A stretch of 64,000 bases of DNA, taken from the NCBI RefSeq assembly GCF_900128895.1, contig NZ_FSQW01000001.1:1488001-1552000 (forward strand), given 5' to 3'. A program made the position numbers and the translations under genes. The DNA comes from Parasphingorhabdus marina DSM 22363. GTDB lineage: Bacteria > Pseudomonadota > Alphaproteobacteria > Sphingomonadales > Sphingomonadaceae. This document shows, one piece after another, positions 1 through 64,000 of this stretch (positions are counted from its first letter, which is position 1; every line of letters begins with the position of its first letter). Below the pieces are notes generated by a model. It saw only the letters and a program-made list of their open reading frames with translations. It searched no databases and was not told the DNA's origin.

Positions 1-1462
1 AAACTCTGCCATTGCTGGAAACTAAAAGGCTGTTGCCATCGGGTGCAAAGGCCATGTTGGCTATGGAAGAAATATCCTTGAAGGACTTGGAGAATAACGG
101 CTCGCCGGTGCGGGAATCCAGAATATGGCCGACAATTTGCCGATTTTCGCGTTGTACGACAACCGCTAACCTCCGCCCATCGGCTGACAATGCAAGCAGA
201 TCGACAAACGCTCCCTCAGGTATCTCCAGAGAACCAAAAGCCTCCCAGATTTCTTTTTTGGCGTCATATTTTTGAAGCCCGACATCATCGTTGTCGACGG
301 TACGACAATTCGCAAGACCAGCGCCAACAAAGCCGTGATCGGGAGCAGGCATCATGTAGCAGCGCGCCTCAACTTTATCTTCGATTTTCCCACTGGCGAC
401 ATCCACGATAACTGCGTCAGGAGGAGGACCAAGATTTTCCTCATCTTCTCCCACACGATCACCACTCGAGGAAATCTGGGTTACAACCAGCTCGTTGTCC
501 GATATCCAGTTGGTCTGATTGTAATCACCTATAATTCTGACCTGTTGCGCAAATTTGGCGGATTGGATGTCGTAGATTTCGATGATCGAAACGTCTGCAT
601 CATAGTCAGAGTCATAGTCCATCTTGTCATTGCTCATCGCCACCCAGCGTCCCTCGGGAGACATGGAGGCCGCATCGAATTTGGCCAGTCGGTCATGCGT
701 CAATTCGCGCTCTTCTCCGTCCGATTCACTGACCAGCAACAGGCCTCCAGCATCTGCGCCAGGATTGAATTCGGCCTCCACAATGGGTTTCCTGTGCAAC
801 GACCAAATTCCATCGTGCGAATTGGGCAAAGCCGGTAAATGAGCGTTGGCATATCGGACAGCTTCTTCGAAGCTTTGCGGTTCCTCGTCCGCTTCGTCAT
901 ACACGCACATCGTGTCACTATCTTCATAGAGCACCTGGAGCGCTTCGCGTACACATTCAATATCATTTCCGTCCCAGATGATTTCGTCATTCGGCGCGGC
1001 TATCGCGGTTACCTTCCGGCTGTGCAGATCAAGAGAATATCTTCGATTGCGGGCGGGACTGTACTTTTCGTCCTTTCCAAATTTGGCGGTTACGGCATCA
1101 ATTATCGCCGTCTGTCCGTCCTCAGATACCTCGATTGAGCGAAGCGCCATCAGTTCGCCGGTTTGCCCCTTCTCAGCCGGAAGGCGAAGGCGGTCGACAA
1201 TATGACCGTTCGCGACGTCCCATATCGTCACAGAGCGGGTAGCGCCTACTGCGGTGATTATGAACCGGTCATCGCGAGTCCAGGCCGCGACTTCGACACC
1301 ATCGGCAGGCAGGCTTTGCGGGACGACTTTTGGTTGCAGATCAATCGGGGCCTGACCGAATTCCGGTTCTGTGGAACAGGCCACAAAAAGGGGAAGGGTT
1401 GCGACGAGCAACAGCCGCAACAAACGCCTGACATATGGATAGCACTCTGGATCAGTTGCCAT
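1..1462 (-). CDS. WD40-like beta-propeller lipoprotein (3' end beyond window)
   Basis: Reading the minus strand from the ATG at 1462, one frame stays open to base 1 without a stop, so the gene is cut by the window edge (about 487 residues visible). The N-terminus has a basic patch (RRLLRLLL), a hydrophobic core and a Cys in FVAC-S, which suggests a lipoprotein signal although the -3 residue is Phe rather than Leu. The body has propeller-like blades, e.g. 'VTIWDVANG', 'SMSPEGRWVAMSND', 'ALSADGRRLAVVV' and 'MAFAPDGNSLLVSS', typical of WD40/TolB-type repeats. Acidic loops are frequent. The gene is divergent from the ClpP-like/protease pair, about 95 bp away. Reading frames on the opposite strand here are shadows. 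The fold is fairly sure; the role is unknown, perhaps a periplasmic scaffold. Confidence 0.75.
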   Translation of the reverse strand, partial: MATDPECYPYVRRLLRLLLVATLPLFVACSTEPEFGQAPIDLQPKVVPQSLPADGVEVAAWTRDDRFIITAVGATRSVTIWDVANGHIVDRLRLPAEKGQTGELMALRSIEVSEDGQTAIIDAVTAKFGKDEKYSPARNRRYSLDLHSRKVTAIAAPNDEIIWDGNDIECVREALQVLYEDSDTMCVYDEADEEPQSFEEAVRYANAHLPALPNSHDGIWSLHRKPIVEAEFNPGADAGGLLLVSESDGEERELTHDRLAKFDAASMSPEGRWVAMSNDKMDYDSDYDADVSIIEIYDIQSAKFAQQVRIIGDYNQTNWISDNELVVTQISSSGDRVGEDEENLGPPPDAVIVDVASGKIEDKVEARCYMMPAPDHGFVGAGLANCRTVDNDDVGLQKYDAKKEIWEAFGSLEIPEGAFVDLLALSADGRRLAVVVQRENRQIVGHILDSRTGEPLFSKSFKDISSIANMAFAPDGNSLLVSSNGRV

Positions 1463-1556
1463 ATCATGTGCACCTTGCTCGCAATTTTACATGCTTTCAA
1501 ACATTGTATAGACTGTCAAGCTACGAAGACTATTCGGTTTTTTGAGGGGGAGGGCG

Positions 1557-2204
1557 ATGATCCAGACGAGTTTTTCTTTGTTGTCAGCGATTTTGATGAT
1601 CTCCGCTCCGCCCCCACCGAGCGAAGATGAGTCCTTCAAAATGGCGGTCGCTGACGGGTATTTTGTCGCAAGCGGAACGCTTGTGCCCAATTCAAAAGAG
1701 CATATCAAGGCCGCACGGCGAAACGATCAGAACATCAAGATCCTGGTCATGCAAAATGTTCCCGGATCAGATGATGATAATGACTATTTGGATGCGGCCT
1801 GGGGCTTGCACCAGGACGGGTTCACCACAATTGTCCCTTCGGACGGCTTGGTCGCGTCCGGTGGCACCGATTTTTTCCTGGCCGGCACTTTCCGGATCAT
1901 CCAGCCCGGTGCATGTATCGGTGTGCACAGCTGGGAGGATGATGGTCCGCCACCCTATGCGGCCAACCAATTGTCGCGGGATCATGCCGAGCACGGGGAT
2001 TTCCTGGAATTTTTCACGGCCATCGGCATCGCGACGGAATTTTACTGGTTTACAATCAATGCTGCCCCCGCAAGCGGGATGCACTGGATGTCGCCGGCAG
2101 AAATCAACCGGTTTAAAATGAGCTCAATCCCTTTGGCTGAAGATGACGAGGAGACGGATGCGGAACGTCAAGCGCGATGCGACAATCGCGCGATCGAATC
2201 CTGA
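1557..2204 (+). CDS. Exported ClpP-like (COG3904-type) protein
   Basis: A 215-residue protein with an N-terminal signal-like stretch ([17 protein letters not shown]). I chose ATG 1557 over the in-frame TTG at 1542 because a purine-rich GGGGGAGGG lies just upstream. The middle contains '[16 protein letters not shown]' followed by '[12 protein letters not shown]', which resembles the Ser region and the His/strand region of periplasmic ClpP/crotonase-fold proteins (COG3904). If so, the Ser in VASGG and the His in GVHSW are the candidate catalytic residues. The C-terminus is acidic and charged. Its stop lies inside the start region of the downstream trypsin-like protease, so the two are probably co-transcribed. 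The family call comes from motif resemblance only. Confidence 0.55.
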
Positions 2205-3319
2205 ACGAAATGCTGGGCCGTTTCCTCCCGGCTCTGACAATGGCTTTGCTGGCGACGGCGGTTCTGGCCCAACCCGGACCGGCACCAATGGACTCGACAC
2301 CGCCGGGACCGAATATCCTGCCGGAAGATGAGGGGGACGAATATCCTCCAAGGCGAAAACCAGGCGACGGGGAACCAATCATTCGCGGCTGGATCGCGCC
2401 GCCTGGACATGCGCCCTGGCAAGTCCAGATCTATTCCACCATCCCCTATACGCAGACTGAGATCGACCATGATGCGCGGCTTTCCCCGATCGCTGCACAG
2501 AATCCCGGCGGCGAGCGGAAAAAATTTCTCCGCGAACGCAGCGCGTTCGAAAGACAGCACCGATGCGGCGGAGCGTATCTCGGGGAATTGTGGATTGTCA
2601 CGGCCGCCCATTGCGTCGCAGGCAAGCCGTTCATCGGCGCGAATGCCGGCAAGGTCCTGACGCATCGCCGGGTGCGGATGGGAACGCAGAATTTGCAAAA
2701 GGATGGTGCGACCTATCCGATTGATTCGATTGTCATTCACAAGGATTACCAGCCCGGCAAGAAGAAGGCGGACATCGCACTGATCCGGATATCCACCGCC
2801 GGGAAGGTCGGTCGGATCCAATCGGGGAGGTTGCAATCGATCAGACTGCACAGCGTGCCATTGGGTGCAGTTCCGATCCCGGACACCGAATTTCTTGAAG
2901 TCTCCGGGTGGGGACTTACGGGTCCTTTGGCGGTGGGTGCGGAGAATGTCCGCCTAGATCAGGAGGGCAAAATCCAGCGCAACCCGGCCCGACTCCACTA
3001 TGTCCCGGTGCGCCATCTGTCGCGCAAGGGTTGCAAGAAATATGCATCACTCCGAGACAGCATAAAGAAAGGCATGATTTGCGCGCTCGGCTGGTCCAAA
3101 TCTCCCGACATTGCCTATGGCGACTCCTGTTTGGGCGACAGCGGCGGCCCGCTGGTCAGGCGGCGGTCCAGTGGAGCCGTTCGTCTGGTGGGATTGGTAT
3201 CCTGGGGCAAAGGGTGCGGATTGCCGAATATGCCAGGGGTCTATGTCGACATTTCTTACTATTCGAAATGGATCATTTCCGCACAAGTCGGTGCCCGATC
3301 AGGCATATCGCGGCGATAG
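2177..3319 (+). CDS. Trypsin-like serine protease (S1A family), secreted
   Basis: A 380-residue protein with a signal peptide ([20 protein letters not shown]) and a Pro-rich spacer before the catalytic domain. The triad is visible: His145 in VTAAHC, Asp199 in ADIAL and Ser322 in [12 protein letters not shown]. Asp316, six residues before the nucleophile, matches trypsin Asp189 and predicts cleavage after Arg/Lys. The conserved 'SGWG' and '[10 protein letters not shown]' strands are present. The first ATG is at 2177, overlapping the upstream gene by 28 bp. ATG 2210, just after that gene's stop, is an equally good start and gives a cleaner signal peptide; neither has a strong Shine-Dalgarno. 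Chymotrypsin-fold proteases with this much animal-like character are uncommon in alphaproteobacteria. Target unknown. Confidence 0.85.
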
Positions 3320-3477
3320 GCCGACCAATCGCGACCGATATTGCGCCACAGGATTAGCCTCGCAGATTCCGCTTTTGTTCGACCGAAGCCATAGATCCTT
3401 TGGGGATTACGTCATCTCTGCCCCCACCCCAATGTCCGCTATGGGCGCAAAAGCGGACGTTTCAAAATCTCACGGAT
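3320..3477. other. Convergent intergenic spacer
   Basis: Spacer between the convergent protease and di-haem peroxidase genes. It holds one copy of the dispersed hairpin repeat (3431-3461) and nothing else I can support. Confidence 0.5.
3431..3461. repeat. Dispersed hairpin repeat, copy 1
   Basis: An imperfect inverted repeat: AATGTCCGCT at the left, AGCGGACGTT at the right, separated by ATGGGCGCAA with its first A's pairing marginally. The same core recurs at nine other places in the left 37 kb. Confidence 0.8.
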
Positions 3478-4719
3478 TCAACGAAAAGGATTGGTAAAGC
3501 GGGCATCTGCAACCAGACTTTCGTCCGAAAGTGTTTCCATGAAGTCCACCAGCGCCTGTTTGTCCGCATCGGACAGATTGAGCTGCTGGGGATTGTTTCC
3601 CTGGGTGAGCCGATTGTCCAGCGCCGGACCGCTCTGAATACCGCTGTTATAATGCTCAACCACCTCGGCCAGTGATGAGAAGCGCCCATCGTGCATGAAG
3701 AAGTTCGACAGCGCGACATTTTTGAGGGAGGGCGATTTGAATTCGATGGTTTCCCCTGCATCGAGGCCGTTGCTGTCACTGTTTCCCGCAAGGGCAAAAG
3801 TGGGTGGCTGATGACAGGCAGAGCAACCGGCACCGCCGTTATTGCGGCCTGTCATGAACAATTGTCGTCCCCGGTTTTCGGAAGCGGTGAAGCCTGGAAG
3901 CGTGGCGTTCAAATTGCGGTTGTCGGCATTGGGATTGAACACCTGCGCATAGGCGCGATCCCAGCGGCTGTCGGAGGAGATCATCGCGCGCTGGAACTGT
4001 GCCAGCGCCTGCTGCATCCGTGCTTCGGTAATCGTCGCGTTGCCAAAGGCAAATTCAAACAGTGCCGGATAATATTCCAGACCTTCCATGCGCGTGATCA
4101 GCGCTGGCACGCCGCCCGCCGCATCATCCCAGCCCATTTCGACCGGGCTCTTCACTGGCTCGGTGGCCTGTTCCTCCAGCGAGTCTGCGCGCTTGTCCCA
4201 GAACATGTCGCCCGGGCCAAAGTAGCGGACATTGCCCAGCCGCATGGCATGCATCCCGGTTTCCTCGTTCAGGAAACCGACACTTTTCTGCAGGGGATCA
4301 TCAAAGCCGGCCGACTGCTGGTGACAACTGGAGCAGCTGATCGTGTTGTTGACGCTCAACTGGGTATCATAAAACAGCACCCGGCCGAGTGTCGCGATAC
4401 GGTCCTCCAGCTGGTTGTTGGCCGGCTGGTTGTCGCGGTTGTTGAGCGTATTGTCATAATAGGCCGGCAGTGCCGGATCGGCATAGTTGAGGAGATTATC
4501 GAGGTCGATGGTGGTATATTCCGCCACAGTTTCCGCCAATGTCGGATCGGTTGGTGTGGGGGTCGGCGTTGGTGTTGGCGCGGGTGTCGTCGCAACGGGG
4601 AGAGTAACCGTTGAGGAGCCATCACCATCGCCGCCCCCGCCGCCGCAGGCCTGCAAAAACAGAGAGGCCGTTACGGCGACTATAGACAACTTGCTTCCCC
4701 GGATACCGAGCTTGATCAT
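3478..4719 (-). CDS. Di-haem cytochrome c peroxidase/MauG-family lipoprotein
   Basis: A 413-residue lipoprotein (Cys25 in FLQAC) with a Gly-rich segment and a Thr-Pro repeat linker (about residues 44-60). Two c-type haem motifs are present: CSSCH at 129-133 and CSACH at 299-303. The spacing and the flanking 'LGRVLFYDTQLS', 'WDKRADSLEEQA' and 'HDGRF' motifs are those of bacterial di-haem peroxidases, which reduce H2O2 in the periplasm using cytochrome or cupredoxin electrons; some relatives (MauG type) oxidise protein or organic substrates. It is the last gene of the leftward block behind the FecI/FecR set, 139 bp after the YHYH gene, so it may also have its own promoter. Family call is firm; substrate is not known. 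Confidence 0.88.
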   Translation of the reverse strand: MIKLGIRGSKLSIVAVTASLFLQACGGGGGDGDGSSTVTLPVATTPAPTPTPTPTPTDPTLAETVAEYTTIDLDNLLNYADPALPAYYDNTLNNRDNQPANNQLEDRIATLGRVLFYDTQLSVNNTISCSSCHQQSAGFDDPLQKSVGFLNEETGMHAMRLGNVRYFGPGDMFWDKRADSLEEQATEPVKSPVEMGWDDAAGGVPALITRMEGLEYYPALFEFAFGNATITEARMQQALAQFQRAMISSDSRWDRAYAQVFNPNADNRNLNATLPGFTASENRGRQLFMTGRNNGGAGCSACHQPPTFALAGNSDSNGLDAGETIEFKSPSLKNVALSNFFMHDGRFSSLAEVVEHYNSGIQSGPALDNRLTQGNNPQQLNLSDADKQALVDFMETLSDESLVADARFTNPFR

Positions 4720-4857
4720 GGGATACTCTCCATCTCAATTTCGGGCGCTGATTTTTCACCCTGTTATAGTGGGACAACGCCGCGGCCGTTCCCGATCCGC
4801 ACACGGATTTGAGATAATTCCGAATTTTTGTTTATATTACTGATTTAATGTGGTTTT

Positions 4858-5982
4858 TTAACGCTGCCGACTTCGCCTCACAAAGTCGGGCCCCGGAGTT
4901 CCCTTGAAACAGCGCGGGATTACTGGCCAGTCGCGGGTCAGGAAATAGGCATAGGTGCCATCCGGAAAATCCGGTGTCCTGACAAACCGGCCGTTGCACA
5001 CATCCAGATTTCCTGCACCCTGGACATAATCATAGTCGCGCGTGAAGGTTCCGTCATATGTCCCGCCGGGATTGCCATTCCCGGAAGGCCGGCTGCCTTT
5101 TTTAACACGGTATCCCGACGTCATTTCGATCACGCTGCCAATATTTTCGGGATCGCCATATAAAGCGTAGATGGGAAAGCCATCCGCAGCCCAACCGATC
5201 AGGGGCGAATGCGCTTGTGCACTGACATTCAGCCTGTCCAGCAGCAATGTTGGCAGACCATGATAGTGATAGGCTCCCTGTGGCTGGACATGGGCATGAT
5301 TGGTATCGAGTCCCATGTTCAATGCATTGCGCAGTGGTTCATATTGCCAGCCGCTACTGCGGTCGCCTTGGTAAAATTCATTGGCCCCGGGATCAAAAAC
5401 GACGCCGTTGACGGCCACGCCGAAAACCTGGCCCAGGGCATTCCGGATGCCGCCAGTCAACTGCGGAGCGGCAGGAACGCGGTAGCTGTGTTGCTGCACA
5501 GATATCCGGTGGGGGTTACCCGCATTGGGAAATTTACCCGTCAGATGCCGGGCAATTCCGTTGGATCGGAGCACGCGCCATTTTTGCGCCTTGTCGTCGG
5601 TGACTATACTAAGCGCGATCGGTTGCTCGGTTGCGGGAACCAGCAATGCTGCACCATTGCTTTGGGTGACCGTGTGACGGCGGGTGGGCGGTTGGCGGAA
5701 TGCGTGTCCGCGACGTGCGTGACTGGCAGGCTGGCACACCAGCTCATCCTGATCGGGAGGCGAAAAACATGTGCCGGACCGTTCTCCACGGCGCGTACGG
5801 AAGGAACAGCTGTCATTTTCCTGCTTTTTGGCACAGGCCTTGAGGGCCTCGGCCGGTGGACCGCTGCGGTCAGATGGTCCACGCTGGGCGGACAAATAAT
5901 CATATGTAGCGAGCATCGCGAGAGGCAGGACGATGCTCGCCAGTAGGAATGATTTTGCGCGGGACTGGTGATTTCTGCTCAT
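4858..5982 (-). CDS. YHYH-domain exported protein
   Basis: A 374-residue protein with an N-terminal signal/anchor (SFLLASIVLPLAMLATYDYL). The region around residues 235-275 contains 'QGAYHYHGLP' and 'GWAADGFPIYALYG', the hallmark of the YHYH family (PF14240), a His-rich, possibly metal-binding extracytoplasmic domain of unknown reaction. Residues 45-90 are Cys-containing and basic. It lies 25 bp downstream of the barrel protein and 139 bp upstream of the di-haem peroxidase, in the leftward signalling block. Start ATG 5982 follows AAAAGAATT, a weak ribosome site. Family firm, function unknown. Confidence 0.8.
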   Translation of the reverse strand: MSRNHQSRAKSFLLASIVLPLAMLATYDYLSAQRGPSDRSGPPAEALKACAKKQENDSCSFRTRRGERSGTCFSPPDQDELVCQPASHARRGHAFRQPPTRRHTVTQSNGAALLVPATEQPIALSIVTDDKAQKWRVLRSNGIARHLTGKFPNAGNPHRISVQQHSYRVPAAPQLTGGIRNALGQVFGVAVNGVVFDPGANEFYQGDRSSGWQYEPLRNALNMGLDTNHAHVQPQGAYHYHGLPTLLLDRLNVSAQAHSPLIGWAADGFPIYALYGDPENIGSVIEMTSGYRVKKGSRPSGNGNPGGTYDGTFTRDYDYVQGAGNLDVCNGRFVRTPDFPDGTYAYFLTRDWPVIPRCFKGTPGPDFVRRSRQR

Positions 5983-6007
5983 CGCAATTCTTTTGAATCC
6001 TCATTTG

Positions 6008-7027
6008 TCAGAAACTGTAGCGCAGCGAGAAAATACCTTTGAATTCATCGCTGGCATGAAGGTTCACACCGTTGATGTTGATATTCGCATCTTCGTAATT
6101 GAGGCCGAGATTGAGCGAGAGGCCACGGGCGATGTCATGGCTTACTCCGACAGCCGCGGATTTCTCGCTCATGCCTTCCACATCGCCATAATGGGCTTCT
6201 GCGGAGAGCGTCCAGCTCTGGATTTTCGTCCGCACCCCGGCAGATACGAACCAGCGATCCGCATCGAAGCCCGGTGACTCAAGTCGCTCAAAACCGGCAC
6301 CAAGGTCAAAAACACTACTGCCAAAGGTCAGTTCGCCAACCAGTTCACCACCCGTGGTGTCAAAGGTGGTGGTGCCATCCTGCGAGGTGAAGGTGCCGTC
6401 TGCGAAACGGGCGGAGAAGCGATAGTCATTTTGTCCAATGGGGCGCTGAAATGTGCTGCCAATTTCAAAGTCCCCGTTTTCGTCCATCACGCCGCTCAGG
6501 CGAAACGGGCCGTACCGGCCAACATAGCCGCCACCCCAGTTGTCGAGGCCGCCATAGAAGCTGTCAAAAGCAAGGTCCGCATTACCTGCACCGCGCAGAC
6601 GACGGGTTTCTTCGCGGACCAGGCCGGAGACATTGCCGCCAATCACCGTACCCCAGCTGGTGCCGACATAGGCGGCGACATTGTCGCCATAGTCATTGGC
6701 ACTTTCATCATATTGCCCGAAATAGGCCACACCCAGAGTCCAGCGATTGGACAGCTGGGTTTCGGCTGTAACCTGAAAATTGCTGGTGAATCCGATATCA
6801 ATATCCTGTGCATCTGGGGTGCTGTCGATGTCGAACGTCACGGGAATATCGACCAACCCGGTGAGTTCGACCGTCACGTCCCCCAGATCGAATGCCAGCG
6901 GTTCTTCCAGCGAAGACAATGTGTCATAATTGAGGGACACGCTTTGTGCTTTTGCTGCTGCCGGGACTGTCAAAATCATGATCAGGGAAAATCCGGTGGC
7001 CAAGGCCAGGAGCTTGGTTCTGTTCAT
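6008..7027 (-). CDS. Outer-membrane beta-barrel (porin-like) protein
   Basis: A 339-residue protein from ATG 7027, which starts a clear signal peptide (KLLALATGFSLIMILTVPAAAKA-QS). An upstream in-frame ATG at 7075 lies inside the preceding gene and is less likely. The body alternates polar and hydrophobic residues in strand-like runs and ends in '...FSLRYSF' with a terminal Phe, the outer-membrane insertion signature. It starts 4 bp after the haloperoxidase stop, so the two are surely co-transcribed. It resembles general porins of alphaproteobacteria. The selectivity is not readable; halide, vanadate or substrate entry for the neighbouring enzyme is only a guess. Confidence 0.75.
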   Translation of the reverse strand: MNRTKLLALATGFSLIMILTVPAAAKAQSVSLNYDTLSSLEEPLAFDLGDVTVELTGLVDIPVTFDIDSTPDAQDIDIGFTSNFQVTAETQLSNRWTLGVAYFGQYDESANDYGDNVAAYVGTSWGTVIGGNVSGLVREETRRLRGAGNADLAFDSFYGGLDNWGGGYVGRYGPFRLSGVMDENGDFEIGSTFQRPIGQNDYRFSARFADGTFTSQDGTTTFDTTGGELVGELTFGSSVFDLGAGFERLESPGFDADRWFVSAGVRTKIQSWTLSAEAHYGDVEGMSEKSAAVGVSHDIARGLSLNLGLNYEDANININGVNLHASDEFKGIFSLRYSF

Positions 7028-7031
7028 CTGA

Positions 7032-8414
7032 CTAGGCCTTTTTGGGGAACATGTTACGAAAGGCGTTGCGGGCAATCGCCCGGCCCGCGGTCATTGCCGC
7101 GTCATGGTCGAGTTTCCAGTGCACGCCGCCATAAAGCCGGCTCCAGCCATTTTCTTCGGCGGTCTGTTCCAGGTTTGTCCAATGCCGGCGCCGGCCCTTG
7201 AGTACTGGCCAGAGGACCTGATCTGGCGATTCATGACTGAAGCTGACCTCGCTGGTGCCAAGCAGCAGTGTTGCCAGCTCCACACCCGCGGCACCAAATG
7301 TGGAATGCCCTGATGTGTAAGCCGGGAATTCCGGCGTTGGGATATAGCTTTGCCAATTCTTGTGCCGGGAAACACGCGGGTCGGCATTGCCGAATTTTTC
7401 GGCCCGGTGACGGATCGCGGTTTCCGGACGGATCACATCATAATGATATTTATTGTCCCAGGCGTTGATCGAGGCGTCGCATTGCGTCGCACCGAACAGG
7501 GCAAACGCCCGCGCCAGATCGAGAAAGTCCAGGCCGCGATCCTGGAGCACCTGCATGCCGATCAGGATGAAATGACCGGGCGGCGTGATGCCCCATGGAC
7601 CATCTTCCCAGAACAGCGCAATCTCGGCCTGATCCGCAGTCCGGATCCTGCTGTCCTTGCCGCCAAGCCGCCGTATCGTGTCGAATTCCTCGGCAAATTC
7701 GGGGCTCGCCGGATCGTAAAAAGCCGCACTGCGGAACTGCGATCCGCTTTGCATGGACCAGGGTGTAATTTTGCCATGGCCGGGGAATAGCGGTCGGGTA
7801 AAACTGCCAAATGCCGGGCCGGGCTTGGCGCTGTAAAACGGTCCGGTTGGCGTCCATTTCAACGCATCATCACGGCGCTGGTAGCGACCCAGATAGAAAT
7901 TCGCCTTGTTCGGCTCCGCCCCATCATTGGTCCGCATTCTGACGATTTTCAGGCCTACTTCGCGTCCCCATTTGATGCCAAGTGATTTGGCTTCACCATC
8001 AGGAAACCGGTCTTTGAATGCATTGCGCTCAAAGAGGAACGGTTGCTGGAAATTTTCTGAAGCCGCCGTGGTGAAAGCCACGCCATAAGCGACTTCAGGA
8101 TCGGCGCCTCGGGGGGCGGCGCCGATACCATAGGGCTCGGAATAACGGCCAATGATAGCATTGGCTGCCAGAAATCCGGCCACCATGGGCGCAGCAAAAT
8201 TGTACGCGGCACGCGGTGGAGGGACCCGTTGGTCGCGTACTTGCTGCATCACAATATCGACCCAGTGAAACACCGTGTTCTGATATTGTGGCTTGAGGAT
8301 CGGGGTGAGGTAGCTGGTCTTGCTGCCATAGGAACTGGTGCTGCAGGCGGGCAATGTAGCGATGGCTGCGGCCGCTGCTCCGGTTCCCAGCACTTGACGT
8401 CGATTCAGGTCCAT
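7032..8414 (-). CDS. Vanadium-dependent haloperoxidase / PAP2-superfamily protein
   Basis: A 460-residue protein. From ATG 8414 the N-terminus is Tat/lipoprotein-like (NRRQVLGTGAAAAAIATLPAC, Cys24). The active site of the vanadium haloperoxidase/acid phosphatase superfamily is complete: Lys322-x6-Arg329 (KYHYDVIRP), Ser368-Gly369-His370 (YTSGHS) and Arg426-x5-His432 (SRLYGGVHWKLD). The K-x6-R and R-x5-H spacings match those of characterised chloro/bromoperoxidases. Such enzymes use H2O2 to oxidise halides; close relatives are phosphatases, and the sequence alone does not separate these. It sits 108 bp after the STN TonB receptor and 4 bp before the porin. A longer start at 8453 is possible but spoils the signal. 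Confidence 0.85.
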   Translation of the reverse strand: MDLNRRQVLGTGAAAAAIATLPACSTSSYGSKTSYLTPILKPQYQNTVFHWVDIVMQQVRDQRVPPPRAAYNFAAPMVAGFLAANAIIGRYSEPYGIGAAPRGADPEVAYGVAFTTAASENFQQPFLFERNAFKDRFPDGEAKSLGIKWGREVGLKIVRMRTNDGAEPNKANFYLGRYQRRDDALKWTPTGPFYSAKPGPAFGSFTRPLFPGHGKITPWSMQSGSQFRSAAFYDPASPEFAEEFDTIRRLGGKDSRIRTADQAEIALFWEDGPWGITPPGHFILIGMQVLQDRGLDFLDLARAFALFGATQCDASINAWDNKYHYDVIRPETAIRHRAEKFGNADPRVSRHKNWQSYIPTPEFPAYTSGHSTFGAAGVELATLLLGTSEVSFSHESPDQVLWPVLKGRRRHWTNLEQTAEENGWSRLYGGVHWKLDHDAAMTAGRAIARNAFRNMFPKKA

Positions 8415-8521
8415 GATCGCTTTGCTATCCTTTCGACAGGATAACGTCGCCATGTCGCTTCACCCGCACTGCTGCAGGAACATCGTGCGGAAATAATTTC
8501 TAATCGTTTGATTTGTAAGGA

Positions 8522-10927
8522 TTAAAATGTAGTTTTGACGGACAGCCTCAGACTGAAGGGCCGCAACGGAACTTCCTGTTGTTCGCGCCGGATGGTGAAG
8601 GGATTGCCGAAGGCAAAGCGATTGCCACGGGTGTTGGTGATGTTGATTGCCTCCAGCCCGACCTCCCAGTCAGGATCGCGCCAGATGAGTGAAAGATCGG
8701 CACTCGCATAATCGCCCTGCCGCACCTGCTCGGTTGGGCCTATATCAAGCACCGACCTGCCGTGATAGTTCAGGCCAGCAGATCCAACGAGAACGGAATC
8801 CCCGGCCAACTGGTGGGTATATTGCAGGTCAAGCTGCGCGCCATAGGGTGCGATGTTGGGGAGCATCGAACTGATTGCTCCCTGATTGGGCGTCAGCCGC
8901 ATGACTTCCGAATGATTGAGGAAAAAGCTGTTGCGGAGGTTCAGGTTGGGTGACAATGCGGCGGAGCTCTGAAAAGTCAGGCCGAATATCTCTGCATCCC
9001 CGATATTTCTTGTGATGGTGAAACCTTCCGGTTCAATCAAATCGGCCTGGATGTCATTCCAGCGCAAGTAAAATCCAGCCAGTTTGAAATCAATTGGTGC
9101 GTCGCCCTCCAGACGCCCTTTCAGCCCGGCTTCCACTGACCGTACCCGATCTGACTCAAATCGCGATATCTGGGGTGTTCCGTTGTCGGTTCTTTCGACT
9201 GTGATGCCTCCTGTCCGAAAGCCTTGCTGGTAGCGAAGGTAAGCTCCGATACCGTCACTTAACCGCACAGACAGTCCGGCGGCGGGAAGGAATCTTGTTT
9301 CATCCGTTTGCGGCTCCACCGGCGGGGCAGCACCAAATATGCGCCTGGTCCGGCCTTCGGTAACAGCCAGGCGGCCACCGGCTGTCAGCGTCAGGCCATC
9401 TTGTACCTGATAGCTCGCTTCGCCGAACAGGGCATATTCGCGGACATCGTAGACGATATTGACAAATGGTGGCGGGTCTTGCCCATCCAGATTGATGAAC
9501 AGCTGATCTATATCGTCCTCGTGGTCCAGTGCGCTGCCGCCGAGCAGCCAGGAAAACCGGTTGCCGATTTTCCCGGACAGGCGGGTCTCATGATCGACCA
9601 GCAACACCTGGCGTCTCTCATCATAGAGATCACCGCCACCTGGCCCATCGAGGACAGTCGCATCATAGCGGGTGTTCAGATCATGACTCACCAGGCCGGT
9701 TGAAGAAAGCAGATCAATCTCACCGATCGCACCCTTCAGCACCATATTGAGGCCGAAAATGTCGCCGTCAAAGCGCTGTCCGACGCGGGAGCTTTGCGTC
9801 AGGCCCGGCAAACTGGCATCGACATACTGGCCATCGCGCGCTTCGGTCATCTGGGCAAATCCGGACAAGTCGAGAGACCATATGCTGGAAAATTCGGTCC
9901 GCAGGGCCAGTCTGCCGCCTTCTACCCTGACCCGGTTGACATCTTCCAGGTCGCGCCGGCTGTCATCGATAAAGCCACCCGATTGACCCTTGTAGATGAC
10001 ACCGCGCAAAGCCTGTCCCTCGACCGTCGGGAGGTTGATCATGGCGCCGAGATCATAGCCCGGATCACCGCCCTTGGTGACCATGGCGGATCCCCAGACT
10101 GAACCCCTAATTCGGTCAATCTTGGGTGCCGCTGGCACCATTCTGATGACACCACCAATGGCACCTGCTCCATAGAGCGTGCCTTGCGGACCTTCGAGAA
10201 GCTCGATCGTCTCCATGTCGTAGAGCCGAAGGTCCGGATTGGACGCACTGTAGAGCAACCGCTGTTCACCGAGATACATGCCGATGGTCGACTGGGTTGG
10301 CCCGTTAAAACTGCTGTCAGCAATACCACGAATAAACAGCTTGTTCCGTCCGCTGCCCAGCGCCGTGCTGTTGGTCACTGGTATTTTTGTCAGCAAACCA
10401 TCGAGACCTTCGGACAGCTGACCACTGGTAAGTCCGTCCAGCGAAACACTATCCACACCCCCCGGATAATCGAGCATCGCAAAGTCCCGCTTGGTCGCCT
10501 GGACGATAATGGGGTTGGGGGGCTGTGGCCGGGGGGCTGTAGCCTGAATCGGTTTGGCAGCGCGGGACTGTACCGGGTTCGAACGAGGGATGGCGGACCG
10601 ACGCTCAATCCGGAATGTGCGGTCATTCACCTTGCGGACCTGATAGGGCGTGCCGCGAAACAGCAGGTTCAGTGCCTGTCTCGGTGTATATTGCCCTTTG
10701 ATTGTGGAAGTGCGGATGTCGCCCAGTGCGGCACTGGTGCCGATGACGGAAATATTTGCCTGTCGACTCAGCACACCCAGCGCGGTGCTCAGTCGCCCCG
10801 CCGGAACATCAAATGAAAGGATCCGTTCCGATTGTGCCAATGCGCCAGAAAAAGGCAGAACCGTCGTTGCAGGCAAGGCGAGCGCCACGATCGGGAAAAT
10901 CCCGTAAAATTTCTTGAGTCCCACCAT
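8522..10927 (-). CDS. TonB-dependent receptor with N-terminal STN signalling domain
   Basis: An 801-residue FecA-type transducer. After the signal peptide come an STN domain (residues ~35-110, 'ILSFDVPAGRLSTALGVLSRQANISV...YQVRKVNDRTFRI'), a plug with 'QGTLYGAGAIGG', and a 22-strand barrel ending in '...SLRLSVKTTF' with terminal Phe. STN domains contact FecR in the periplasm and signal ligand binding to the sigma factor. It lies 50 bp after the fecR-like gene, in the standard fecI-fecR-fecA order. Ligand unknown: no haem or siderophore motif is recognisable, and the genes behind it are peroxidases rather than iron genes. Confidence 0.92.
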   Translation of the reverse strand: MVGLKKFYGIFPIVALALPATTVLPFSGALAQSERILSFDVPAGRLSTALGVLSRQANISVIGTSAALGDIRTSTIKGQYTPRQALNLLFRGTPYQVRKVNDRTFRIERRSAIPRSNPVQSRAAKPIQATAPRPQPPNPIIVQATKRDFAMLDYPGGVDSVSLDGLTSGQLSEGLDGLLTKIPVTNSTALGSGRNKLFIRGIADSSFNGPTQSTIGMYLGEQRLLYSASNPDLRLYDMETIELLEGPQGTLYGAGAIGGVIRMVPAAPKIDRIRGSVWGSAMVTKGGDPGYDLGAMINLPTVEGQALRGVIYKGQSGGFIDDSRRDLEDVNRVRVEGGRLALRTEFSSIWSLDLSGFAQMTEARDGQYVDASLPGLTQSSRVGQRFDGDIFGLNMVLKGAIGEIDLLSSTGLVSHDLNTRYDATVLDGPGGGDLYDERRQVLLVDHETRLSGKIGNRFSWLLGGSALDHEDDIDQLFINLDGQDPPPFVNIVYDVREYALFGEASYQVQDGLTLTAGGRLAVTEGRTRRIFGAAPPVEPQTDETRFLPAAGLSVRLSDGIGAYLRYQQGFRTGGITVERTDNGTPQISRFESDRVRSVEAGLKGRLEGDAPIDFKLAGFYLRWNDIQADLIEPEGFTITRNIGDAEIFGLTFQSSAALSPNLNLRNSFFLNHSEVMRLTPNQGAISSMLPNIAPYGAQLDLQYTHQLAGDSVLVGSAGLNYHGRSVLDIGPTEQVRQGDYASADLSLIWRDPDWEVGLEAINITNTRGNRFAFGNPFTIRREQQEVPLRPFSLRLSVKTTF

Positions 10928-10977
10928 CCCGGAGGGGACTAGTTTATCTCGAACAAACGGACAAGCATCATGGTCAT

Positions 10978-11973
10978 TCAGTTGGAGATGATCCAGATAT
11001 CGCCATTTTTCCGGGCAGTTCCCTCAAGAACAGCAGCCAGATCGGCCATCACCACGGCTTCTTCATTGGCGAGGTTCAGCGTGCCTGTTAACCGTTGCCC
11101 GGACAATTCATCCGGAACGGTTATTTTGGTTGCCAATATCCGCTCAATATCGGCGATGACCGAGGCTAGGGACCGGTTTTCAAATACCAGCTGACCATCT
11201 TGCCAGGCCAGGACAGACTCGCTGGAGACCGGCCGGCTGGTATAGGACAGATTATCCAGCTGCATGCGGATTTCTGTTCCCGCCTCGACCATAATTCTCT
11301 GTTCATCCGGATTGACCATCACCGCGCCGTCCGTAACTGCCAGTCGCATTTCCCCGTCATCCCGGATGACATTGAAAACGGTCCCCACATCGACCAGCAT
11401 CAAGTCAGCCACTTCAACCCTGATCGCGCCTGGAATATCGCTGGTCACTGCGAAGCTGGCTTCACCGCTGATCATCCGGATGGTCTTGCCCGTTTCATTG
11501 ACCGCCAGCTCGCTATTGCCATTCATGGTCATGGTGATTGAGGGACCAATTGCGACAGTTCGAACCTCGCCAGGCGCGGTCTCCATCAGGGCATATTCCG
11601 GCCCGGACTGTCCCGGCCAAAACACGATAGCAGCGATCAATACGGCCGCAATCGCCCCAAATCCTGCCCACCAGGATCGATTGTCATTGGCTGCACCAGG
11701 CGTCTTGTGTTTGGTGTTTGCAGGAACCTGTGGTTCCGGGTTTGTCTCTGGTCCGGAATTTTTTGCCGCCATTGTTTCAAGATCAGCATCAGCCTCAACC
11801 ACCTGGTCATAGCACTGGCCATGTGCCGGATCTTGTTCCAGCCATGCGGAAAATGCTTCCCAGTCATCAACATCCATCCGGTCTTCCTGCTGTTGCAGCA
11901 CCCAGCGGACGGCCTGTTCCCAGATCGGGTCATTGGAAGGATTGTGATCATTCATATGAGGTTCAGACGTCAT
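10978..11973 (-). CDS. FecR-family anti-sigma/transmembrane sensor
   Basis: A 331-residue protein. The N-terminal DUF4880 region ('AVRWVLQQQEDRMDVDDWEAFSAWLEQDPAH') is cytoplasmic and binds the sigma factor. One transmembrane helix lies near residues 98-118 (WWAGFGAIAAVLIAAIVFW). The periplasmic FecR domain ('APGEVRTVAIG...TMNGNSELAVN...GEASFAV') is followed by a C-terminal STN-like fold ('LTGTLNLANEEAVVMADLAAVLEGT'). Its start overlaps the sigma-factor stop by 4 bp (ATGA), indicating translational coupling. It probably relays ligand occupancy of the adjacent TonB receptor. Confidence 0.92.
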   Translation of the reverse strand: MTSEPHMNDHNPSNDPIWEQAVRWVLQQQEDRMDVDDWEAFSAWLEQDPAHGQCYDQVVEADADLETMAAKNSGPETNPEPQVPANTKHKTPGAANDNRSWWAGFGAIAAVLIAAIVFWPGQSGPEYALMETAPGEVRTVAIGPSITMTMNGNSELAVNETGKTIRMISGEASFAVTSDIPGAIRVEVADLMLVDVGTVFNVIRDDGEMRLAVTDGAVMVNPDEQRIMVEAGTEIRMQLDNLSYTSRPVSSESVLAWQDGQLVFENRSLASVIADIERILATKITVPDELSGQRLTGTLNLANEEAVVMADLAAVLEGTARKNGDIWIISN

Positions 11974-12518
11974 GGCCCGGCTCCACCCGCATCATCTTTC
12001 TCCATTTTTTCCCGATATTCACGGATCACGCGATAGGCGCGCTGGAGATGCTTTTCGACAGCACTGATGCTTATTGCATATTGATCGGCGATTTCTTTCT
12101 GCGGAATTTCCTGGAGCCGAAAGTCCAGAAATATCGCGCGCGTTCGCTCCGGCATTTTTTCCAGTTCAGCCAAAACGGCACGCAAGTTATCGCGCTCCAT
12201 GGCAATTTTTTCGGGCGTCAGATTATTCTGACCGCCGCCAACATGAACATCAACCTGTTCTGCCCAAAGCGTTTCACGAGCCAATTTGCGAGCTGCTGAA
12301 CGTTTCGCGTCGCGAACCGCATTTTCACAGCTCTTGAACAGATAGGCCAGTGGATTTTCGACAGGCTGTGCATGCTCCAGGTCCCGGATTTTTATCCAGA
12401 CATTTTGCAACAGATCTTCGGCCAGAGCAGCGTCGCGAGTCCGCGCCATCAGGAACCGCAGCAACGGTTGTCGATTTTCTTCAAAAACGGACAAAAGGCC
12501 GCTGTGTCGCTGATCCAA
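11970..12518 (-). CDS. FecI-like ECF RNA polymerase sigma factor
   Basis: A 182-residue ECF sigma factor. Region 2 ('ARTRDAALAEDLLQNVWIKIRDLEHAQPVENPLAYLFKSCENAVRD') and region 4 ('ELEKMPERTRAIFLDFRLQEIPQKEIADQYAISISAVEKHLQRAYRVIREY') are both intact. The start appears to be TTG 12518, with AGGACAG upstream; no in-frame ATG precedes region 2. It heads the leftward block and overlaps fecR by 4 bp. Its targets are presumably the receptor promoter and perhaps the peroxidase genes. Confidence 0.9.
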   Translation of the reverse strand: MDQRHSGLLSVFEENRQPLLRFLMARTRDAALAEDLLQNVWIKIRDLEHAQPVENPLAYLFKSCENAVRDAKRSAARKLARETLWAEQVDVHVGGGQNNLTPEKIAMERDNLRAVLAELEKMPERTRAIFLDFRLQEIPQKEIADQYAISISAVEKHLQRAYRVIREYREKMEKDDAGGAGP

Positions 12519-12650
12519 AAAGACTGTCCTGTGCAGTTTTGTGTGGCCAATCTATCAGCGGATGGAGAGGTTTCAACAATATACCGGTACACGCATGTCT
12601 TGAGCTGCTCGAAAAAGGGATGTGACCTACGGCAAACGGATGAATAACCG

Positions 12651-12686
12651 TAACGTCCGCTTTGGGCGCAAAAGCGGACATTAGGA
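12651..12686. repeat. Dispersed hairpin repeat, copy 2
   Basis: TAACGTCCGCTT...AAAAGCGGACATTA, an imperfect inverted repeat around a GGGCGC centre. It lies in the 262-bp gap between the sigma-factor gene and the hypothetical gene at 12781. Short reading frames through it (for example one beginning MSAFAPKADV on the minus strand) are repeat translation, not genes. Confidence 0.8.
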
Positions 12687-12780
12687 GTTTGTTGTATCAG
12701 AGTGCTGCTCTCTACGATCTGACAGGTCTTCAACACCTGAGTTTACAGATCATGAACGTTCAGGGTAGCTGAAGGCGATA

Positions 12781-13365
12781 ATGACAAAACCCAAATTGAT
12801 TCCATTCCAAGTACCATGGTCAGTGGATCCGGCTGTGCCTCTCCTTGAATTGTTTTCCACGCCATCTGGCAAACCTCTTTCGGCCACTTTCACCGCCTAT
12901 TTTATGCTCGATGATCACCAGAAACCCGAACCATTACCGGATTCCATAGAAGGTTTGTCCATTGTTTCTGGACGACCGGCCTTTGAACCCAAACGCGATG
13001 AAAGAGATGCACCCTTTCGACTGGTGCGAGTCAATTTCGAAAATGGCCGCTATGGCCGTACCTTGGGAGCCTATGCCGACGATCAAGAAATTCCGGAAGA
13101 TGACTATGATTGGTCGGCTCTGCCGTGCAACCTGTCACCGGAAGAGGATATCCGGGATAATATAAAGAGAAGAGGGATATACTGGCTTGAGACAGGTAAG
13201 GCCCCAAATCCACGAGCTTTTGAAATAGAAGGTTCGCCTTGGCTTGCGGAGTTGGACGAAGAAGAGGCCAAAGGCCTGCATCATTACATCTTTCTAGGTC
13301 ATGAAATCTATGTCGAGGTGCTGGCCGAAGGGTGGTCATGGGAAGCCGGGCAACCAGTGGATTGA
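12781..13365 (+). CDS. Conserved-looking hypothetical protein, 194 aa
   Basis: Family not recognised. It is a soluble, acidic protein with no signal peptide or membrane segment and frequent Trp, Pro and Glu. Notable stretches are 'FTAYFMLDDHQKPEPLPDSIEGL', 'RLVRVNFENGRYGRTLGAYADD' and a C-terminus 'HHYIFLGHEIYVEVLAEGWSWE'. Codon use is like the neighbours and the frame is uninterrupted. The ATG follows GCTGAAGGCGATA, a modest ribosome site. It stands alone between two hairpin repeats (12651-12686 and 13405-13470), so it may be a cassette inserted between them. Confidence 0.6.
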   Translation: MTKPKLIPFQVPWSVDPAVPLLELFSTPSGKPLSATFTAYFMLDDHQKPEPLPDSIEGLSIVSGRPAFEPKRDERDAPFRLVRVNFENGRYGRTLGAYADDQEIPEDDYDWSALPCNLSPEEDIRDNIKRRGIYWLETGKAPNPRAFEIEGSPWLAELDEEEAKGLHHYIFLGHEIYVEVLAEGWSWEAGQPVD

Positions 13366-13404
13366 CTGTTTAGCGCTGCTGTCTCAGAGCGGCAGCATGA
13401 TGGA

Positions 13405-13470
13405 GTCCACTTTCGGGTTTAAGCGGCCCTGTCACTAGAGTCCGCTTTGGGCGCAGAAGCGGACGTTGTG
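13405..13470. repeat. Dispersed hairpin repeat, copy 3 (tandem of two variants)
   Basis: Two variant units lie back to back. The first is GTCCACTTTCGGGTTTAAGCGGCC (13405-13428) and the second is GTCCGCTTTGGGCGCAGAAGCGGACGTT (13440-13467). The first is the 'TTTCGGG..AAGCGGCC' variant also seen at 14047, 23342, 24331 and 24953. The second is the GGGCGC-centred variant. Confidence 0.75.
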
Positions 13471-13512
13471 GGATCATAAGCTGGCCTTCCGCTAACGACC
13501 CAGGATCAGAAC

Positions 13513-13923
13513 TCAATTATTGGTGCCGAGTGCCTGATCCGCTAGAATCGTGTCCATATACTCTACGACCTTGACGATCTTACCGTTACGCAATGTGAAA
13601 ATGAAGCAATAGTCATTGTCGTAGCGCTCACCCTCATGGGTTTCAGCATTGCCCTTCGCTTGAACTGCCACATGTTGCCCGTCAGCGACTATTAACTCTG
13701 CTGCAGTCAGATATGGTCCGGCAAACCGCGCGAAGAGTGGGCCCACAAGCTCGCGAGTAACGGCGTCGAGACCTTTGGCATGCTTCGACCATGCGCTCGA
13801 CCCCATGACCTGCCATTCGATACGATCATCGAATAGGGGCATGAAATTCGAAGGATCACCCTTGGCCAATCCGTCAAATGCACTGGTGATAAGCGCGCGG
13901 TTTTTTTCGGTAAGATCATCCAT
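13513..13923 (-). CDS. SnoaL-like / NTF2-fold protein
   Basis: A 136-residue single-domain protein with the SnoaL-like layout: N-terminal helices ('RALITSAFDGLAKGDPSNFMPLFDDRIEWQVMG'), a mid region 'GLDAVTRELVGPLFARFAGP' and C-terminal strands ending 'NDYCFIFTLRNGKIVKVVEYMDTILADQ'. This small conical barrel fold covers cyclases, isomerases and non-catalytic binders, so no reaction is assigned. It is monocistronic, flanked by repeat copies 3 and 4. Confidence 0.8.
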   Translation of the reverse strand: MDDLTEKNRALITSAFDGLAKGDPSNFMPLFDDRIEWQVMGSSAWSKHAKGLDAVTRELVGPLFARFAGPYLTAAELIVADGQHVAVQAKGNAETHEGERYDNDYCFIFTLRNGKIVKVVEYMDTILADQALGTNN

Positions 13924-14046
13924 TTGAACGCCCCCTGCTGTCTCTTGAACTTTGGCGAGGCTATCATGGCCAATCCAACCCGCAAAATAAATATTGTGGG
14001 CTGCTCAACTAACACACCAGATTTGGTCGTTCGAAACAGTATGAGC

Positions 14047-14078
14047 TAACGTCCGTTTTCGGGATTGAGCGGCCTTTG
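14047..14078. repeat. Dispersed hairpin repeat, copy 4
   Basis: TAACGTCCGTTTTCGGGATT followed by GAGCGGCC; the TTTCGGGAT-centred variant of the repeat family. Confidence 0.7.
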
Positions 14079-14239
14079 GTGCCTAGTGCATAGAAGTGTA
14101 TGTAAGCATGCATGCCAAAATCCCTCAAGTTATGGCGCCGGAATTGAAAACGATTTCTCGCTTGCATGCCTTCCTCAACGGATCACTCGCAAAAGCCGGA
14201 GTTCTCTTGGCGTAACTAGCTATTTTGAGGGTCCGTGTT

Positions 14240-14253
14240 TTGATTCAAATCAA
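14240..14253 (+). promoter_or_regulatory. FNR/FixK-type operator with -10 element (P450 promoter)
   Basis: TTGATTCAAATCAA is a perfect TTGAT-N4-ATCAA palindrome, the FNR/FixK consensus. A TAGGAT at 14275-14280 is a reasonable -10. With a start site near 14287 the box would be centred at about -41, the usual class II activator position. It lies 105 bp upstream of the P450 ATG. The motif is seen directly; the regulator and the response are inferred. Confidence 0.6.
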
Positions 14254-14358
14254 AGTCTGGTTGGCCTTCGACCCTAGGATGAGCCTTTCTTGACGCGCGA
14301 CGGTCAAACAGTGGCGATGGAAGCCCCGGGAACCGTTGCGGACAATTGAGGATGACCC

Positions 14359-15609
14359 ATGAAAACGCTTGAGGAAATCAATGCCACCAGCTCGGAAAAC
14401 CTGGCTGATCCATACCCATATTATGAACGGTTGAGGCGAGAGGCCCCGGTTTTCCGGGATCCCAAAACCGGCATTATTTCAGTTTCAACATATGATCTGG
14501 CCCTGGAGGTTAACAAGAAGCCCAAGGTTTTTTCCAGCAACTTCAGTGCACTTCTGAATTCGGGTGGGGCAGGGAATCTGAGCGACGAGGAAGAGGCCAT
14601 CCTGTCCGAAGGAATGCGCCGCTGTGATACCATGCTGACGGCTGACCCGCCGGAGCATGCTCGCTATAAAAGGATTGCGATGCAGGCCCTGCCGCATACC
14701 CGGGTCATGGCCATGGCTCCCTATATCACAGAGGTCACCAATGACCTGATTGACACGTTTGTCGATGAAGGAAAAGTCGAATTCAAATCCCGGTTTGCCG
14801 AAATGCTGCCCGGTATTGTCATTGCCGATGCACTTGGGGTTCCACGGGAGGACATTCCGATGTTCCAGGGATGGGTTCGTGCTGCGATTCTCCGTCTCAA
14901 TGGCAATGCGAGGCCGGAAGAACGTCCGGCTCTTGCCCGCAGTGAAATCGACATGCAGAAATATTTCCTGAAGGCCATGGCCGAGCGGCGGGACAATCCA
15001 GGTGATGATATCGTCTCGGACCTCATTCAGGCGTCGTTGTCAACCGGAGAGGGGGAACGTCCGCTCGAAGAACCGGAAATCTACTCCATTGTCCAGCAGA
15101 TTTTCACGGCAGGCCAGGAAGCGACGGCCCATGCACTTACCTATGCCCTGGCGCAGTTGCTGTCGCATCCGGAGCAGTTGGAAGCTGTATTGGAAGATGA
15201 TGAACTCATGGCCAATATGATTGAAGAAACGGTTCGGCACCTGTCCCCCTCGCACAACATGTGGCGGATCGTGAAGGAAGATACGGAGCTTGGCGGCGTT
15301 GCTCTGAAGGCAGGAGAACCGATGCTTGTGCGTTACGGTTCCGCCAATCGGGACGAAGGCAAGTTCGAAACCGCCGGACAATTCGATGTGCGACGGGAAA
15401 ATGCCAAAAGCCATATCGCCTTTGGTGCCGGCGTGCATACATGTCTCGGCATGACCCTGGCACGGCTGGAAATGTTCACGGCACTTCCCATCATCCTGAA
15501 GCGTCTCAATAACCTGCGCTTTGCCGATCCGGACAAACCATTTGAATTTGCGGCCAGTCACATATTGCGGGGCGTGCAGTCGCTTGAACTGGTTTTCGAC
15601 CCTGACTGA
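14359..15609 (+). CDS. Cytochrome P450 (bacterial class I type)
   Basis: A 416-residue soluble P450. The haem loop 'FGAGVHTCLGMTLA' places the Cys ligand at 362. The K-helix ExxR is E290-TV-R293. The I-helix reads AGQEAT (251-256): the acidic Glu254 is present, but the residue normally Thr next to it is Ala255, with Thr256 one place later. No ferredoxin or reductase gene is adjacent, so electrons must come from elsewhere. A Rieske oxygenase follows 67 bp downstream and is probably co-transcribed. Likely a hydroxylase or O-demethylase; substrate unknown. Confidence 0.9.
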   Translation: MKTLEEINATSSENLADPYPYYERLRREAPVFRDPKTGIISVSTYDLALEVNKKPKVFSSNFSALLNSGGAGNLSDEEEAILSEGMRRCDTMLTADPPEHARYKRIAMQALPHTRVMAMAPYITEVTNDLIDTFVDEGKVEFKSRFAEMLPGIVIADALGVPREDIPMFQGWVRAAILRLNGNARPEERPALARSEIDMQKYFLKAMAERRDNPGDDIVSDLIQASLSTGEGERPLEEPEIYSIVQQIFTAGQEATAHALTYALAQLLSHPEQLEAVLEDDELMANMIEETVRHLSPSHNMWRIVKEDTELGGVALKAGEPMLVRYGSANRDEGKFETAGQFDVRRENAKSHIAFGAGVHTCLGMTLARLEMFTALPIILKRLNNLRFADPDKPFEFAASHILRGVQSLELVFDPD

Positions 15610-15676
15610 AACAGGGGCGACACGATCGAGAAAACACAAACATCAGATATGAATGCTCTGATGAGGAGAGGATGAA

Positions 15677-17215
15677 ATGGTAGAGACGCTAACCGGAACA
15701 AACCGGTCGAACGGGATCGGCTACAATGAACTGCTGGATATGGACACGCATGATGTCCCTTCGAGATTTCGCGAAGACAGCCCCATGGAACCTGGTCCGA
15801 CCATTGTTGATCCCGGCATTTACTATTCCCGCGACTTTTTCGATCTTGAAGTCGAACGGTTGTGGAAACGGGTATGGCAAATGGCGTGCCATGAGGATGA
15901 TATTCCCAATGTCGGCGACAGCCTCGTCTATGACATTGCGGGTCTGTCTTTCATCATTGTCCGCACGACGGCCGATGAGATCAAGGCCTTTCCCAATGCC
16001 TGCCTGCATCGCGGCCGATCGCTGCTGACAGAAGATGCCAGGGGCTTGCATGAGTTTCGCTGTCCGTTTCATGGATGGGGCTGGAAGATTGACGGAACGC
16101 TGAAAGAAGTGCCCTGCCAATGGGATTTTCCCAGCGTCAGTGAAGAAACACACAGCTTGCCACCCGTAAAACTCGGGCGCTGGGGGGGCTGGGTATTCAT
16201 CAACCCGGATGACAATGCCGAGCCGCTGGAAGAATTTCTTGGCGATATCGACCGGCATTTCGAGCCGATTCCCTTCGAACGCCGCTACAAATCCGTCCAT
16301 GTTGCCAAGAAACTGCGGTGCAACTGGAAGGCGGCGCAGGAAGCATTCATGGAGGCCTATCATGTGGTTGCGACCCATCCGACCCTGCTCGACGTGATGG
16401 GTGATGCGAACAGCAAATATGATGTGTTCGGAAATTTGTCTCGCGCCATTTCACCCAATGGATTACTCAGTCCGCATGTCAATCCGGCAGTGGTGGCCGA
16501 ACCGCTGGAAGGTGCCAAAACCTATAGCAAAGTCCGACATGCGCTATCCGGAAACATATATGAACGCCTCGAGGAAGGTCGCGTCAAAGTTACTGCCCGA
16601 AATGGCAAGACCGGCATATTCGATGAAGCAGCCCATCACCTGGAAGGTGAGCTGGATCATGCCGATATCCAGCTATGCAACTGGGTCGGCGGGGCGCTGG
16701 CCGAAGGGTGGGAGGACGAACCTGATCCCACCACCACTGGTCCTGTTCAGGAAAGGCGCAAGGCCGATGCCGATACCCAGCGCGAACAATGGCGTGAAAC
16801 ACTGGGCGATGAAGTGGACAAGATCAGTGACGCAGAATTTGTCGACACCATCTATTACAACCTGTTCCCCAACATCAGTCCCTGGGGTTGCTTCGACCCG
16901 ATTTTCTATCGCTTCCGTCCGCATGGCGACAATCCGGAAGAGTGCATTCACGAAGTCATGCTGATGCTACCCGTTCCGGAGGGTGAGAAGCGGCCAGAAC
17001 CAGCAGCAGTCCATTGGCTGGATTTCGACGATGACTATGTTGATGCTCCCGAATTGGGCATGCTCGCAAAAGTGTTCAATCAGGACGTCGTCAATCTGCC
17101 GCATGTGCAAAAGGGGATGCGATCAATCAAGTCGAAGGAAATCGTTTTTGCCAATTATGGCGAAACCAAAATCCGGCATTTTCACAAATTGCTCAAAGAG
17201 CAGCTATCGCGCTGA
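15677..17215 (+). CDS. Rieske non-haem iron oxygenase, alpha subunit
   Basis: A 512-residue ring-hydroxylating-type oxygenase. The Rieske [2Fe-2S] motif is Cys109-x-His111 ... Cys129-xx-His132 with 17 residues between. The mononuclear iron site includes His229 and His234 in 'EAFMEAYHVVATHP', with Glu226 as the probable bridging acid between protomers. The ATG is preceded by GAGGAGAGGATGAA, a strong ribosome site. It is longer than most alpha subunits, with an extra acidic insertion around residues 330-380. Neither beta subunit nor reductase is nearby. It follows the P450 in the same transcription unit behind the FNR-type box. Confidence 0.88.
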   Translation: MVETLTGTNRSNGIGYNELLDMDTHDVPSRFREDSPMEPGPTIVDPGIYYSRDFFDLEVERLWKRVWQMACHEDDIPNVGDSLVYDIAGLSFIIVRTTADEIKAFPNACLHRGRSLLTEDARGLHEFRCPFHGWGWKIDGTLKEVPCQWDFPSVSEETHSLPPVKLGRWGGWVFINPDDNAEPLEEFLGDIDRHFEPIPFERRYKSVHVAKKLRCNWKAAQEAFMEAYHVVATHPTLLDVMGDANSKYDVFGNLSRAISPNGLLSPHVNPAVVAEPLEGAKTYSKVRHALSGNIYERLEEGRVKVTARNGKTGIFDEAAHHLEGELDHADIQLCNWVGGALAEGWEDEPDPTTTGPVQERRKADADTQREQWRETLGDEVDKISDAEFVDTIYYNLFPNISPWGCFDPIFYRFRPHGDNPEECIHEVMLMLPVPEGEKRPEPAAVHWLDFDDDYVDAPELGMLAKVFNQDVVNLPHVQKGMRSIKSKEIVFANYGETKIRHFHKLLKEQLSR

Positions 17216-17320
17216 AAACATTAGTTTCCCGGGCATGGGTTTTAATCTGCCACATCAGCTTTCGGGATGAAGCTGCCATTCCGCTTGCGACTGAGCTGGG
17301 AAATCTCATTTCGCATTTGT

Positions 17321-17352
17321 TAACGCCCGCTTCGGGCGCAGAATTAGACATT
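17321..17352. repeat. Dispersed hairpin repeat, degenerate copy 5
   Basis: TAACGCCCGCTTCGGGCGCA then GAATTAGACATT: recognisable as a decayed GGGCGC-centred unit, with the right arm mutated. Confidence 0.5.
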
Positions 17353-17398
17353 TGCAGGAATCGAATTCCCGGCGAGCCAATTGCTTGTCGGCAAATGC

Positions 17399-17435
17399 AA
17401 AAAAAAGCCGGCTGGTGCACCCACCAGCCGGCTTT
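17399..17435 (-). terminator. Intrinsic terminator of the autotransporter gene
   Basis: An 11-bp GC-rich stem, GCCGGCTGGTG (17407-17417) with CACCAGCCGGC (17422-17432) and a 4-nt loop. On the minus strand it is followed by an eight-base U tract (A's at 17399-17406). It lies about 30 bp past the autotransporter stop. The shorter TTT on the other side may give some termination of the Rieske transcript. Confidence 0.85.
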
Positions 17436-17461
17436 CCCGGACGAAAAGGTCAGCTTTTTAC

Positions 17462-20400
17462 TCAGAACTCAAAGCGTACCTTCACTCCGCCCGAATGGGA
17501 CTGGTAATCAGACGCGAAACGCCCCTGATATTCCGCGCCGATGCTCAACCCGTTCTTGTTGACGAGATTGAGGCCGGCTCCGAGGTCAAAGCGGGATTGA
17601 GAAGATTCTCCCGCAGTCAGTCGGAAGCTATCCAGTCCACCATTGAAACTGCCGTTCACACCGACACCGTCACCGATCAGGTCATAGCTGTAGGCAATAT
17701 TGGCAAAAGGAACGACCGACAGGTCCTTCGATTCATCTGCCTTGCCGGCAATACGCAGACCCAGTGTCGCTTCCAGGAACTCGTTGCTGTCCGTGTCGAG
17801 TGTCAGCCCCAGACCACCGGTTTCGGTGAAGCTGTCCTGTGACAGGCTGGCATAGCGCAGTCCTGCCGATGGGGTCAGAGTGAAGCTGCCGGTTTCCAGT
17901 GCATATCCGGTCGACAGGCTTGCAATGACACCGTCTGCATCGGATTCACTGGTGATTGGAGCACCAACCGCCACACGGCTGCTTTCGACATCGTTGAACG
18001 AGTAACCCAGTTCCGCATTGACGAAAGCCGATCCGAAATCCAGGCCTGCATAGGCGGAGATCTGATAGCTGTTCACGTCACTCTGCGCACCAGCGAGGCC
18101 GTTGGCATCGATATCGATATCCGCATAGTTGAGCAGAACGCCCACAGTAGCTGTTTCACTCAGGCGCTTGTCGAGACCCAGGGTGAAGCCGATGGTGTCG
18201 GCATCATATCCCAGCGCGCTCAGGCTGTCCGCATCGCGGTCGGCATTGCGGTAGAAGATCTGACCCCAGATACCGGTTTCTTCTCCAGCCAGGCGGTCCG
18301 TCAGCAGGCTGCTGGCGAAACGCTGTGTCTCGAAAATTTCCCGGGCAATGCCATCATTGATAGCGGGCAGCACGGTCAGCGCAGTCGCTTCGAACTCTGC
18401 CGTGCTGGTTGCGGCATTCAATCCGTCAAACACAGCGCCGGGCAGACGTCCATTGGCAACAGCCGATGTGATCGCCGAGCCAAATCCGGAGATATTGGCA
18501 TCTGCGGACACATTGGAGAGATCTGTCGCGGTTGGCGTAACCGTGATCGATCCCAGATCCACCTGGTAGTCGATCAGGAAATCATCGTCCGTCACATTCA
18601 CCGTGACACCATTGTCCGTGAAGGTACCGGTCTCCGTCAGCACAGCGATCGGCGCATTCAGAACCAGATCAGCCGAAGTCTGGCTGGTCGTGATATTCAC
18701 CGTGCTGCCGGCTGCGAAACTGGTATCGCCATCAACCGCAAGACTGTCGACGCCCAGATCGAAGGCGAGGGTGCCATCGACCGAAAGCGATCCTTCCAGG
18801 CTCCGTGCGCCGGAAACCGTGACAGATGCTGGGGTCGCGACATTGACAGCCACATTGCCTGTGACATCGCCTTCCAGCAGGCTGGTGCCACCGGCAAAGG
18901 TCAGATTATCAACCTGTGCCGAGCCGACAAAGTCGCCGGAGATCGCTCCGCCATTCTGGACAAAGTTCAGTCCGGAAAGTGCGGAAGAGGCGTCCACGGC
19001 AATCGGTCCCGTCAGAGTACCATTGTTGAGGAAGTCGCCGGTAAAGGCGATGTTTTCGATCAACAGGGCCGGACCGGTTTCCGAAGAAATCGTGGCATTG
19101 TTCACAATATCATCCGCCACCGTTACCGTGGTTCCCGCACCCGCGCCATTGAACAGACGCAGACCAGCAGAAGCACCGGAGGGCAGGGCATCGCCGCGAC
19201 CGGCAATGGTTCCGCCATTAACCAGTGTGAAGCTGCGTACGTCACCGTCCGTTGTTCCCAGCTGGAATGACACACCCGACCCGGCAACCCCGGCGTCAAT
19301 CGTACCGCTGTTGTTCAGCGCGAAATTATTGGCTGTGCCATCGGCATAGACGGTTCCATTGCGCTGCGCGCCGGTACCAAGAATGGAACCGGTATTGTTC
19401 ACAACGAGTCCCGTGCCATCGATGTTCAGCGCGCGGCTGCCAGACGAGATCGTGCCCGCGTTGTTCACCACAGCGCCGGTGAAGTCTCCACCGCCAGCAG
19501 AGGTCGCGTTACCGAAGTACAAACCGTTCTGGACACCGGAGATGGTGCCGCCAGCCTGATTGTCGATCGTGCCACTGAAGGACACGCCATTGACAAACCG
19601 GATACCGGCCGTGGTTCCGCTGTCACCTTCGCTGTTGATCAGACCGCTATTGGTGATGTTGCCTGTGAACAAGCCTTCGGATGTGCCATCGAGAACACCC
19701 GCATTGCGCGTGCGTTCGAAGCGCAGGCCATCGCCAGCAGTGGCCAGACCGGCAGCAGCCGTACCGCGGCCCTGAACAGTGCCCGTATTGTTGATGTCGA
19801 AAGCGTTCCCGGCAGCCGAGAGCTCAACCGAGAAACCGGCGCCTTCATTGCCTGCGCCTGCATCAATTGTCCCATCATTGTTGAGGACAAAATCCTGTGC
19901 GGTGCTGTCGGCATAGACGGTCCCGTTGCGCTGGTTGTCGGTTCCGAGGATGGAACCCGTATTGTTCACCACAAGCCCCGTGCCATCGATGTTCAATGCA
20001 CGGCTGCCGGAGGAGATGGTACCGGCATTGTTGACCACGGCACCGGTGAAATCACCGCCACCTGCTGGAGTGGCATTGCCGAAATACAGACCGTTCTGTA
20101 CACCCGAAATGGTACCGCCTGCCTGATTGTCGATCGTACCGTTGAAGCTTACACCATTGACGAAACGGATACCGGAGGTCGTTCCGCTATCACCCTCGCT
20201 GTCGATCAGACCGCTATTGGTGATGTTGCCGGTGAACAGGCCGGAGGATGTGCCGTCGAGAACACCAGCATTCCGGGTCCGTTCGAGGCGCAGGCCATCG
20301 CCTGCGGTTGCCAAACCGGCAGCAGCGGTGCCGCGGCCCTGTACAGTGCCCGTGTTGTTGATGTCAAAGGCGTTGCCGGCTTCGCTCAGTTCCACCGAGA

Positions 20401-22039
20401 AACCCGCACCTTCATTGCCATCACCGGCATCGATTGTGCCGTCATTGTTGAGAACAAAATCCTGTGCCGTGCTGTCGGCATAGACGGTCCCGTTACGCTG
20501 GTTGCCTGTGCCCAGAATCTGGCCACCTTCGAGGTTGTTCACCACCAGCCCCGTCCCATCGATGTTCAGCGCGCGGCTGTCCGATGAAATCGTGCCAGCA
20601 TTGTTGACTACAGCGCCGGTGAAATCTCCACCGCCAGCAGGCGTGGCGTTACCGAAATACAGACCGTTCTGGACACCGGAAATCGTGCCACCAGCCTGGT
20701 TGTCGATCGTGCCGCTGAAGCTGACACCATTGACGAACCGGATACCAGCGGCGGTACCGTTGGCCGCTTCGCTGTCAATTGTGCCGCTATTGGTAATGTT
20801 GCCAGTGAATAGACCGGCGGATGAACCATCGAGCGCGCCTGCATTGCGCGTGCGTTCGAAGCGCAGGCCGTCACCGGCTGTTGTCAGTCCAGCACCTGCA
20901 TTGCCGCGGCCTTGCACCGTACCGGTATTGTTGATGTCAAAGGCGTTGCCGGCTGCACTCAGTTCTACCGAGAAACCGGCACCTTCCAGACCAGCGCCTG
21001 CATCGATTGTGCCGTCATTGTTGAGCACAAAGTCCTGTGCCGTGCTGTCAGCATAGACGGTCCCGTTACGCTGGTTGCCTGTGCCCAGAATCTGGCCACC
21101 TTCGAGGTTGTTCACAACCAGTCCGGTGCCATCGATGTTCAACGCACGGCTGTCCGACGAGATGGTACCAGCATTGTTGACAATACCGCCTGCATGATCG
21201 GCATCATTGCCGAAATAGAGGCCATTTTGCGCACCGGAAATGGTGCCGCCAGCCTGGTTTTCCAAAGTGCCTTGAAAGCCGATCCGGTTGGCGAAGCGAA
21301 TGCCGGCCACCGTGCCCTGGTTGGATTCGGAAGCAATGGTTCCGCTATTGGTAATGTTGCCATCATAGACATAGGCCGGAGCGAGACCGGGGCCAAAAAA
21401 TCGCAGGCCATCGCCGGCAGTTCCGCCAGTAGGTGCGGCCTGTCCGCGACCCTGAACAATTCCCGCATTGACGATGGATCCGCTGCGAGCGGCACCGCCG
21501 CCGCCAATTTCAATGGCAATAGCGGCGCCTTCTACGCCAGCATCGATCAGGCCGGTTGCACTGTTGTTGATCGCGATATTGTTGGATGTCCGATTGGCAT
21601 AAACCGCGCCATTGCGCTGACTGCCGGTTCCGCGGATGACACCGTCATTATTGAGCGTGGCATCGCTGCCGTCAAAATTCACCACGCGCGAGTCAGCTTC
21701 CAGAACGCCTGTTGCCGCATTGTTGATGATCGCACCGGTGGTGCCCGTGTTGACCTGGACGGTCTGGGTGACGCCCGTTGTCCGGAGTGTGCCAGCATTG
21801 TCGAGCGTGACATCAGTATTGTTCACGATCACGACGGGTGCGCCGTCAACGATGCTTGTTACACCGGGGGCGGCAGTGATGGATTCACCATCTGCGGCAC
21901 TGGTTACGGTTATGTTGTCACCGTCATTGATAATTTGCTGGGCATGAGCCTGAGCTGACGTCAGCAGGGCAATTGTTGACGATGCAACAAGCAGTTTTTT
22001 CGACATCGAGCGTGCCGAACCAATGGGGGATTTAGTCAT
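17462..22039 (-). CDS. Autotransporter (type Va) with tandem passenger repeats
   Basis: A 1525-residue outer-membrane/surface protein. The start ATG 22039 is set by AGGAAGG eight bases upstream; a small hairpin (GCGGGA/TCCCGC, 22059-22077) sits just before it. The signal peptide ends near AHAQQ. The passenger (about residues 35-1200) is Asn/Gly/Thr-rich and built of beta-helix-like repeats ('NNAGTIS...ALNIDGTGLVVNN', 'GTIDNQAGGTISGVQNGLYFGN'), with about five units of ~190 residues between residues 110 and 1010. The C-terminal ~270 residues form the autotransporter barrel ('GIWGQIFYRNADRDADSLSALGYDADTIGFTLGLDKRL') and end in FEF. No protease or lipase active site is visible, so adhesion or surface coating is likely. 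It lies downstream of oxyR on the same strand with 243 bp between. Confidence 0.9.
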   Translation of the reverse strand: MTKSPIGSARSMSKKLLVASSTIALLTSAQAHAQQIINDGDNITVTSAADGESITAAPGVTSIVDGAPVVIVNNTDVTLDNAGTLRTTGVTQTVQVNTGTTGAIINNAATGVLEADSRVVNFDGSDATLNNDGVIRGTGSQRNGAVYANRTSNNIAINNSATGLIDAGVEGAAIAIEIGGGGAARSGSIVNAGIVQGRGQAAPTGGTAGDGLRFFGPGLAPAYVYDGNITNSGTIASESNQGTVAGIRFANRIGFQGTLENQAGGTISGAQNGLYFGNDADHAGGIVNNAGTISSDSRALNIDGTGLVVNNLEGGQILGTGNQRNGTVYADSTAQDFVLNNDGTIDAGAGLEGAGFSVELSAAGNAFDINNTGTVQGRGNAGAGLTTAGDGLRFERTRNAGALDGSSAGLFTGNITNSGTIDSEAANGTAAGIRFVNGVSFSGTIDNQAGGTISGVQNGLYFGNATPAGGGDFTGAVVNNAGTISSDSRALNIDGTGLVVNNLEGGQILGTGNQRNGTVYADSTAQDFVLNNDGTIDAGDGNEGAGFSVELSEAGNAFDINNTGTVQGRGTAAAGLATAGDGLRLERTRNAGVLDGTSSGLFTGNITNSGLIDSEGDSGTTSGIRFVNGVSFNGTIDNQAGGTISGVQNGLYFGNATPAGGGDFTGAVVNNAGTISSGSRALNIDGTGLVVNNTGSILGTDNQRNGTVYADSTAQDFVLNNDGTIDAGAGNEGAGFSVELSAAGNAFDINNTGTVQGRGTAAAGLATAGDGLRFERTRNAGVLDGTSEGLFTGNITNSGLINSEGDSGTTAGIRFVNGVSFSGTIDNQAGGTISGVQNGLYFGNATSAGGGDFTGAVVNNAGTISSGSRALNIDGTGLVVNNTGSILGTGAQRNGTVYADGTANNFALNNSGTIDAGVAGSGVSFQLGTTDGDVRSFTLVNGGTIAGRGDALPSGASAGLRLFNGAGAGTTVTVADDIVNNATISSETGPALLIENIAFTGDFLNNGTLTGPIAVDASSALSGLNFVQNGGAISGDFVGSAQVDNLTFAGGTSLLEGDVTGNVAVNVATPASVTVSGARSLEGSLSVDGTLAFDLGVDSLAVDGDTSFAAGSTVNITTSQTSADLVLNAPIAVLTETGTFTDNGVTVNVTDDDFLIDYQVDLGSITVTPTATDLSNVSADANISGFGSAITSAVANGRLPGAVFDGLNAATSTAEFEATALTVLPAINDGIAREIFETQRFASSLLTDRLAGEETGIWGQIFYRNADRDADSLSALGYDADTIGFTLGLDKRLSETATVGVLLNYADIDIDANGLAGAQSDVNSYQISAYAGLDFGSAFVNAELGYSFNDVESSRVAVGAPITSESDADGVIASLSTGYALETGSFTLTPSAGLRYASLSQDSFTETGGLGLTLDTDSNEFLEATLGLRIAGKADESKDLSVVPFANIAYSYDLIGDGVGVNGSFNGGLDSFRLTAGESSQSRFDLGAGLNLVNKNGLSIGAEYQGRFASDYQSHSGGVKVRFEF
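19010..21700 (-). repeat. Tandem ~570-bp repeats inside the autotransporter passenger
   Basis: The landmark GCATAGACGG (coding complement of the 'GTVYA' segment) or its variant occurs at 19344, 19911, 20478, 21051 and about 21598. This gives periods of 567, 567, 573 and ~547 bp (about 190 residues). The three central units are nearly identical; the outer two are diverged. Confidence 0.8.
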
Positions 22040-22167
22040 GATTTACACCTTCCTCTTTGCGGGAATAATGGTCCCGCGACACGACAGGTTCTGAGCGCCG
22101 TGCCTTCTGGGACGGAGTGATATGTTGGGGAGTTCAGCTTGTATAATATAAGCTATTGATGGTGATC

Positions 22168-22182
22168 ATAAGTAAATATTAT
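22168..22182 (-). promoter_or_regulatory. LysR-type palindrome upstream of the autotransporter (tentative)
   Basis: ATAAGTAAATATTAT is an inverted repeat with the 4-7-4 spacing of LysR-family/OxyR half-boxes (ATAG-N7-CTAT). It is embedded in an AT-rich stretch about 130 bp upstream of the autotransporter start. It is only a weak match, and the region is AT-rich enough for chance. Confidence 0.3.
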
Positions 22183-22282
22183 CGCATAAAATATTGAAAA
22201 ATATATATAAATGCGTAAAGCCCGCTCGGCGTACGAGCAGGCGCAAAGAGAGCTTGTAGAAGCTGTGTCTGAGACGGCAATC

Positions 22283-23197
22283 TTACATGACCGCTGTTAC
22301 GCCAGATGGTGGATCGGACCGAATCTTGTCGCAAAGTGCCATCAGAATATGTTCACGCGGGCACCCTTTGCGGGAAAGAAAACCGATCGTCCGGCCGTAG
22401 CCTGGATCATCAATCTCCACCATGCGAATGTCGGGATTCGCCGCGCCCAGAAAATCTCGCGACAGCGCCGGCAGCAACGTCGATCCAAATCCCTGAGTAA
22501 TATAATGTGTCGCCGTGAGAAGACTTGTCGCGGCCAGATCTTCGGGCATGTCGATGCCCACATTCTTGTCGTCGCACAACCGCAATGTGTCCTCACGCAG
22601 GCAGTGATCTTCGTCCAGCAAGATCAGCTCTTCTGAAATGATTTCGCTTGCATCAATCCGGCTCCGGTTGGCCAGCCGGTGATTTTTTGAAACGGCCAGC
22701 AAAAGAGACTCGCGAAACACGGGGGTGAAATTCGCAGACGGATGGTCCACCGGTCCGCTGACCATTGCGATATCAATGCGGCGATTCTGCAATTCGGAAA
22801 TCAGTTTTCGCGTCGGAGTTTCGCGGAAAACCATATCCATTTCTCTGCTGAGGCTTTTCACCGTACCGGCAACATAGGGTACGATGAATGGAGCCAGAGT
22901 AGGAAAGATCCCGATTTTCAGTGGAACTGACAATGGATCCCGATATTCTGCTGCATAATCCTTGATCTGTCTGGCAGACTTCAACATGTCCTTCGCAGTT
23001 TCAATGATCCGGTGTCCGGCTTCGGTTGCGATGACCTTCTGGTTATTCCGGGCGAAAATCTCCACGCCCAGCCGTTCTTCCAGTTTCTTCACCTGTGCGG
23101 ACAAGGCCGGTTGCGAAACATTGCAGGCTTCCGCGGCCCGACCGAAGTTCAGATATCGGTCGATCGCGGTGATGTATTCCAGATCACGCAATTTCAT
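22283..23197 (-). CDS. oxyR: OxyR-type hydrogen-peroxide-sensing LysR regulator
   Basis: A 304-residue LysR-family protein. I took ATG 23197, which has GGAGAG upstream and yields 'MKLRDLEYITAIDRYLNFGRAAEACNVSQPALS', the standard helix-turn-helix; the longer frame to 23305 has no support. In this numbering the two redox cysteines fall at Cys199 and Cys208 in 'LLDEDHCLREDTLRLC', exactly the positions of the E. coli OxyR disulfide pair. It therefore probably senses peroxide in the cytoplasm. No catalase or ahpC is beside it; the nearest neighbours are the autotransporter and, 13 kb away, the peroxidase block. Confidence 0.9.
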   Translation of the reverse strand: MKLRDLEYITAIDRYLNFGRAAEACNVSQPALSAQVKKLEERLGVEIFARNNQKVIATEAGHRIIETAKDMLKSARQIKDYAAEYRDPLSVPLKIGIFPTLAPFIVPYVAGTVKSLSREMDMVFRETPTRKLISELQNRRIDIAMVSGPVDHPSANFTPVFRESLLLAVSKNHRLANRSRIDASEIISEELILLDEDHCLREDTLRLCDDKNVGIDMPEDLAATSLLTATHYITQGFGSTLLPALSRDFLGAANPDIRMVEIDDPGYGRTIGFLSRKGCPREHILMALCDKIRSDPPSGVTAVM

Positions 23198-23341
23198 GCA
23201 GACTCTCCTCAGACACCACCAGTTCGCGAGCCAGCGCAACAAAGTTACAATGCCTGATAAATCAATCGGAGAATCGCGTTTTGTGGCCAGTCTGATAACA
23301 GCCAAAATTGTGTCATTTCCTTTCCACTATGAAACTGTTTC

Positions 23342-23371
23342 TAATGTCCGCTTTCGGGATAAAGCGGCCTG
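23342..23371. repeat. Dispersed hairpin repeat, copy 6
   Basis: TAATGTCCGCTTTCGGGATA followed by AAGCGGCC, between oxyR and the esterase gene. It is the TTTCGGGAT-centred variant. Confidence 0.75.
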
Positions 23372-23383
23372 TCTTGTTCTGTT

Positions 23384-24265
23384 TTAGTCTTGAGATTTCG
23401 TGCCCTTTGCCGGGGCTTTATCGAACATAATCCTCATAGCTGCGCGATAGGCGTTCCCGAGATCGGCAGCATGGGTGCCGCCAGGAATGTCGACGAACCT
23501 TGTATCCCAGGGAAAATCGTCTCGAGAGGCAATTCGATCCCGCCAGGCAAGCGCGGTTCCCCGCAGATAGTCGCGATCACGCGAGCCCGAAGTGACAATC
23601 AAATAGCCATCACGCTGCATATTCGGTGGGGGCAAGTCCATACCGAACAGGAGTTTGGTATCTGGCTCGCGGCCAGGGTTGCTGGCAATATGCCCCCAAA
23701 AGAGACCCGGTTTCAGCCAGGCTGCCTGTAGAACCGCACTACCTCCTCGACTCTGCCCCACGATGATGCGCCGGGCAGGATCAGTTCGGAACCGTCCCTC
23801 AATGCGCGGAATCAACTCGCCTTCCAGCATGGAGAGAAACTGCGGTGCTCCACCTGGCTTGCCTTCATCCGAAGCCATCCGAAAATCAATATGTCGCATG
23901 TTCACGCCAGGCTTGAATCCACCATAGGCAATGCCAACTATAATCGCCTCAGGCATTTGATCGTCGTAATGCATAAATAGATGCAATGGAGCGAGCATTG
24001 GAAATGTTGAGTCGCCATCGAGCAGATAGACGACCGGGTAGCTTTGTTTGGGATTGCTTTCATATCCTTCCGGTAGCCGAACGTAGATGTGAAATGTTCG
24101 GCCGACTTTTTCCGAAGACAACGCGAAATAGTCGCCTGCAAGAGCAGGCAAATGTGCGATTGAACCAACCTTCCTTTCAACCTGTTGTGCACTCGTTGGA
24201 GAAGCCACAGCGAGCAATCCGAAGGCCACAAGTCGGCAAAGGTCGCTTGCAAGGGAATTTGTCAT
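23384..24265 (-). CDS. Exported esterase, Fes/IroE/esterase-D-like alpha/beta hydrolase
   Basis: A 293-residue protein with a signal peptide (LVAFGLLAVASPTSAQQ). The domain matches the PF00756 esterase layout: 'RTFHIYVRLPEGYESNPKQSYPVVYLLDGDSTFP' with the oxyanion strand, nucleophile Ser in 'IIVGQSRGGSA', and a late 'GGTHAADLG' His. Relatives include ferri-siderophore esterases and feruloyl esterases, with no way to choose here. It is monocistronic and flanked by repeat copies 6 and 7. Confidence 0.82.
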   Translation of the reverse strand: MTNSLASDLCRLVAFGLLAVASPTSAQQVERKVGSIAHLPALAGDYFALSSEKVGRTFHIYVRLPEGYESNPKQSYPVVYLLDGDSTFPMLAPLHLFMHYDDQMPEAIIVGIAYGGFKPGVNMRHIDFRMASDEGKPGGAPQFLSMLEGELIPRIEGRFRTDPARRIIVGQSRGGSAVLQAAWLKPGLFWGHIASNPGREPDTKLLFGMDLPPPNMQRDGYLIVTSGSRDRDYLRGTALAWRDRIASRDDFPWDTRFVDIPGGTHAADLGNAYRAAMRIMFDKAPAKGTKSQD

Positions 24266-24330
24266 TCCATCAGCCTACTCAAAACAACTCAGCCAAGCCA
24301 GAAAATCTGTTATTGGGCCGGCCTATCCAT

Positions 24331-24360
24331 AATGTCCGCTTTCGGGATGTAGCTGCCGTA
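24331..24360. repeat. Dispersed hairpin repeat, copy 7
   Basis: AATGTCCGCTTTCGGGATGT followed by AGCTGCCGTA, a diverged copy between the esterase and the small membrane-protein gene. Confidence 0.65.
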
Positions 24361-24370
24361 ACTCAGCGAA

Positions 24371-24880
24371 CTAGAACTTCCTTCTTGGAAGCTTCGCCAG
24401 CAATTGCTCAATGCCTCGCATCTCCTTTAGAATTCGGATAGTCTTACCGTCTTTGAAGCTCAGCCGATACAATCCCAGCAAATCATTTTTGGTAACGTTG
24501 CGAATGTCCCCAAACGGAACAGTACGAGTTGAACCGAATACACGCACAATTTTTAGTTGGTTACCTTTCCACAAGACTGATTTGGCGTAACTGGACCAAG
24601 CCAAGTAGATTGTGCACAGCCCAAAAACCAAAAACAATGCCAGCGCATAGAGCATTTGCATTTCGGCATCCGCCCGTGATGACCCGACAAACAGCCAAAT
24701 ATGTCCGAAGAAGGCACTCATCCCCGCCGAACCTATCAATGTGCCATTGATCAACCAGCCGGTCTGCAGCGTTTTCCATCCCTCTGTATCTGATTTTACC
24801 GGCCTACGCGTTTTGGTGGATATGGCGGTAATAGCGATCGCCATCGCAGCCCCAACAAGACCACTCACCAAGGCGCTCAT
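24371..24880 (-). CDS. Small membrane protein with C-terminal PH-like domain
   Basis: A 169-residue protein from ATG 24880, which has a TGGAAATCA ribosome-like sequence; a TTG at 24928 would add 16 residues. Three hydrophobic segments are visible: 'ALVSGLVGAAMAIAITAIS', 'LINGTLIGSAGMSAFFGHIWLFVG' and 'MLYALALFLVFGLCTIYLAWSS'. A soluble tail follows ('VLWKGNQLKIVRVFGSTRTVPFGDIRNVTKND...YRLSFKDGKTIRILKEMRG') with the strand pattern of bacterial PH-like domains. Family not firmly recognised. It lies between repeat copies 7 and 8. Confidence 0.6.
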   Translation of the reverse strand: MSALVSGLVGAAMAIAITAISTKTRRPVKSDTEGWKTLQTGWLINGTLIGSAGMSAFFGHIWLFVGSSRADAEMQMLYALALFLVFGLCTIYLAWSSYAKSVLWKGNQLKIVRVFGSTRTVPFGDIRNVTKNDLLGLYRLSFKDGKTIRILKEMRGIEQLLAKLPRRKF

Positions 24881-24952
24881 TGATTTCCAGTCTGTCTCAT
24901 GGATTGATAGTAGAGTAGGTGTATTCAAATTTCAAAGCTAACATCAAATTCC

Positions 24953-25013
24953 TAATGTCCTCTTTCGGGATTAAGCTGTCATGACTGCTAAGAGCGCAAA
25001 AGCGGACGTTAGA
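24953..25013. repeat. Dispersed hairpin repeat, copy 8 (tandem of two variants)
   Basis: TAATGTCCTCTTTCGGGATT plus AAGCTGTCATG (first variant) runs straight into AAGAGCGCAAAAGCGGACGTTAG (second variant, left arm lost). The same pairing of variants occurs in copy 3. Confidence 0.7.
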
Positions 25014-25089
25014 AAACGCCCCTCACCTCGGTTCAAAACACTGGCAGATTTAGCGATTGTACCAAATCCAATTTGCATTATGTTCCAAT

Positions 25090-27219
25090 ATGTTGGTTAG
25101 GGGCGGCTTTTTGGATTCAGCAGAGCAGCAAGATAAACTCACTGGATCTGGTGGGTCGGCGCAGGCTGTACTTTTTGGGCGTTTTCAGTTTACCGCTCAG
25201 GATGGCTCAGAAGTTTCGATCTCCAATCGCCGTGCGCGCGCCTTGTTGGCAATGCTTTGCCTGGCACCGGATGAACCGATTGACCGCGATCATTTGAGCA
25301 AGCTTTTGTGGCCGGGCCGGTTTGAAGCACAGGCTCGGGCAAGCTTGCGACAGTGTTTGCTGGACTTGGGCAAAGTGCTGACATCGGCCGACTGTAACCT
25401 TCTGGATGTTTCGCGATCACGGATCAGCCTTAAACCTGAAACAGTCCGAACCGACCTTTCTGAACTGCATGTTTGCCTGGCTGACGGTGACTGCCGCGAA
25501 GCGACCGATAGACTGAATTCCATCGGAGCCAAATCCTTATTGGATCAGATGAATTTTGGCGAGGCATTTGAAGGCTGGCTGGCAGGGCATCGCTATCAGG
25601 CAGAGCAGCGTTTGCAGACTGCGATTGCAACGGCATTATCAGAGCTGGAGAAACGGGATAATCTGACGGAACATGCCAGCTTGCTCAACGCCTGGTCGGT
25701 GCGATCACCAGTCTCCCAAACCATATCGGACCGGAAGCATGGCAAGGCCCGGATTGCCGTGCTGCCATTTATATCAATCGCCAACCCGGATGATCACGGA
25801 TTTTTTGCCGATGGTGTTGTTGACGAACTGATCACAAGTCTGGGGCAAGTGCCACAGCTCCTTGTTGCTGGTCGAACCTCATCCTTTCAGTTTAAAGATT
25901 CGGATAAAACACCATCAGAAATTGCTGATGCGCTTAATGTATCTCATCTTCTGGAAGGCTCGGTTCACCGGCAGGAAGAACAGGTTCGTGTTGCTGTCAG
26001 TCTGGTTGATGCGGATAGTGGCTTTGAATCATGGGCCTATAGCTATGACGGGAGTCTCGACGATATGTTCGCCGCCCGGGCAGAAGTTGTAGAGGCGGTA
26101 ACAAACGGGCTGAGTGATGCGCTCAAACTGAGAGAGCATGAAACCAAACCTCGCAAGCTGACGAGCAATAGGGAAGCTTATGGGCTTTATCTGCAAGGCC
26201 GGGCGCTAACCATCAGGGCCATCGGAGAAGGGGTACTACCAACGGCGATTGAATTGCTCGAAAAGGCCTTGGCGGTCGATCCCGAATTTGCGGAATGCTG
26301 GACAGCGCTGGCCGAAGCAGAGATTAACATGACGGTCTACACGCCTTGTCTGGACAGATTGGAGCGATGCGAAAAAGCTGCCGGATATGCAAAGAAAGCG
26401 CTCAGCCTGTCGCCCCAGCAGGCGCATGCCCGTATCGTGCTTGCCTTTTATGCGTGGACGCAAAATAATATTGTCGGTGCGCTTGACCTGGCTTTCGAGG
26501 CTTACCGGCTGGAACCCAATAATCCCGATGTTCTAAACCGTGTCGGTTCTTTCCTGCTCTATTGCGGGCGCTCCCGGGACGCCTTGCCGTATATTGAAGC
26601 CAGCATAGATCAAGACCCGGTAAATGGCCGTAATTACGCTATACTTTCAGGCGTGTATCTCAACCTTGGTAATGTTGATGCCGCCATTGAGGCGGGGCAG
26701 AGGATGGTCGATCTTGGTTTTCCATCTCTGTGGCTCGCAGCCGCGTTGGCAGTATCGGGCGACAATGATGCTGCGGTGGAAACCTATCAGCTAACAAAGA
26801 AGTTGATGAACACCGTAATATTTCCACCGGCGGGCAGTGCACCGCTCGACCCAGACGCCATGGATGCCTATTGGCTGATGGCTGCGAAGGGGCTTTGGAG
26901 CGGTGAAGAACAGGACCGCAAAAATTATTGCATGGTGTTGGAAATGCTCCACACGACACTGCACGATCCCTATGATACCACGATCACAATACCGGCGATC
27001 TGGATGGGCCAGGCGCAGATGGTCTTCAAAACCCTTGGTCAGCAGATAACTACTGCTAATTTCTTCTCTTTCATGTCGCTCTGGACCGACGCAGAGCCGA
27101 TAAACCAGGTTCGATTGCATCCGGACTTTATGGATTTCGCCGAACGAATTGGAATGGTTGCGGCTTGGGAAAAATATGGCTGGCCCGACCTTCCCGTAGG
27201 GCGATCTGACGTCAATTGA
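25090..27219 (+). CDS. Winged-helix/TolB-like/TPR transcriptional regulator
   Basis: About 709 residues. The N-terminal OmpR/SARP-like winged helix ('RRARALLAMLCLAPDEPIDRDHLSKLLWPGR...ARASLRQCLLDLGKVL') is followed by a BTAD-like helical region. Then comes a TolB/FlgO-like domain ('ARIAVLPFISIANPDDHGFFADGVVDELITSL') that usually precedes TPRs in CadC/adenylate-cyclase-like regulators, and then about 300 residues of tetratricopeptide-type repeats. There is no transmembrane helix and no cyclase catalytic domain. The start is uncertain: TTG 25057, ATG 25090 or TTG 25111 (after AGGGGCGG). It is followed by the first AmpG-like transporter on the same strand, which may be its target. Confidence 0.8.
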   Translation: MLVRGGFLDSAEQQDKLTGSGGSAQAVLFGRFQFTAQDGSEVSISNRRARALLAMLCLAPDEPIDRDHLSKLLWPGRFEAQARASLRQCLLDLGKVLTSADCNLLDVSRSRISLKPETVRTDLSELHVCLADGDCREATDRLNSIGAKSLLDQMNFGEAFEGWLAGHRYQAEQRLQTAIATALSELEKRDNLTEHASLLNAWSVRSPVSQTISDRKHGKARIAVLPFISIANPDDHGFFADGVVDELITSLGQVPQLLVAGRTSSFQFKDSDKTPSEIADALNVSHLLEGSVHRQEEQVRVAVSLVDADSGFESWAYSYDGSLDDMFAARAEVVEAVTNGLSDALKLREHETKPRKLTSNREAYGLYLQGRALTIRAIGEGVLPTAIELLEKALAVDPEFAECWTALAEAEINMTVYTPCLDRLERCEKAAGYAKKALSLSPQQAHARIVLAFYAWTQNNIVGALDLAFEAYRLEPNNPDVLNRVGSFLLYCGRSRDALPYIEASIDQDPVNGRNYAILSGVYLNLGNVDAAIEAGQRMVDLGFPSLWLAAALAVSGDNDAAVETYQLTKKLMNTVIFPPAGSAPLDPDAMDAYWLMAAKGLWSGEEQDRKNYCMVLEMLHTTLHDPYDTTITIPAIWMGQAQMVFKTLGQQITTANFFSFMSLWTDAEPINQVRLHPDFMDFAERIGMVAAWEKYGWPDLPVGRSDVN

Positions 27220-27384
27220 GAAATTATTGACGCTTTTTTGACGGTAGCGCCGTTGACGCGATGTTACATTTGGATCCAATAACAACGCACTGAAATTGCA
27301 GACAAGTTGAACCCTTTTAGGCGGCTCGGGAATCCTCCCGTTCCGTTGACAGGAGAGCTTTGCCTGCTGGATGCGGGGGAAGAA

Positions 27385-28719
27385 ATGGAGCAAGCTGCCA
27401 AACTGCCGGTTGGGCCGGCCCTTCCTTCACTTTCCCAAAGCAAGCCGGCGCGCCTCATCGTTGTGGCAATTCTTTATCTCATGCAAGGCGTACCCGTCGG
27501 ACTGACGACCGTAGGCATTTCGGCCTGGCTCGCGGCCAATGGTGCAACTCCCGTGGAAGTGGGCGTATTCATTGGTACAGCTCTGCTACCCTGGTCATTG
27601 AAGCTCGTGAACGGCCTGTTGATGGACCGTTTTACCTTCAAACCCATGGGCCGCCGCCGCGTCTGGATTATCGCTGCACAAGCCATGATGGCAATCGTCT
27701 TGCTGGTTATGGCGATAGATGCGCCAACAGTTGAACAGATCGGGCTGTTGGCCGGATATTGTTTTGCCCTCAACCTCTGCGCCACCTTTAATGATGTGGC
27801 GGTTGACGGGATGGTGGTCGACATTGTTCCCGATGATGAGCGTACACTCGTGAATGGCCTGATGTACGCTTCCCAATCGGTAGGAATAGCCGGAGCCAGT
27901 TTCGTGGCTGGACAATTACTTGTTGCGGGCGACATCGCATCGACAACGCTGGCCTTTGCGGCTTTTGTAGCAATTGTCTCATCCGTGGTTGTGCTGATCC
28001 GCGAGCGCCCCGGCGAGCGTTTGTTGCCATGGAGCAAAGGTGCGGCTTCCCGCGAATGTGAGGAACGGCAGCACAGCGCCTGGCTTCCGATCATTGTCGG
28101 ATTGTTCCGGTCGATTGCCTCGCCGCTAATCCTGGTGTTCCTTCTGTGCTTGGCCCTGGCGCAAGTGACCTGGTCATTTATTGACGCCGTCAGTCCGACG
28201 CTAACCATCCAGCATCTCGGCTGGGGAAGCGATCACTATTCCAGTTTTTCAGCGATCGTCAGTTTGATCGCCGCCCTTGCTGCGGGAGTCTTGTCCCCGC
28301 TGATCGTGCGTTTCACCGGCCTGCGCAAAGCGATCATCATTCTGTTCCTCCTGTCGGGTGTCAGCGCGGCGATTGGCGGAGCGACATTCGATAATTGGGA
28401 AGACGACCGGATCTTCATTGCCATTTTCATCACTCAATATGTCGTGGCCCTTCTGCTGATGATCCTGATGATCGTTTGGGCGATGCGCATTTGCAGCCCG
28501 GCCGTGGCCGCCAGCCAGTTTGCCCTGTTCATGGCAGTGCCGAATCTGGGCCGGGCACTGATGTCCGGCAATTCCGGTTGGCTGGTCCAAAGCGGCGGCT
28601 ACGCCATGACCTATTACGCAGTCGCCACGATCACGCTGGTCGCCCTTGCATTATGCCTGCTGGCCAAAGTGGGAAATCCCGAGGCGGTGCCGGAAATGGG
28701 CCGCAACCAACAAGTTTAA
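27385..28719 (+). CDS. AmpG/PAT-family major facilitator transporter (first paralogue)
   Basis: A 444-residue, about 12-helix transporter. ATG 27385 is chosen because GGGGGAAG precedes it; the frame extends back to a TTG at 27307 without a ribosome site. The signature 'LPWSLKLVNGLLMDRFTFKPMGRRRVWII' is the helix 2-3 loop of the AmpG/acetyl-CoA-transporter (PAT) group, whose characterised member imports anhydro-muropeptides. Substrate here unknown. The gene precedes a small exported protein by 18 bp, and the second paralogue lies 950 bp on. Confidence 0.85.
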   Translation: MEQAAKLPVGPALPSLSQSKPARLIVVAILYLMQGVPVGLTTVGISAWLAANGATPVEVGVFIGTALLPWSLKLVNGLLMDRFTFKPMGRRRVWIIAAQAMMAIVLLVMAIDAPTVEQIGLLAGYCFALNLCATFNDVAVDGMVVDIVPDDERTLVNGLMYASQSVGIAGASFVAGQLLVAGDIASTTLAFAAFVAIVSSVVVLIRERPGERLLPWSKGAASRECEERQHSAWLPIIVGLFRSIASPLILVFLLCLALAQVTWSFIDAVSPTLTIQHLGWGSDHYSSFSAIVSLIAALAAGVLSPLIVRFTGLRKAIIILFLLSGVSAAIGGATFDNWEDDRIFIAIFITQYVVALLLMILMIVWAMRICSPAVAASQFALFMAVPNLGRALMSGNSGWLVQSGGYAMTYYAVATITLVALALCLLAKVGNPEAVPEMGRNQQV

Positions 28720-28737
28720 CAACGAAGGAGAAGAAGA

Positions 28738-29193
28738 ATGAAAATGATTACACAAATGAAAATGGCTGCTGCAGCCATTCTGGTAACCGCCCCAATGGCA
28801 TTGCCAACTGCTGTGTCGGCACAGGAATTCCCGCTTGTAGCCGGAGAATATTCCAATGTCAGCGGTATTTACATCAAAGACGGTGGAGCATTTAAATATG
28901 CGACCCATCTCGCAGGTCAGTGGACCAAAGTTCAGGAGTTTGCCAAGTCCCAGGGCTGGATCAGCGACTATAAGATTCTCATCAACGAGAACCCGCGTGA
29001 TGGCGAGCCGACACTTTATCTTATGACGACCTTTGCCAGTATACCGGATGCAGCTGAATCCGAGCGGCGAAACAAGGCATATGATGCCTTCATGAAATCG
29101 TCTGCCGAACAGCAGATCACAGAATCCGGCAATCGTGCGGAATACCGGACCGTGAAGAGCAGCATCCTCTTGCGCGAATATACGGTTCGATAG
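28738..29193 (+). CDS. Small periplasmic protein, 151 aa, unknown
   Basis: ATG 28738 follows AAGGAGAAGAAG, a strong ribosome site. The signal peptide (MKMAAAAILVTAPMALPTAVSA-QE) is clear. The mature part has 'HLAGQWTKVQEFAKSQGWISDYKILINENPRDGEPTLYLMTTFASIPDAAESERRN', a ferredoxin-like/dimeric alpha-beta-barrel flavour, but I do not recognise a named family. It is tightly spaced behind the first AmpG-like transporter, so probably in its operon. Confidence 0.75.
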   Translation: MKMITQMKMAAAAILVTAPMALPTAVSAQEFPLVAGEYSNVSGIYIKDGGAFKYATHLAGQWTKVQEFAKSQGWISDYKILINENPRDGEPTLYLMTTFASIPDAAESERRNKAYDAFMKSSAEQQITESGNRAEYRTVKSSILLREYTVR

Positions 29194-29306
29194 GTCGCCC
29201 TTAGGTCTTTTCGAAAACACGCGCAAGCGAACCATCCGGCGGGTGCAATTGCGACCCGTCATCCGCCGGGTGCTTTCTCTCAACCAGCTGACATGATCCC
29301 TATGAT

Positions 29307-29675
29307 ATGAGCAATATCGAACTCCTCGCGCATGATTTTTCTGCCCTGATCCGGTCTGGCAAAGCCATTATTGCAGCGGAGAAATACTGGGCCAGTGATA
29401 TTGTCAGCATTGAGCCTGAGGCCACGACAGAACATGCTCCAGCGATCGTTACGGGATTTTATGCGGCACGAGAAAAATTGACGGGCTGGCTCAGTCACAG
29501 CGCGATGGAGGAACTCAGCATCGATGGCCCGTTCATTACCGGAAATCGCTTTGCACTGTTCATCGACATGCTGATCAAACGCCGTGCCACCGGTGAGTGC
29601 CAACCATTTAGCGAGATCGCCATTTACACCGTCCGAGACGGGAAGATCATCGAGGAACGGTACTTTTATGACTGA
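29307..29675 (+). CDS. SnoaL-like / NTF2-fold protein
   Basis: A 122-residue SnoaL-like protein: 'ALIRSGKAIIAAEKYWASDIVSIEPEA', 'GFYAAREKLTGWLSHSAMEE', 'LFIDMLIKR' and 'FSEIAIYTVRDGKIIEERYFYD'. Its stop overlaps the start of the second AmpG-like transporter by 8 bp, so the two are translationally coupled. No catalytic assignment is possible. Confidence 0.78.
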   Translation: MSNIELLAHDFSALIRSGKAIIAAEKYWASDIVSIEPEATTEHAPAIVTGFYAAREKLTGWLSHSAMEELSIDGPFITGNRFALFIDMLIKRRATGECQPFSEIAIYTVRDGKIIEERYFYD

Positions 29676-31002
29676 AGCAAGACTGGCGCTGCCGTCATCA
29701 CTTTTTCAGCTGCCCGCATTTGCCGACAGCCCGAAACTCCGATTGCTCATGGGTGCGCTGCTTTATCTGGCGCAAGGCTTTCCGCAGGGCATCTTTTTCG
29801 CAGCCATCCCCACGTGGCTCGCTGCCAATGGCCAATCGACCGCAGTCGTCGCATCAGCAGTCGCTGCCGCCAGTCTGCCATGGAGCCTGAAGTTCCTCGC
29901 TGGCCTGTTCATGGACCGCTATACTTGGCGGCCTATGGGTCGACGGCGCCCCTGGCTGATCGGTTCGCAAGCGGGCATTGTCGCCACTTTGGTGATGGCC
30001 GCAGCCCTCTCTCCCTCAGCCAGCGACACCGCAGTCGTGATCGGCATGATTTTTGCGCTGTCCGTTCTCACCGCGGTGCAGGATGTCGCCCTTGACGCGC
30101 TGGTAGTCGATCTTACGCCCGAGGGGGAAATGGGCCGCATGAACGGCTTCATGTTTGGCGGGAAGGTGCTCGGCATCGCCGGCGGTTCGGCGATCACCAG
30201 CTACTTGTTGCAATATTACGGGTTCTCTTTCTCCATGCTGGGTATGATCGGATTCTTTGCGCTTCCAGCGCTTTCGATTGTTCTGGTTCGGGAACGCAAG
30301 GGCGAAAAACTGCTCCCTTGGACGAGCGGCGCTGTTGCGGAGGATGCAAAGACAGTCATTCCCGAAAATTGGTTCGCAATACTTGTCGCAGCTTTTCGCA
30401 ATCTGTTCCGGCGTCAGACCCTCTTGGTGGCGATCCTATTGCTGACCTACGGCGTGCATCAGAATCTCAACGACACAACCGGCAGTCTCTTTGCAATCCG
30501 GCAAATGGGCTGGAGCCAGTCGCAGTTCACTTCGATGCTTGCCCTCTCCAACATTGTCATGGGTCTGTTCTGTCTGACCGTAGGTGGCTGGATTGTTGAC
30601 CGTTTCGGACCGGGGCCGATCGCCTTCTGGTCTGGCGCGGCGGCGCTGCCAATCATGATGGGATATCTGGTTGACGAGGCGCTTTGGCAGTCGGACAGCC
30701 TGTATATCGCCTGGTACTTCACGAAAAATGTCCCGCTGTTCCTGTTCTACCTCGCCAATCTGGTGCTGGCCATGCGGGTCGCGACCCCCGAGGTGGCTGC
30801 GACATCCCTTTCTGTGCTGTTTTCGATCACGACCATCGGGTTTGTCATCGCCTCAGCGATTCTTCCAACTCTTGAGAATATCGGGGGCTTTCAGGCGATG
30901 TTTGGCGCAAGCGCGGTGCTCGTTTTTGTCGCAGGATTGATCTCACTGCTGCTCAGCAAAGAAGTCCGACAAGCGGCCAAGACCGATCCATCCGCGAATT
31001 GA
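29668..31002 (+). CDS. AmpG/PAT-family major facilitator transporter (second paralogue)
   Basis: 444 residues, the same length as the transporter at 27385. It carries the same helix 2-3 loop ('LPWSLKFLAGLFMDRYTWRPMGRRRPWLIG') and the same 'RERKGEKLLPWTSGA' motif after helix 6 (RERPGERLLPWSKGA in the first copy). ATG 29668 lies within the end of the SnoaL-like gene. The pair looks like an old duplication whose copies diverged. Each copy has its own small partner gene. Confidence 0.85.
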   Translation: MTEARLALPSSLFQLPAFADSPKLRLLMGALLYLAQGFPQGIFFAAIPTWLAANGQSTAVVASAVAAASLPWSLKFLAGLFMDRYTWRPMGRRRPWLIGSQAGIVATLVMAAALSPSASDTAVVIGMIFALSVLTAVQDVALDALVVDLTPEGEMGRMNGFMFGGKVLGIAGGSAITSYLLQYYGFSFSMLGMIGFFALPALSIVLVRERKGEKLLPWTSGAVAEDAKTVIPENWFAILVAAFRNLFRRQTLLVAILLLTYGVHQNLNDTTGSLFAIRQMGWSQSQFTSMLALSNIVMGLFCLTVGGWIVDRFGPGPIAFWSGAAALPIMMGYLVDEALWQSDSLYIAWYFTKNVPLFLFYLANLVLAMRVATPEVAATSLSVLFSITTIGFVIASAILPTLENIGGFQAMFGASAVLVFVAGLISLLLSKEVRQAAKTDPSAN

Positions 31003-31120
31003 AGATTTGCAAATCGGGCCACTCCAAAACGTGTCACCAAATTGCCATGGATCATGCAGATAGCATCGCAAGCATGGCTGTATTTCACCTCATATTCAGC
31101 GGTTCAGTCTCGCATTTTCT

Positions 31121-31153
31121 TATGTCCGCTTCATCCCGAAAGCGGACGTTAGG
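31121..31153. repeat. Dispersed hairpin repeat, copy 9
   Basis: TATGTCCGCTTCATCCCGAA then AGCGGACGTTAGG: perfect arms TCCGCTT/AAGCGGA around ATCCCG. It lies just 3' of the oxidoreductase remnant. Confidence 0.75.
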
Positions 31154-31167
31154 ACCGGTCAGAAATA

Positions 31168-31520
31168 CTAGTGATAACTGGAGGCTTCGCGCGAACCGAT
31201 TGTCGACAGATCAGGTTCTGGAAGTCTTTTCTGAACCAGGTGCGCACGTCCGCCCTGCTTGCCGTCAATCATCAGTAACCGGATGACATCGCCACGCGCT
31301 TGAGCGGCACGCATAGCAGCGGGACCAGTTCCCAGATCAACGGGTTCGAAACCCAGTTCTCGCAGCAACTGCGAAACGATTGCCTCTGAAGGATGTTGTC
31401 GTAGCGAGTTATTGTTACATTTGGAGGGTCATCAGAGCCCGCGATCATATGAATCGACAACCAGAGCGTATCGCTTGGCAGAATATGGTCCGGCCTGTTT
31501 TTCGAGTCCGTGTCATCCAA
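31168..31520 (-). pseudogene. Frameshifted remnant of an NAD(P)-binding (F420-reductase-like) oxidoreductase
   Basis: Two minus-strand frames together read like the C-terminal half of an NADP-oxidoreductase/F420-type protein. 'SIHMIAGSDDP' in one frame is continued by 'PSEAIVSQLLRELGFEPVDLGTGP' in another, the usual 'GDDPEAKA.v..L...LGFEPVDLG' order. Between them is about 35 bp that does not fit and shifts the frame. No Rossmann N-terminus or plausible start remains. I infer an inactivated gene; the family assignment rests on the GDDP/LGFEPVDLG motifs only. Confidence 0.4.
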
Positions 31521-31566
31521 ATATCGTTGTCATGCGTATAGCATATAAATCAATTGGCAATTTGAA

Positions 31567-31600
31567 GTTTACAGCATATACAATGTTTACATCATATACT
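31567..31600 (+). promoter_or_regulatory. 18-bp direct repeat, probable TetR autoregulatory operator
   Basis: GTTTACAGCATATACA (31567) and GTTTACATCATATACT (31585) are tandem copies 18 bp apart; GCATATA also occurs at 31541. They lie just upstream of the most likely TetR start (TTG 31613). Placement fits a repressor site, though many TetR sites are inverted rather than direct repeats. Confidence 0.5.
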
Positions 31601-31612
31601 AAGAGATTCGCG

Positions 31613-32251
31613 TTGCAGACGAAATCCTATCATCACGGTGATTTGAGAAGCGCCATTCTGAATGAAGCGCGCACCATTCTCGAATCTCAAGGCGAGGAGG
31701 CGATGACCATGCGCCGCATCGCGGAAGGGATCGGGGTCAGTGCGATGGCGGCCTACAAGCATTTTGCCAACCGCGATGCCATTTTACAGGCTTTGGCGAT
31801 CGAGGGGTTCAACAAGCTTGCCCGCGTGACGTCGCGTGCGCGCAAGAAGAACAAGCTTCCTGCCGACGCGCAATTGGTAGCGATTGGTGTGGCTTACATC
31901 ATGCACGGCATCAGCCATCCCGAAATCTATCGTGTCATGTTTGGTCAGCTGACCTCCGGCATTACCGATGCGGCAACCAAATCGGCAGCCGATGAGGCTT
32001 ACGGTGTCCTTTGCGACTGTTTGCGAGACAATGCCGAACATTTCGGGTTCGAAAAGAAGGAGGCGGAGACTCATGCTTTCTCGGTCTGGTCGATGGCACA
32101 TGGGATGACATCCCTGTTCGTCGAAGGGCATGCCCGGACCCGTAACTTCAAGACAAAAGCGCAGCAGCGCGCGGTTGCGACCAGAGGGGCAGAATTGGTC
32201 GCCCGCGGAGTTTCCTTCCGGGGCGGAAATGGGGCATCCGATGATCGCTAG
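31613..32251 (+). CDS. TetR-family transcriptional repressor of the RND operon
   Basis: A 212-residue TetR regulator. The helix-turn-helix is 'AILNEARTILESQGEEAMTMRRIAEGIGVSAMAAYKHFANRDAILQAL', followed by a WHG-type C-terminal domain ('GVAYIMHGISHPEIYRVMFG'). I favour TTG 31613 (AAGAGATT upstream; gives the typical 'MQTKSYHHGDLRSAIL' N-terminus) over ATG 31583, since the latter would place the direct repeats inside the gene. It overlaps the membrane-fusion gene by about 11 bp, so it is the first gene of a self-repressed efflux operon. Confidence 0.85.
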   Translation: MQTKSYHHGDLRSAILNEARTILESQGEEAMTMRRIAEGIGVSAMAAYKHFANRDAILQALAIEGFNKLARVTSRARKKNKLPADAQLVAIGVAYIMHGISHPEIYRVMFGQLTSGITDAATKSAADEAYGVLCDCLRDNAEHFGFEKKEAETHAFSVWSMAHGMTSLFVEGHARTRNFKTKAQQRAVATRGAELVARGVSFRGGNGASDDR

Positions 32252-33434
32252 AATTTCCATGCAAGACCGAAGGTGGCTATTGGCCGGGGTCGCCCTGACT
32301 TTCATCTCCTTGGCGCTCTGGATGTATCTCGATATCGGGAGAGCTGCGGAACAGGATGTGAAACCGGCAACACCGGTTGCGGTGGATATTGTGCAAGAAC
32401 AGCCGGAATATCTGGTGTCCCGAACCTTTGCCGGTCGTCTTCGCGCATCCAATGTAGCAGATCTGGGATTTGAGTTGCCGGGCAGGATCAGCCGGGTATT
32501 TGTGGATGCGGGCGACAGGGTTGGACGTGGAACGCCGCTTGCGCGAATTGATACTGACGAGCTGGCCAGTCAGGAGTCTGAACTTTCCGCGGTGCTGAAG
32601 GAAGCTGAAGCGCTGCTGGTGCAAACTTCTGCAAGATATGACCGGCTCGAAAAACTGGCTCCGGATTTTGCGTCCGTGCAGCAACTGGATGATGCACGGG
32701 CCGCACGAGACTCTGCCAGAGCGCGGGTAGATCAGGCGTCCGGTGCCTTGCGCAGACTGGGAACAAATCAGCGAAACTCCCTGCTGGTGGCACCCTTTTC
32801 AGGGGAGATAGTCAGTCGCAGCGCCGATACGGGCGCGGTCGTTGGTGCAGGCCAGACGGTATTCCGCCTCAATGGCGGCGGGTCGATGGAAGCGGATGTT
32901 GGCATACCCACCAGGTTTCGGGATCAGATTGTCCTGGGTTCCGAATATATGATCACCAACGGAGAGCGGGAATCTGTGGCGGTTGCAGAGCGCGTGGTTG
33001 ACGATGTAAACCCGCTTACAAATACCATTACCGTGCGATTTGTCCTGCCTGAAAGCAATGGTTTCGTGGCCTCGGAAACGGTGCGGATCTCTTTGCAGGA
33101 AACCTTGCTGGCCAAAGGCATGTGGGTCAGAAATTCCGCTCTGGTTGAGAGCCTGCGCGGCCTGTGGGCTGTTTATGTGGTCAGCCCGCAATCACAATCT
33201 GACAACCGTGGTACGGAGCATGTGGCCGGTATCGTGAAACGCCAGGATGTTGAAATCCTGCACAGTGAAGCCGATCGCAGTTTTGTAAGGGGCGCGCTCT
33301 CCAGTGGAAGTATGGTCATACGCAACAGTCCGTTTCGTTTTGTCCCCGGACAACGGGTTTCGGTCAAGCAATCAACGGTCTTCAATCACCATCAGAAACG
33401 CCCTGCGGCGGGTGACGGGATTTCCAGCCGGTGA
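32241..33434 (+). CDS. RND efflux periplasmic adaptor (membrane fusion protein)
   Basis: A 397-residue protein with one N-terminal membrane anchor ('WLLAGVALTFISLALWMYLDI'), the lipoyl/barrel half 'GRLRASNVADLGFELPGRISRVFVDAGDRVGRGTPLARID', a coiled-coil hairpin (about residues 105-155) and the return half 'LLVAPFSGEIVSRSADTGAVVGAGQTVFRL'. It has no lipobox. It starts within the end of tetR and overlaps the permease start by 4 bp (GTGA). No TolC-type outer-membrane factor is encoded here, so the pump must borrow one. Confidence 0.9.
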   Translation: MIARISMQDRRWLLAGVALTFISLALWMYLDIGRAAEQDVKPATPVAVDIVQEQPEYLVSRTFAGRLRASNVADLGFELPGRISRVFVDAGDRVGRGTPLARIDTDELASQESELSAVLKEAEALLVQTSARYDRLEKLAPDFASVQQLDDARAARDSARARVDQASGALRRLGTNQRNSLLVAPFSGEIVSRSADTGAVVGAGQTVFRLNGGGSMEADVGIPTRFRDQIVLGSEYMITNGERESVAVAERVVDDVNPLTNTITVRFVLPESNGFVASETVRISLQETLLAKGMWVRNSALVESLRGLWAVYVVSPQSQSDNRGTEHVAGIVKRQDVEILHSEADRSFVRGALSSGSMVIRNSPFRFVPGQRVSVKQSTVFNHHQKRPAAGDGISSR

Positions 33435-36400
33435 CGACGCTGTTCTATGATGTCCGGCGATTGCTGGTGCTTCTTGTCCTGCTCATCCTGGTTGGCGGTT
33501 TGGGCGCCCTGGGGTCGATGGCAAATGAAGAAGATCCGCGCATTACAAATCGGGTGGCAACCGTTCTTACATCATTTCCCGGAGCCAGCGCCGCGCGGGT
33601 CGAACAGCTGGTAACCGAGAGAATTGAAGCGCGACTGAAGCAGCTGGACGAAGTTGACGAGTTGCGGTCGGTTTCGACCAACGGACTTTCGTCCATAACC
33701 GTTGTGTTGAAGGACAGCATAACCGAACCGGACACGCCCTTTGGACTTGTTCGGGATGCGTTGACAGATGTGACCCCCGATCTTCCCACCGGTGCCGGCG
33801 TTCCGATATTCGATGATACCCGCGCGGGAGCCTATACCGTGCTGGTGGCGCTGACTTGGGAAGCGGAAAGCGATCTGAACCTGGTGGTGCTGCGGCGGTC
33901 GGCGCTTGAGTTGCAGGACCGCATGCGGGCGTTTCCGGGAACAGAACTGGTGACCTTGCATGGGGCATCGAAAGAAGAAATCAGCGTCGCATTGGACAGG
34001 TCGGCTTCGGCAGCGCTGGGACTTTCCAAGTCCCGGATTGCCCAAGCGATTGAATCAGCCGACGCAAAGGTTTCCGCCGGGCAGTTCAAAGGTGAGCAAA
34101 CCGAACTGAATCTGGAAGTGCGGGGCGAGATTGACGGGCTGAGCCGGCTGAGAGAGACGATTATCGGTCAGTCACCGCAGGGGCTTTCCATTCGTCTCGG
34201 CGATGTCGCCACGCTTTCGCGCGGCATTGCATCACCCGCAACAGACCTTGCCTATCACAATGGCAAACCCGCCATAGTCGTCGCAACCCGCATGCAGGCG
34301 GGATTGCGGGTGGCCGACTGGACAAGCGATGTCAGGCAGCTGGTGGACGAGTTTGAGCTGGCGGTGTCGGACGGCGTGAAAGTGGATATCATTTTCGATC
34401 AGGGCGGTTATGCCAGCGATCGCTTTGCAACGCTTGTCGGCAATTTGCTCATCGGTGCCGGGTTGGTCGTCCTGGTCCTGTTTGTCACACTCGGGTGGCG
34501 TTCGGCCCTGATAGTTTCTGCTGCCATTCCGCTCACCGGGCTGGCTTCACTGATCATCCTCAACCTGCTAGGGAGACCGATCAACCAGATCTCCATTACC
34601 GGCCTGATTGTTGCGCTGGGTCTGCTGGTTGATGCAGCCATTGTCATGACAGATTCCGTTCGCCGGCATTTGCTGGACGGGACCTCGCCAAGAGAATCCG
34701 TGCGGCGCTCGGTCCAGCGCCTGTGGCTTCCGCTGTTCAGTTCCACACTGACGACGGTACTGGCGTTTTTACCTTTGGTCATTCTGCCCGGGGGAGCCGG
34801 GGAATTTGTTGGCGGAATCGGAAGCAGTGTGATCGTTGCCCTGGTTGCCTCTTTTGCGCTGGCCATGACAGCCATTGCGGCACTGGCCGGCATTTTTCTG
34901 AAGCCCCCGTCTCAGAAAAAGAGCGGGAAAGGCCGGTTTGGATTTTTGCAATCAGGTATTCAGGCGGCCGCACTGGGTCAGCGTTTTGAAGCGCTTTTTC
35001 TGAAAAGTTTGGCGATGCCGAAAAGGTCGATTGCCATTGCGTGCCTGCTTCCGCTGATCGGGTTTTACGGTGTAACCACCTTGCCGACCTCCTTTTTTCC
35101 CGAAGCAGATCGCAACCAGTTTTATGTCGAATTGCGACTGCCTAGTCAGAGTGCAATAGAGGAGACAACCAGAGCCGTTTTGGAAGCACAGCAATATCTG
35201 GAAACAAACGAGGAGATTGTTCAGGTGTCCTGGTTTGTCGGACGTTCCGCTCCGAGTTTTTACTATAACATCGCAAATAATCAGGACGGCAATGCCAGTT
35301 ATGCCCAGGCGATGATTACCACCCGGTCTGTCGGTCAGGTGAAGTCGACAATAAACGAGGTGGGCCAGGCATTGCAGGTGAGCTTGCCAGACGTCCAGGT
35401 GATCAGCCGGCAGCTTTCCCAAGGACCGCCGACATTTTCGCCGATCGAGCTTCGGATCTTCGGCAATGACATGAATATATTGCAGGATCTGGGCGAAAAA
35501 TCCCGACTGATCTTTGCAGAGATCGACGAAGTGACCGCGACCAATCCGTCCTTTGCCGGAGGGGAGCCCAAGCTATGGTTGGACCTGGATCCCGATCGTG
35601 CGCGCCAGTTCGGCCTCGGTATCGGGCAGGCGTCGGAATTGATCCGGGCAGAACTGGACGGCGTTGTCAGCGGGTCAATAATCGAGGGCACGGAAGAACT
35701 GGATATCCGGATCTGGACCGCGGAAGAAGATCGCAATCAATTGTCTGATCTCGCTTCAATAGAATTTGTGAGGGAGGATCAGCCCGGAAATTCCGTACCG
35801 GTCCTTGCACTGGGCGAGCTTGAGCTATTGCCAGCGCCAGCAACCTTGCGACGTTTTCAGGGCAATCGCGTCAACATCATCTCCGGATATGTGGCCGCCG
35901 GAGAGATTCCTTCCACTGCGATAGAGAAATTCAAACTGGCCTGGGAGGAAGCCGGCCATGAAATACCCCCAGGTTATGATTTTCAGTTCGGCGGTGACGA
36001 GGAAGCACGGGCGGACAATTTTGGCGTGCTTTTGAGTATATTCGGCATAATTTCGATCATCATGCTGGCAACCGTTGTACTGACATTCAACTCTTTCAGG
36101 CTTGCGGCCATCGTGTTCATTGTCGCCATCCTGTCCACCGGACTGGGAATGCTTTCGCTCACCATCTTCCAGTTTCCATTCGGTTTTCAGCCAATTGTCG
36201 CACTTATTGGATTGATTGGAGTGGCGATCAATGCCGCGATCATCATCCTTTCCGGACTCAAATCCAACCCCCTGGCAAAGCGGGGCGACCATAAAGCTAT
36301 CACGGGCGAGGTCATGGCCACGTCACGACATATCTGGTCCACCACCATCACGACTTTTGGCGGGTTCCTGCCGCTCATCTTGTCCGAAGGAGGGTTTTGG

Positions 36401-36547
36401 CCACCCTTTGCTACGGCCATAGCCGGCGGCGTATTGCTCTCCACCGTCATTTCCTTTTTTCTGGTTCCGCAAATGTTTCTGCTTTTTACCGGCTTCGAGA
36501 AGTTCCCCCGACCCCGCTTCGGGAAACTCGCATTGTCCAGGACCTAG
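33431..36547 (+). CDS. RND-family efflux permease (AcrB/HAE-like)
   Basis: A 1038-residue inner-membrane pump with the two-fold RND layout: helix 1 at residues 11-30, a first periplasmic loop with porter subdomains, helices 2-6 at about 335-475, a second large loop and helices 8-12. GTG 33431 is the start. In helix 4 'GLLVDAAIVM' keeps only one of the two AcrB Asp residues (Asp401, then Ala). In helix 10 'IGVAINAAIIIL' has Asn where AcrB has Lys940. The proton relay is therefore not the textbook one. Substrates unknown. Confidence 0.9.
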   Translation: MTTLFYDVRRLLVLLVLLILVGGLGALGSMANEEDPRITNRVATVLTSFPGASAARVEQLVTERIEARLKQLDEVDELRSVSTNGLSSITVVLKDSITEPDTPFGLVRDALTDVTPDLPTGAGVPIFDDTRAGAYTVLVALTWEAESDLNLVVLRRSALELQDRMRAFPGTELVTLHGASKEEISVALDRSASAALGLSKSRIAQAIESADAKVSAGQFKGEQTELNLEVRGEIDGLSRLRETIIGQSPQGLSIRLGDVATLSRGIASPATDLAYHNGKPAIVVATRMQAGLRVADWTSDVRQLVDEFELAVSDGVKVDIIFDQGGYASDRFATLVGNLLIGAGLVVLVLFVTLGWRSALIVSAAIPLTGLASLIILNLLGRPINQISITGLIVALGLLVDAAIVMTDSVRRHLLDGTSPRESVRRSVQRLWLPLFSSTLTTVLAFLPLVILPGGAGEFVGGIGSSVIVALVASFALAMTAIAALAGIFLKPPSQKKSGKGRFGFLQSGIQAAALGQRFEALFLKSLAMPKRSIAIACLLPLIGFYGVTTLPTSFFPEADRNQFYVELRLPSQSAIEETTRAVLEAQQYLETNEEIVQVSWFVGRSAPSFYYNIANNQDGNASYAQAMITTRSVGQVKSTINEVGQALQVSLPDVQVISRQLSQGPPTFSPIELRIFGNDMNILQDLGEKSRLIFAEIDEVTATNPSFAGGEPKLWLDLDPDRARQFGLGIGQASELIRAELDGVVSGSIIEGTEELDIRIWTAEEDRNQLSDLASIEFVREDQPGNSVPVLALGELELLPAPATLRRFQGNRVNIISGYVAAGEIPSTAIEKFKLAWEEAGHEIPPGYDFQFGGDEEARADNFGVLLSIFGIISIIMLATVVLTFNSFRLAAIVFIVAILSTGLGMLSLTIFQFPFGFQPIVALIGLIGVAINAAIIILSGLKSNPLAKRGDHKAITGEVMATSRHIWSTTITTFGGFLPLILSEGGFWPPFATAIAGGVLLSTVISFFLVPQMFLLFTGFEKFPRPRFGKLALSRT

Positions 36548-36634
36548 GCTGTGGGGACGGTCCGGGTGGCCCCAGTCAGACATTCCCGTTTCTGACAGGA
36601 GTGCCCCTCAGTTATCCAGAAATGGAGGGCGAAC

Positions 36635-36669
36635 CAATGTCCGCTTTTGCGCCCTAAGCGGACATTCAT
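36635..36669. repeat. Dispersed hairpin repeat, copy 10
   Basis: AATGTCCGCTTTTGCGCCCT followed by AAGCGGACATT, with near-perfect arms. It is the right-most copy; none occurs in the remaining 27 kb. Confidence 0.8.
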
Positions 36670-36888
36670 TTTGAAAACACTTTTTCTGCCGGTTTGAGAC
36701 TGGCGCAGTAGTTTCCGGTCAAAGTCTCGCCCAATGCAGTCTCTGTATTTGAAACACAGATTCTCAGGCGCGCAAGTCCCCGAAAAGACGCCCAAAAATC
36801 GCGCGCCAAGCCGTACTAGCTATTGATATAAAAGAGAAAACTGCGTGGTGACGGTTGCAGTCTTCAGCGAACTGGTCTCTGCGCTCGA

Positions 36889-37042
36889 ATTCCCTGTTCC
36901 ATGGGAATCTACAGGGAAAATTTGCGGTTTCGGAAGCATTGAGGATTTTTGATGCTCGAAAACTGCCGATTTCCGGGGGATTTTGCGACGAATTCCCTAG
37001 CCGACCGAACAGGGAAAAACGTCAGTCAAACAGGGAACAAAT
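36889..37042. repeat. Cluster of inverted TTCCCTG/CAGGGAA motifs
   Basis: AATTCCCTGTTCC, CTACAGGGAAAATT, GAATTCCCTAG, GAACAGGGAAAAAC and CAAACAGGGAAC occur within about 150 bp, forming alternative inverted pairs. It could be a recombination remnant or a structured RNA; I cannot tell which. Confidence 0.4.
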
Positions 37043-37276
37043 TAAGCTTGGCTGGGAAGTGTTCAGCAGCCTGACCAGTCAGATTTGCCAGGGCGGACAT
37101 TCCAATCAGTTCGAGATATGTATTCTTCTTCGCAAAGGTTAGCAATTGATGGTCGGCGCAATAAAAAGACAGCGATACCTGGGCTGCAACATCGGTAATA
37201 TATTTGCTAATCAACATCCAAGCTTGAGCCTTCTGTCAATCATTGTGTCCCAGTTTTGAGATGGATCGGAGGAATC

Positions 37277-38338
37277 CTAACCGACAAAAACCCTGCCATC
37301 GAACAGCTTTCGGGCTGTTCGCAATATGGCAGAGGATTTGATTTCTCCATGCTCATCGACCGTTAACAGGCAACTGGTTTCGCCGCTGGGATGTTCGACC
37401 GTAATGGTTTTTTGTGTTCCAGGGGAAATGGCTGCCAGATCAGCTGCAACGGAACCGGAAGTCAGGCAAGCGGTCGCAACAGTAACTGCACCGAGCACGC
37501 CGATGCCGGCATGGGCGCGATGGGGGATGAAGCTTCGCACCGAAATGGCACCGCCATCGCGAGCAGGCGCGACCAGCATGATCTTGGGAACGGATTTATC
37601 GCGCACATCACCCAGCTTCATCATCGGCCCCGCCTGCAGGCGGATGGCTTCGATGCGCGCTTTCAACGCGTCATTTGCGTCGAGTTCTTCACGGCTCTCG
37701 TAGCCAATTATGCCAATATCCGTTGCGCGGAGGATGATACAGGGCATGCCATTGTCCATCAACGTGCATTCAATATCATCAACCCGATCGATTGCATTGC
37801 CAGTTGGCAGCAACGCGCCGCACATAGATCCAGTGGTGTCCCGAAATTCAAGCGCAACCGGTGCAGCGCTGCCTGGCACGCCATCAATCTGCGTTGTTCC
37901 GGAATAGGTGATTGCACCGCCGGGCGTCTGGATGGTGGCTTTGGCAGTCCGCCCGGAGTTATTCATGTGGATGACGATGCCGGTTTCCGGATCTCCGGCG
38001 GCAACCAGCCCGCGTTCAATGGCAAACGGACCAACCGCTGCAAGCATGTTTCCACAATTTTGCGTATCGCTGACAATGGCCTCGTCCACAAATACCTGAA
38101 GAAACAGATAGTCGATATCGACATCTGGGCGATCAGATTTGCTGACGATCGCGACCTTGCTGGTCAGCGGGTCACCGCCGCCCATGCCGTCGATCTGGCG
38201 CGGATCCGGAGAACCCATGATACGCAGCAATATTGCATCTCTTTCCTTCGGATCATCCGGCAAATCATCCTTCAGGAAAAACCCGCCCTTGGACGTGCCA
38301 CCCCGCATCCACATGCAGTCTATTCCGGGATCAGACAT
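37277..38338 (-). CDS. ligU: 4-oxalomesaconate tautomerase, PrpF family (LigU/GalD-like)
   Basis: A 353-residue PrpF-family isomerase with 'MRGGTSKG' near the N-terminus, '[16 protein letters not shown]' carrying the conserved Cys region, and '[20 protein letters not shown]' near the C-terminus. In the protocatechuate/gallate meta-cleavage route LigU isomerises 4-oxalomesaconate to the 3-hexenedioate tautomer that LigJ hydrates. PrpF itself is a methylaconitate isomerase, but the neighbours LigK and LigJ favour the aromatic role. Its start overlaps the ligK-like stop by 8 bp. Confidence 0.82.
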
Positions 38339-39005
38339 ATTTCAGGCCGGCTTTCTCGAGACGTCCCCGCATGTCATACATGTCGAGTCCCAGTTCGCCC
38401 GAAGCCAGGCGTTTGCGTTTTTCTTCTTCATTGTTTTCCCGGGCCCGGGCCTTTTCCAGAATCGTAGCTGCCTCTTCACGCTTTATCACGCAGACACCGT
38501 CGTCATCGGCAACGACCACATCGCCCGGTTCTACATGTGCCCCCGCGCAAGTCACAGGTATGTTCACGCTGCCCAGGGTGTTCTTGACCGTCCCTTGCGC
38601 AAAAACCGCTTTTGACCAGACGGGGAATTGCATTTCGGTCAGATCGCGCACGTCGCGAACGCCGGCATCAATCACGAGCCCGCGGCAGCCTCGGGCCTTC
38701 GCCGAAGTGGCAAGCAAGTCGCCAAAATAGCCATCTTCGCAAGGTGAGGTTGGTGCCAGAAGCAATATGTCGCCTTCCTGCAACTGCTCAATGGCGACAT
38801 GTACCATCCAGTTGTCCCCCGGTGGCGAGGATATCGTCACTGCATTGCCCGCAACCCGTGCACCTGGATAAACTGGACGCATGTAACTGGCGAGCAAGCC
38901 CGAACGCCCCTGTGCTTCGTGCACGGTCGCAACCCCGCAATCCGCAAGGCCATCAACGACCTCCAAAGGCGTGCGCGTGATATTCTGGACGACGATGTTG
39001 TTCAT
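38331..39005 (-). CDS. ligK: 4-carboxy-4-hydroxy-2-oxoadipate aldolase, RraA fold (LigK-like)
   Basis: A 224-residue RraA-fold protein. ATG 39005 follows GGAGCAGGATCAA. Motifs are '[27 protein letters not shown]', '[42 protein letters not shown]' (the G-x-x-x-E/D-loop with metal and substrate residues) and '[18 protein letters not shown]'. LigK-type enzymes cleave 4-carboxy-4-hydroxy-2-oxoadipate to pyruvate and oxaloacetate, and decarboxylate oxaloacetate. It is co-transcribed with the LigU-like gene, divergent from the LigJ-containing operon with 77 bp between starts. Confidence 0.85.
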
Positions 39006-39082
39006 TTGATCCTGCTCCGCATCTTTTTTTGGTCCTATTGCAGCCTTGCGCATTTTGCGCCGATAAGGCAGGAAAAGGCAAG

Positions 39083-39883
39083 ATGTCTTTACAACTTTCC
39101 ATAATCGGTTTTGGCGAGGCCGCGAGGGCCTTTGCGCCGGCTATTATCGGGTCTGGACAAACAATTCGGGCTAGTGACCTTCGGGCGGAAGAGCCGTCAT
39201 ACCAGAATGCTTTTGCAAAATTCGGCGTCACCGGAGCACAGGACTACCGGACCACGCTTGATGGCGCGGATACCGTTCTTTCGCTCGTTACGGCAGATCA
39301 GGCTCTTGCTGCCGCGACTGAAGCTGCAAGGCACATTGCGCAAAATGCATTCTTTTTCGACATGAACAGCGTCGCACCGGGAACAAAAAAACAAGCTGCT
39401 GACATTATCGTGGGTTCTGGCGGGCGTTATGTGGACGTAGCAATCATGTCGCCGGTCGAACCGAAAAAAGCGACTGTGCCGCTTCTGCTCTCGGGACCGG
39501 ATGCTTCCGAGGGTCTGAAACAGCTATCTGCTACCGGGTTCTCAAATTGCAAGCTGGTCGGAGAAGAGATCGGACGGGCTTCGACCATCAAGATGATCCG
39601 TTCTGTTCTGATCAAGGGCCAGGAGGCGCTGACCGCAGAAATGATGCACGCCGCCCGCAATGCTGGCGTCGAGGAAGAGGTAGTAGGGTCTCTGGGAGGG
39701 GACTGGCAAGACAGAGTGGCCTATAATCTGGAGAGAATGATGACTCACGGCTGGCGCCGGGCGGCCGAAATGGAAGAGGTTGCCAAAACGCTGGAAGCTT
39801 TACAAGTCGAGCCGCTGATGACGCGGGGGACAATTGTCCGGCAGCGCGAAATGGCAGAAAGTGGGGAACGAAAATGCCCCTGA
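39083..39883 (+). CDS. 6-phosphogluconate-dehydrogenase-like oxidoreductase (DUF1932)
   Basis: A 266-residue protein. ATG 39083 follows AGGAAAAGGCAAG. The Rossmann start '[17 protein letters not shown]' binds NAD(P), '[23 protein letters not shown]' matches the substrate-loop region of beta-hydroxyacid dehydrogenases, and '[44 protein letters not shown]' is the helical C-terminal DUF1932 domain with the catalytic-type Lys. The exact 2-hydroxyacid substrate is unknown. It overlaps the LigJ-like gene by 10 bp. Confidence 0.8.
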
Positions 39884-40899
39884 TCATCGACTGCCACGGC
39901 CACTACACCACCGCGCCAGCGGCGCATAGCGAATGGCGTGAAGCGCAAAAAAAGGCGTTTGACGGCGGCGCCGAACTACCTGCCTATCCGGCAATCTCCG
40001 ATGACGAAATTCGAGAGTCTATCGAAGCCAATCAATTGAAGTTGCTGAGGGAACGTGGTGCCGACCTGACCGTCTTTTCTCCACGAGCATCTGCCATGGC
40101 GCACCATGTCGGCGACCAGGATGTCAGCCGCACATGGTCCGAGCATTGCAACAACCTGATCCACCGCGTGACCCGATTGTTTCCCGGGATTTTCTATGGT
40201 GGATGCATGTTGCCGCAATCGCCGGAGAGTGACCTCAGTGCTAGCGTCGCGGAGCTGGAGCGCTGTGTGACCGAGATGGATTTCGTCAGTTGCAACCTTA
40301 ATCCCGATCCTGGCGGCGGGCACTTCAGGCATCCGCCGCTGACCGACCGATACTGGTATCCGATCTACGAGAAATTGTGTGAACTGGACGTTCCGGCGAT
40401 GATCCACGTATCGGGCAGCTGCAATCCGGCGATGCACGCCACAGGTGCCTTTTATATCGCAGCTGACACCATCGCATTCATGCAGCTGATCCAGGGCGAT
40501 CTGTTTGCAGATTTTCCCACTTTGAAATTCATTGTTCCCCACGGTGGTGGCGCGGTTCCTTATCATTGGGGGCGCTATCGGGGACTGGCGGACATGTTGA
40601 AGAAACCATCGCTGGATGGCCATGTTATGAATAACGTGTTTTTTGATACCTGTGTCTATCACCAGCCCGGTATTAATCTTCTGGCGGAAGTTATCGATGT
40701 AGAGAATATCCTTTTTGCCTCGGAAATGGTCGGGGCTGTGCGCGGAATTGATCCGGAAACCGGACACTATTTCGATGATACAAAACGTTATATTGATGCA
40801 CTGGAAATTAGTGAGGAAGACCGCCACGCCATTTTCGAAGCCAATGCTCGGAAGGTTTTTCCCCGGCTGGATGCACAGTTGAAAAGCGAAGGGCGTTGA
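39874..40899 (+). CDS. ligJ: 4-oxalomesaconate hydratase, amidohydrolase family (LigJ-like)
   Basis: A 341-residue amidohydrolase-fold lyase. The metal motif 'IDCHGHYTTAP' is at the N-terminus, with later 'IHVSGSC', 'FIVPHGGGAVPYHWGRYRG' and 'ILFASEMVGAVRGIDPETGHYFDDTKRYID'. LigJ of Sphingobium SYK-6 is of this size and family and hydrates the LigU product to 4-carboxy-4-hydroxy-2-oxoadipate, the LigK substrate. With the divergent LigU and LigK genes the lower 4-oxalomesaconate branch is complete; the ring-opening enzymes that would supply it are not in the window. Confidence 0.87.
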   Translation: MPLIIDCHGHYTTAPAAHSEWREAQKKAFDGGAELPAYPAISDDEIRESIEANQLKLLRERGADLTVFSPRASAMAHHVGDQDVSRTWSEHCNNLIHRVTRLFPGIFYGGCMLPQSPESDLSASVAELERCVTEMDFVSCNLNPDPGGGHFRHPPLTDRYWYPIYEKLCELDVPAMIHVSGSCNPAMHATGAFYIAADTIAFMQLIQGDLFADFPTLKFIVPHGGGAVPYHWGRYRGLADMLKKPSLDGHVMNNVFFDTCVYHQPGINLLAEVIDVENILFASEMVGAVRGIDPETGHYFDDTKRYIDALEISEEDRHAIFEANARKVFPRLDAQLKSEGR

Positions 40900-40903
40900 T
40901 CAT

Positions 40904-41611
40904 ATGGTCCGTCCTGCAATTGTTCTGATCCCCGGCAACATGTGCGATGCGACGTTATGGGATGCCGTCCGGGCAGATTTGCGCGCGGATCGCTGGAAAC
41001 TGGTCGATGCTGATGTGACCTCGGATGACAGTATCGCAGCTATGGCCCGGCGCATGGCAGATGAAATACCCAGCCCGGTGGTCCTGATAGGCTTTTCCAT
41101 GGGCGGGATCATAGCTCTTGAATTCGCCCGGTTGTTTCCGGATCGCCTGGCGGGTCTAGTGCTGCTCGATACAAATCCGGGTGCAGATTTGCCGGACCGG
41201 GCAGCGGCCCGTCCAGGGCAACAGGAACGTGTGCGACACGGCGCACTGGCGAGCATCGTTCGCGATGAGCTGAAACCCAGTTATCTGGCATCAGTCAATC
41301 GTGAAAATGGTCCGATGAAGGATCATCTTTTGAGCATGGCACTGGCACTGGGTGAGGATGCCTTCATCAGCCAGAGCGAAGCTCTTCGAACCCGGAACGA
41401 CAATTGGGGCATCTTGCAGGACATCCAGATTCCGTCCCTCGTCGGATGCGGTGAGGAAGATGCCCTTTGTCCGCCGGAATGGCACCGGAAAATTGCTCAG
41501 GCATTGCCCAACGTCCAGCTGCACATCGTACCGGACAGCGGTCATATGCTCCCGCTGGAGCAACCCGCTGTCTTTCGTCGCATTCTAATGGATTATCTGA
41601 AGCAGTTTTAA
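40904..41611 (+). CDS. Cytoplasmic alpha/beta hydrolase
   Basis: A 235-residue alpha/beta hydrolase with 'IVLIPGNMCDATLWDAV' oxyanion loop, nucleophile Ser in 'VVLIGFSMGGIIA', acid Asp in 'GCGEEDALCPP' and His in 'VPDSGHMLPLEQP'. No signal peptide. It starts 4 bp after the LigJ-like gene. It may be an esterase, lactonase or C-C hydrolase feeding the oxalomesaconate branch; the choice is not visible. Confidence 0.85.
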   Translation: MVRPAIVLIPGNMCDATLWDAVRADLRADRWKLVDADVTSDDSIAAMARRMADEIPSPVVLIGFSMGGIIALEFARLFPDRLAGLVLLDTNPGADLPDRAAARPGQQERVRHGALASIVRDELKPSYLASVNRENGPMKDHLLSMALALGEDAFISQSEALRTRNDNWGILQDIQIPSLVGCGEEDALCPPEWHRKIAQALPNVQLHIVPDSGHMLPLEQPAVFRRILMDYLKQF

Positions 41612-41625
41612 AGAGAGGAAATTTC

Positions 41626-42777
41626 GTGGGAACTGAAATCAAGACGACACACGTGGGTTCCTTGCCCCGCTCGAAAGCGGTCACCGATCTGGTTTTTGCC
41701 GTTGAAAAAGGGGAGGCGGTTGATCTTGGCAGATTCAGCGATGTCATTGGAGAGGCTGTGGAAGAAACCGTTCGCAAGCAGGTGGAAGCGGGTATTTCGA
41801 TCGTATCTGACGGCGAGATGTCGAAGATCAGCTATGCCACCTATATCAAGGATCGGATTACCGGTTTCGATGGCGACAGCGAACGTCGCCCTCCGGCCGA
41901 TCTGGAGCAGTTTCCCGGTTTTCTCGAGCGACAGGCAAAATCGGGTGGTACACCGACTTATCGGAGGCCCAAATGTGTTGGTGAGATCAGGGTCAAGTCC
42001 ATGGAGCCGCTTGAAGATGATCTGCGGCGGTTTCAGTCAGCCATTGAGGTGCACAAGCCGCAAGGCGTCTTTATGAACGCGGCATCGCCCGGCGTGATTG
42101 CCCTGTTCCAGCCCAATGAGTACTATGCCGATGACGATGCCTATCTGGAAGCTTTGGCGGAAGCGATGCGCGCGGAATATGAGGCCATTGTGAGCGATGG
42201 CCTGTTTCTGCAACTTGACAGCCCCGACCTCGGGCTTGGGCGGCACATGATGTACAAGGATCGCAGCGATGAAGAGTATCTCCAGCGGATCGGCCGCCAT
42301 GTCGACATGCTCAACCATGCACTGCGCAACGTGCCGGCGGAAAAAGTGCGCATGCACGTCTGCTGGGGCAATTATGAAGGACCGCATCATTGTGACGTCG
42401 AGATGGGAGTGATCCTGCCGACGCTGATGAAGGCGAAACCGGCGGCGCTGTTGTTCGAGACTGCCAATCCGCGCCATGCGCATGACTGGGCGACCTTTGC
42501 CGAGATGGCGGACCAGATCCCCGATAACAAAATCCTGATTCCTGGTGTGATCGACAGCACCACCAATTTTGTGGAACACCCGAAAGCAGTTGCCGAGCGG
42601 ATCAGCCGCTTTGTCAATCTGTTTGGCGCCGAACGAGTGATTGCCGGCACCGATTGCGGATTTTCGACCTTTGCCGGATTTGGGGCGGTGGACCCGGATA
42701 TCGTCTGGCTGAAACTGAAAACACTGGCAGATGGTGCGGAACTGGCCAGCAAGGGCGGTGTCAGGGTGGCCGCGTGA
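41626..42777 (+). CDS. Cobalamin-independent methionine-synthase-like (core MetE, class II) protein
   Basis: A 383-residue single-barrel MetE C-terminal homologue. The start is GTG 41626, set by AAGAGAGGAA seven bases before. 'TTHVGSLPRS' opens the barrel. The zinc site of MetE appears complete: His-x-Cys in 'VRMHVCWGNYEGP', Glu in 'LLFETANPRH' and Cys in 'IAGTDCGFSTFAG'. The N-terminal domain of full MetE is absent. Stand-alone relatives include methyl- or alkyl-transferases to thiols; their substrates are mostly unknown. It sits between the alpha/beta hydrolase and the aldolase (4-bp GTGA overlap). Confidence 0.78.
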   Translation: MGTEIKTTHVGSLPRSKAVTDLVFAVEKGEAVDLGRFSDVIGEAVEETVRKQVEAGISIVSDGEMSKISYATYIKDRITGFDGDSERRPPADLEQFPGFLERQAKSGGTPTYRRPKCVGEIRVKSMEPLEDDLRRFQSAIEVHKPQGVFMNAASPGVIALFQPNEYYADDDAYLEALAEAMRAEYEAIVSDGLFLQLDSPDLGLGRHMMYKDRSDEEYLQRIGRHVDMLNHALRNVPAEKVRMHVCWGNYEGPHHCDVEMGVILPTLMKAKPAALLFETANPRHAHDWATFAEMADQIPDNKILIPGVIDSTTNFVEHPKAVAERISRFVNLFGAERVIAGTDCGFSTFAGFGAVDPDIVWLKLKTLADGAELASKGGVRVAA

Positions 42778-43529
42778 ACCTGAAAGCAAAAATCGCAGCT
42801 GGTGATCCGGTTCTGGGCAGCTTCCTCAAAACGCCGTCAGCAATGCTGGTGGAAGTGCTTGCCCGGGCGGATCTGGACTGCCTGTGTCTGGATGCCGAAC
42901 ATGCGCCTTTTGACCGCAGCCAGATCGATCAATGTGCCTTGGCAGCTCGCGCAGCTGGCTTGCCATTGGTTGTCCGGCCGCAGCACAGTTCGGCCGACCA
43001 GATATTGAATGCCCTGGATTGCGGTGCCACGGGACTTTTACTGCCGCATATTCGATCCGGCCGGGAAGCATCGGATGCCGTTCGACATGGTCACTATGGT
43101 CCGGGCGGCCGAGGTTATGCAGGGTCTTCGCGTGCAGCAGGCTATGGCGCGAAAGACATGCAGGACATTCTTTCCACCGCCGCTGACCAGACCGTGCTGA
43201 TCGCGCAGATCGAAGACAGGGAAGCGCTGGACGACATGGACGCTATCGCGGCCACCGAAGGACTGGATGCTCTGTTCATCGGCATGATGGACCTCACCGT
43301 TGCGCTGGATTGCGACAACTATCGCGATGCCCGGGTGCAGGATGCGGTGGCCCATATCCTGAAGTCGGCAAAGGAGGCGGGCAAGCCTGTCGGACTGTTC
43401 ACCCCGTCGCTGGATGATATCCCAACCTATCGCGGACAGGGTGCCAGCCTGTTCCTGCTGGGATCGGATCATGCTTTCATGCTGTCGGGCGCGCGCGCAC
43501 TGACGGAAAAGGTGCGCGGCCTGCTCTAG
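42774..43529 (+). CDS. HpcH/HpaI-family class II aldolase
   Basis: A 251-residue barrel enzyme of the HpcH/HpaI group, with GTG 42774 overlapping the upstream TGA. Typical segments are 'VLGSFLKTPSAMLVEVLARADLDCLCLDAEHAPFDRSQI', 'CGATGLLLPHIRSGREA', 'VLIAQIEDREALDDMDAIAATEGLDALFIGMMDLTVAL' and 'LFLLGSDHAFM'. These enzymes perform metal-dependent retro-aldol cleavage of 4-hydroxy-2-oxo acids to pyruvate (or oxaloacetate) plus an aldehyde. It is the last gene of the rightward LigJ operon; its stop shares the bases CTAG with the convergent gene's stop. Confidence 0.85.
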   Translation: MNLKAKIAAGDPVLGSFLKTPSAMLVEVLARADLDCLCLDAEHAPFDRSQIDQCALAARAAGLPLVVRPQHSSADQILNALDCGATGLLLPHIRSGREASDAVRHGHYGPGGRGYAGSSRAAGYGAKDMQDILSTAADQTVLIAQIEDREALDDMDAIAATEGLDALFIGMMDLTVALDCDNYRDARVQDAVAHILKSAKEAGKPVGLFTPSLDDIPTYRGQGASLFLLGSDHAFMLSGARALTEKVRGLL

Positions 43530-44596
43530 GTTTGCAGGCGGTATTCGGCGATCTGGCGGCGGACGGCCAGGTCGTCCCACACGGTCCATTCCCTGTGTAT
43601 CTGGCCGTTGATGACCCGCCAGTGGGTAATGCCCATGATGAACACGGGCGCTTCGCTTGCCGGACCATAGATGCCATCGCCCTTGTGGGTACCTGCCAAT
43701 GACCAGCGTATTGCCATGTCTCGCGCTTCACCCAAATAAGCTATGTCAGCGACATGCTCGATTTGCACTTGGGCATCAGGAATGGCCGCATGAATCTGTC
43801 CGCGAAAATCGGTGATCTGGCCAGGTCGGGATAAGTGCCGATTGCCGGGAAAATCACCAGCGGCGCGAAAATCATAAATATTTGCAGCCAGTTGCAAGGA
43901 TATTTTCGACCAGAGTCCCCCAAATACCGCTTCTGCAAATTCGTGGGGGTCACGTTCCGGAACCTCCGGAAAATCCGGTTCCGGAATCGTTTTGGCGAGG
44001 AGTTCACCATGCGCTGACTTGTGCCAGTCCAGAAGCGATGGAAGCTCCCGCGCCTGCTGTTCCGCCACTTCATCCAGGTCAAAACCCAACTGCAGCACCA
44101 GACCGCCATTGTCCCGGACAAGCCATTCTTCGACAATGCGGTTTTCCCGGCACAGGCAATCGGCAATGGTCAGCACCTCGACCTTCCGCCCGGTTGCGGG
44201 TCCGAATTCGGTGTCTCCCTCGTTGGTCATGGGACTTGTGATCAGATGGGAGGAATAGAAGCTGCCTCCGCCTTCATCCGACCAGATGACATTATCCGGA
44301 TCGAGCCGCCGATCCGGAAAAGCCGCCAGTGTCGCATGGGTATTGTCCACCACGGTTTGTGCTCCCGTTATATCACCGGCGAGGGTATGAATGGTGCAGT
44401 CCGGCGCATAATAGTCTAGGCAAAGCCCGACCTGGCGCTGATGCCAGATACGGTCGGTGATGCGGACGATATAATCGGGGAAGTCGACAAATTCCTCGTC
44501 AAAGCCCGGCATGTCCATCCGCCGCCCGGGTTGCGGGTTGAGAAGGTCCTGTTCGCTGCTGGTGGCGACTATCGTGACCGGCAATTTTTCTGTCAT
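43526..44596 (-). CDS. Two-domain SnoaL-like protein, 356 aa
   Basis: ATG 44596 overlaps the bicupin stop (ATGA). Two NTF2-like halves are visible. The first is about residues 40-165 ('IVRITDRIWHQRQVGLCLDYYAPDCTIHTLAG...DNVIWSDEGGGSFYSSHLITSP...EVLTIADCLCRENRIVEEWLVRDN'). The second is about residues 230-350 ('FPGNRHLSRPGQITDFRGQIHAAIPDAQVQIEHVADI...RVINGQIHREWTVWDDLAVRRQ'). Such proteins are often cyclases or isomerases in catabolic clusters. Another two-domain relative lies at 49345. Confidence 0.75.
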   Translation of the reverse strand: MTEKLPVTIVATSSEQDLLNPQPGRRMDMPGFDEEFVDFPDYIVRITDRIWHQRQVGLCLDYYAPDCTIHTLAGDITGAQTVVDNTHATLAAFPDRRLDPDNVIWSDEGGGSFYSSHLITSPMTNEGDTEFGPATGRKVEVLTIADCLCRENRIVEEWLVRDNGGLVLQLGFDLDEVAEQQARELPSLLDWHKSAHGELLAKTIPEPDFPEVPERDPHEFAEAVFGGLWSKISLQLAANIYDFRAAGDFPGNRHLSRPGQITDFRGQIHAAIPDAQVQIEHVADIAYLGEARDMAIRWSLAGTHKGDGIYGPASEAPVFIMGITHWRVINGQIHREWTVWDDLAVRRQIAEYRLQT

Positions 44597-45522
44597 CGCC
44601 AGACCTGAAACAGGGTTGTGTTCTGATCTGCGACAAACCGGCAGCTTAGGCCTGGAGGAACGGTAATTACATCGCCCGCGTCGAGCGACAGGCCGCCCTG
44701 ATCCCACTCCATCCGGGCCTTGCCCTGATGCACGAACCAGACATGCGCGTGATCCTGCGCCTCGCAATCGCGATCGGTATTTCGTTCCAGATCATGTCGC
44801 CGGAGGCCAAAGCCATGTTCCCGCTTGAAAGTCCCGCCATTGGCAATGATGTCTCCCGGACCTTCGGCATGACGGTAAACCAGCGCTTTTGCTTCCTCAC
44901 TGGTCGGCACATGCAAAGCTGCTATCTGTTCTGCGGTTGTCCGGGGCATAGGCCTTGCACCTTCGGGCACGGCCTGTCCCTTTACGGTGTCAACCAGAGA
45001 CCCGTCTTCCATCAGAACCAGACCGAATTTTTCGGCCATGTCGAATACATAGGGTGCCCACAAAACCCGTCCCGGGTCATCACCGCCCAGTACGGCAAAA
45101 AGATAGGCCGGATCTGTATCCCCCTCATGCCGTGGCAAGCAGGTGAATCCGCGAAACATTCCAGTGGGCAGGGAAATGACATCGCCGGGTGCACAATCAA
45201 CATGCGCGTCCCGGCCTTCCTCACCTAGCGTGAAACGCCAGTTTCCGCTGTGCACGACAAACACCTCTGCGGTGTCATGGCTGTGCTGCGAATTGATGCA
45301 TCCCGGCGGCTGGCGCGCACCGCCGATGTTGAAACCATGCGGCTCGGCGATATGTACATGCTGATCCGGATTTTCCGAAACGCCGGGACCGATAATGGTG
45401 AAATTCTCCTTCGCCTCGCTGCCGGGATTGCGCGTGTCGATGAAGGCGTTGAGGCAAGGGATCAGATCCGCGTAGCGGACCACCCGTTCCGCCTCCATGC
45501 GCTGCGTTGTCCAGTTAGTCAT
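44593..45522 (-). CDS. Bicupin protein, possible dioxygenase
   Basis: A 309-residue double cupin. ATG 45522 follows GGAGTGAT. The first cupin has 'GCINSQHSHDTAEVFVVHSGNWRFTLGE...CAPGDVISLPTGMFRGF'; the second has 'DHAHVWFVHQGKARMEWDQGGLSLDAGDVITVPPGLSCRF'. Both keep His-x-His-type metal ligands. The architecture is that of gentisate-1,2-dioxygenase-like enzymes, but the canonical gentisate motif is not obvious, so ring cleavage is only a possibility. It lies between the SDR (4 bp gap) and the SnoaL-like gene in one operon. Confidence 0.7.
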   Translation of the reverse strand: MTNWTTQRMEAERVVRYADLIPCLNAFIDTRNPGSEAKENFTIIGPGVSENPDQHVHIAEPHGFNIGGARQPPGCINSQHSHDTAEVFVVHSGNWRFTLGEEGRDAHVDCAPGDVISLPTGMFRGFTCLPRHEGDTDPAYLFAVLGGDDPGRVLWAPYVFDMAEKFGLVLMEDGSLVDTVKGQAVPEGARPMPRTTAEQIAALHVPTSEEAKALVYRHAEGPGDIIANGGTFKREHGFGLRRHDLERNTDRDCEAQDHAHVWFVHQGKARMEWDQGGLSLDAGDVITVPPGLSCRFVADQNTTLFQVWR

Positions 45523-45526
45523 CGCA

Positions 45527-46291
45527 TCACTCCGCTGTCCAGCCACCGTCAATGACCATGGAGCTGCCTGTCATCATCGCGGACGCATCACTGGCCAGAA
45601 ACAGCACGGCGCCCATCAAATCTTCCGGTTTTCCGATGCGGCCCAGTTTGATCTTCTCGAGTACGCTGGCCATGAAAGCTTCGTCCTCGAAAAACGGTCT
45701 GGTGAGCTCGGTTTCGATAAAGGTGGGGGCGATGGTGTTGGAGCGGATCCCATGCTTTGCCAGATCCAGCGCAAACGCCTTGTTCATCCCCTCCAGCGCC
45801 CATTTTGAAGCGCAATAGAGCGAGCGATTGGGCCCGCCGACATGCCCCATTTGTGATCCGATATGAATGAGCGAACCGTTTTGCTGCTGTTCGAGCATCT
45901 TTTTCACACAGGCCTGAGCCACGAAAAAGGCTGACTTCACATTGAGATCGAGGACCGCATCATAATCTTCCTCCGACACATCCTGCATGGGTTTGGGCCG
46001 GTTGGTGCCGGCATTGTTGACCAGAATGTGAAAGGCATCGCACTCGTCGAAAAAGGCGGACACACCGGACATGTTCGTGACATCCAGCACCGCATGATCA
46101 GCCAGATATCCGGCTCCTTTCAGTTCACTGTCTAGCGCGGCAATCTCGGCTTCGGTTCGGGCAATCAGCGTGACCGCTGCGCCAGCTGCGGCCAGGGCTG
46201 TGGCCATCGCCTTGCCGATCCCGCGACCGGCACCGGTGATAACAGCCCGTTTTCCATCAAGGCGTAGCGAGGGGGTTTCCGGTAGCGCCAT
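45527..46291 (-). CDS. Short-chain dehydrogenase/reductase
   Basis: A 254-residue classical SDR. ATG 46291 is preceded by GGAAGGCTGA. Motifs are 'AVITGAGRGIGKAMA' (cofactor), 'ILVNNAGTNRPKP', catalytic Ser in 'LIHIGSQMG', Tyr-x-x-x-Lys in 'SLYCASKWALEG', and 'IAPTFIETELTRPF'. Basic residues after the second strand ('IARTEAE') suggest NADP or either cofactor. Probably oxidises or reduces a hydroxyl/keto intermediate alongside the HisD-like enzyme directly upstream. Confidence 0.9.
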   Translation of the reverse strand: MALPETPSLRLDGKRAVITGAGRGIGKAMATALAAAGAAVTLIARTEAEIAALDSELKGAGYLADHAVLDVTNMSGVSAFFDECDAFHILVNNAGTNRPKPMQDVSEEDYDAVLDLNVKSAFFVAQACVKKMLEQQQNGSLIHIGSQMGHVGGPNRSLYCASKWALEGMNKAFALDLAKHGIRSNTIAPTFIETELTRPFFEDEAFMASVLEKIKLGRIGKPEDLMGAVLFLASDASAMMTGSSMVIDGGWTAE

Positions 46292-46292
46292 T

Positions 46293-47621
46293 TCAGCCTT
46301 CCACGGGTTCGCGCGGCGTGGCGGCACCGGCATAGGGCACATTGCGCCCTCCGTAGCGTCGCACCCGAATATTGGCCTGCTCGCCATGACCGGCAAAGCC
46401 CTCCAGCGCGCAGAGCCGGCTGCAATACTCGCCCATCATTGTCGTCGCCTCATCGCTCAGCACCTTCTGATAGGTGCATGTTTTCAGGAACTTGCCCACC
46501 CAGAGACCGCCTGTATAGCGCGCGGCCTTTTTGGTCGGCAGGGTATGATTGGTGCCGATCACTTTGTCCCCATAGGCTACGTTGGTCCGCGGGCCAATGA
46601 ACAGCGCGCCGTAATTGGTCATGTTGTCGAGGAAATAGTCATCGTCACCGGTCATCACCTGGACATGTTCATTGGCATAGTCATTGGCCACTTCCAGCAT
46701 CTCGGCATGATCGGCGCAAAGGATGACCTCGCCAAAATTGTCCCAGGCCTGCCGGGCGATCTCCCGTGTCGGCAGGATGTCGAGCAGGCGCTCGACCTCC
46801 GCCATGGTATCACGGGCCAGCTTCTCGCTGTCGGTGATCATGATCGCCGGACTGTCGGGGCCATGTTCGGCCTGGCCCAGCAAATCGGTGGCGCAGATTT
46901 CGCCATCGACTGTTTCGTCCGCAATCACCATGGTTTCAGTTGGGCCTGCGAACAGATCGATGCCGACACGTCCGAACAGTTGCCGCTTGGCTTCCGCGAC
47001 AAAGGCGTTACCCGGTCCTACCAGCATATCTACCGGATCAATACTCTCCGTGCCGATAGCCATTGCACCCACGGCCTGAACCCCGCCCAGGGCATAGATC
47101 GCGTCAGCGCCTGCCATGGCTTGTGCGGCGACAATCGCCGGCGCGGGCCTGCCTTCAAAGGGTGGCGCACAGGTGATAACCCGCGGCACGCCCGCGACTT
47201 TTGCGGTGATGACGGACATATGGGCACTGGCGAGCAGCGGATATTTGCCTCCCGGAACATAGCAGCCAGCCGCGTTGACCGGGATGTTCCTGTGCCCGAG
47301 AATCACACCAGGCGTCGTTTCCACTTCGATGTCCTGAAGAGCTTTCCGCTGCTTCTCGGCAAAGCCTCGCACCTGTTTCTGGGCAAATTCGATATCATGG
47401 ATCGCCTGCTTGTCGAGGCTCTCGATGCACTGGTTGATCTCGTCATCGCTGAGCCGGTAATCGCTGCGATCCCAACCATCAAATTTGACAGACAGTTCTC
47501 GTACTGCTTCATCACCGCGCGACTCGATATCGTTCAAAATGCCCTCGACAATATCCCGAACCTTGCGATCCGCATCCGCTCTCACCTCTGCGGTAACTGC
47601 CCTTTTGAGCCAGGTGGCCAT
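46293..47621 (-). CDS. Histidinol-dehydrogenase-like alcohol dehydrogenase
   Basis: A 442-residue HisD-fold protein. ATG 47621 follows GGAGCAAACA. Family segments are '[34 protein letters not shown]', '[35 protein letters not shown]', '[17 protein letters not shown]' and '[30 protein letters not shown]'. The Zn and general-base residues of HisD are retained. The catabolic neighbourhood points to a non-biosynthetic member, as in the sulfopropanediol dehydrogenase HpsN group, oxidising an alcohol to an acid with two NAD+. First gene of a leftward operon behind operator site A. Confidence 0.82.
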
Positions 47622-47694
47622 TGTTTGCTCCTGCGTTGTTTGCGGCTGGCATATACAGCCTGTTCGTCGCATCACTTATTACAGCCTTGCAAAG

Positions 47695-47706
47695 TTGTAA
47701 ATACAA
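47695..47706. promoter_or_regulatory. GntR/HutC-type operator, site A
   Basis: TTGTAAATACAA (perfect TTGTA/TACAA arms) in the 119-bp gap between the divergent hisD-like and symporter genes. A degenerate second copy follows (AGTACAAGTTG, 47710-47720). Confidence 0.7.
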
Positions 47707-47740
47707 GTTAGTACAAGTTGAACGTTTCGGGGAGAGGGTG

Positions 47741-49348
47741 ATGCATAGCTTCGGGGTGCTGAACTGGACGATTGTTGTTTCGTTTCTGGTCGCCAACCTT
47801 GCTCTGGGCTATTTTCTCGGCCGCAAGGTCCAGTCCGCAAAGGACTATTATCTGGGCAGCCGGGAGACACCATGGTGGGCCATCGGAATCTCGGTCATTG
47901 CGACCTATGTCAGCGCGCTGTCCTTTCTTGGTGGCCCTGCCTGGGCCTATAGCGATGGCCTGTCTGCGCTGGCTATTCACCTCAATTATCCGCTGGTGAT
48001 ATTTGCCGTTATCACTCTGTTCCTGCCGTTTTTCTACAATAGCGGAGTGGCGTCGATCTATGAATATCAGGAACGACGGTTCGGCCCGACCTCGCGCTCT
48101 GTCATGTCACTGATCTTCCTGATTTCGCAGGCGCTGACAACCGCAGCGATACTCTATGCCACGGCCATAGTCCTGCAATTCGTTACCGGGATCGACGTGG
48201 TCTGGGCGATCATCATCATAACGATTATCGCTCTGATTTACACGGCCATGGGCGGGATGCTGGCGGTGATCTGGACCGATGTGTTTCAGGCCGTGGTTCT
48301 GTTCGTCGGAGCGATGGTCATCATGTTCACGCTGATCAACAATCTGCCGGTGCCGCTAGCCGAAGCGCTCGCGGGCCTGAAGGCTGAAGGCAAGCTGAGC
48401 GCCGTCGTCACCGACCCGGATATCACCAGGCCCACCACAATCTGGTCTGGCGTAATAGCCATGACCTTGTTTCACATAACGGTCTATGGTGCTAATCAGA
48501 TGATGGTCCAGCGGACTCTGGGAGCGAAGACGATCGGTGGTGCCAAAAAGGCCTATCTGCTGATGGGTTTCGCCGCTTTTCCGATCTACTTCCTGTTCTT
48601 TTTCGTCGGTGTGCTTTGCTACGCCTATTATGGCGGCAAGCCTTTTGAAAACGATAATGAAATCATCCTGTCATTCGCTACCGAAGCCAGCATCCCCGGC
48701 CTGATGGGAATATTGACAGCGGCTGTCCTCGCTGCATCCATGTCGACCCTCAGTTCAGCCTTCAACTCGCTAGCCACGGTCTCTATCGTGGATTTCTACA
48801 AGAAGTTCTCCGATGTACCCGAAGGGCAGGGGCACTATTTGAAAATGTCACGCTGGTTGACGATTTTCTGGGCGGTTGTGGTGATCATCCCGGCGATCAT
48901 GTATTCCAATACCGAAGGCTCGATCCTGGAAGTGCTGAGCAAGATCGGCAGTTTCTTCGTGGGAGCGAAGCTGGGCATGTATGCCTTGGGCTTCTTTTCG
49001 AAACATACGACCGAAAAAGGTCTGCTTGTGGGCGTTGCCGTTGGCTTTGTCATGGTCTGGTATGTGGCCAGCTATACCGACATTGCGTGGCCCTGGTATT
49101 GTGCAATAGGCGGTGGGACGAACATATTGGTATCGATCATTGCCAGTCTGATCTGGACTGGCCGCCAGAAGGACTGGTCGCCCTATTCCGTGGTCGGCCA
49201 GCGGCAGAAATTTGCTGCAAGCGGCGAGGCGATCGCGCAGGATGGCTGGTACCGGTTGCCGGGAATGGTGGACAGGGTCAGTTGGCTTTTGCTGTTATTC
49301 TTCGCAGCAAGCATAGCGGTCCTGTTGTTGCTCGAAGCGATCGTCTAG
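47741..49348 (+). CDS. Sodium:solute symporter (SSS family)
   Basis: A 535-residue transporter with about 13 membrane helices. ATG 47741 follows GGGGAGAGGGTG. Signature stretches are 'GRKVQSAKDYYLGSRETPWWAIGISVIATYVSALSFLGGPAWAY' (the SSS core with Na+-site helix 1) and 'AAVLAASMSTLSSAFNSLATVSIVDFYKKF' (helix 8, with the Ser/Thr of the Na2 site). Probably imports the cluster's substrate or an acid intermediate across the inner membrane. Tail-to-tail with the SnoaL-like gene, sharing CTAG for both stops. Confidence 0.9.
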   Translation: MHSFGVLNWTIVVSFLVANLALGYFLGRKVQSAKDYYLGSRETPWWAIGISVIATYVSALSFLGGPAWAYSDGLSALAIHLNYPLVIFAVITLFLPFFYNSGVASIYEYQERRFGPTSRSVMSLIFLISQALTTAAILYATAIVLQFVTGIDVVWAIIIITIIALIYTAMGGMLAVIWTDVFQAVVLFVGAMVIMFTLINNLPVPLAEALAGLKAEGKLSAVVTDPDITRPTTIWSGVIAMTLFHITVYGANQMMVQRTLGAKTIGGAKKAYLLMGFAAFPIYFLFFFVGVLCYAYYGGKPFENDNEIILSFATEASIPGLMGILTAAVLAASMSTLSSAFNSLATVSIVDFYKKFSDVPEGQGHYLKMSRWLTIFWAVVVIIPAIMYSNTEGSILEVLSKIGSFFVGAKLGMYALGFFSKHTTEKGLLVGVAVGFVMVWYVASYTDIAWPWYCAIGGGTNILVSIIASLIWTGRQKDWSPYSVVGQRQKFAASGEAIAQDGWYRLPGMVDRVSWLLLLFFAASIAVLLLLEAIV

Positions 49349-50361
49349 GAACCGCCAATCGGTTCCCGCATTAGTCCGAAAATATCGACATTCATCTGGG
49401 CAAGCAGGTCGATCATGTCTATATAGACCCAGTTTTCGCTGAGCAAATCGCCATCCCGCCGCCAGAAGTCCATCACCCGCATGCCGACACGATTGCCGGT
49501 GGCCGGGATCCCCAGAAATGTGTCACCGCTATGCGTCGCCTGAACGCTGGGCCAGCCGGTAGAAGCGCAATAGGTTCGCTCGGCAATCCGGCATTTGTGC
49601 AGCGCACCCTGCCGGTCAGGAAACGCGCCCAGAAACGGTTTGCCGTGCCCGCGTCGATAGTCTTCATAACCGCGCATGGTGCCGATACCGGCCGGGCCAT
49701 ACCAGGCCATATGCGGAGCCCAATAGTCCGGCATCCGCATCGATTCAAAATCCTGTCCGTCATAGGCAAGCAGCGCGTCGATCATCTCCTCGGTCAAGGT
49801 GAGTGTCCGATGCGCCTCTTCAGCGCTGCCTGATTCCAGAACAATTCCATTGCGGGTTGCGGGACCTGGCGAAACCAGTGGCCGGCCAAGACCCGGTCCG
49901 AGCGGCCAGATATCCGCTTGCATCATCATTCCCGGGAGGTCGAAAATCTCCCAGGTTTCCTTGATTCTGTCGCCGTCCCATCTCTCAAACCGTCCGAAAC
50001 GCAGCCAGGCCGGGCGGCCTGTTGCGGGAACGCCGAAAAGCGGCCCGGTCCAGAGTCCGGCATAGTGGCCGCAACAGGCTGTCCAGTCAGACCCCTTGAA
50101 AGATCCGGCAATCAATATGTCGAGCCGTTCTTCGACATGTTCCAGACTGGCTGACAGCGGTTGCAGCACAGTTTCGGTCAAGGCATCTCTGCCGTTGACA
50201 TCATTTACCGGCTGTGGGCCGTGCCAGACATGGTCCAGGTGGTGCAAGTTTGTCCTGCTGCTGTCCAGAATCAGACCGGCCTCAAATCTTGAGCGGCGCA
50301 GCCACTCCATACGGTCCTGGTCGGAGTCCTGACCGGGCATGTTCGAAAAATGCTCATTCAT
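49345..50361 (-). CDS. Two-domain SnoaL-like protein, 338 aa
   Basis: Two NTF2/SnoaL-like halves. The first ('NLHHLDHVWHGPQPVNDVNGRDALTETVLQPL...CGHYAGLWTGPLFGVPATGRPAWLRFGRFERWDGDRIKETWEIFDLPGMMMQ') and the second ('YWAPHMAWYGPAGIGTMRGYEDYRRGHGKPFLGAFPDR...SGDTFLGIPATGNRVGMRVMDFWRRDGDLLSENWVYIDMIDLLAQM') both carry the 'G.PATG' plus 'R..DFWR..G' pattern of SnoaL-like polyketide cyclases. It starts inside the ridA-like gene (8-bp overlap). Probably paralogous in design to the protein at 43526, though diverged. Confidence 0.78.
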   Translation of the reverse strand: MNEHFSNMPGQDSDQDRMEWLRRSRFEAGLILDSSRTNLHHLDHVWHGPQPVNDVNGRDALTETVLQPLSASLEHVEERLDILIAGSFKGSDWTACCGHYAGLWTGPLFGVPATGRPAWLRFGRFERWDGDRIKETWEIFDLPGMMMQADIWPLGPGLGRPLVSPGPATRNGIVLESGSAEEAHRTLTLTEEMIDALLAYDGQDFESMRMPDYWAPHMAWYGPAGIGTMRGYEDYRRGHGKPFLGAFPDRQGALHKCRIAERTYCASTGWPSVQATHSGDTFLGIPATGNRVGMRVMDFWRRDGDLLSENWVYIDMIDLLAQMNVDIFGLMREPIGGS

Positions 50362-50833
50362 GGAGGCGCATTACCGCATCAATCTCGACCGACTGGTTTT
50401 TGACCAAAGCCGTAACACCGATGGTTGACCGGGTATGGACCCCGGCAGGATCACCGAAGACTTCGAACAGGAGGTCAGATGCGCCGTTTATGACAGCGTT
50501 CATCGCATCAAAATCCGGATGGGAGTAAACATAGCCCTTGAGGTTGATAATCTCGGCAATCCGGTCGAGATCGCCAATTGCCCATTTGGCCGTCGCCAGC
50601 ATTTTCAGGGCCAGTGCCCTGGTGGTTTCATAGGCTTCTTCAGCGCTCACCCGATCCGGAACCCGTCCATGCCGCTTCACGCTGTCATCGTCCAAAAGGT
50701 CTGAGCCATGACCAGATATATATAGCGTAGTTCCAACCAGTTTTGCCGCGATCCTGTTCGGACTCGGCAAGACAAGCGGGGCTGGCAGGGACAAGCCCAG
50801 CTCAGTCAGCTTTGTTTCGACCCTCTCGGTCAT
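50354..50833 (-). CDS. RidA/YjgF-family enamine/imine deaminase-like protein
   Basis: A 159-residue RidA-fold protein of the longer YjgF subgroup: 'LVGTTLYISGHGSDLL', 'AYETTRALALKMLATAKWAIGDLDRIAEIINLKGYVYSHPDFDAMNAVINGASDLLFEVFG' and 'HTRSTIGVTALVKNQSVEIDAVMRL'. The Arg of 'TRSTIG' matches the conserved substrate-binding Arg. The role is likely clearing or hydrolysing an enamine/imine, implying nitrogen in the pathway. It heads the leftward pair and is divergent from the isochorismatase-like gene with operator site B between. Confidence 0.85.
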   Translation of the reverse strand: MTERVETKLTELGLSLPAPLVLPSPNRIAAKLVGTTLYISGHGSDLLDDDSVKRHGRVPDRVSAEEAYETTRALALKMLATAKWAIGDLDRIAEIINLKGYVYSHPDFDAMNAVINGASDLLFEVFGDPAGVHTRSTIGVTALVKNQSVEIDAVMRLHE

Positions 50834-50882
50834 TTTTGTCTCCGAATCCGTTCAGCGCGTCTTTTGCCCAAATTTTGCAAAC

Positions 50883-50894
50883 TTGACAATACAA
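50883..50894. promoter_or_regulatory. GntR/HutC-type operator, site B
   Basis: TTGACAATACAA, a one-mismatch relative of the TTGTAAATACAA palindrome, followed by a half-site TTATTGACAA (50896-50905). It lies in the 127-bp divergent gap between ridA-like and isochorismatase-like genes. Confidence 0.6.
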
Positions 50895-50960
50895 CTTATT
50901 GACAAGCCTTGCCATGCCTTCATAGTCTTTGGACAGGTATAGCAGAGAGAGGAGCAAACG

Positions 50961-51653
50961 ATGGAAATGCCGCATTATGTTGTTGACCGGGTAATGAAAA
51001 AGCGGGGCCGCAAACATGTATTTGATGCGTTTGATCCGAAGGTGACCGCGTTCATGGTGACCGACATGCAAAACGCCTTTGTCAAAGGCAAGGTCAAGGC
51101 CGACAGTGCCATCGCCATCATGCCCAACATCAACCTGCTGGCGCAAAAAATGCGCGAAATGGGTGGTCATGTGGCCTGGGTCCAGTTGCAGGCGGGTGAG
51201 ACCGACGGCAGCTCCGTAGCAGAATTGTACCATAAATATTTCTTCACACCCCAGGGTGCAGAAGCTCATCGCAGCAGCCTCACCCCAGGGGACTGGGGCT
51301 TTGAACTGTGTGAAGAACTGGACGTCCAGGAAGGTGACATCCGATCGGTCAAGACCCGCCACAGCGCGTTTGTTCCGGGCCACGGCGATCTGCACGAACA
51401 GTTACAGGCGCGCGGGATAGAAAATCTGCTGATCGGGGGTACGGTGACCAATTTCTGTTGCGAGACCTCGGCACGAGACGCGATGATGCTGGATTATCGT
51501 GTGATCATGGTTTCGGACTGTAATGCTGCCAGGTTTGAAGAAGATCATATGGCCGGTCTGACTACTGTCTTCCAGAGCTTTGGAGACGTTCGTAACGTGC
51601 AGGGGACGCTGGAACTGCTGAGCAAGGGTGTGGAGGTAGGCAACCAGCCCTGA
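50961..51653 (+). CDS. Isochorismatase-fold cysteine amidohydrolase
   Basis: A 230-residue protein with the complete Asp-Lys-Cys triad of the family: Asp35 in 'FMVTDMQNAF', Lys131 in 'RSVKTRHSAF' and Cys166 in 'GGTVTNFCCETSARDA'. Members hydrolyse C-N bonds (N-carbamoylsarcosine, ureidoacrylate, maleamate, nicotinamide); the 'SVKTRHSAF' and 'FCCETSARDAMMLDY' segments fit the amidase rather than isochorismate-vinyl-ether type. The ATG follows GAGAGAGGAGCAAACG. It starts a rightward pair with an alpha/beta hydrolase. An amide in the pathway is implied. Confidence 0.87.
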   Translation: MEMPHYVVDRVMKKRGRKHVFDAFDPKVTAFMVTDMQNAFVKGKVKADSAIAIMPNINLLAQKMREMGGHVAWVQLQAGETDGSSVAELYHKYFFTPQGAEAHRSSLTPGDWGFELCEELDVQEGDIRSVKTRHSAFVPGHGDLHEQLQARGIENLLIGGTVTNFCCETSARDAMMLDYRVIMVSDCNAARFEEDHMAGLTTVFQSFGDVRNVQGTLELLSKGVEVGNQP

Positions 51654-51669
51654 AATGCGCGGCAAGGCC

Positions 51670-52515
51670 ATGAATAGACGCCAGTTTTCAATCGGCATGA
51701 CGGGTCTGGGTTTGGGGCTTCTGCTGAATGGATGTCAAACTGCTCCCGGAGCGCGGAATTCAGACGGCGGGAGGCCATCCGATTCTCCTCTGCTGTTCAT
51801 TGCCGGAGCCTGGCATGGGGGCTGGTGCTGGAAGTTTGTGGCAGAGGAGATCCTCAAGAAACAGCCCTTCCGCCGGCTATATTCTCCGTCCCTTTTGGGA
51901 TTGGCCGACAAGTCAGATGCTCTGAGCAGCACGCTCGGGCTTCAGGACCAGATAGATGATATTGCAGCACTTATAGAACGGGAGAAGTTGCAGGATTTCA
52001 CTCTCGTTGGACACAGTTTCGGCGGGATGATCATCACCGCTCTGGCGCATCGGTTCAGCGATCGGATTCGGCACCTGGTGTATCTGGATGCTGTGATCCC
52101 TGAAGATGGTCAGTCATTTATTACTGCTGGGCAGAAGCTGTCACAACATCTTGTTGCCCAACGCGAAGCCGCTTTTCGAAGTTTGGCGACCGATGGTGTT
52201 GCGCTACCGCCACTTCCACCGTCAGCATTTGGAATCCCGAAAGATCATCCTGGCTACGATTGGGTTCAGGATCATCTTACTCCTCACCCTTTGAAGACCT
52301 GCCTGGACCCAATTTCGCTGGCAGATCAAACGACAGAACGAATCCCTAAATCATATATACGATGTACCGATCCGCTGCTGCAACAGCCGGCGATTGTCGC
52401 TGGATCAATGCGAGCCAAATCCGAGTTTGGATGGCGGTTTCTGGAACTTTCAACTGGTCATGATGCTATGATCACAGCACCGCAGGCGCTGGCCGAGATT
52501 TTGATAGATATGTAG
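51670..52515 (+). CDS. Exported alpha/beta hydrolase (Tat-type lipoprotein signal)
   Basis: A 281-residue alpha/beta hydrolase. ATG 51670 begins 'MNRRQFSIGMTGLGLGLLLNGC', an RR-motif signal followed by a lipobox Cys; ATG 51655 is an alternative. The hydrolase core shows 'LLFIAGAWHGGWCWKFVAEE' (oxyanion loop), Ser in 'FTLVGHSFGGMIITA', 'LVYLDAVIPEDGQS' and a C-terminal His in 'ELSTGHDAMITAPQ'. It resembles the plant methylesterase/salicylate-esterase-like group. It is 16 bp after the amidohydrolase, so co-transcribed, but acts outside the cytoplasm. Confidence 0.85.
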   Translation: MNRRQFSIGMTGLGLGLLLNGCQTAPGARNSDGGRPSDSPLLFIAGAWHGGWCWKFVAEEILKKQPFRRLYSPSLLGLADKSDALSSTLGLQDQIDDIAALIEREKLQDFTLVGHSFGGMIITALAHRFSDRIRHLVYLDAVIPEDGQSFITAGQKLSQHLVAQREAAFRSLATDGVALPPLPPSAFGIPKDHPGYDWVQDHLTPHPLKTCLDPISLADQTTERIPKSYIRCTDPLLQQPAIVAGSMRAKSEFGWRFLELSTGHDAMITAPQALAEILIDM

Positions 52516-52524
52516 CAGATGGCG

Positions 52525-52557
52525 AAAAGCCGGAGGGGGAGAACCCTCCGGCTTTTT
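52525..52557. terminator. Bidirectional intrinsic terminator
   Basis: A 9-bp GC stem GCCGGAGGG (52529-52537) / CCCTCCGGC (52544-52552) with a 6-nt loop, TTTTT on the right and AAAA on the left. It separates the convergent hydrolase and TonB-receptor genes and should stop both transcripts. Confidence 0.88.
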
Positions 52558-52582
52558 CCATCGTGACGAACGATGATTGCGA

Positions 52583-54853
52583 TCAGAACTTGAAGCCGGC
52601 GCGAACTCCGTAGGTACGAGGAGGTGCATAGTTCTGGAATATCGCGCCTTGTCCCCCGATCACACCAGCGTTCAAGACAGCCTCATCTTCCAGATTGCGT
52701 ACAAAGGCCTGCAGCATGAACCGTTCGCTGGCATCCATCCAAGTGAGCGAGGCATCTGTCTTGGTATAGCTGCCCTGCTTGCCAACGTCTCGTCCCTGAA
52801 TGCCGGCGTCATAGTTGAATTCATTCACGAAATAGCTGTCCGAGAAGAAGAACTGCACAGCAGGCGTTAGAGTGCCCGAACCACCCAGATCAAACTCGTA
52901 GCTTGCTCCGATTGATCCTGTAAATGTTGGTGAAATCGGTACTTCATTACCCGACAGATCAAGAAGATTCGTTGTTCCGGGCACAACGTCAAAGCCGGTG
53001 AACAAGCCATAACCGCTGGGAGCACTCGCCGTGAATGTCTGAAATTTCGCATTCAGGTAAGAGAAGTTGGCATCGACCTTGAACCCATTGTCGAAATCAT
53101 AGGCCAGTTCCAGTTCGGCACCATAGGCTCTGGATGACCCGCCATTGCTGCGTGCGACGACCAGTGATGGACCAACTTGAACAAACGTGTTTGACAGAAT
53201 GTCGTTCATGTCGTTGTAGAAAAACGAAATGTTTGCGACCCCTTGTCCATTTGCAAAAGTATTCTTGGAACCGATTTCATAAGCTGTGATGGTTTGCGGT
53301 CCATAGTTTGGCGTTGGGGCAAATTGGTTGTTGGCACCGCCGGAACGGAAGCCAGTCGATACGCTGGCATAGATCAGGTTGTCCGGAGTGGGAGTGAATT
53401 CCGCACCAACTTTCCACGTGAACTTGTCAAAAGAGTCAGAGGAATCTGAGTCGGGAGTCGCCTGGCTGGTCGGTGTCCGGAAACGGAAACGCTTGTCATC
53501 AACAGTGTAACGTCCGCCCACCGTAATTTTGAACTGCTCACCAAAAGCGTAGTCGCCCTGGGCGAATACCGCATAGCTGTCCGTATCCACTTCCTGCAGG
53601 AAGGTGAACGCACCGCCACTGACTTCGTTGAGAAAAATGAAATCCTCCGAGCCATTTTCACTAAAATAATATCCCCCAACAACCCAGGTGAATGGACCAC
53701 CATGGTCGGAAACCAACTGGAATTCCTGACTAATTGTTTCGGAATCCGTGTCGAGGGTCAGTATCGAACCTTGTGCGGAGTCGCTGAAATCCTCGTCGCC
53801 AATTCGCACAGCCTGAAAATCCGACCAGGCCGAAATTGACCTGAGAATTACACCACCAAGCTCCAGATTAACTTCCATATTCGCCGTGGTTTCTTCTATG
53901 TCACGGTCCAGGTCGGTGTTCCGATAGACGTTGTAAGGATCAACATCCGAAGGCCCCGGGAACGAGCGTGTCCGCGGGTTGGTCCGGTTCAAAGTGCCGC
54001 CAACATCGAGATTTCCGGCAGCGTCCTGAAGCGTCCCGACAGTTGTATACCCGAAACCACCGGCGCCGAAGCCTTCCTGATCCCAATGGCTGACGCGCAC
54101 GATTATCTCGCCGACATCAAAATCATGACGGAAACTGCCCCGGACATATATCTGGTCGTTGTCGTTAAAGTCTTGCGCGGTGTTTGCCGCCGGATCTCTT
54201 GACGGCAGAACGTTCACATAACCATCGCTCTCCTGATAGACGCCGACGACGCGAAACGCCGTATTGTCGCCTACGGGAACATTTACAATACCTTCGAGCC
54301 GCAGGTCATTGAAATTGCCATAGGTCACATTGCCTTCTGCGCCAAAATCAAACTGTGGCTTTTTGGAAATCGCGCCAATACTGCCACCATAGGTGTTTCG
54401 GCCATAGAGAGTGCCCTGTGGGCCCCGAAGCACTTCCACGCGTTCAAGATCCACAAATGCGGCCAAGGCCTGACTGGTGCGAGCCTTGTATACGCCATCC
54501 ACAAAGAATCCGATTGTCGGATCATTGAACAGGTCGACTTCGACGGTTCGCACACCACGCACGGATGGCCGGGCATCTGAGCCGGACTTACTGATACTCA
54601 ACCCGGGCACGGCTGCATCGAGCTTGGTTACATCGCTGATACCTTTTGAAACAAGCTCGTCACCGCCGATCGCCGTGATGGAAATCGGAACTTCCTGCAC
54701 ATTTTCTTCACGCTTCTGGGCCGTAACAATGATGACATTGCCATCTTCAGCCGACTCCTCGGTCTGTGCCTGCGCCACCCCGCTAAAACCGGTGGCCAGT
54801 GCCAGTCCGGTCGTTGCCATTAACACCCGTTTCGAGAAGTTTCCTGTCATCAT
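52583..54853 (-). CDS. TonB-dependent receptor (no STN domain)
   Basis: A 756-residue outer-membrane receptor from ATG 54853, preceded by AAAGGGATGGATA. The signal peptide ends 'GVAQAQT', followed by the TonB-box-like 'NVIIVTAQKREENVQEVPISI' typical of sphingomonad/Caulobacter catabolic receptors. The plug has 'LERVEVLRGPQGTLYGRNTYGGSIG' and the barrel ends 'YGVRAGFKF'. It lacks the STN domain of the receptor at 8522, so it is not a FecR signaller. Given the operator (site C) upstream, it likely imports the substrate of this cluster. Confidence 0.92.
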   Translation of the reverse strand: MMTGNFSKRVLMATTGLALATGFSGVAQAQTEESAEDGNVIIVTAQKREENVQEVPISITAIGGDELVSKGISDVTKLDAAVPGLSISKSGSDARPSVRGVRTVEVDLFNDPTIGFFVDGVYKARTSQALAAFVDLERVEVLRGPQGTLYGRNTYGGSIGAISKKPQFDFGAEGNVTYGNFNDLRLEGIVNVPVGDNTAFRVVGVYQESDGYVNVLPSRDPAANTAQDFNDNDQIYVRGSFRHDFDVGEIIVRVSHWDQEGFGAGGFGYTTVGTLQDAAGNLDVGGTLNRTNPRTRSFPGPSDVDPYNVYRNTDLDRDIEETTANMEVNLELGGVILRSISAWSDFQAVRIGDEDFSDSAQGSILTLDTDSETISQEFQLVSDHGGPFTWVVGGYYFSENGSEDFIFLNEVSGGAFTFLQEVDTDSYAVFAQGDYAFGEQFKITVGGRYTVDDKRFRFRTPTSQATPDSDSSDSFDKFTWKVGAEFTPTPDNLIYASVSTGFRSGGANNQFAPTPNYGPQTITAYEIGSKNTFANGQGVANISFFYNDMNDILSNTFVQVGPSLVVARSNGGSSRAYGAELELAYDFDNGFKVDANFSYLNAKFQTFTASAPSGYGLFTGFDVVPGTTNLLDLSGNEVPISPTFTGSIGASYEFDLGGSGTLTPAVQFFFSDSYFVNEFNYDAGIQGRDVGKQGSYTKTDASLTWMDASERFMLQAFVRNLEDEAVLNAGVIGGQGAIFQNYAPPRTYGVRAGFKF

Positions 54854-54913
54854 TATCCATCCCTTTCCCAATTGGACCCAAATTTGCATATTTGTTACAA
54901 GCTATAAGCAATG

Positions 54914-54925
54914 TTGGCAATACAA
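54914..54925. promoter_or_regulatory. GntR/HutC-type operator, site C
   Basis: TTGGCAATACAA (complement TTGTATTGCCAA), with a further palindrome TTGTTACAA at 54892-54900, between purU and the TonB receptor and about 60 bp upstream of the receptor's start. Confidence 0.6.
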
Positions 54926-54965
54926 CTTTGCATTCTGGGCCCAAACTGTGGCCAATCAGCAACTA

Positions 54966-55823
54966 TCATGTAAAGACAACCGTCTTGCTGCCATTCAAGA
55001 TCACGCGATCATCAAGCAGGTAAGTGACAGCTCGAGACAGGACGCGTTGTTCGATCCCCCGGCCTTTTCTGACCAGGTCTTCCGGCGAGTCACTGTGTGA
55101 AACATGTTCGACATCCTGGGTGATAATCGGACCTTCATCGAGGTCCGAAGTGACGAAATGAGCGGTCGCACCGATCATTTTGACGCCTCGTCGATGGGCC
55201 TGATGATAAGGCCTGGCACCTTTGAAGCCGGGCAGGAAGCTGTGGTGGATATTGACGCAGCGACCCGCCAGTCGGCCCGCAAGATCATCCGACAGGATCT
55301 GCATGTAGCGCGCAAGCACAGCCAGTTCTGCGCCGGTGTGTTCAAATATCTCCCAAATCCGGGCTTCCTGCTGTGGTTTCGTTTCCGGTGTGACCGGCAG
55401 ATGGTGAAACGGAATATCCCCGACCGTGGTCAGGTTGAGACTTGATTGGGGATGATTGGAGATGATGCCAACCACATCCATCTGCAATTCTCCGATCCGC
55501 ATCCGGTATAGCAGGTCACCCAGACAGTGATCGAATTTTGATACAAACATCAGAACCTTTTTTGGCTGGCCTTTGGCGCTGATGCTCCAGTCCATATGAT
55601 ATTTGTCCGCAAGATCCTGAAACTGCTGTTCTGTTGCTTTGGGGCCTGCGGAATCTGGCTCGGAATACTCCACCCGCATGAAAAACCGGTTGGTCTCGGG
55701 ATCGCGGAATTGCTGGGCTGACAGGATATTGGCTTCGGTATTGAATAGAAACCCGGAGACGGCGGCCACAATTCCGGGCTGGTCATAGCAGGAAAATTTC
55801 AGGATTCCGGACTGTTCTCCCAT
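54966..55823 (-). CDS. purU: Formyltetrahydrofolate deformylase
   Basis: A 285-residue PurU. An N-terminal ACT domain (residues 6-80, 'LKFSCYDQPGIVAAVSGFLFNTEANIL') precedes a formyltransferase-fold catalytic domain with 'NIHHSFLPGFKGARPYHQAHRRGVKMIGATAHFVTSDLDEGPII', which carries the Asn/His/Asp catalytic set. It hydrolyses 10-formyl-THF to formate and THF. It is the third gene after the LigM-like demethylase and the MetF-like reductase, where it would release the oxidised methyl carbon and recycle THF. Confidence 0.92.
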   Translation of the reverse strand: MGEQSGILKFSCYDQPGIVAAVSGFLFNTEANILSAQQFRDPETNRFFMRVEYSEPDSAGPKATEQQFQDLADKYHMDWSISAKGQPKKVLMFVSKFDHCLGDLLYRMRIGELQMDVVGIISNHPQSSLNLTTVGDIPFHHLPVTPETKPQQEARIWEIFEHTGAELAVLARYMQILSDDLAGRLAGRCVNIHHSFLPGFKGARPYHQAHRRGVKMIGATAHFVTSDLDEGPIITQDVEHVSHSDSPEDLVRKGRGIEQRVLSRAVTYLLDDRVILNGSKTVVFT

Positions 55824-55835
55824 ATCGTGCGCTCT

Positions 55836-56711
55836 TCAGCTTCCTCTGCCCAATTGCTTTTCGGCCCAGTCAATGGTGCCGCTCAGCGATGCGAAGGTGA
55901 AGAAATGAACGCCCGTGATATCAAGGAGGGCATTCCTGCGATTCTGCTCAGCGATATTCCTGAGCAGTGTCGCCGGTGTCTGTGTTTTGAGGAGACCGCG
56001 CGTAATTTTCCTCTGCTTTTTGAGTGCCTTCAATGAAGGGCCAACTCCGCAGATCGCCGCATATTTGAGCAGGGTTGGAGTCTTGGCCGGTCCGGCGATT
56101 CCGACCCGGATTTTGGACGTGACGCCTTTCGATCGCAGTGCCGCGAGATAACCGCAAATGGCGTCCGCATCAAAACACAGCTGGGTGATAAGGCGGAGGT
56201 CAATGCCCCCTCTGCTGGCCGTATCGATTTTCTCGAATAGCGCTGTTTCAAGGATGTCATCCGCAATTGCGGGATGGCCCTCCGGATAACAACCCACGGC
56301 TACTCTTTTGATTCCATGATCTTCCAGTATGCCGCTTTTCAGCAGCTGCAGGCTCGAATGATAGTCGCCCACCGGCCGGTCACGATCGCCGCCCAGTATC
56401 AGCGCCCGATCAACGCCTGCATAGCGGGACAGATCGTAGATAATTTTCTCAAACGACCGCCGATCCGGGATATTTCGCGCGACAATATGTGGTACCGGCT
56501 GGAGCCCGAGTTCCTTGAGCATGCGCGCAACATCCAGTTGCGATTCCGGTGTATCTCTGGGCAGGGATGCGACATAGACTGGAGCATTCGCCGGCATCAT
56601 TTTTGCCGCGGTATCGAGTGACCGGCGATCCGGTGTTGTAACCTCTGCAGAATAGCCCTCGAGCAGGTCCCGAACGGCCTCGCTCGCAACGGGACTGCCC
56701 ATGGCAGTCAC
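55836..56711 (-). CDS. Methylenetetrahydrofolate reductase-like protein (MetF family)
   Basis: A 291-residue MetF-fold TIM barrel: 'EVTTPDRRSLDTAAKMMPANAPVYVASLPRDTPESQLDVARMLKELGLQPVPHIVARNIPD', 'YAGVDRALILGGDRDRPVGDY', 'GCYPEGHP' and 'TQLCFDADAICGYLAALRSKGVTSKIRVGIAGPA'. These match the FAD- and folate-binding strands; the sequence is more diverged than housekeeping MetF. Placed 1 bp after the LigM-like gene and 12 bp before purU, it most likely oxidises methyl-THF to methylene-THF. A start at 56702 is also possible. Confidence 0.82.
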   Translation of the reverse strand: MTAMGSPVASEAVRDLLEGYSAEVTTPDRRSLDTAAKMMPANAPVYVASLPRDTPESQLDVARMLKELGLQPVPHIVARNIPDRRSFEKIIYDLSRYAGVDRALILGGDRDRPVGDYHSSLQLLKSGILEDHGIKRVAVGCYPEGHPAIADDILETALFEKIDTASRGGIDLRLITQLCFDADAICGYLAALRSKGVTSKIRVGIAGPAKTPTLLKYAAICGVGPSLKALKKQRKITRGLLKTQTPATLLRNIAEQNRRNALLDITGVHFFTFASLSGTIDWAEKQLGRGS

Positions 56712-56712
56712 C

Positions 56713-58086
56713 TCAGGCAGCCCATTTCTTGTAGGTTACGCGCGCTTCGGTCGAGATGGGACAATCGGTTACAGTTGCACGGATTTCTGTCTGCACATGT
56801 CGTTCGACTACAGGCTTGGCGCTACCACCGTCGGGTTCTCCCCACAGCACATACAACTCTTTGCCGGCCTCGGCGACTTCCGGATCCAGCAGGCACAGGG
56901 AAATCCAGCGCCGGAAATTCGATGAGTAAACAGGATAGCAGCTGATGCCGACCTGCCGGCCGCCGTGCATGACCGCATCATAGGGATAGGTCGCATAATG
57001 CGATGCCGGCATGTCCATGAACTTGTAGCGATCCCCCTCATTGAACAGCGAGGAGAAAACCCGGACCACGTCTTCGGGCTCCCAGATCAGGGTCATCTTG
57101 CGCTTGTGATCGCGGCTGTCTTTCATTTCTTCGAGCGCCTTGCGACCGATGAAATCATGGTCAAACTTGACGATGTGCGAATAGCCCAGATCAAAGGGTG
57201 TCAAATAATAATCCTCGACATTGTCCGAGACCATGCTTCCACCGAGCGAGCTGTTCGCTTCGAACCCGTTGGCAGGAAGCCATTCGCGGTATTCCTTCAT
57301 CGATTCACCAGAGTAAATAGCGGGCAACTCGGACGGCACCCAGCCCGACTCATGCGCCACAGTCGAATAGGTTTTGGATCCGGCAAGCAACATGCCGTGA
57401 TCTTTTCCGGCTTCGATGATCGCGTTGCGGATCAGGTCATAATCGCCATAGGGACCGAAAAGCTCAAGGCCGGGTGCGCCCGCCATGCCGTGACGCAAGG
57501 CGCGCACCTTGCGGCCGGCAATGTTGATTTCGCCCATCCCGAAAAATTTGAATCCGGTGATCGGCCCGCCATTGAGTTGCTCCAGGATCGCCCAGGCATT
57601 GGGCCCCTGCACCTCGAAGCGATAGCCTTTGCGAGGCTGGTCGCTGTCCAGACTGCGTTCGTCCTTGTGGACAACGACATCATAGCCTTTGGTTTCGGCA
57701 TGAAACTGGACCCAGTTCCCGGCATTGGGCCGGTTGACGATGTTGATCTTCTCGTCCTCTAGTCCGAACAGAATGGAATTGCCGATCATGTAACCGTCTT
57801 CATTGCAAACGACGATCTGCTTAGCCTTGTCCTTGCCGAACGTCTTGAAACTGTTGGCTCCCAGGTCGGTGAGCAGACGTTTGACGTCCGGTCCTTCCAT
57901 GTAATGATCGGTCATGTGATAGGACTGATCAAACAGCACGGCCGTCTTGCGAAAGGCTTCCTGCTCGTCCCGCCAGTTGGAAAATTCGCTCTTGATCGGA
58001 AACTGGTAGGGTCCGCCTTCTGCGTTGCGCAGCATGTCCACCGGACTGTCATAATTTTTCAGCTTGTCTTCAAGCGATTGAGCCAT
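56713..58086 (-). CDS. Tetrahydrofolate-dependent O-demethylase, LigM/DesA (GcvT-fold) family
   Basis: A 457-residue GcvT-fold protein from ATG 58086 (ACAGGAAAA upstream). 'FSNWRDEQEAFRKTAVLFDQSYHMTD', 'RALRHGMAGAPGLELFGPYGDYD', 'ESGWVPSELPAIYSGESMKEYREWLPANGFEAN' and 'NVEDYYLTPFDLGYSHIVKFDHDFIGRKALE' are close to the vanillate/3-O-methylgallate demethylase LigM and syringate demethylase DesA. The candidate active-site residues His57 and Tyr240 align, from memory, with LigM His60 and Tyr247. Such enzymes move an aryl-O-methyl group to THF. First gene of the operon with the MetF-like gene and purU, behind the perfect operator site D. The exact substrate is unknown. Confidence 0.85.
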   Translation of the reverse strand: MAQSLEDKLKNYDSPVDMLRNAEGGPYQFPIKSEFSNWRDEQEAFRKTAVLFDQSYHMTDHYMEGPDVKRLLTDLGANSFKTFGKDKAKQIVVCNEDGYMIGNSILFGLEDEKINIVNRPNAGNWVQFHAETKGYDVVVHKDERSLDSDQPRKGYRFEVQGPNAWAILEQLNGGPITGFKFFGMGEINIAGRKVRALRHGMAGAPGLELFGPYGDYDLIRNAIIEAGKDHGMLLAGSKTYSTVAHESGWVPSELPAIYSGESMKEYREWLPANGFEANSSLGGSMVSDNVEDYYLTPFDLGYSHIVKFDHDFIGRKALEEMKDSRDHKRKMTLIWEPEDVVRVFSSLFNEGDRYKFMDMPASHYATYPYDAVMHGGRQVGISCYPVYSSNFRRWISLCLLDPEVAEAGKELYVLWGEPDGGSAKPVVERHVQTEIRATVTDCPISTEARVTYKKWAA

Positions 58087-58165
58087 TTTTCCTGTTCCCT
58101 CATCCATGCCTGCTCCGAACGCGAAGTCACGGATCAGGTCGAGTTCAAAAATTTCAGTGGAGGAA

Positions 58166-58179
58166 GTTGTAAATACAAC
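58166..58179. promoter_or_regulatory. GntR/HutC-type operator, site D
   Basis: GTTGTAAATACAAC, perfect 6-bp arms around AA, 80 bp upstream of the demethylase start and just past the gntR stop. It is the best copy of the motif in the window. Confidence 0.75.
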
Positions 58180-58242
58180 TTTATCAGGACGCAAGAATTT
58201 TCTGTCAGCCAGCCATGTGGCAGGCTGCTGGGTGAAAGAGAG

Positions 58243-59013
58243 TTAAAACTGTGCGGCGGCGTTGTAGCTGCTGGTGAGGTTGAATCGTGAACCGGCGAAG
58301 GTAAATCTGGACAACGTAACAACTCGCCCATCAACGCGATTCCGCCGTTCAAGATGCAGGCATGGGTCACCGCTCCCCAAGCCCAGTCTCTGACAGGTCA
58401 GCGGATAGGGCATGATCGCGCTGAGAGTGGTTTCCAGCTGGCCGAGCTCGGTGCGCCGGGAAAAATAGTCGTAGAGACTTTCCTGGCTGAAATCCTTTTC
58501 CAGAAAATTGGGAAACACATCACAGCGTGCATATCGGTCTTCTATCGCGATTGGCGTATCGCCATTTCGTTGGAGCAAGACGGCCTCAAACACTGGTTCC
58601 CCGTCATCAAGTTCCAGCAGATCACAGACCTTCTTTTCCGGAACAAGCTGGCGCTGAATCAGCACATCGGTATGCGGCTCACCGCCCTGGAGTTCGATTT
58701 CCCTAGCCAGGTCCTGCACCTCAAACAGTGAAAAACCTTTGGGTTTGGGCGCAACAAAAGTCCCAGACCCTTGCACACGGGTCAACCGCCCCTCAGTAAC
58801 CAGTTCGCGTACGGCGCGCTGGACGGTCAATCGCGAGACGTCAAAGCGTTTGGCGAGCGCATTCTCCGATTCCGCCTTGTCACCGGTAGACAACTGGCCG
58901 GACCGTATCTGGTCCAGCAGGTGATTTTTGATTACGAGGTAGCGTGGCAGGCCTTCGGTTGCACCGCCCAGGATCTCGTCATCGGTGATATCAGCTGTTT
59001 TTGTATTCCCCAT
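58243..59013 (-). CDS. GntR-family (HutC subfamily) transcriptional regulator
   Basis: A 256-residue protein. The winged helix 'YLVIKNHLLDQIRSGQLSTGDKAESENALAKRFDVSRLTVQRAVRELVTEGRLTRVQGSGTFVAP' is followed by a UTRA effector domain ('LAREIELQGGEPHTDVLIQRQLVPEKKVCDLLELDDGEPVFEAVLLQRNGDTPIAIEDRYARCDVFPNFL...YPLTCQRLGLGSGDPCLHLERRNRVDGRVV'). I use ATG 59013; ATG 59034 would leave 1 bp to operator site E. HutC-type regulators are usually repressors lifted by a pathway metabolite, at sites like TTGTATATACAA. Sites A-E make it the probable master regulator of the right-hand cluster, including itself. Confidence 0.88.
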   Translation of the reverse strand: MGNTKTADITDDEILGGATEGLPRYLVIKNHLLDQIRSGQLSTGDKAESENALAKRFDVSRLTVQRAVRELVTEGRLTRVQGSGTFVAPKPKGFSLFEVQDLAREIELQGGEPHTDVLIQRQLVPEKKVCDLLELDDGEPVFEAVLLQRNGDTPIAIEDRYARCDVFPNFLEKDFSQESLYDYFSRRTELGQLETTLSAIMPYPLTCQRLGLGSGDPCLHLERRNRVDGRVVTLSRFTFAGSRFNLTSSYNAAAQF

Positions 59014-59035
59014 CCGAGGCCCATAGCATAGCAAC

Positions 59036-59078
59036 TTGTATTGTCAAACAAGACAAATTTCCATAGTTGTAAATACAA
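59036..59078. promoter_or_regulatory. GntR/HutC-type operator, double site E
   Basis: TTGTATTGTCAA (59036-59047) and TTGTAAATACAA (59067-59078), 31 bp apart, in the 87-bp divergent gap between gntR and the gene at 59101. They cover both starts closely, so autorepression and repression of the rightward pair are expected. Confidence 0.7.
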
Positions 59079-59100
59079 GATAACCGATTAATATATCAGC

Positions 59101-59643
59101 ATGCCGCATTTGCTTTATCGACCACATATTGAACATGGTGACAAAATCGTCACGACGGATTTCCTGATCCGCCAGATCACCGTTCGCGGACGCGCGGACG
59201 TCAATTTGCCGGTTGATCTGGCAAATTGCCATGTGGATCTGGTCATGCATGACCGCAGCTTTGTGGCACCGCTGCTCTTTGCATTCAGCGGAGACGAGCA
59301 AACATATGTCGCGCCGGCCTTCGGCCTGCTCGATGGTGCCGTGTTTGACGCAGACCGCGCCGCTGCGTGGCGGAACGCGAGAATTTCGATCTCCCGCCAG
59401 GCAATAAAACCCGTTGGCGACTCGATCAGATGCCTCTCGCAGTTCCCGGACGAGTCCGGAAGCGACAAGGAAGTTGATTCCGCGGTCATCAAAGGTACTG
59501 CGCGATATCACGCCCTGATCCTTCCAGCGGGTGAGGCAACCCGGGTATCAGAAGCGGGTATGGTGCAATTGACCGTAACCGCTGGTCCCACCGCAGAACA
59601 TCGTCTGGCAATTGCCAGCAGCGGACAGGAAATTTTATCATGA
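59101..59643 (+). CDS. Unknown 180-aa cytoplasmic protein
   Basis: Not recognised. The ATG at 59101 lies only 22 bp from operator E, with no strong ribosome site. The protein is beta-rich and has no signal or membrane segment. Stretches such as 'FLIRQITVRGRADVNLPVDLANCHVDLVMHDRSFVAPLLFAF' and 'RYHALILPAGEATRVSEAGMVQLTVTAG' suggest a beta-sandwich or cupin-like fold. It overlaps the Asp-box propeller gene by 4 bp (ATGA), so the two are made together. It could be an accessory or enzyme subunit specific to this pathway. Confidence 0.65.
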   Translation: MPHLLYRPHIEHGDKIVTTDFLIRQITVRGRADVNLPVDLANCHVDLVMHDRSFVAPLLFAFSGDEQTYVAPAFGLLDGAVFDADRAAAWRNARISISRQAIKPVGDSIRCLSQFPDESGSDKEVDSAVIKGTARYHALILPAGEATRVSEAGMVQLTVTAGPTAEHRLAIASSGQEILS

Positions 59644-60710
59644 ATGGCAACGATCAGACAACAAACATGCTCTATGCCGCCAGCGTTGGGCATTCCGGCT
59701 GGTTCAGTCGCGACCTGGGTGAAAGCTGGCAACGGGCCAATACCCATACGGGCGGGGTCTACAATGAAAGCCGGACCTGGTGCCTGTCGGTGCATCCGGA
59801 CCGTCCCGGCGAGGTGCTGGCGGGCACCGATGACGGTGTCTATCGCTGGATGGAAACAGAAAAGCGCTGGAACCATGTGCCTTCACCGATGGACGGGCTG
59901 CATATTCTCAAAATCGCGCAGTCGCCCTTCAATCCCGACTTTATCATTGCCGGAACGCGGCCTGCTGAACTCTATCGGTCCCGCGATAATGGAAGATCCT
60001 GGGAAAGGCTGACTTTTGCCAACCATATCGAAGCACCATTTATCAACACCAACCGCGTGACTTCGGTCAAATATGATCCTGTGCATCCCGAGCAGATCTG
60101 GGTGACGATAGAAATTGACGGCCTGTGGCGGTCAAGGGATGGCGGTGACAACTGGGAACGCATCGGTCTCGATCTGCCGGATCAGGACCTGCACAATGTC
60201 GAATTTGCCGATTTCGAGCATGAGCGCTGGATACTTGTTGCCACGGAAGTCGGGCTTTTTCGCAGCCGGGATGATGGCGGCAATTTTCATAAAATCGATA
60301 TTCCCGATTTGCCCTATCATTATTTCCGCTGCCTTACGCGAAGGCCGGACCAAACGGGCGTAATGTTCCTGTCGATCGGGGACCGGCCTTCCGGTGACGA
60401 CAGCATGTTGTTGCGTACCCGCGACAATGGCGAAACCTGGGAAGCGGTGGATTTGCCGGGTAATCAGAATACGACGATCTGGCACATATCGGGCAATGCC
60501 GCGGATCCGATGCTGCTTTTTGCGATTTCGATATTCGGAGAAGTCTATCGGTCGACTGATGGTGGAGAGACTTGGGACAAGCCGGCAAAATTTCTGGGAG
60601 AAGCAAGGGAAATAGTCTGGGCACCGGTCCCAAATGACATGCTTGGTGAACAGAAAAAAGCGTGGGTCACGGCTGACGAGTTTCTTGAAAAAGGCGAGGA
60701 CGCCTTTTAA
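59640..60710 (+). CDS. Six-bladed Asp-box (BNR/sialidase-like) propeller, no signal peptide
   Basis: A 356-residue protein with six Asp-box motifs of the S/T-x-D-x-G-x-x-W/F type: 'SRDLGESW', 'SRDNGRSW', 'SRDGGDNW', 'SRDDGGNF', 'TRDNGETW' and 'STDGGETW'. This is a VPS10/sialidase-like beta-propeller, but the N-terminus (MNGNDQTTNMLYAAS) has no signal peptide, so it is probably cytoplasmic, unlike most such proteins. The sialidase Arg triad is not recognisable, so a lactonase-, hydrolase- or scaffold-like role is as likely. It is tail-to-tail with the FAD oxidoreductase; both stops use the same TTAA. Confidence 0.8.
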   Translation: MNGNDQTTNMLYAASVGHSGWFSRDLGESWQRANTHTGGVYNESRTWCLSVHPDRPGEVLAGTDDGVYRWMETEKRWNHVPSPMDGLHILKIAQSPFNPDFIIAGTRPAELYRSRDNGRSWERLTFANHIEAPFINTNRVTSVKYDPVHPEQIWVTIEIDGLWRSRDGGDNWERIGLDLPDQDLHNVEFADFEHERWILVATEVGLFRSRDDGGNFHKIDIPDLPYHYFRCLTRRPDQTGVMFLSIGDRPSGDDSMLLRTRDNGETWEAVDLPGNQNTTIWHISGNAADPMLLFAISIFGEVYRSTDGGETWDKPAKFLGEAREIVWAPVPNDMLGEQKKAWVTADEFLEKGEDAF

Positions 60711-62287
60711 CGCGCCACCCGCCGCCAGTCCTTTAATATCTCGCGTGCGGCATTGTGACCGTTTACGCCGGATACTGCTCCGCCGGGATGGGTGGAAGCG
60801 CCGCATTGATAAAGCGCCTGGATGGGCGAGCGATAATCCGCATAACCGGGGGCAGGGCGGTTGAAGAACAGCTGATCAAGTGACAGTTCCCCATGCTGGG
60901 TATTGCCGCCGGGCATCCAGATATCTTCCTCGATATCCCTCGGCAGGTAGAGTTTATAGTCGATCACGCTGTCCGAAAAGCCGGGCGCAAAACGATCCAT
61001 TACACGGAAGGCATTGCGGACCAGCGGTTCGCGCTCATTCTCCCAGGTCGAGTTTTTCAGCTCATAGGGCGTCACCCCGCCCTGGAAGGTGACAATATGT
61101 TTTCCTTCCGGCGCAAGCGTTGGATCATAGTAGCTTGGCACACTAGGCGACAGGAACGGATCGGAGGAATACCAGCCATATTTCGCTTCATCAAAGGCGC
61201 GTTCCAGAAATTCCGGTGTCGGGCAGATATGCGCATAGCCAGGATATTCGATACCGCATTTTTCCTGGCTGAAGCCCTTGTAGTCCGGTTTTTTGTCAAC
61301 GGCACAAAGCAGTTTGAAACCCATGCCGCGGGTCCGGAAGCCGTCGATCCGCTCGGCAAATTCCTCCGGCAGATGATTGCGCTTCACCATTTGGCCAAAG
61401 GTGAGTTTCGCGCTGACATTGGACACCACCAGCTTCGCCTTGATCTCTTCCCCACCCTTCAAACGCACGCCGGTCGTACGGCCGCCACTGACCAGGATTT
61501 CCTCGACAAAGGCCCCGGTCCGTATCTCCATGCCATGAGCCTGACCAGAGGCGGCAATGGCATCACTGATCCCGCCCATGCCGCCTTTGGCGAAGCACAT
61601 GCCGTTTTGCCCAACCAGATGGGAAACAATGTAAAAAGCCGTTCCCGGTGAATAGGGACCGACATTGCCGCCAATGGTCGCCCAGAACATGAATTTGGCT
61701 TTCACGATATCGCTTTCAAACCAGCGCGACACATAGTCATGAGCGCTGAGCGAAAGAGAAGTGACCAGATTGTTGATCTCTTTCTCGTTCTTCCGGTAGC
61801 GCCAGGCGAAGCGCGCAGTCTTCATCATGCCGGACAGCGAGCGGTCAAACGGATTGACCGGCGTTTCCATCTGCAACTTGCGCATCAGTGAGACGGTGGA
61901 TGACAGCGCCTCGAAAAATTTGGGGTAATTTTCCGCATCCTTCTGGCTGAATCGTGCAATCTGCCTGCGGGTTGCCTCGGGGTCCTTGGTCGTGGTTACG
62001 ATGCAGTCATCTTCAGTGGGATTGGCGACGCTGTCGATGGAAATATATTCCAGCCCGAATTTCCTGAGTTCCAGTTCCTTGATTACCTTGGGATGCAGAT
62101 GTCCCATGATGAAGCTGTAGGTCGAAGCCTTGAATCCCGGAGAAAATTCTTCTGTGACCGCCGCGCCGCCAATAATGTCCTTCTGCTCCAGCACCAGCAC
62201 CTTTTTGCCGGCCCGCGCCAGATAAGCGCCGCAGGTCAGACCGTTATGGCCACCGCCAACTATGATTGCGTCATATTTCCGGCTCAT
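60707..62287 (-). CDS. FAD-dependent oxidoreductase, phytoene-dehydrogenase/PYROXD2-like
   Basis: A 526-residue flavoprotein from ATG 62287, which overlaps the aconitase X small-subunit stop (ATGA). N-terminal dinucleotide fold: 'YDAIIVGGGHNGLTCGAYLARAGKKVLVLEQKDIIGGAAVTEEFSPGFKAST'. The internal 'GMGGISDAIAASGQAHGMEIRTGAFVEEILVSGGRTTGVRLKGGEEI' and the C-terminal 'YQCGASTHPGGAVSGVNGHNAAREIL' are typical of the CrtI/PYROXD2 group. It has no carotenoid-gene neighbours, so it likely desaturates or oxidises a pathway intermediate. Confidence 0.87.
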   Translation of the reverse strand: MSRKYDAIIVGGGHNGLTCGAYLARAGKKVLVLEQKDIIGGAAVTEEFSPGFKASTYSFIMGHLHPKVIKELELRKFGLEYISIDSVANPTEDDCIVTTTKDPEATRRQIARFSQKDAENYPKFFEALSSTVSLMRKLQMETPVNPFDRSLSGMMKTARFAWRYRKNEKEINNLVTSLSLSAHDYVSRWFESDIVKAKFMFWATIGGNVGPYSPGTAFYIVSHLVGQNGMCFAKGGMGGISDAIAASGQAHGMEIRTGAFVEEILVSGGRTTGVRLKGGEEIKAKLVVSNVSAKLTFGQMVKRNHLPEEFAERIDGFRTRGMGFKLLCAVDKKPDYKGFSQEKCGIEYPGYAHICPTPEFLERAFDEAKYGWYSSDPFLSPSVPSYYDPTLAPEGKHIVTFQGGVTPYELKNSTWENEREPLVRNAFRVMDRFAPGFSDSVIDYKLYLPRDIEEDIWMPGGNTQHGELSLDQLFFNRPAPGYADYRSPIQALYQCGASTHPGGAVSGVNGHNAAREILKDWRRVAR

Positions 62288-62706
62288 GACTTGTGGGTCA
62301 CCTCTACAATGCCATTGGTGCCATCCACTTTCACCCAGTCGCCCGACTTGATTACCTTCAGCGGGTCCTGATCCAGATCGGTGACGGCGGGAACGCGGGT
62401 TACAACAGCACCCAGCGCCATTTTTGTAGTCATCACCTTGAAGATCATCGCCGCCGGTGCGGCACCTTTGAGCCGGGTCGACTGGAAATGACTCGCCCAT
62501 CCCGATGAGCCTTTGGCGCCGGGGAAAACCAGTATCTTGTCCTTGAAGCTCTGGCCGCGCAGTTCGTGACGCACCTCGACCACTTCGCCGGTATCAGAAT
62601 CAATCCCGCCAAATCCGGAAATCGCCTGGCTGGTGACAAGCGCTTCCGCCTCGGCCACGCCGTCGACCACAGAGCGGCCTGTCAGAATTGTCTTCCTTTC
62701 GCTCAC
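62284..62706 (-). CDS. Aconitase X small subunit (DUF126 swivelling domain)
   Basis: A 140-residue protein, GTG 62706 overlapping the large-subunit TGA (GTGA). 'ILTGRSVVDGVAEAEALVTSQAISGFGGIDSDTGEVVEVRHELRGQSFKDKILVFPGAKGSSGWASHFQ' is the DUF126 domain with the Ser/Gly loop, and 'PAVTDLDQDPLKVIKSGDWVKVDGTNGIVEV' closes it. In two-subunit aconitase X enzymes it carries the swivel domain that completes the active site. Longer in-frame starts up to 62769 lie inside the large-subunit gene. Confidence 0.87.
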   Translation of the reverse strand: MSERKTILTGRSVVDGVAEAEALVTSQAISGFGGIDSDTGEVVEVRHELRGQSFKDKILVFPGAKGSSGWASHFQSTRLKGAAPAAMIFKVMTTKMALGAVVTRVPAVTDLDQDPLKVIKSGDWVKVDGTNGIVEVTHKS

Positions 62707-64000
62707 TGCAACGCTCCCGGTGCAACCAGCTTGCCGGCATCCTTGTGGCTTTCCAGTCCGCCACTCCATTTACCGGTCAGAGCGGCGTTGACGCATTGCT
62801 CGGTGCTGCCGAGCCATGTCTGGAACTTCAGGATCGCAGGCAGGTAATGGGCCTGTTTGCAGCTGTCCGTGGCGGCCACCTTGACGCCTTCGGGATAGAC
62901 CTTGCTGAGCGCAGAACAGCTGTCGCTCATCAAATGCGCTCCGGCTGCCTCGATCGCCTTGGTATAACCCACCCGGTCTGCCATGGCTTTCAACGCCTTG
63001 GGTGTGAAGATCCACAAATTGCTGCTGGGTGACAGTTTTTTGCCGTCGAGCAATTGCGCTACCAGCCGCACCTGCTCAAGCGATGCGTGCGGGCAGCCAA
63101 TGACCACAAAATCCACATCGCGGTCGGTTGCGGTGCTGAACCAGCTATAGGCTTCCTCCAGCTCTGCCTTGCCGAACCGCAGCTTGTCTTTCACCGGATT
63201 GTCCCGGAACGCATCTTCGATCGAGCGGGCTTCCGGGGTCACGCCAACGATGTGATACATTTCCACGCCGCCGCTGCTTGCCGCCGCCGCACCAAAATGT
63301 TTCAGCTTGTTGGGGTTGGGCGGTGAGTGGATGCCGGTCAGGACCGGAACCTCATTCTTGACCTTTTCGCCGATCCAGTATCCGAGCAACCCCCATTCCA
63401 GCATTGATTCCACCGGATAGTCGATTTCGATCAAATGGGTGCCGCGGCGACCCTCGAGCGTGTGATACCCCCAATAGGGAATTTTGCCGACCAAAGCTGC
63501 TGCGGAAGCGCTATGCGCCCCTTCGACATTGGTTCGCGCTCCGATGACCGAGTTGATATAGATGACGGCCGAGCTTTCCATCCAGGCGCAATGTTCGCCC
63601 ATTACCGGAACATTGCCGATTTGATAGGGTGTGCAGGTATTGCACTGGTTGATCCCGACCTTGCCGCAGAATTTTCCGACATCGCGACTGACCTGTTGTG
63701 ATTCGGCAGAAACCCGCTGGATTTCAGCCTTGTCCGGATCCATCGCATCGATCAGGCGATAGGTCATGGCCTTGACGGGCGGGATTTCCAGCCGCCGGTC
63801 GCTGTCCAGATTGAGCAGCGAGTACACCGCGTCCATGTCGCGTTCTTCACCTGCTGGCACTGGCGGCAACAGGTCCCGGCGGCCGGGAAGGGCACCGACA
63901 AATCCGCCGCAGACATTGTTCGTGTCCACCAGCCGCTCGGCACCCAGTGCCTTGCCATAGCGGACCAGCAAATCCATCGCATGCGCGCGCGCATCGCCCT
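62703..64000 (-). CDS. Aconitase X catalytic subunit (DUF521), 5' end beyond window
   Basis: The frame enters from the right edge without a start ('GDARAHAMDLLVRYGKALGAERLVDTNN'). The ATG at 63975-63977 is an internal Met, since family members have these residues after a short N-terminal stretch. Conserved Fe-S/substrate segments include 'GINQCNTCTPYQIGNVPVMGEHCAWMESSAVIYINSVIGARTNVEGAHSASAAALVGKIPYWGYH' and 'IGCPHASLEQVRLVAQLLDGKKL'. Known aconitase X enzymes dehydrate cis-3-hydroxy-L-proline (bacteria) or phosphomevalonate (archaea). Here it more likely dehydrates a pathway hydroxyacid; the substrate cannot be read. Confidence 0.88.
   Translation of the reverse strand, partial: GDARAHAMDLLVRYGKALGAERLVDTNNVCGGFVGALPGRRDLLPPVPAGEERDMDAVYSLLNLDSDRRLEIPPVKAMTYRLIDAMDPDKAEIQRVSAESQQVSRDVGKFCGKVGINQCNTCTPYQIGNVPVMGEHCAWMESSAVIYINSVIGARTNVEGAHSASAAALVGKIPYWGYHTLEGRRGTHLIEIDYPVESMLEWGLLGYWIGEKVKNEVPVLTGIHSPPNPNKLKHFGAAAASSGGVEMYHIVGVTPEARSIEDAFRDNPVKDKLRFGKAELEEAYSWFSTATDRDVDFVVIGCPHASLEQVRLVAQLLDGKKLSPSSNLWIFTPKALKAMADRVGYTKAIEAAGAHLMSDSCSALSKVYPEGVKVAATDSCKQAHYLPAILKFQTWLGSTEQCVNAALTGKWSGGLESHKDAGKLVAPGALQ

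Follow-up and report, generated by a model that had tools for sequence, protein, structure and literature searches.

Among the closest described systems is the HutC regulon, known from the hut operons of Pseudomonas, in which a regulator with a GntR winged helix and a UTRA domain is found together with TTGTA-N2-TACAA in promoter regions. HutC has been reported to bind TGTA-N2-TACA (PMC12977541), and GT-N4-AC spacing is described for most sites of the HutC subfamily (PMC4494728, section 11). The repressors NagR and DasR of this subfamily share the domain architecture, and the NagR palindrome also has GT-N4-AC spacing, with Arg38 contacting G-5 (PMC4333415); in the regulator described here the corresponding residue, as read by motif, is Asn, within a SEN motif, with T as the base. 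This regulator also aligns to DasR and YvoA/NagR chains.

VanR is a GntR protein of the FCD type. The VanR repressors of vanillate demethylase genes, whose target is vanAB, are an example of GntR-superfamily control of O-demethylation (PMC6888825). In Sphingobium sp. SYK-6, which has desB and ligAB, two regulators are described, DesR for the ligM-metF operon and LigR for ligJ, ligK and ligU, of which DesR is a MarR-family protein with 15-bp inverted repeats such as GTTTGTGTCACATAC (PMC6888825).

The locus analyzed here, in a 64,000-nucleotide stretch (the window), differs from each of these systems. Unlike in the HutC regulon, the predicted targets form an O-demethylase/4-oxalomesaconate cluster; unlike with VanR, a UTRA-type regulator accompanies a relative of tetrahydrofolate-dependent demethylases; and where SYK-6 uses two regulators, one HutC-type GntR is predicted for both parts. 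We consider it highly likely that this local HutC-subfamily repressor controls the whole uptake and catabolic cluster through a shared predicted operator. An earlier sequence-only reading proposed that a single operator and a single HutC-type GntR define one catabolic regulon, and this model is supported by genome-wide scans, by the footprint found in two relatives, by the fact that regulator and cluster co-occur, and by recognition-helix residues. The predicted regulon extends from about 37 kb to past the window end.

Candidate operators and their distribution in the genome

The candidate operator is a 20-bp palindrome with the consensus AAAGTTGTAAATACAACTTT and the core TTGTA-N2-TACAA. All six sites picked out by the sequence-only reading were recovered, at most one base away, at 47695, 50883, 54914, 58167, 59036 (minus strand) and 59067; their description as one- or two-mismatch relatives of GTTGTAAATACAAC does not hold for 50883, which has three mismatches, or for 59036, which is absent from the matches with up to three. 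Their intergenic position was borne out given the likely gene starts, 47695 and 58167 being inside longest ORFs that open at upstream TTG codons. Further candidates are 39083 in the window and window-equivalent positions 66384 and 68460 past its end. The core is perfect at three of the six window sites (47695, 58167 and 59067), and one half-site is altered at the other three (TTGACAATACAA at 50883 and 59036, TTGGCAATACAA at 54914). GT-N4-AC is likewise complete at the former three and at both sites past the window end, and a single half only is present at the latter three, which share TTG[AG]CAATACAA, a sequence found nowhere else in the genome.

The sites occupy promoter-like positions (Table 1). 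S1 lies in the 119-bp divergent region between the hisD-like and symporter genes, S2 between the divergent ridA-like and rutB-like genes, with a TTGACA -35-like hexamer abutting at 50899, and S4 between the gntR stop and the likely ATG of the LigM/DesA-like gene (58086), from which its centre is 86.5 bp away. The only gene that S3 precedes is that of the TonB receptor. S0 overlaps the ATG start of the DUF1932 dehydrogenase gene, and the centre of the site lies 83.5 bp away from the ATG of the ligK-like gene. The 87-bp divergent region between gntR and the 59101 gene contains a pair, with S5 as its gntR-proximal half and S6 as the other; their centres are 31 bp apart and lie symmetrically, at distances of 28.5 and 59.5 bp from the two ATGs, an arrangement that fits the "common double site" class of divergons (PMC4494728, section 16).

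Nearly all strong matches to the motif lie in the cluster, a stronger result than the sequence-only reading had claimed, and are neither frequent nor randomly placed across the genome. In the 3.55-Mb genome TTGNNAATACAA has seven matches, the six sites above and one past the window end, all within 20.8 kb (C2:1535695-1556471), and the reversed-pattern control has none; an eighth site has one mismatch, and 39083 is a probable ninth. With up to two mismatches, AGTTGTAAATACAACT occurs at six distinct places, S0 among them, all in C2:1527081-1556473, and at exactly three mismatches five more places appear, two inside the cluster and three outside. Scanning the window with up to three mismatches gave 11 strand matches at eight places; shuffled sequences averaged 2.1 +/- 1.4, with a maximum of 6. 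Loose genome-wide totals do not exceed the reversed-pattern control (AGTTGTAAATACAACT, 14 strand matches versus 21; a second scan, 8 versus 7), and TTGNNAATACAA with two mismatches gave 33 matches in the window versus 40 expected; what stands out is the best matches and the way they cluster, not the loose totals. A genome-wide model scan, with only 150 first-look candidates scored per genome, placed all seven distinct E <= 10 matches in the cluster, all of them training sites. S0 and S5 are absent from these matches, S5 despite being a training site. With a 20-bp matrix trained on eight of the genome's own sites, the intergenic position C1:573296, outside the cluster, scores 17.2.

Table 1. 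Genes and candidate operators of the cluster, in window coordinates (percentages are identities to homologues in G229 and G247, two genomes of other families; LOO, leave-one-out matrix score)
Feature	Coordinates	Strand	Evidence or remark
4-Oxalomesaconate tautomerase, LigU/GalD type	37277..38338	-	NF033377 531 bits, cut-off 440
4-Carboxy-4-hydroxy-2-oxoadipate aldolase, LigK type	38331..39005	-	TIGR02798 405 bits, cut-off 304.5
Operator S0 (probable)	39079..39098	-	AAAGTTGTAAAGACATCTTG; matrix score 23.3, left out of training
DUF1932/6-phosphogluconate-dehydrogenase-like protein	39083..39883	+	
4-Oxalomesaconate hydratase, LigJ type	39874..40899	+	E 1e-192 to solved 4-oxalomesaconate hydratase 6dwv
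HisD-like dehydrogenase	46293..47621	-	TIGR00069 452 bits
Operator S1	47691..47710	+	LOO 29.3
SSS-family sodium/solute symporter	47741..49348	+	TIGR00813
RidA/YjgF-like protein	50354..50833	-	PF14588, PF01042
Operator S2	50879..50898	+	LOO 24.7
RutB-like isochorismatase-fold cysteine hydrolase	50961..51653	+	75% (G247), 69% (G229)
TonB-dependent receptor	52583..54889	-	Longest ORF; start more likely 54853, ahead of a signal-peptide-like stretch
Operator S3	54910..54929	+	LOO 21.3
PurU formyltetrahydrofolate deformylase	54966..55823	-	TIGR00655 333 bits
MetF-like methylenetetrahydrofolate reductase	55836..56711	-	TIGR00676 44.8 bits, below cut-off 293.7
LigM/DesA-like tetrahydrofolate-dependent O-demethylase relative	56713..58086	-	76% (G229), 77% (G247)
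Operator S4	58163..58182	+	LOO 26.9
GntR/HutC-subfamily regulator, winged helix and UTRA; proposed repressor	58243..59013	-	PF00392 1.5e-15, PF07702 8.2e-29
Operator S5	59032..59051	-	LOO 11.3, weakest site
Operator S6	59063..59082	+	LOO 23.4; 59101-proximal half of pair
Uncharacterised 180-aa protein, divergent from gntR	59101..59643	+	28% identical homologue also divergent from gntR in G247
BNR/Sortilin-like beta-propeller protein	59640..60710	+	65% (G247), 46% (G229)
CrtO/phytoene-desaturase-like FAD oxidoreductase	60707..62281	-	
Two-gene aconitase X	62284..63977	-	Small 62284-62706, large 62703-63977; PF01989, PF04412; large subunit 69% (G247), 73% (G229)

Sites and regulator in related clusters

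When this matrix was applied to the cluster contigs of G229 and G247, 14 sites scoring at least 15 were found on four contig pieces, of which L029 (4 sites), L030 (6) and L031 (3) were chosen by their regulator orthologue and L050 (1) by its own model match; the summed mean in the shuffle control was 0.10 (100 shuffles per piece). Sites precede the ligM-like, ALDH, TonB-receptor and rutB-like units in all three genomes. The site of the ligM-like gene is at 8739 in G229, where it also adjoins the gntR stop, and at L031:1339 in G247, and that of the rutB-like gene is directly upstream in G229 and upstream of a Rieske-rutB unit in G247, where rutB lies behind a Rieske gene. All genome-wide model matches at E <= 10 fell on the cluster contigs (4 of 4 in G229, 3 of 3 in G247), with one of the five sites of G229 and six of the nine of G247 absent from them; the comparison genomes G089, G153 and G230 had 1, 0 and 2 distinct places. 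Loose matches versus control numbered 43 versus 43 in G229, 18 versus 13 in G247, 28 versus 54 in G259 and 25 versus 52 in G284.

The regulator orthologues in the two relatives are 57% and 51% identical to the regulator of the window. An orthologue (over 50% identity, among at most 6 candidates scored per genome) is present in 3 of 396 genomes, and a CrtO-like protein (over 55%, among at most 3 candidates scored per genome) in the same three.

The regulator and alternative explanations

The regulator has both domains of the HutC subfamily, an N-terminal GntR winged helix and a C-terminal UTRA domain (residues 116-251 of the 263-aa ORF). The DNA-binding domain of the three orthologues has SEN and SRLTVQRA in common, which are HutC-like recognition residues. 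Just upstream of the hutF-C-U-H-G operon of G259, a genome of the same order, lies TTGTATATACAA, which scores 25.4 with the window-trained matrix and by its sequence is indistinguishable from the cluster operator. Nearest among the named families is the HutC equivalog TIGR02018, and it might be supposed that the protein is an ordinary HutC answering urocanate or histidine, with its control of the cluster incidental. This we regard as extremely improbable, since all three orthologues (196.0 bits in the window, 211.8 and 212.8 in the relatives) score below the cut-off of 220, against 276 for the hut-operon regulator of G259, since the UTRA domain has ERRN in the three orthologues versus ERKSW and ERRTW in two HutC-like proteins, and since no hutU, H, I, F or G gene was recognized among the scanned genes of its own cluster. 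The regulator is best read as a HutC-subfamily member that, by context, is no histidine regulator.

An operator that is real and controls the cluster could still be bound by another factor encoded elsewhere, with gntR only another target, and A/T-rich palindromes are indeed used by many factor families. This appears very unlikely, however, as GT-N4-AC spacing of the HutC type is seen in the core, which also matches the sequence preceding the G259 hut operon, and as the GntR protein co-occurs with the cluster and, of the regulators recognized among the compared or scanned ORFs, is the only one shared by all three clusters. The sequence-only reading had called it the only GntR regulator in the window, which holds for HutC-like relatives, the genome having this one and no second at E <= 1e-25. 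The regulon might also be smaller, if function were limited to the strong palindromes (47695, 58167, 59067 and both sites past the window) and the asymmetric sites and 39083 were decayed or due to chance. The altered half-sites, the low score of 59036 when left out, the overlap of 39083 with a coding start and the absence of both from the model matches speak for such a reduction, but it seems unlikely: the three asymmetric sites share a sequence unique to them genome-wide, both relatives carry sites at the TonB and rutB-like units, and in G247 a site with a score of 15.6 lies in the ligU/ligJ region.

Proposed function of the regulon

In the preferred model of a single HutC-type repressor, the GntR protein would bind the palindrome at roughly nine sites, the first at 39083 and the last at window-equivalent 68460, and would repress, rather than activate, uptake (TonB receptor, SSS symporter, aromatic-acid MFS and GPH carriers), O-demethylation with C1 handling (LigM-like, MetF-like and PurU proteins), oxidation and dehydration steps (ALDH, SDR, aconitase X, CrtO-like and HisD-like enzymes), hydrolysis by the RidA and RutB-like proteins, and the lower route from 4-oxalomesaconate to pyruvate (LigU/LigJ/LigK). 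It would also repress its own gene through the paired site, and the substrate or an early intermediate may bind the UTRA domain and so lift repression. Gene order suggests that the CrtO-like, aconitase X, SDR and ALDH genes probably form one operon read from the operator at 66384.

A single substrate behind the cluster is plausible, probably a methoxylated ring compound whose pathway would end in the 4-oxalomesaconate route. The LigM-like protein scores 555.4 bits on the LigM profile NF047885 (561.8 in G229 and 591.1 in G247; cut-off 580), and the DesA profile NF047633 gives 596.8, 596.5 and 619.3 bits, all below its cut-off of 800. LigU, LigJ and LigK of the lower gallate/protocatechuate-4,5 route are all present. 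A search for LigB-type dioxygenases (PF02900, E <= 0.001), which matched in 4 of 14 control genomes, found none in the window's own genome, unlike SYK-6, or in G229, and one in G247 on another contig.

Gadusol and mycosporine-type compounds are ultraviolet screens of algae and cyanobacteria. On chemical reasoning, such a methoxylated alicyclic compound, not a lignin aromatic, might be degraded by the regulon without aromatic ring cleavage. RidA and the RutB-like hydrolase would remove an imine or amide, the HisD-like, SDR and ALDH enzymes would oxidize CH2OH, and the LigM-like enzyme would remove the methyl ether, so that a seven-carbon skeleton bearing a tertiary alcohol would remain. If the ring then opened beside the former methoxy carbon, 4-carboxy-4-hydroxy-2-oxoadipate would result, and because this is the LigK substrate, the presence of LigK without a LigB-type dioxygenase would be explained. 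We hold this proposal to be very improbable; it gives LigU and LigJ no obvious need, and among the literature matches listed there was no title on a bacterial pathway of this type.

A small puzzle is that LigU, LigJ and LigK are encoded in a genome in which no LigB-type dioxygenase was detected. With the predicted repressor and its 20-bp operator, a stretch of roughly 30 kb whose catabolic genes were loosely annotated becomes one defined regulon, in which a HutC-type DNA specificity appears to be reused for a different pathway. As the predicted repressor, operator and targets are conserved across three families, screening for the effector and substrate becomes direct, and if the predicted binding is true, the operator pair could act as a sensor for the compound that the cluster degrades.

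Operator copies and their place in the genome

The six operators that the sequence-only reading had proposed are present, each within one base of its claimed position, and two further sites lie past the window end, in the adjoining DNA L009. All eight fit the 20-bp palindrome AAAGTTGTAAATACAACTTT, in which the TTG and CAA arms are invariant. The claim that the copies differ from a 14-mer by at most two mismatches has to be relaxed, since the site at 50883 has three and that at 59036 more than three. The proposal that all sites are intergenic stands with likely starts, but the symporter and ligM-like ORFs, if taken at full length from upstream TTG codons, cover S1 and S4. S2 abuts a TTGACA hexamer that is followed 16 bases further by a -10-like hexamer; promoter-like matches around this site (5 vs 6.8 in shuffles) are not enriched. 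One site past the window end lies between an HbpS-like/aromatic-acid MFS pair and an ALDH-SDR unit that reads towards the genes for aconitase X and a CrtO-like enzyme, and the other between genes for a tautomerase and a GPH symporter.

Operator sites and genes discussed, in window positions or window equivalents; distances run from site centres to likely starts
Feature	Position	Description
S0 (probable)	39083	
S1	47695	79.5 bp from hisD-like ATG, 40.5 bp from symporter ATG
S2	50883	55.5 bp from ridA ATG, 72.5 bp from rutB ATG
S3	54914	30.5 bp from longest TonB ORF, ~67 bp from ATG preceding its signal-peptide-like stretch
S4	58167	86.5 bp from ligM-like ATG
S5, S6	59036 (-), 59067	pair, 31 bp apart, symmetric within the 87-bp gntR/59101 region
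Site past window end	66384 (L009:2885)	
Site past window end	68460 (L009:4961)	
gntR	58243-59013 (-)	GntR winged helix and UTRA domain
Gene divergent from gntR	59101-59643	encodes 180 aa; no Pfam hit at E <= 1e-4, no NCBIfam hit at E <= 1e-3
ligU, ligJ, ligK	37277-40899	
SnoaL-like, cupin and SDR genes	43526-46396	after hisD
CrtO-like gene	60707-62281	CrtO/phytoene-desaturase-like FAD enzyme
Aconitase X genes	62284-63977	large and swivel subunits as two genes, in catabolic operon
Rieske oxygenase and P450 genes	14359-17215	one flank
Rieske oxygenase and P450 genes	L009:8177-13550	other flank, with TetR and MFS genes

A chance origin of the sites, or a scatter of strong matches over the genome, is ruled out by shuffles of the window and by the clustering of the genome-wide matches. 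When three mismatches are allowed, GTTGTAAATACAAC matches the window at 8 places (11 strand matches); shuffles gave 2.1 +/- 1.4 and never as many as 11. All seven copies of TTGNNAATACAA in the 3,547,928-base genome fall within C2:1535695-1556471 (reversed control, 0), all four exact copies of TTGTAAATACAA fall in the cluster, and the 16-mer AGTTGTAAATACAACT with at most two mismatches occurs at six distinct places, every one within C2:1527081-1556473. Thus, the motif is not frequent and randomly placed across the genome as far as its strong matches are concerned. One-mismatch copies of TTGTAAATACAA number four, one in the cluster and three on contig C1, and three mismatches to AGTTGTAAATACAACT add five places, two of them inside the cluster. 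The evidence lies in the clustering of the best matches and not in their number, because loose totals do not exceed those of the reversed-pattern controls: the one-mismatch-level TTGTAAATACAA search gave 8 vs 7 and the loose AGTTGTAAATACAACT search 14 vs 21. With two mismatches TTGNNAATACAA is unspecific, being found 33 times in the window (40 expected) and 10 times in L009 (against 14). The pattern TTGTN4ACAA is unspecific too, with matches against control of 43 vs 43 in G229, 18 vs 13 in G247, 28 vs 54 in the hut-operon genome G259 and 25 vs 52 in G284, a genome with a more distant regulator.

Of three three-mismatch places outside the cluster, which score 6.8, 13.9 and 17.2 with a matrix trained on the eight sites, just the one at 17.2 may be an outlying site. 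This place, C1:573296 (L005/L041), is the highest-scoring one off the cluster among those examined and lies outside ORFs of at least 150 codons. A weaker match at 54968 near S3 (12.3, within the end of purU) and two in L009, at 8138 (11.8) and 15702 (11.0), which lie beyond the regulon and happen to precede genes, were left out of the site count. No site scoring at least 13 was found near the flanking Rieske and P450 genes, and a weak one (11.8) stands before the L009 Rieske gene. As predicted from these sites, the regulon reaches past the window end to both L009 sites and probably has its lower end at S0.

Conservation of the sites and distribution of the regulator

The symmetric matrix from the eight own sites (S0 excluded) was run on the cluster contigs of G229 and G247, genomes from other families of the same order that carry a regulator orthologue and the cluster. 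It returned 14 sites scoring at least 15, against a summed shuffle mean of 0.10: four on G229:C47 (L029), one on G229:C212 (L050) and nine on G247:C102 (six in L030, three in L031). Since C47 and C102 were picked by the regulator orthologue and only C212 was taken for its model hit, 13 of the 14 are free of site-based contig choice. An extra site upstream of ridA in G247 scores 13.4. In each of the three genomes, sites stand upstream of ALDH, of rutB (in G247 behind a Rieske gene), of the TonB receptor and of the ligM-like gene. The CrtO-like genes of G229 and G247 are preceded by sites, and in G247 sites also separate gntR from the 59101 homologue and the ligU homologue from that of ligJ. For several of the relatives' sites, the overlap with the longest ORF disappears once the likely start is used. 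A sequence-only model applied to whole genomes (E <= 10, 150 first-look candidates scored in each) recovered seven distinct places at home, every one a training site, but missed S5 and S0. Its four places in G229 are confined to C47 and C212 and its three in G247 to C102; the comparison genomes G089, G153 and G230 gave 1, 0 and 2. The 5.2-kb contig of G284 shows no window homologue other than the regulator, and no matrix score on it exceeds 6.5.

The named family that fits the GntR protein best is HutC: it scores 196 bits, short of the 220-bit cut-off, and the orthologues reach 211.8 and 212.8. A search of 396 genomes from the order gave regulator matches at E <= 1e-42 in the own genome and in G229 (57% identity), G247 (51%), G284 (39%) and G259 (35%). 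The CrtO-like protein, searched for in 396 genomes of the order with no more than three candidates scored in each, exceeded 55% identity just in the own genome and in G229 and G247. In G467, with a 45% CrtO-like match, the 1.5-kb flanks hold no site. Within the genus the regulator occurs in one of 32 genomes, the own alone (E <= 1e-25), and same-genus footprinting yielded nothing; its absence from the other 31 suggests gain by transfer or repeated loss. Family-wide, 12 of 199 genomes have a match at E <= 1e-30; apart from the own, these 11 are 32-36% identical. At E <= 1e-50, the four genomes in the family of G247 and the single one in that of G229 contained no further orthologue. Plasmid records with a regulator match number 1,546, and none reaches 60% identity. 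A scan of genome contigs gave one weak partial match. A weak homologue (28%) of the protein encoded divergently from gntR occupies the same position in G247.

Operator recognition within the HutC subfamily

That HutC proteins bind such sites is borne out by Pseudomonas HutC, reported to bind TGTA-N2-TACA and also a second, unlike motif (PMC12977541). Most HutC-subfamily sites are described as having GT-N4-AC spacing, and paired sites central in a divergent region with the regulator gene form a described class, read there as joint control (PMC4494728). NagR is reported to read G-4 by Arg48 and G-5 by Arg38 (PMC4333415). The DNA-binding domains of the three orthologues share SEN and SRLTVQRA, and in our reading of these motifs the first arginine of NagR appears to be conserved, with Asn in place of the second, which agrees with G-4 and T-5 of the operator. 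The G259 regulator gene (276 bits to HutC) sits within hutF-hutC-hutU-hutH-hutG, and TTGTATATACAA, just upstream of hutF (L032:8342), scores 25.4 with the window-trained matrix, which does not distinguish it from the cluster operators.

Predicted targets and the pathway

Among the predicted targets are a tetrahydrofolate-dependent O-demethylase relative, which matches solved LigM at 471 bits, and next to it the MetF-like and PurU proteins; LigU, LigJ and LigK; two-gene aconitase X, the CrtO-like FAD enzyme, ALDH, SDR, HisD-like, RidA and RutB-like proteins; and, for uptake, several carriers besides the TonB receptor. Two findings weaken a plain syringate/vanillate/gallate reading, namely the lack of a PF02900 match (LigB-type dioxygenase family) and the O-demethylase relative scoring below the DesA cut-off, as it does in all three genomes; it is under the LigM cut-off in two of three. 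Neither the own genome (100% complete) nor G229 (90%) gives a PF02900 match; G247 gives one, off the cluster contig. The own complete genome thus has LigU, LigJ and LigK yet no PF02900 match. The cupin protein lacks a solved relative at E <= 0.001 and may be a candidate for ring cleavage. The CrtO-like enzyme has 76% identity in G229 and 67% in G247, where a second copy has 58% (L031:6262-7953 and 12239-13816); the one solved structure related to it at E <= 1e-10 is phytoene dehydrogenase 4dgk.

In SYK-6, the MarR protein DesR is reported to control the ligM-metF-ligH operon, and LigR ligJABC and ligKUI (PMC6888825). In the present cluster, ligM and the lig lower route appear to share a single set of sites. 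No published regulon of this kind appeared among the titles and abstract openings listed in literature searches, most subscription papers being outside their coverage. The operator regulon is well supported and the predicted attachment of its operators to this GntR protein is strongly indicated; by analogy with the subfamily, we infer that the protein would act by repression with release by an effector. The less ordinary side of the regulon is its missing ring-cleavage enzyme of the LigB type and its redirected HutC specificity.
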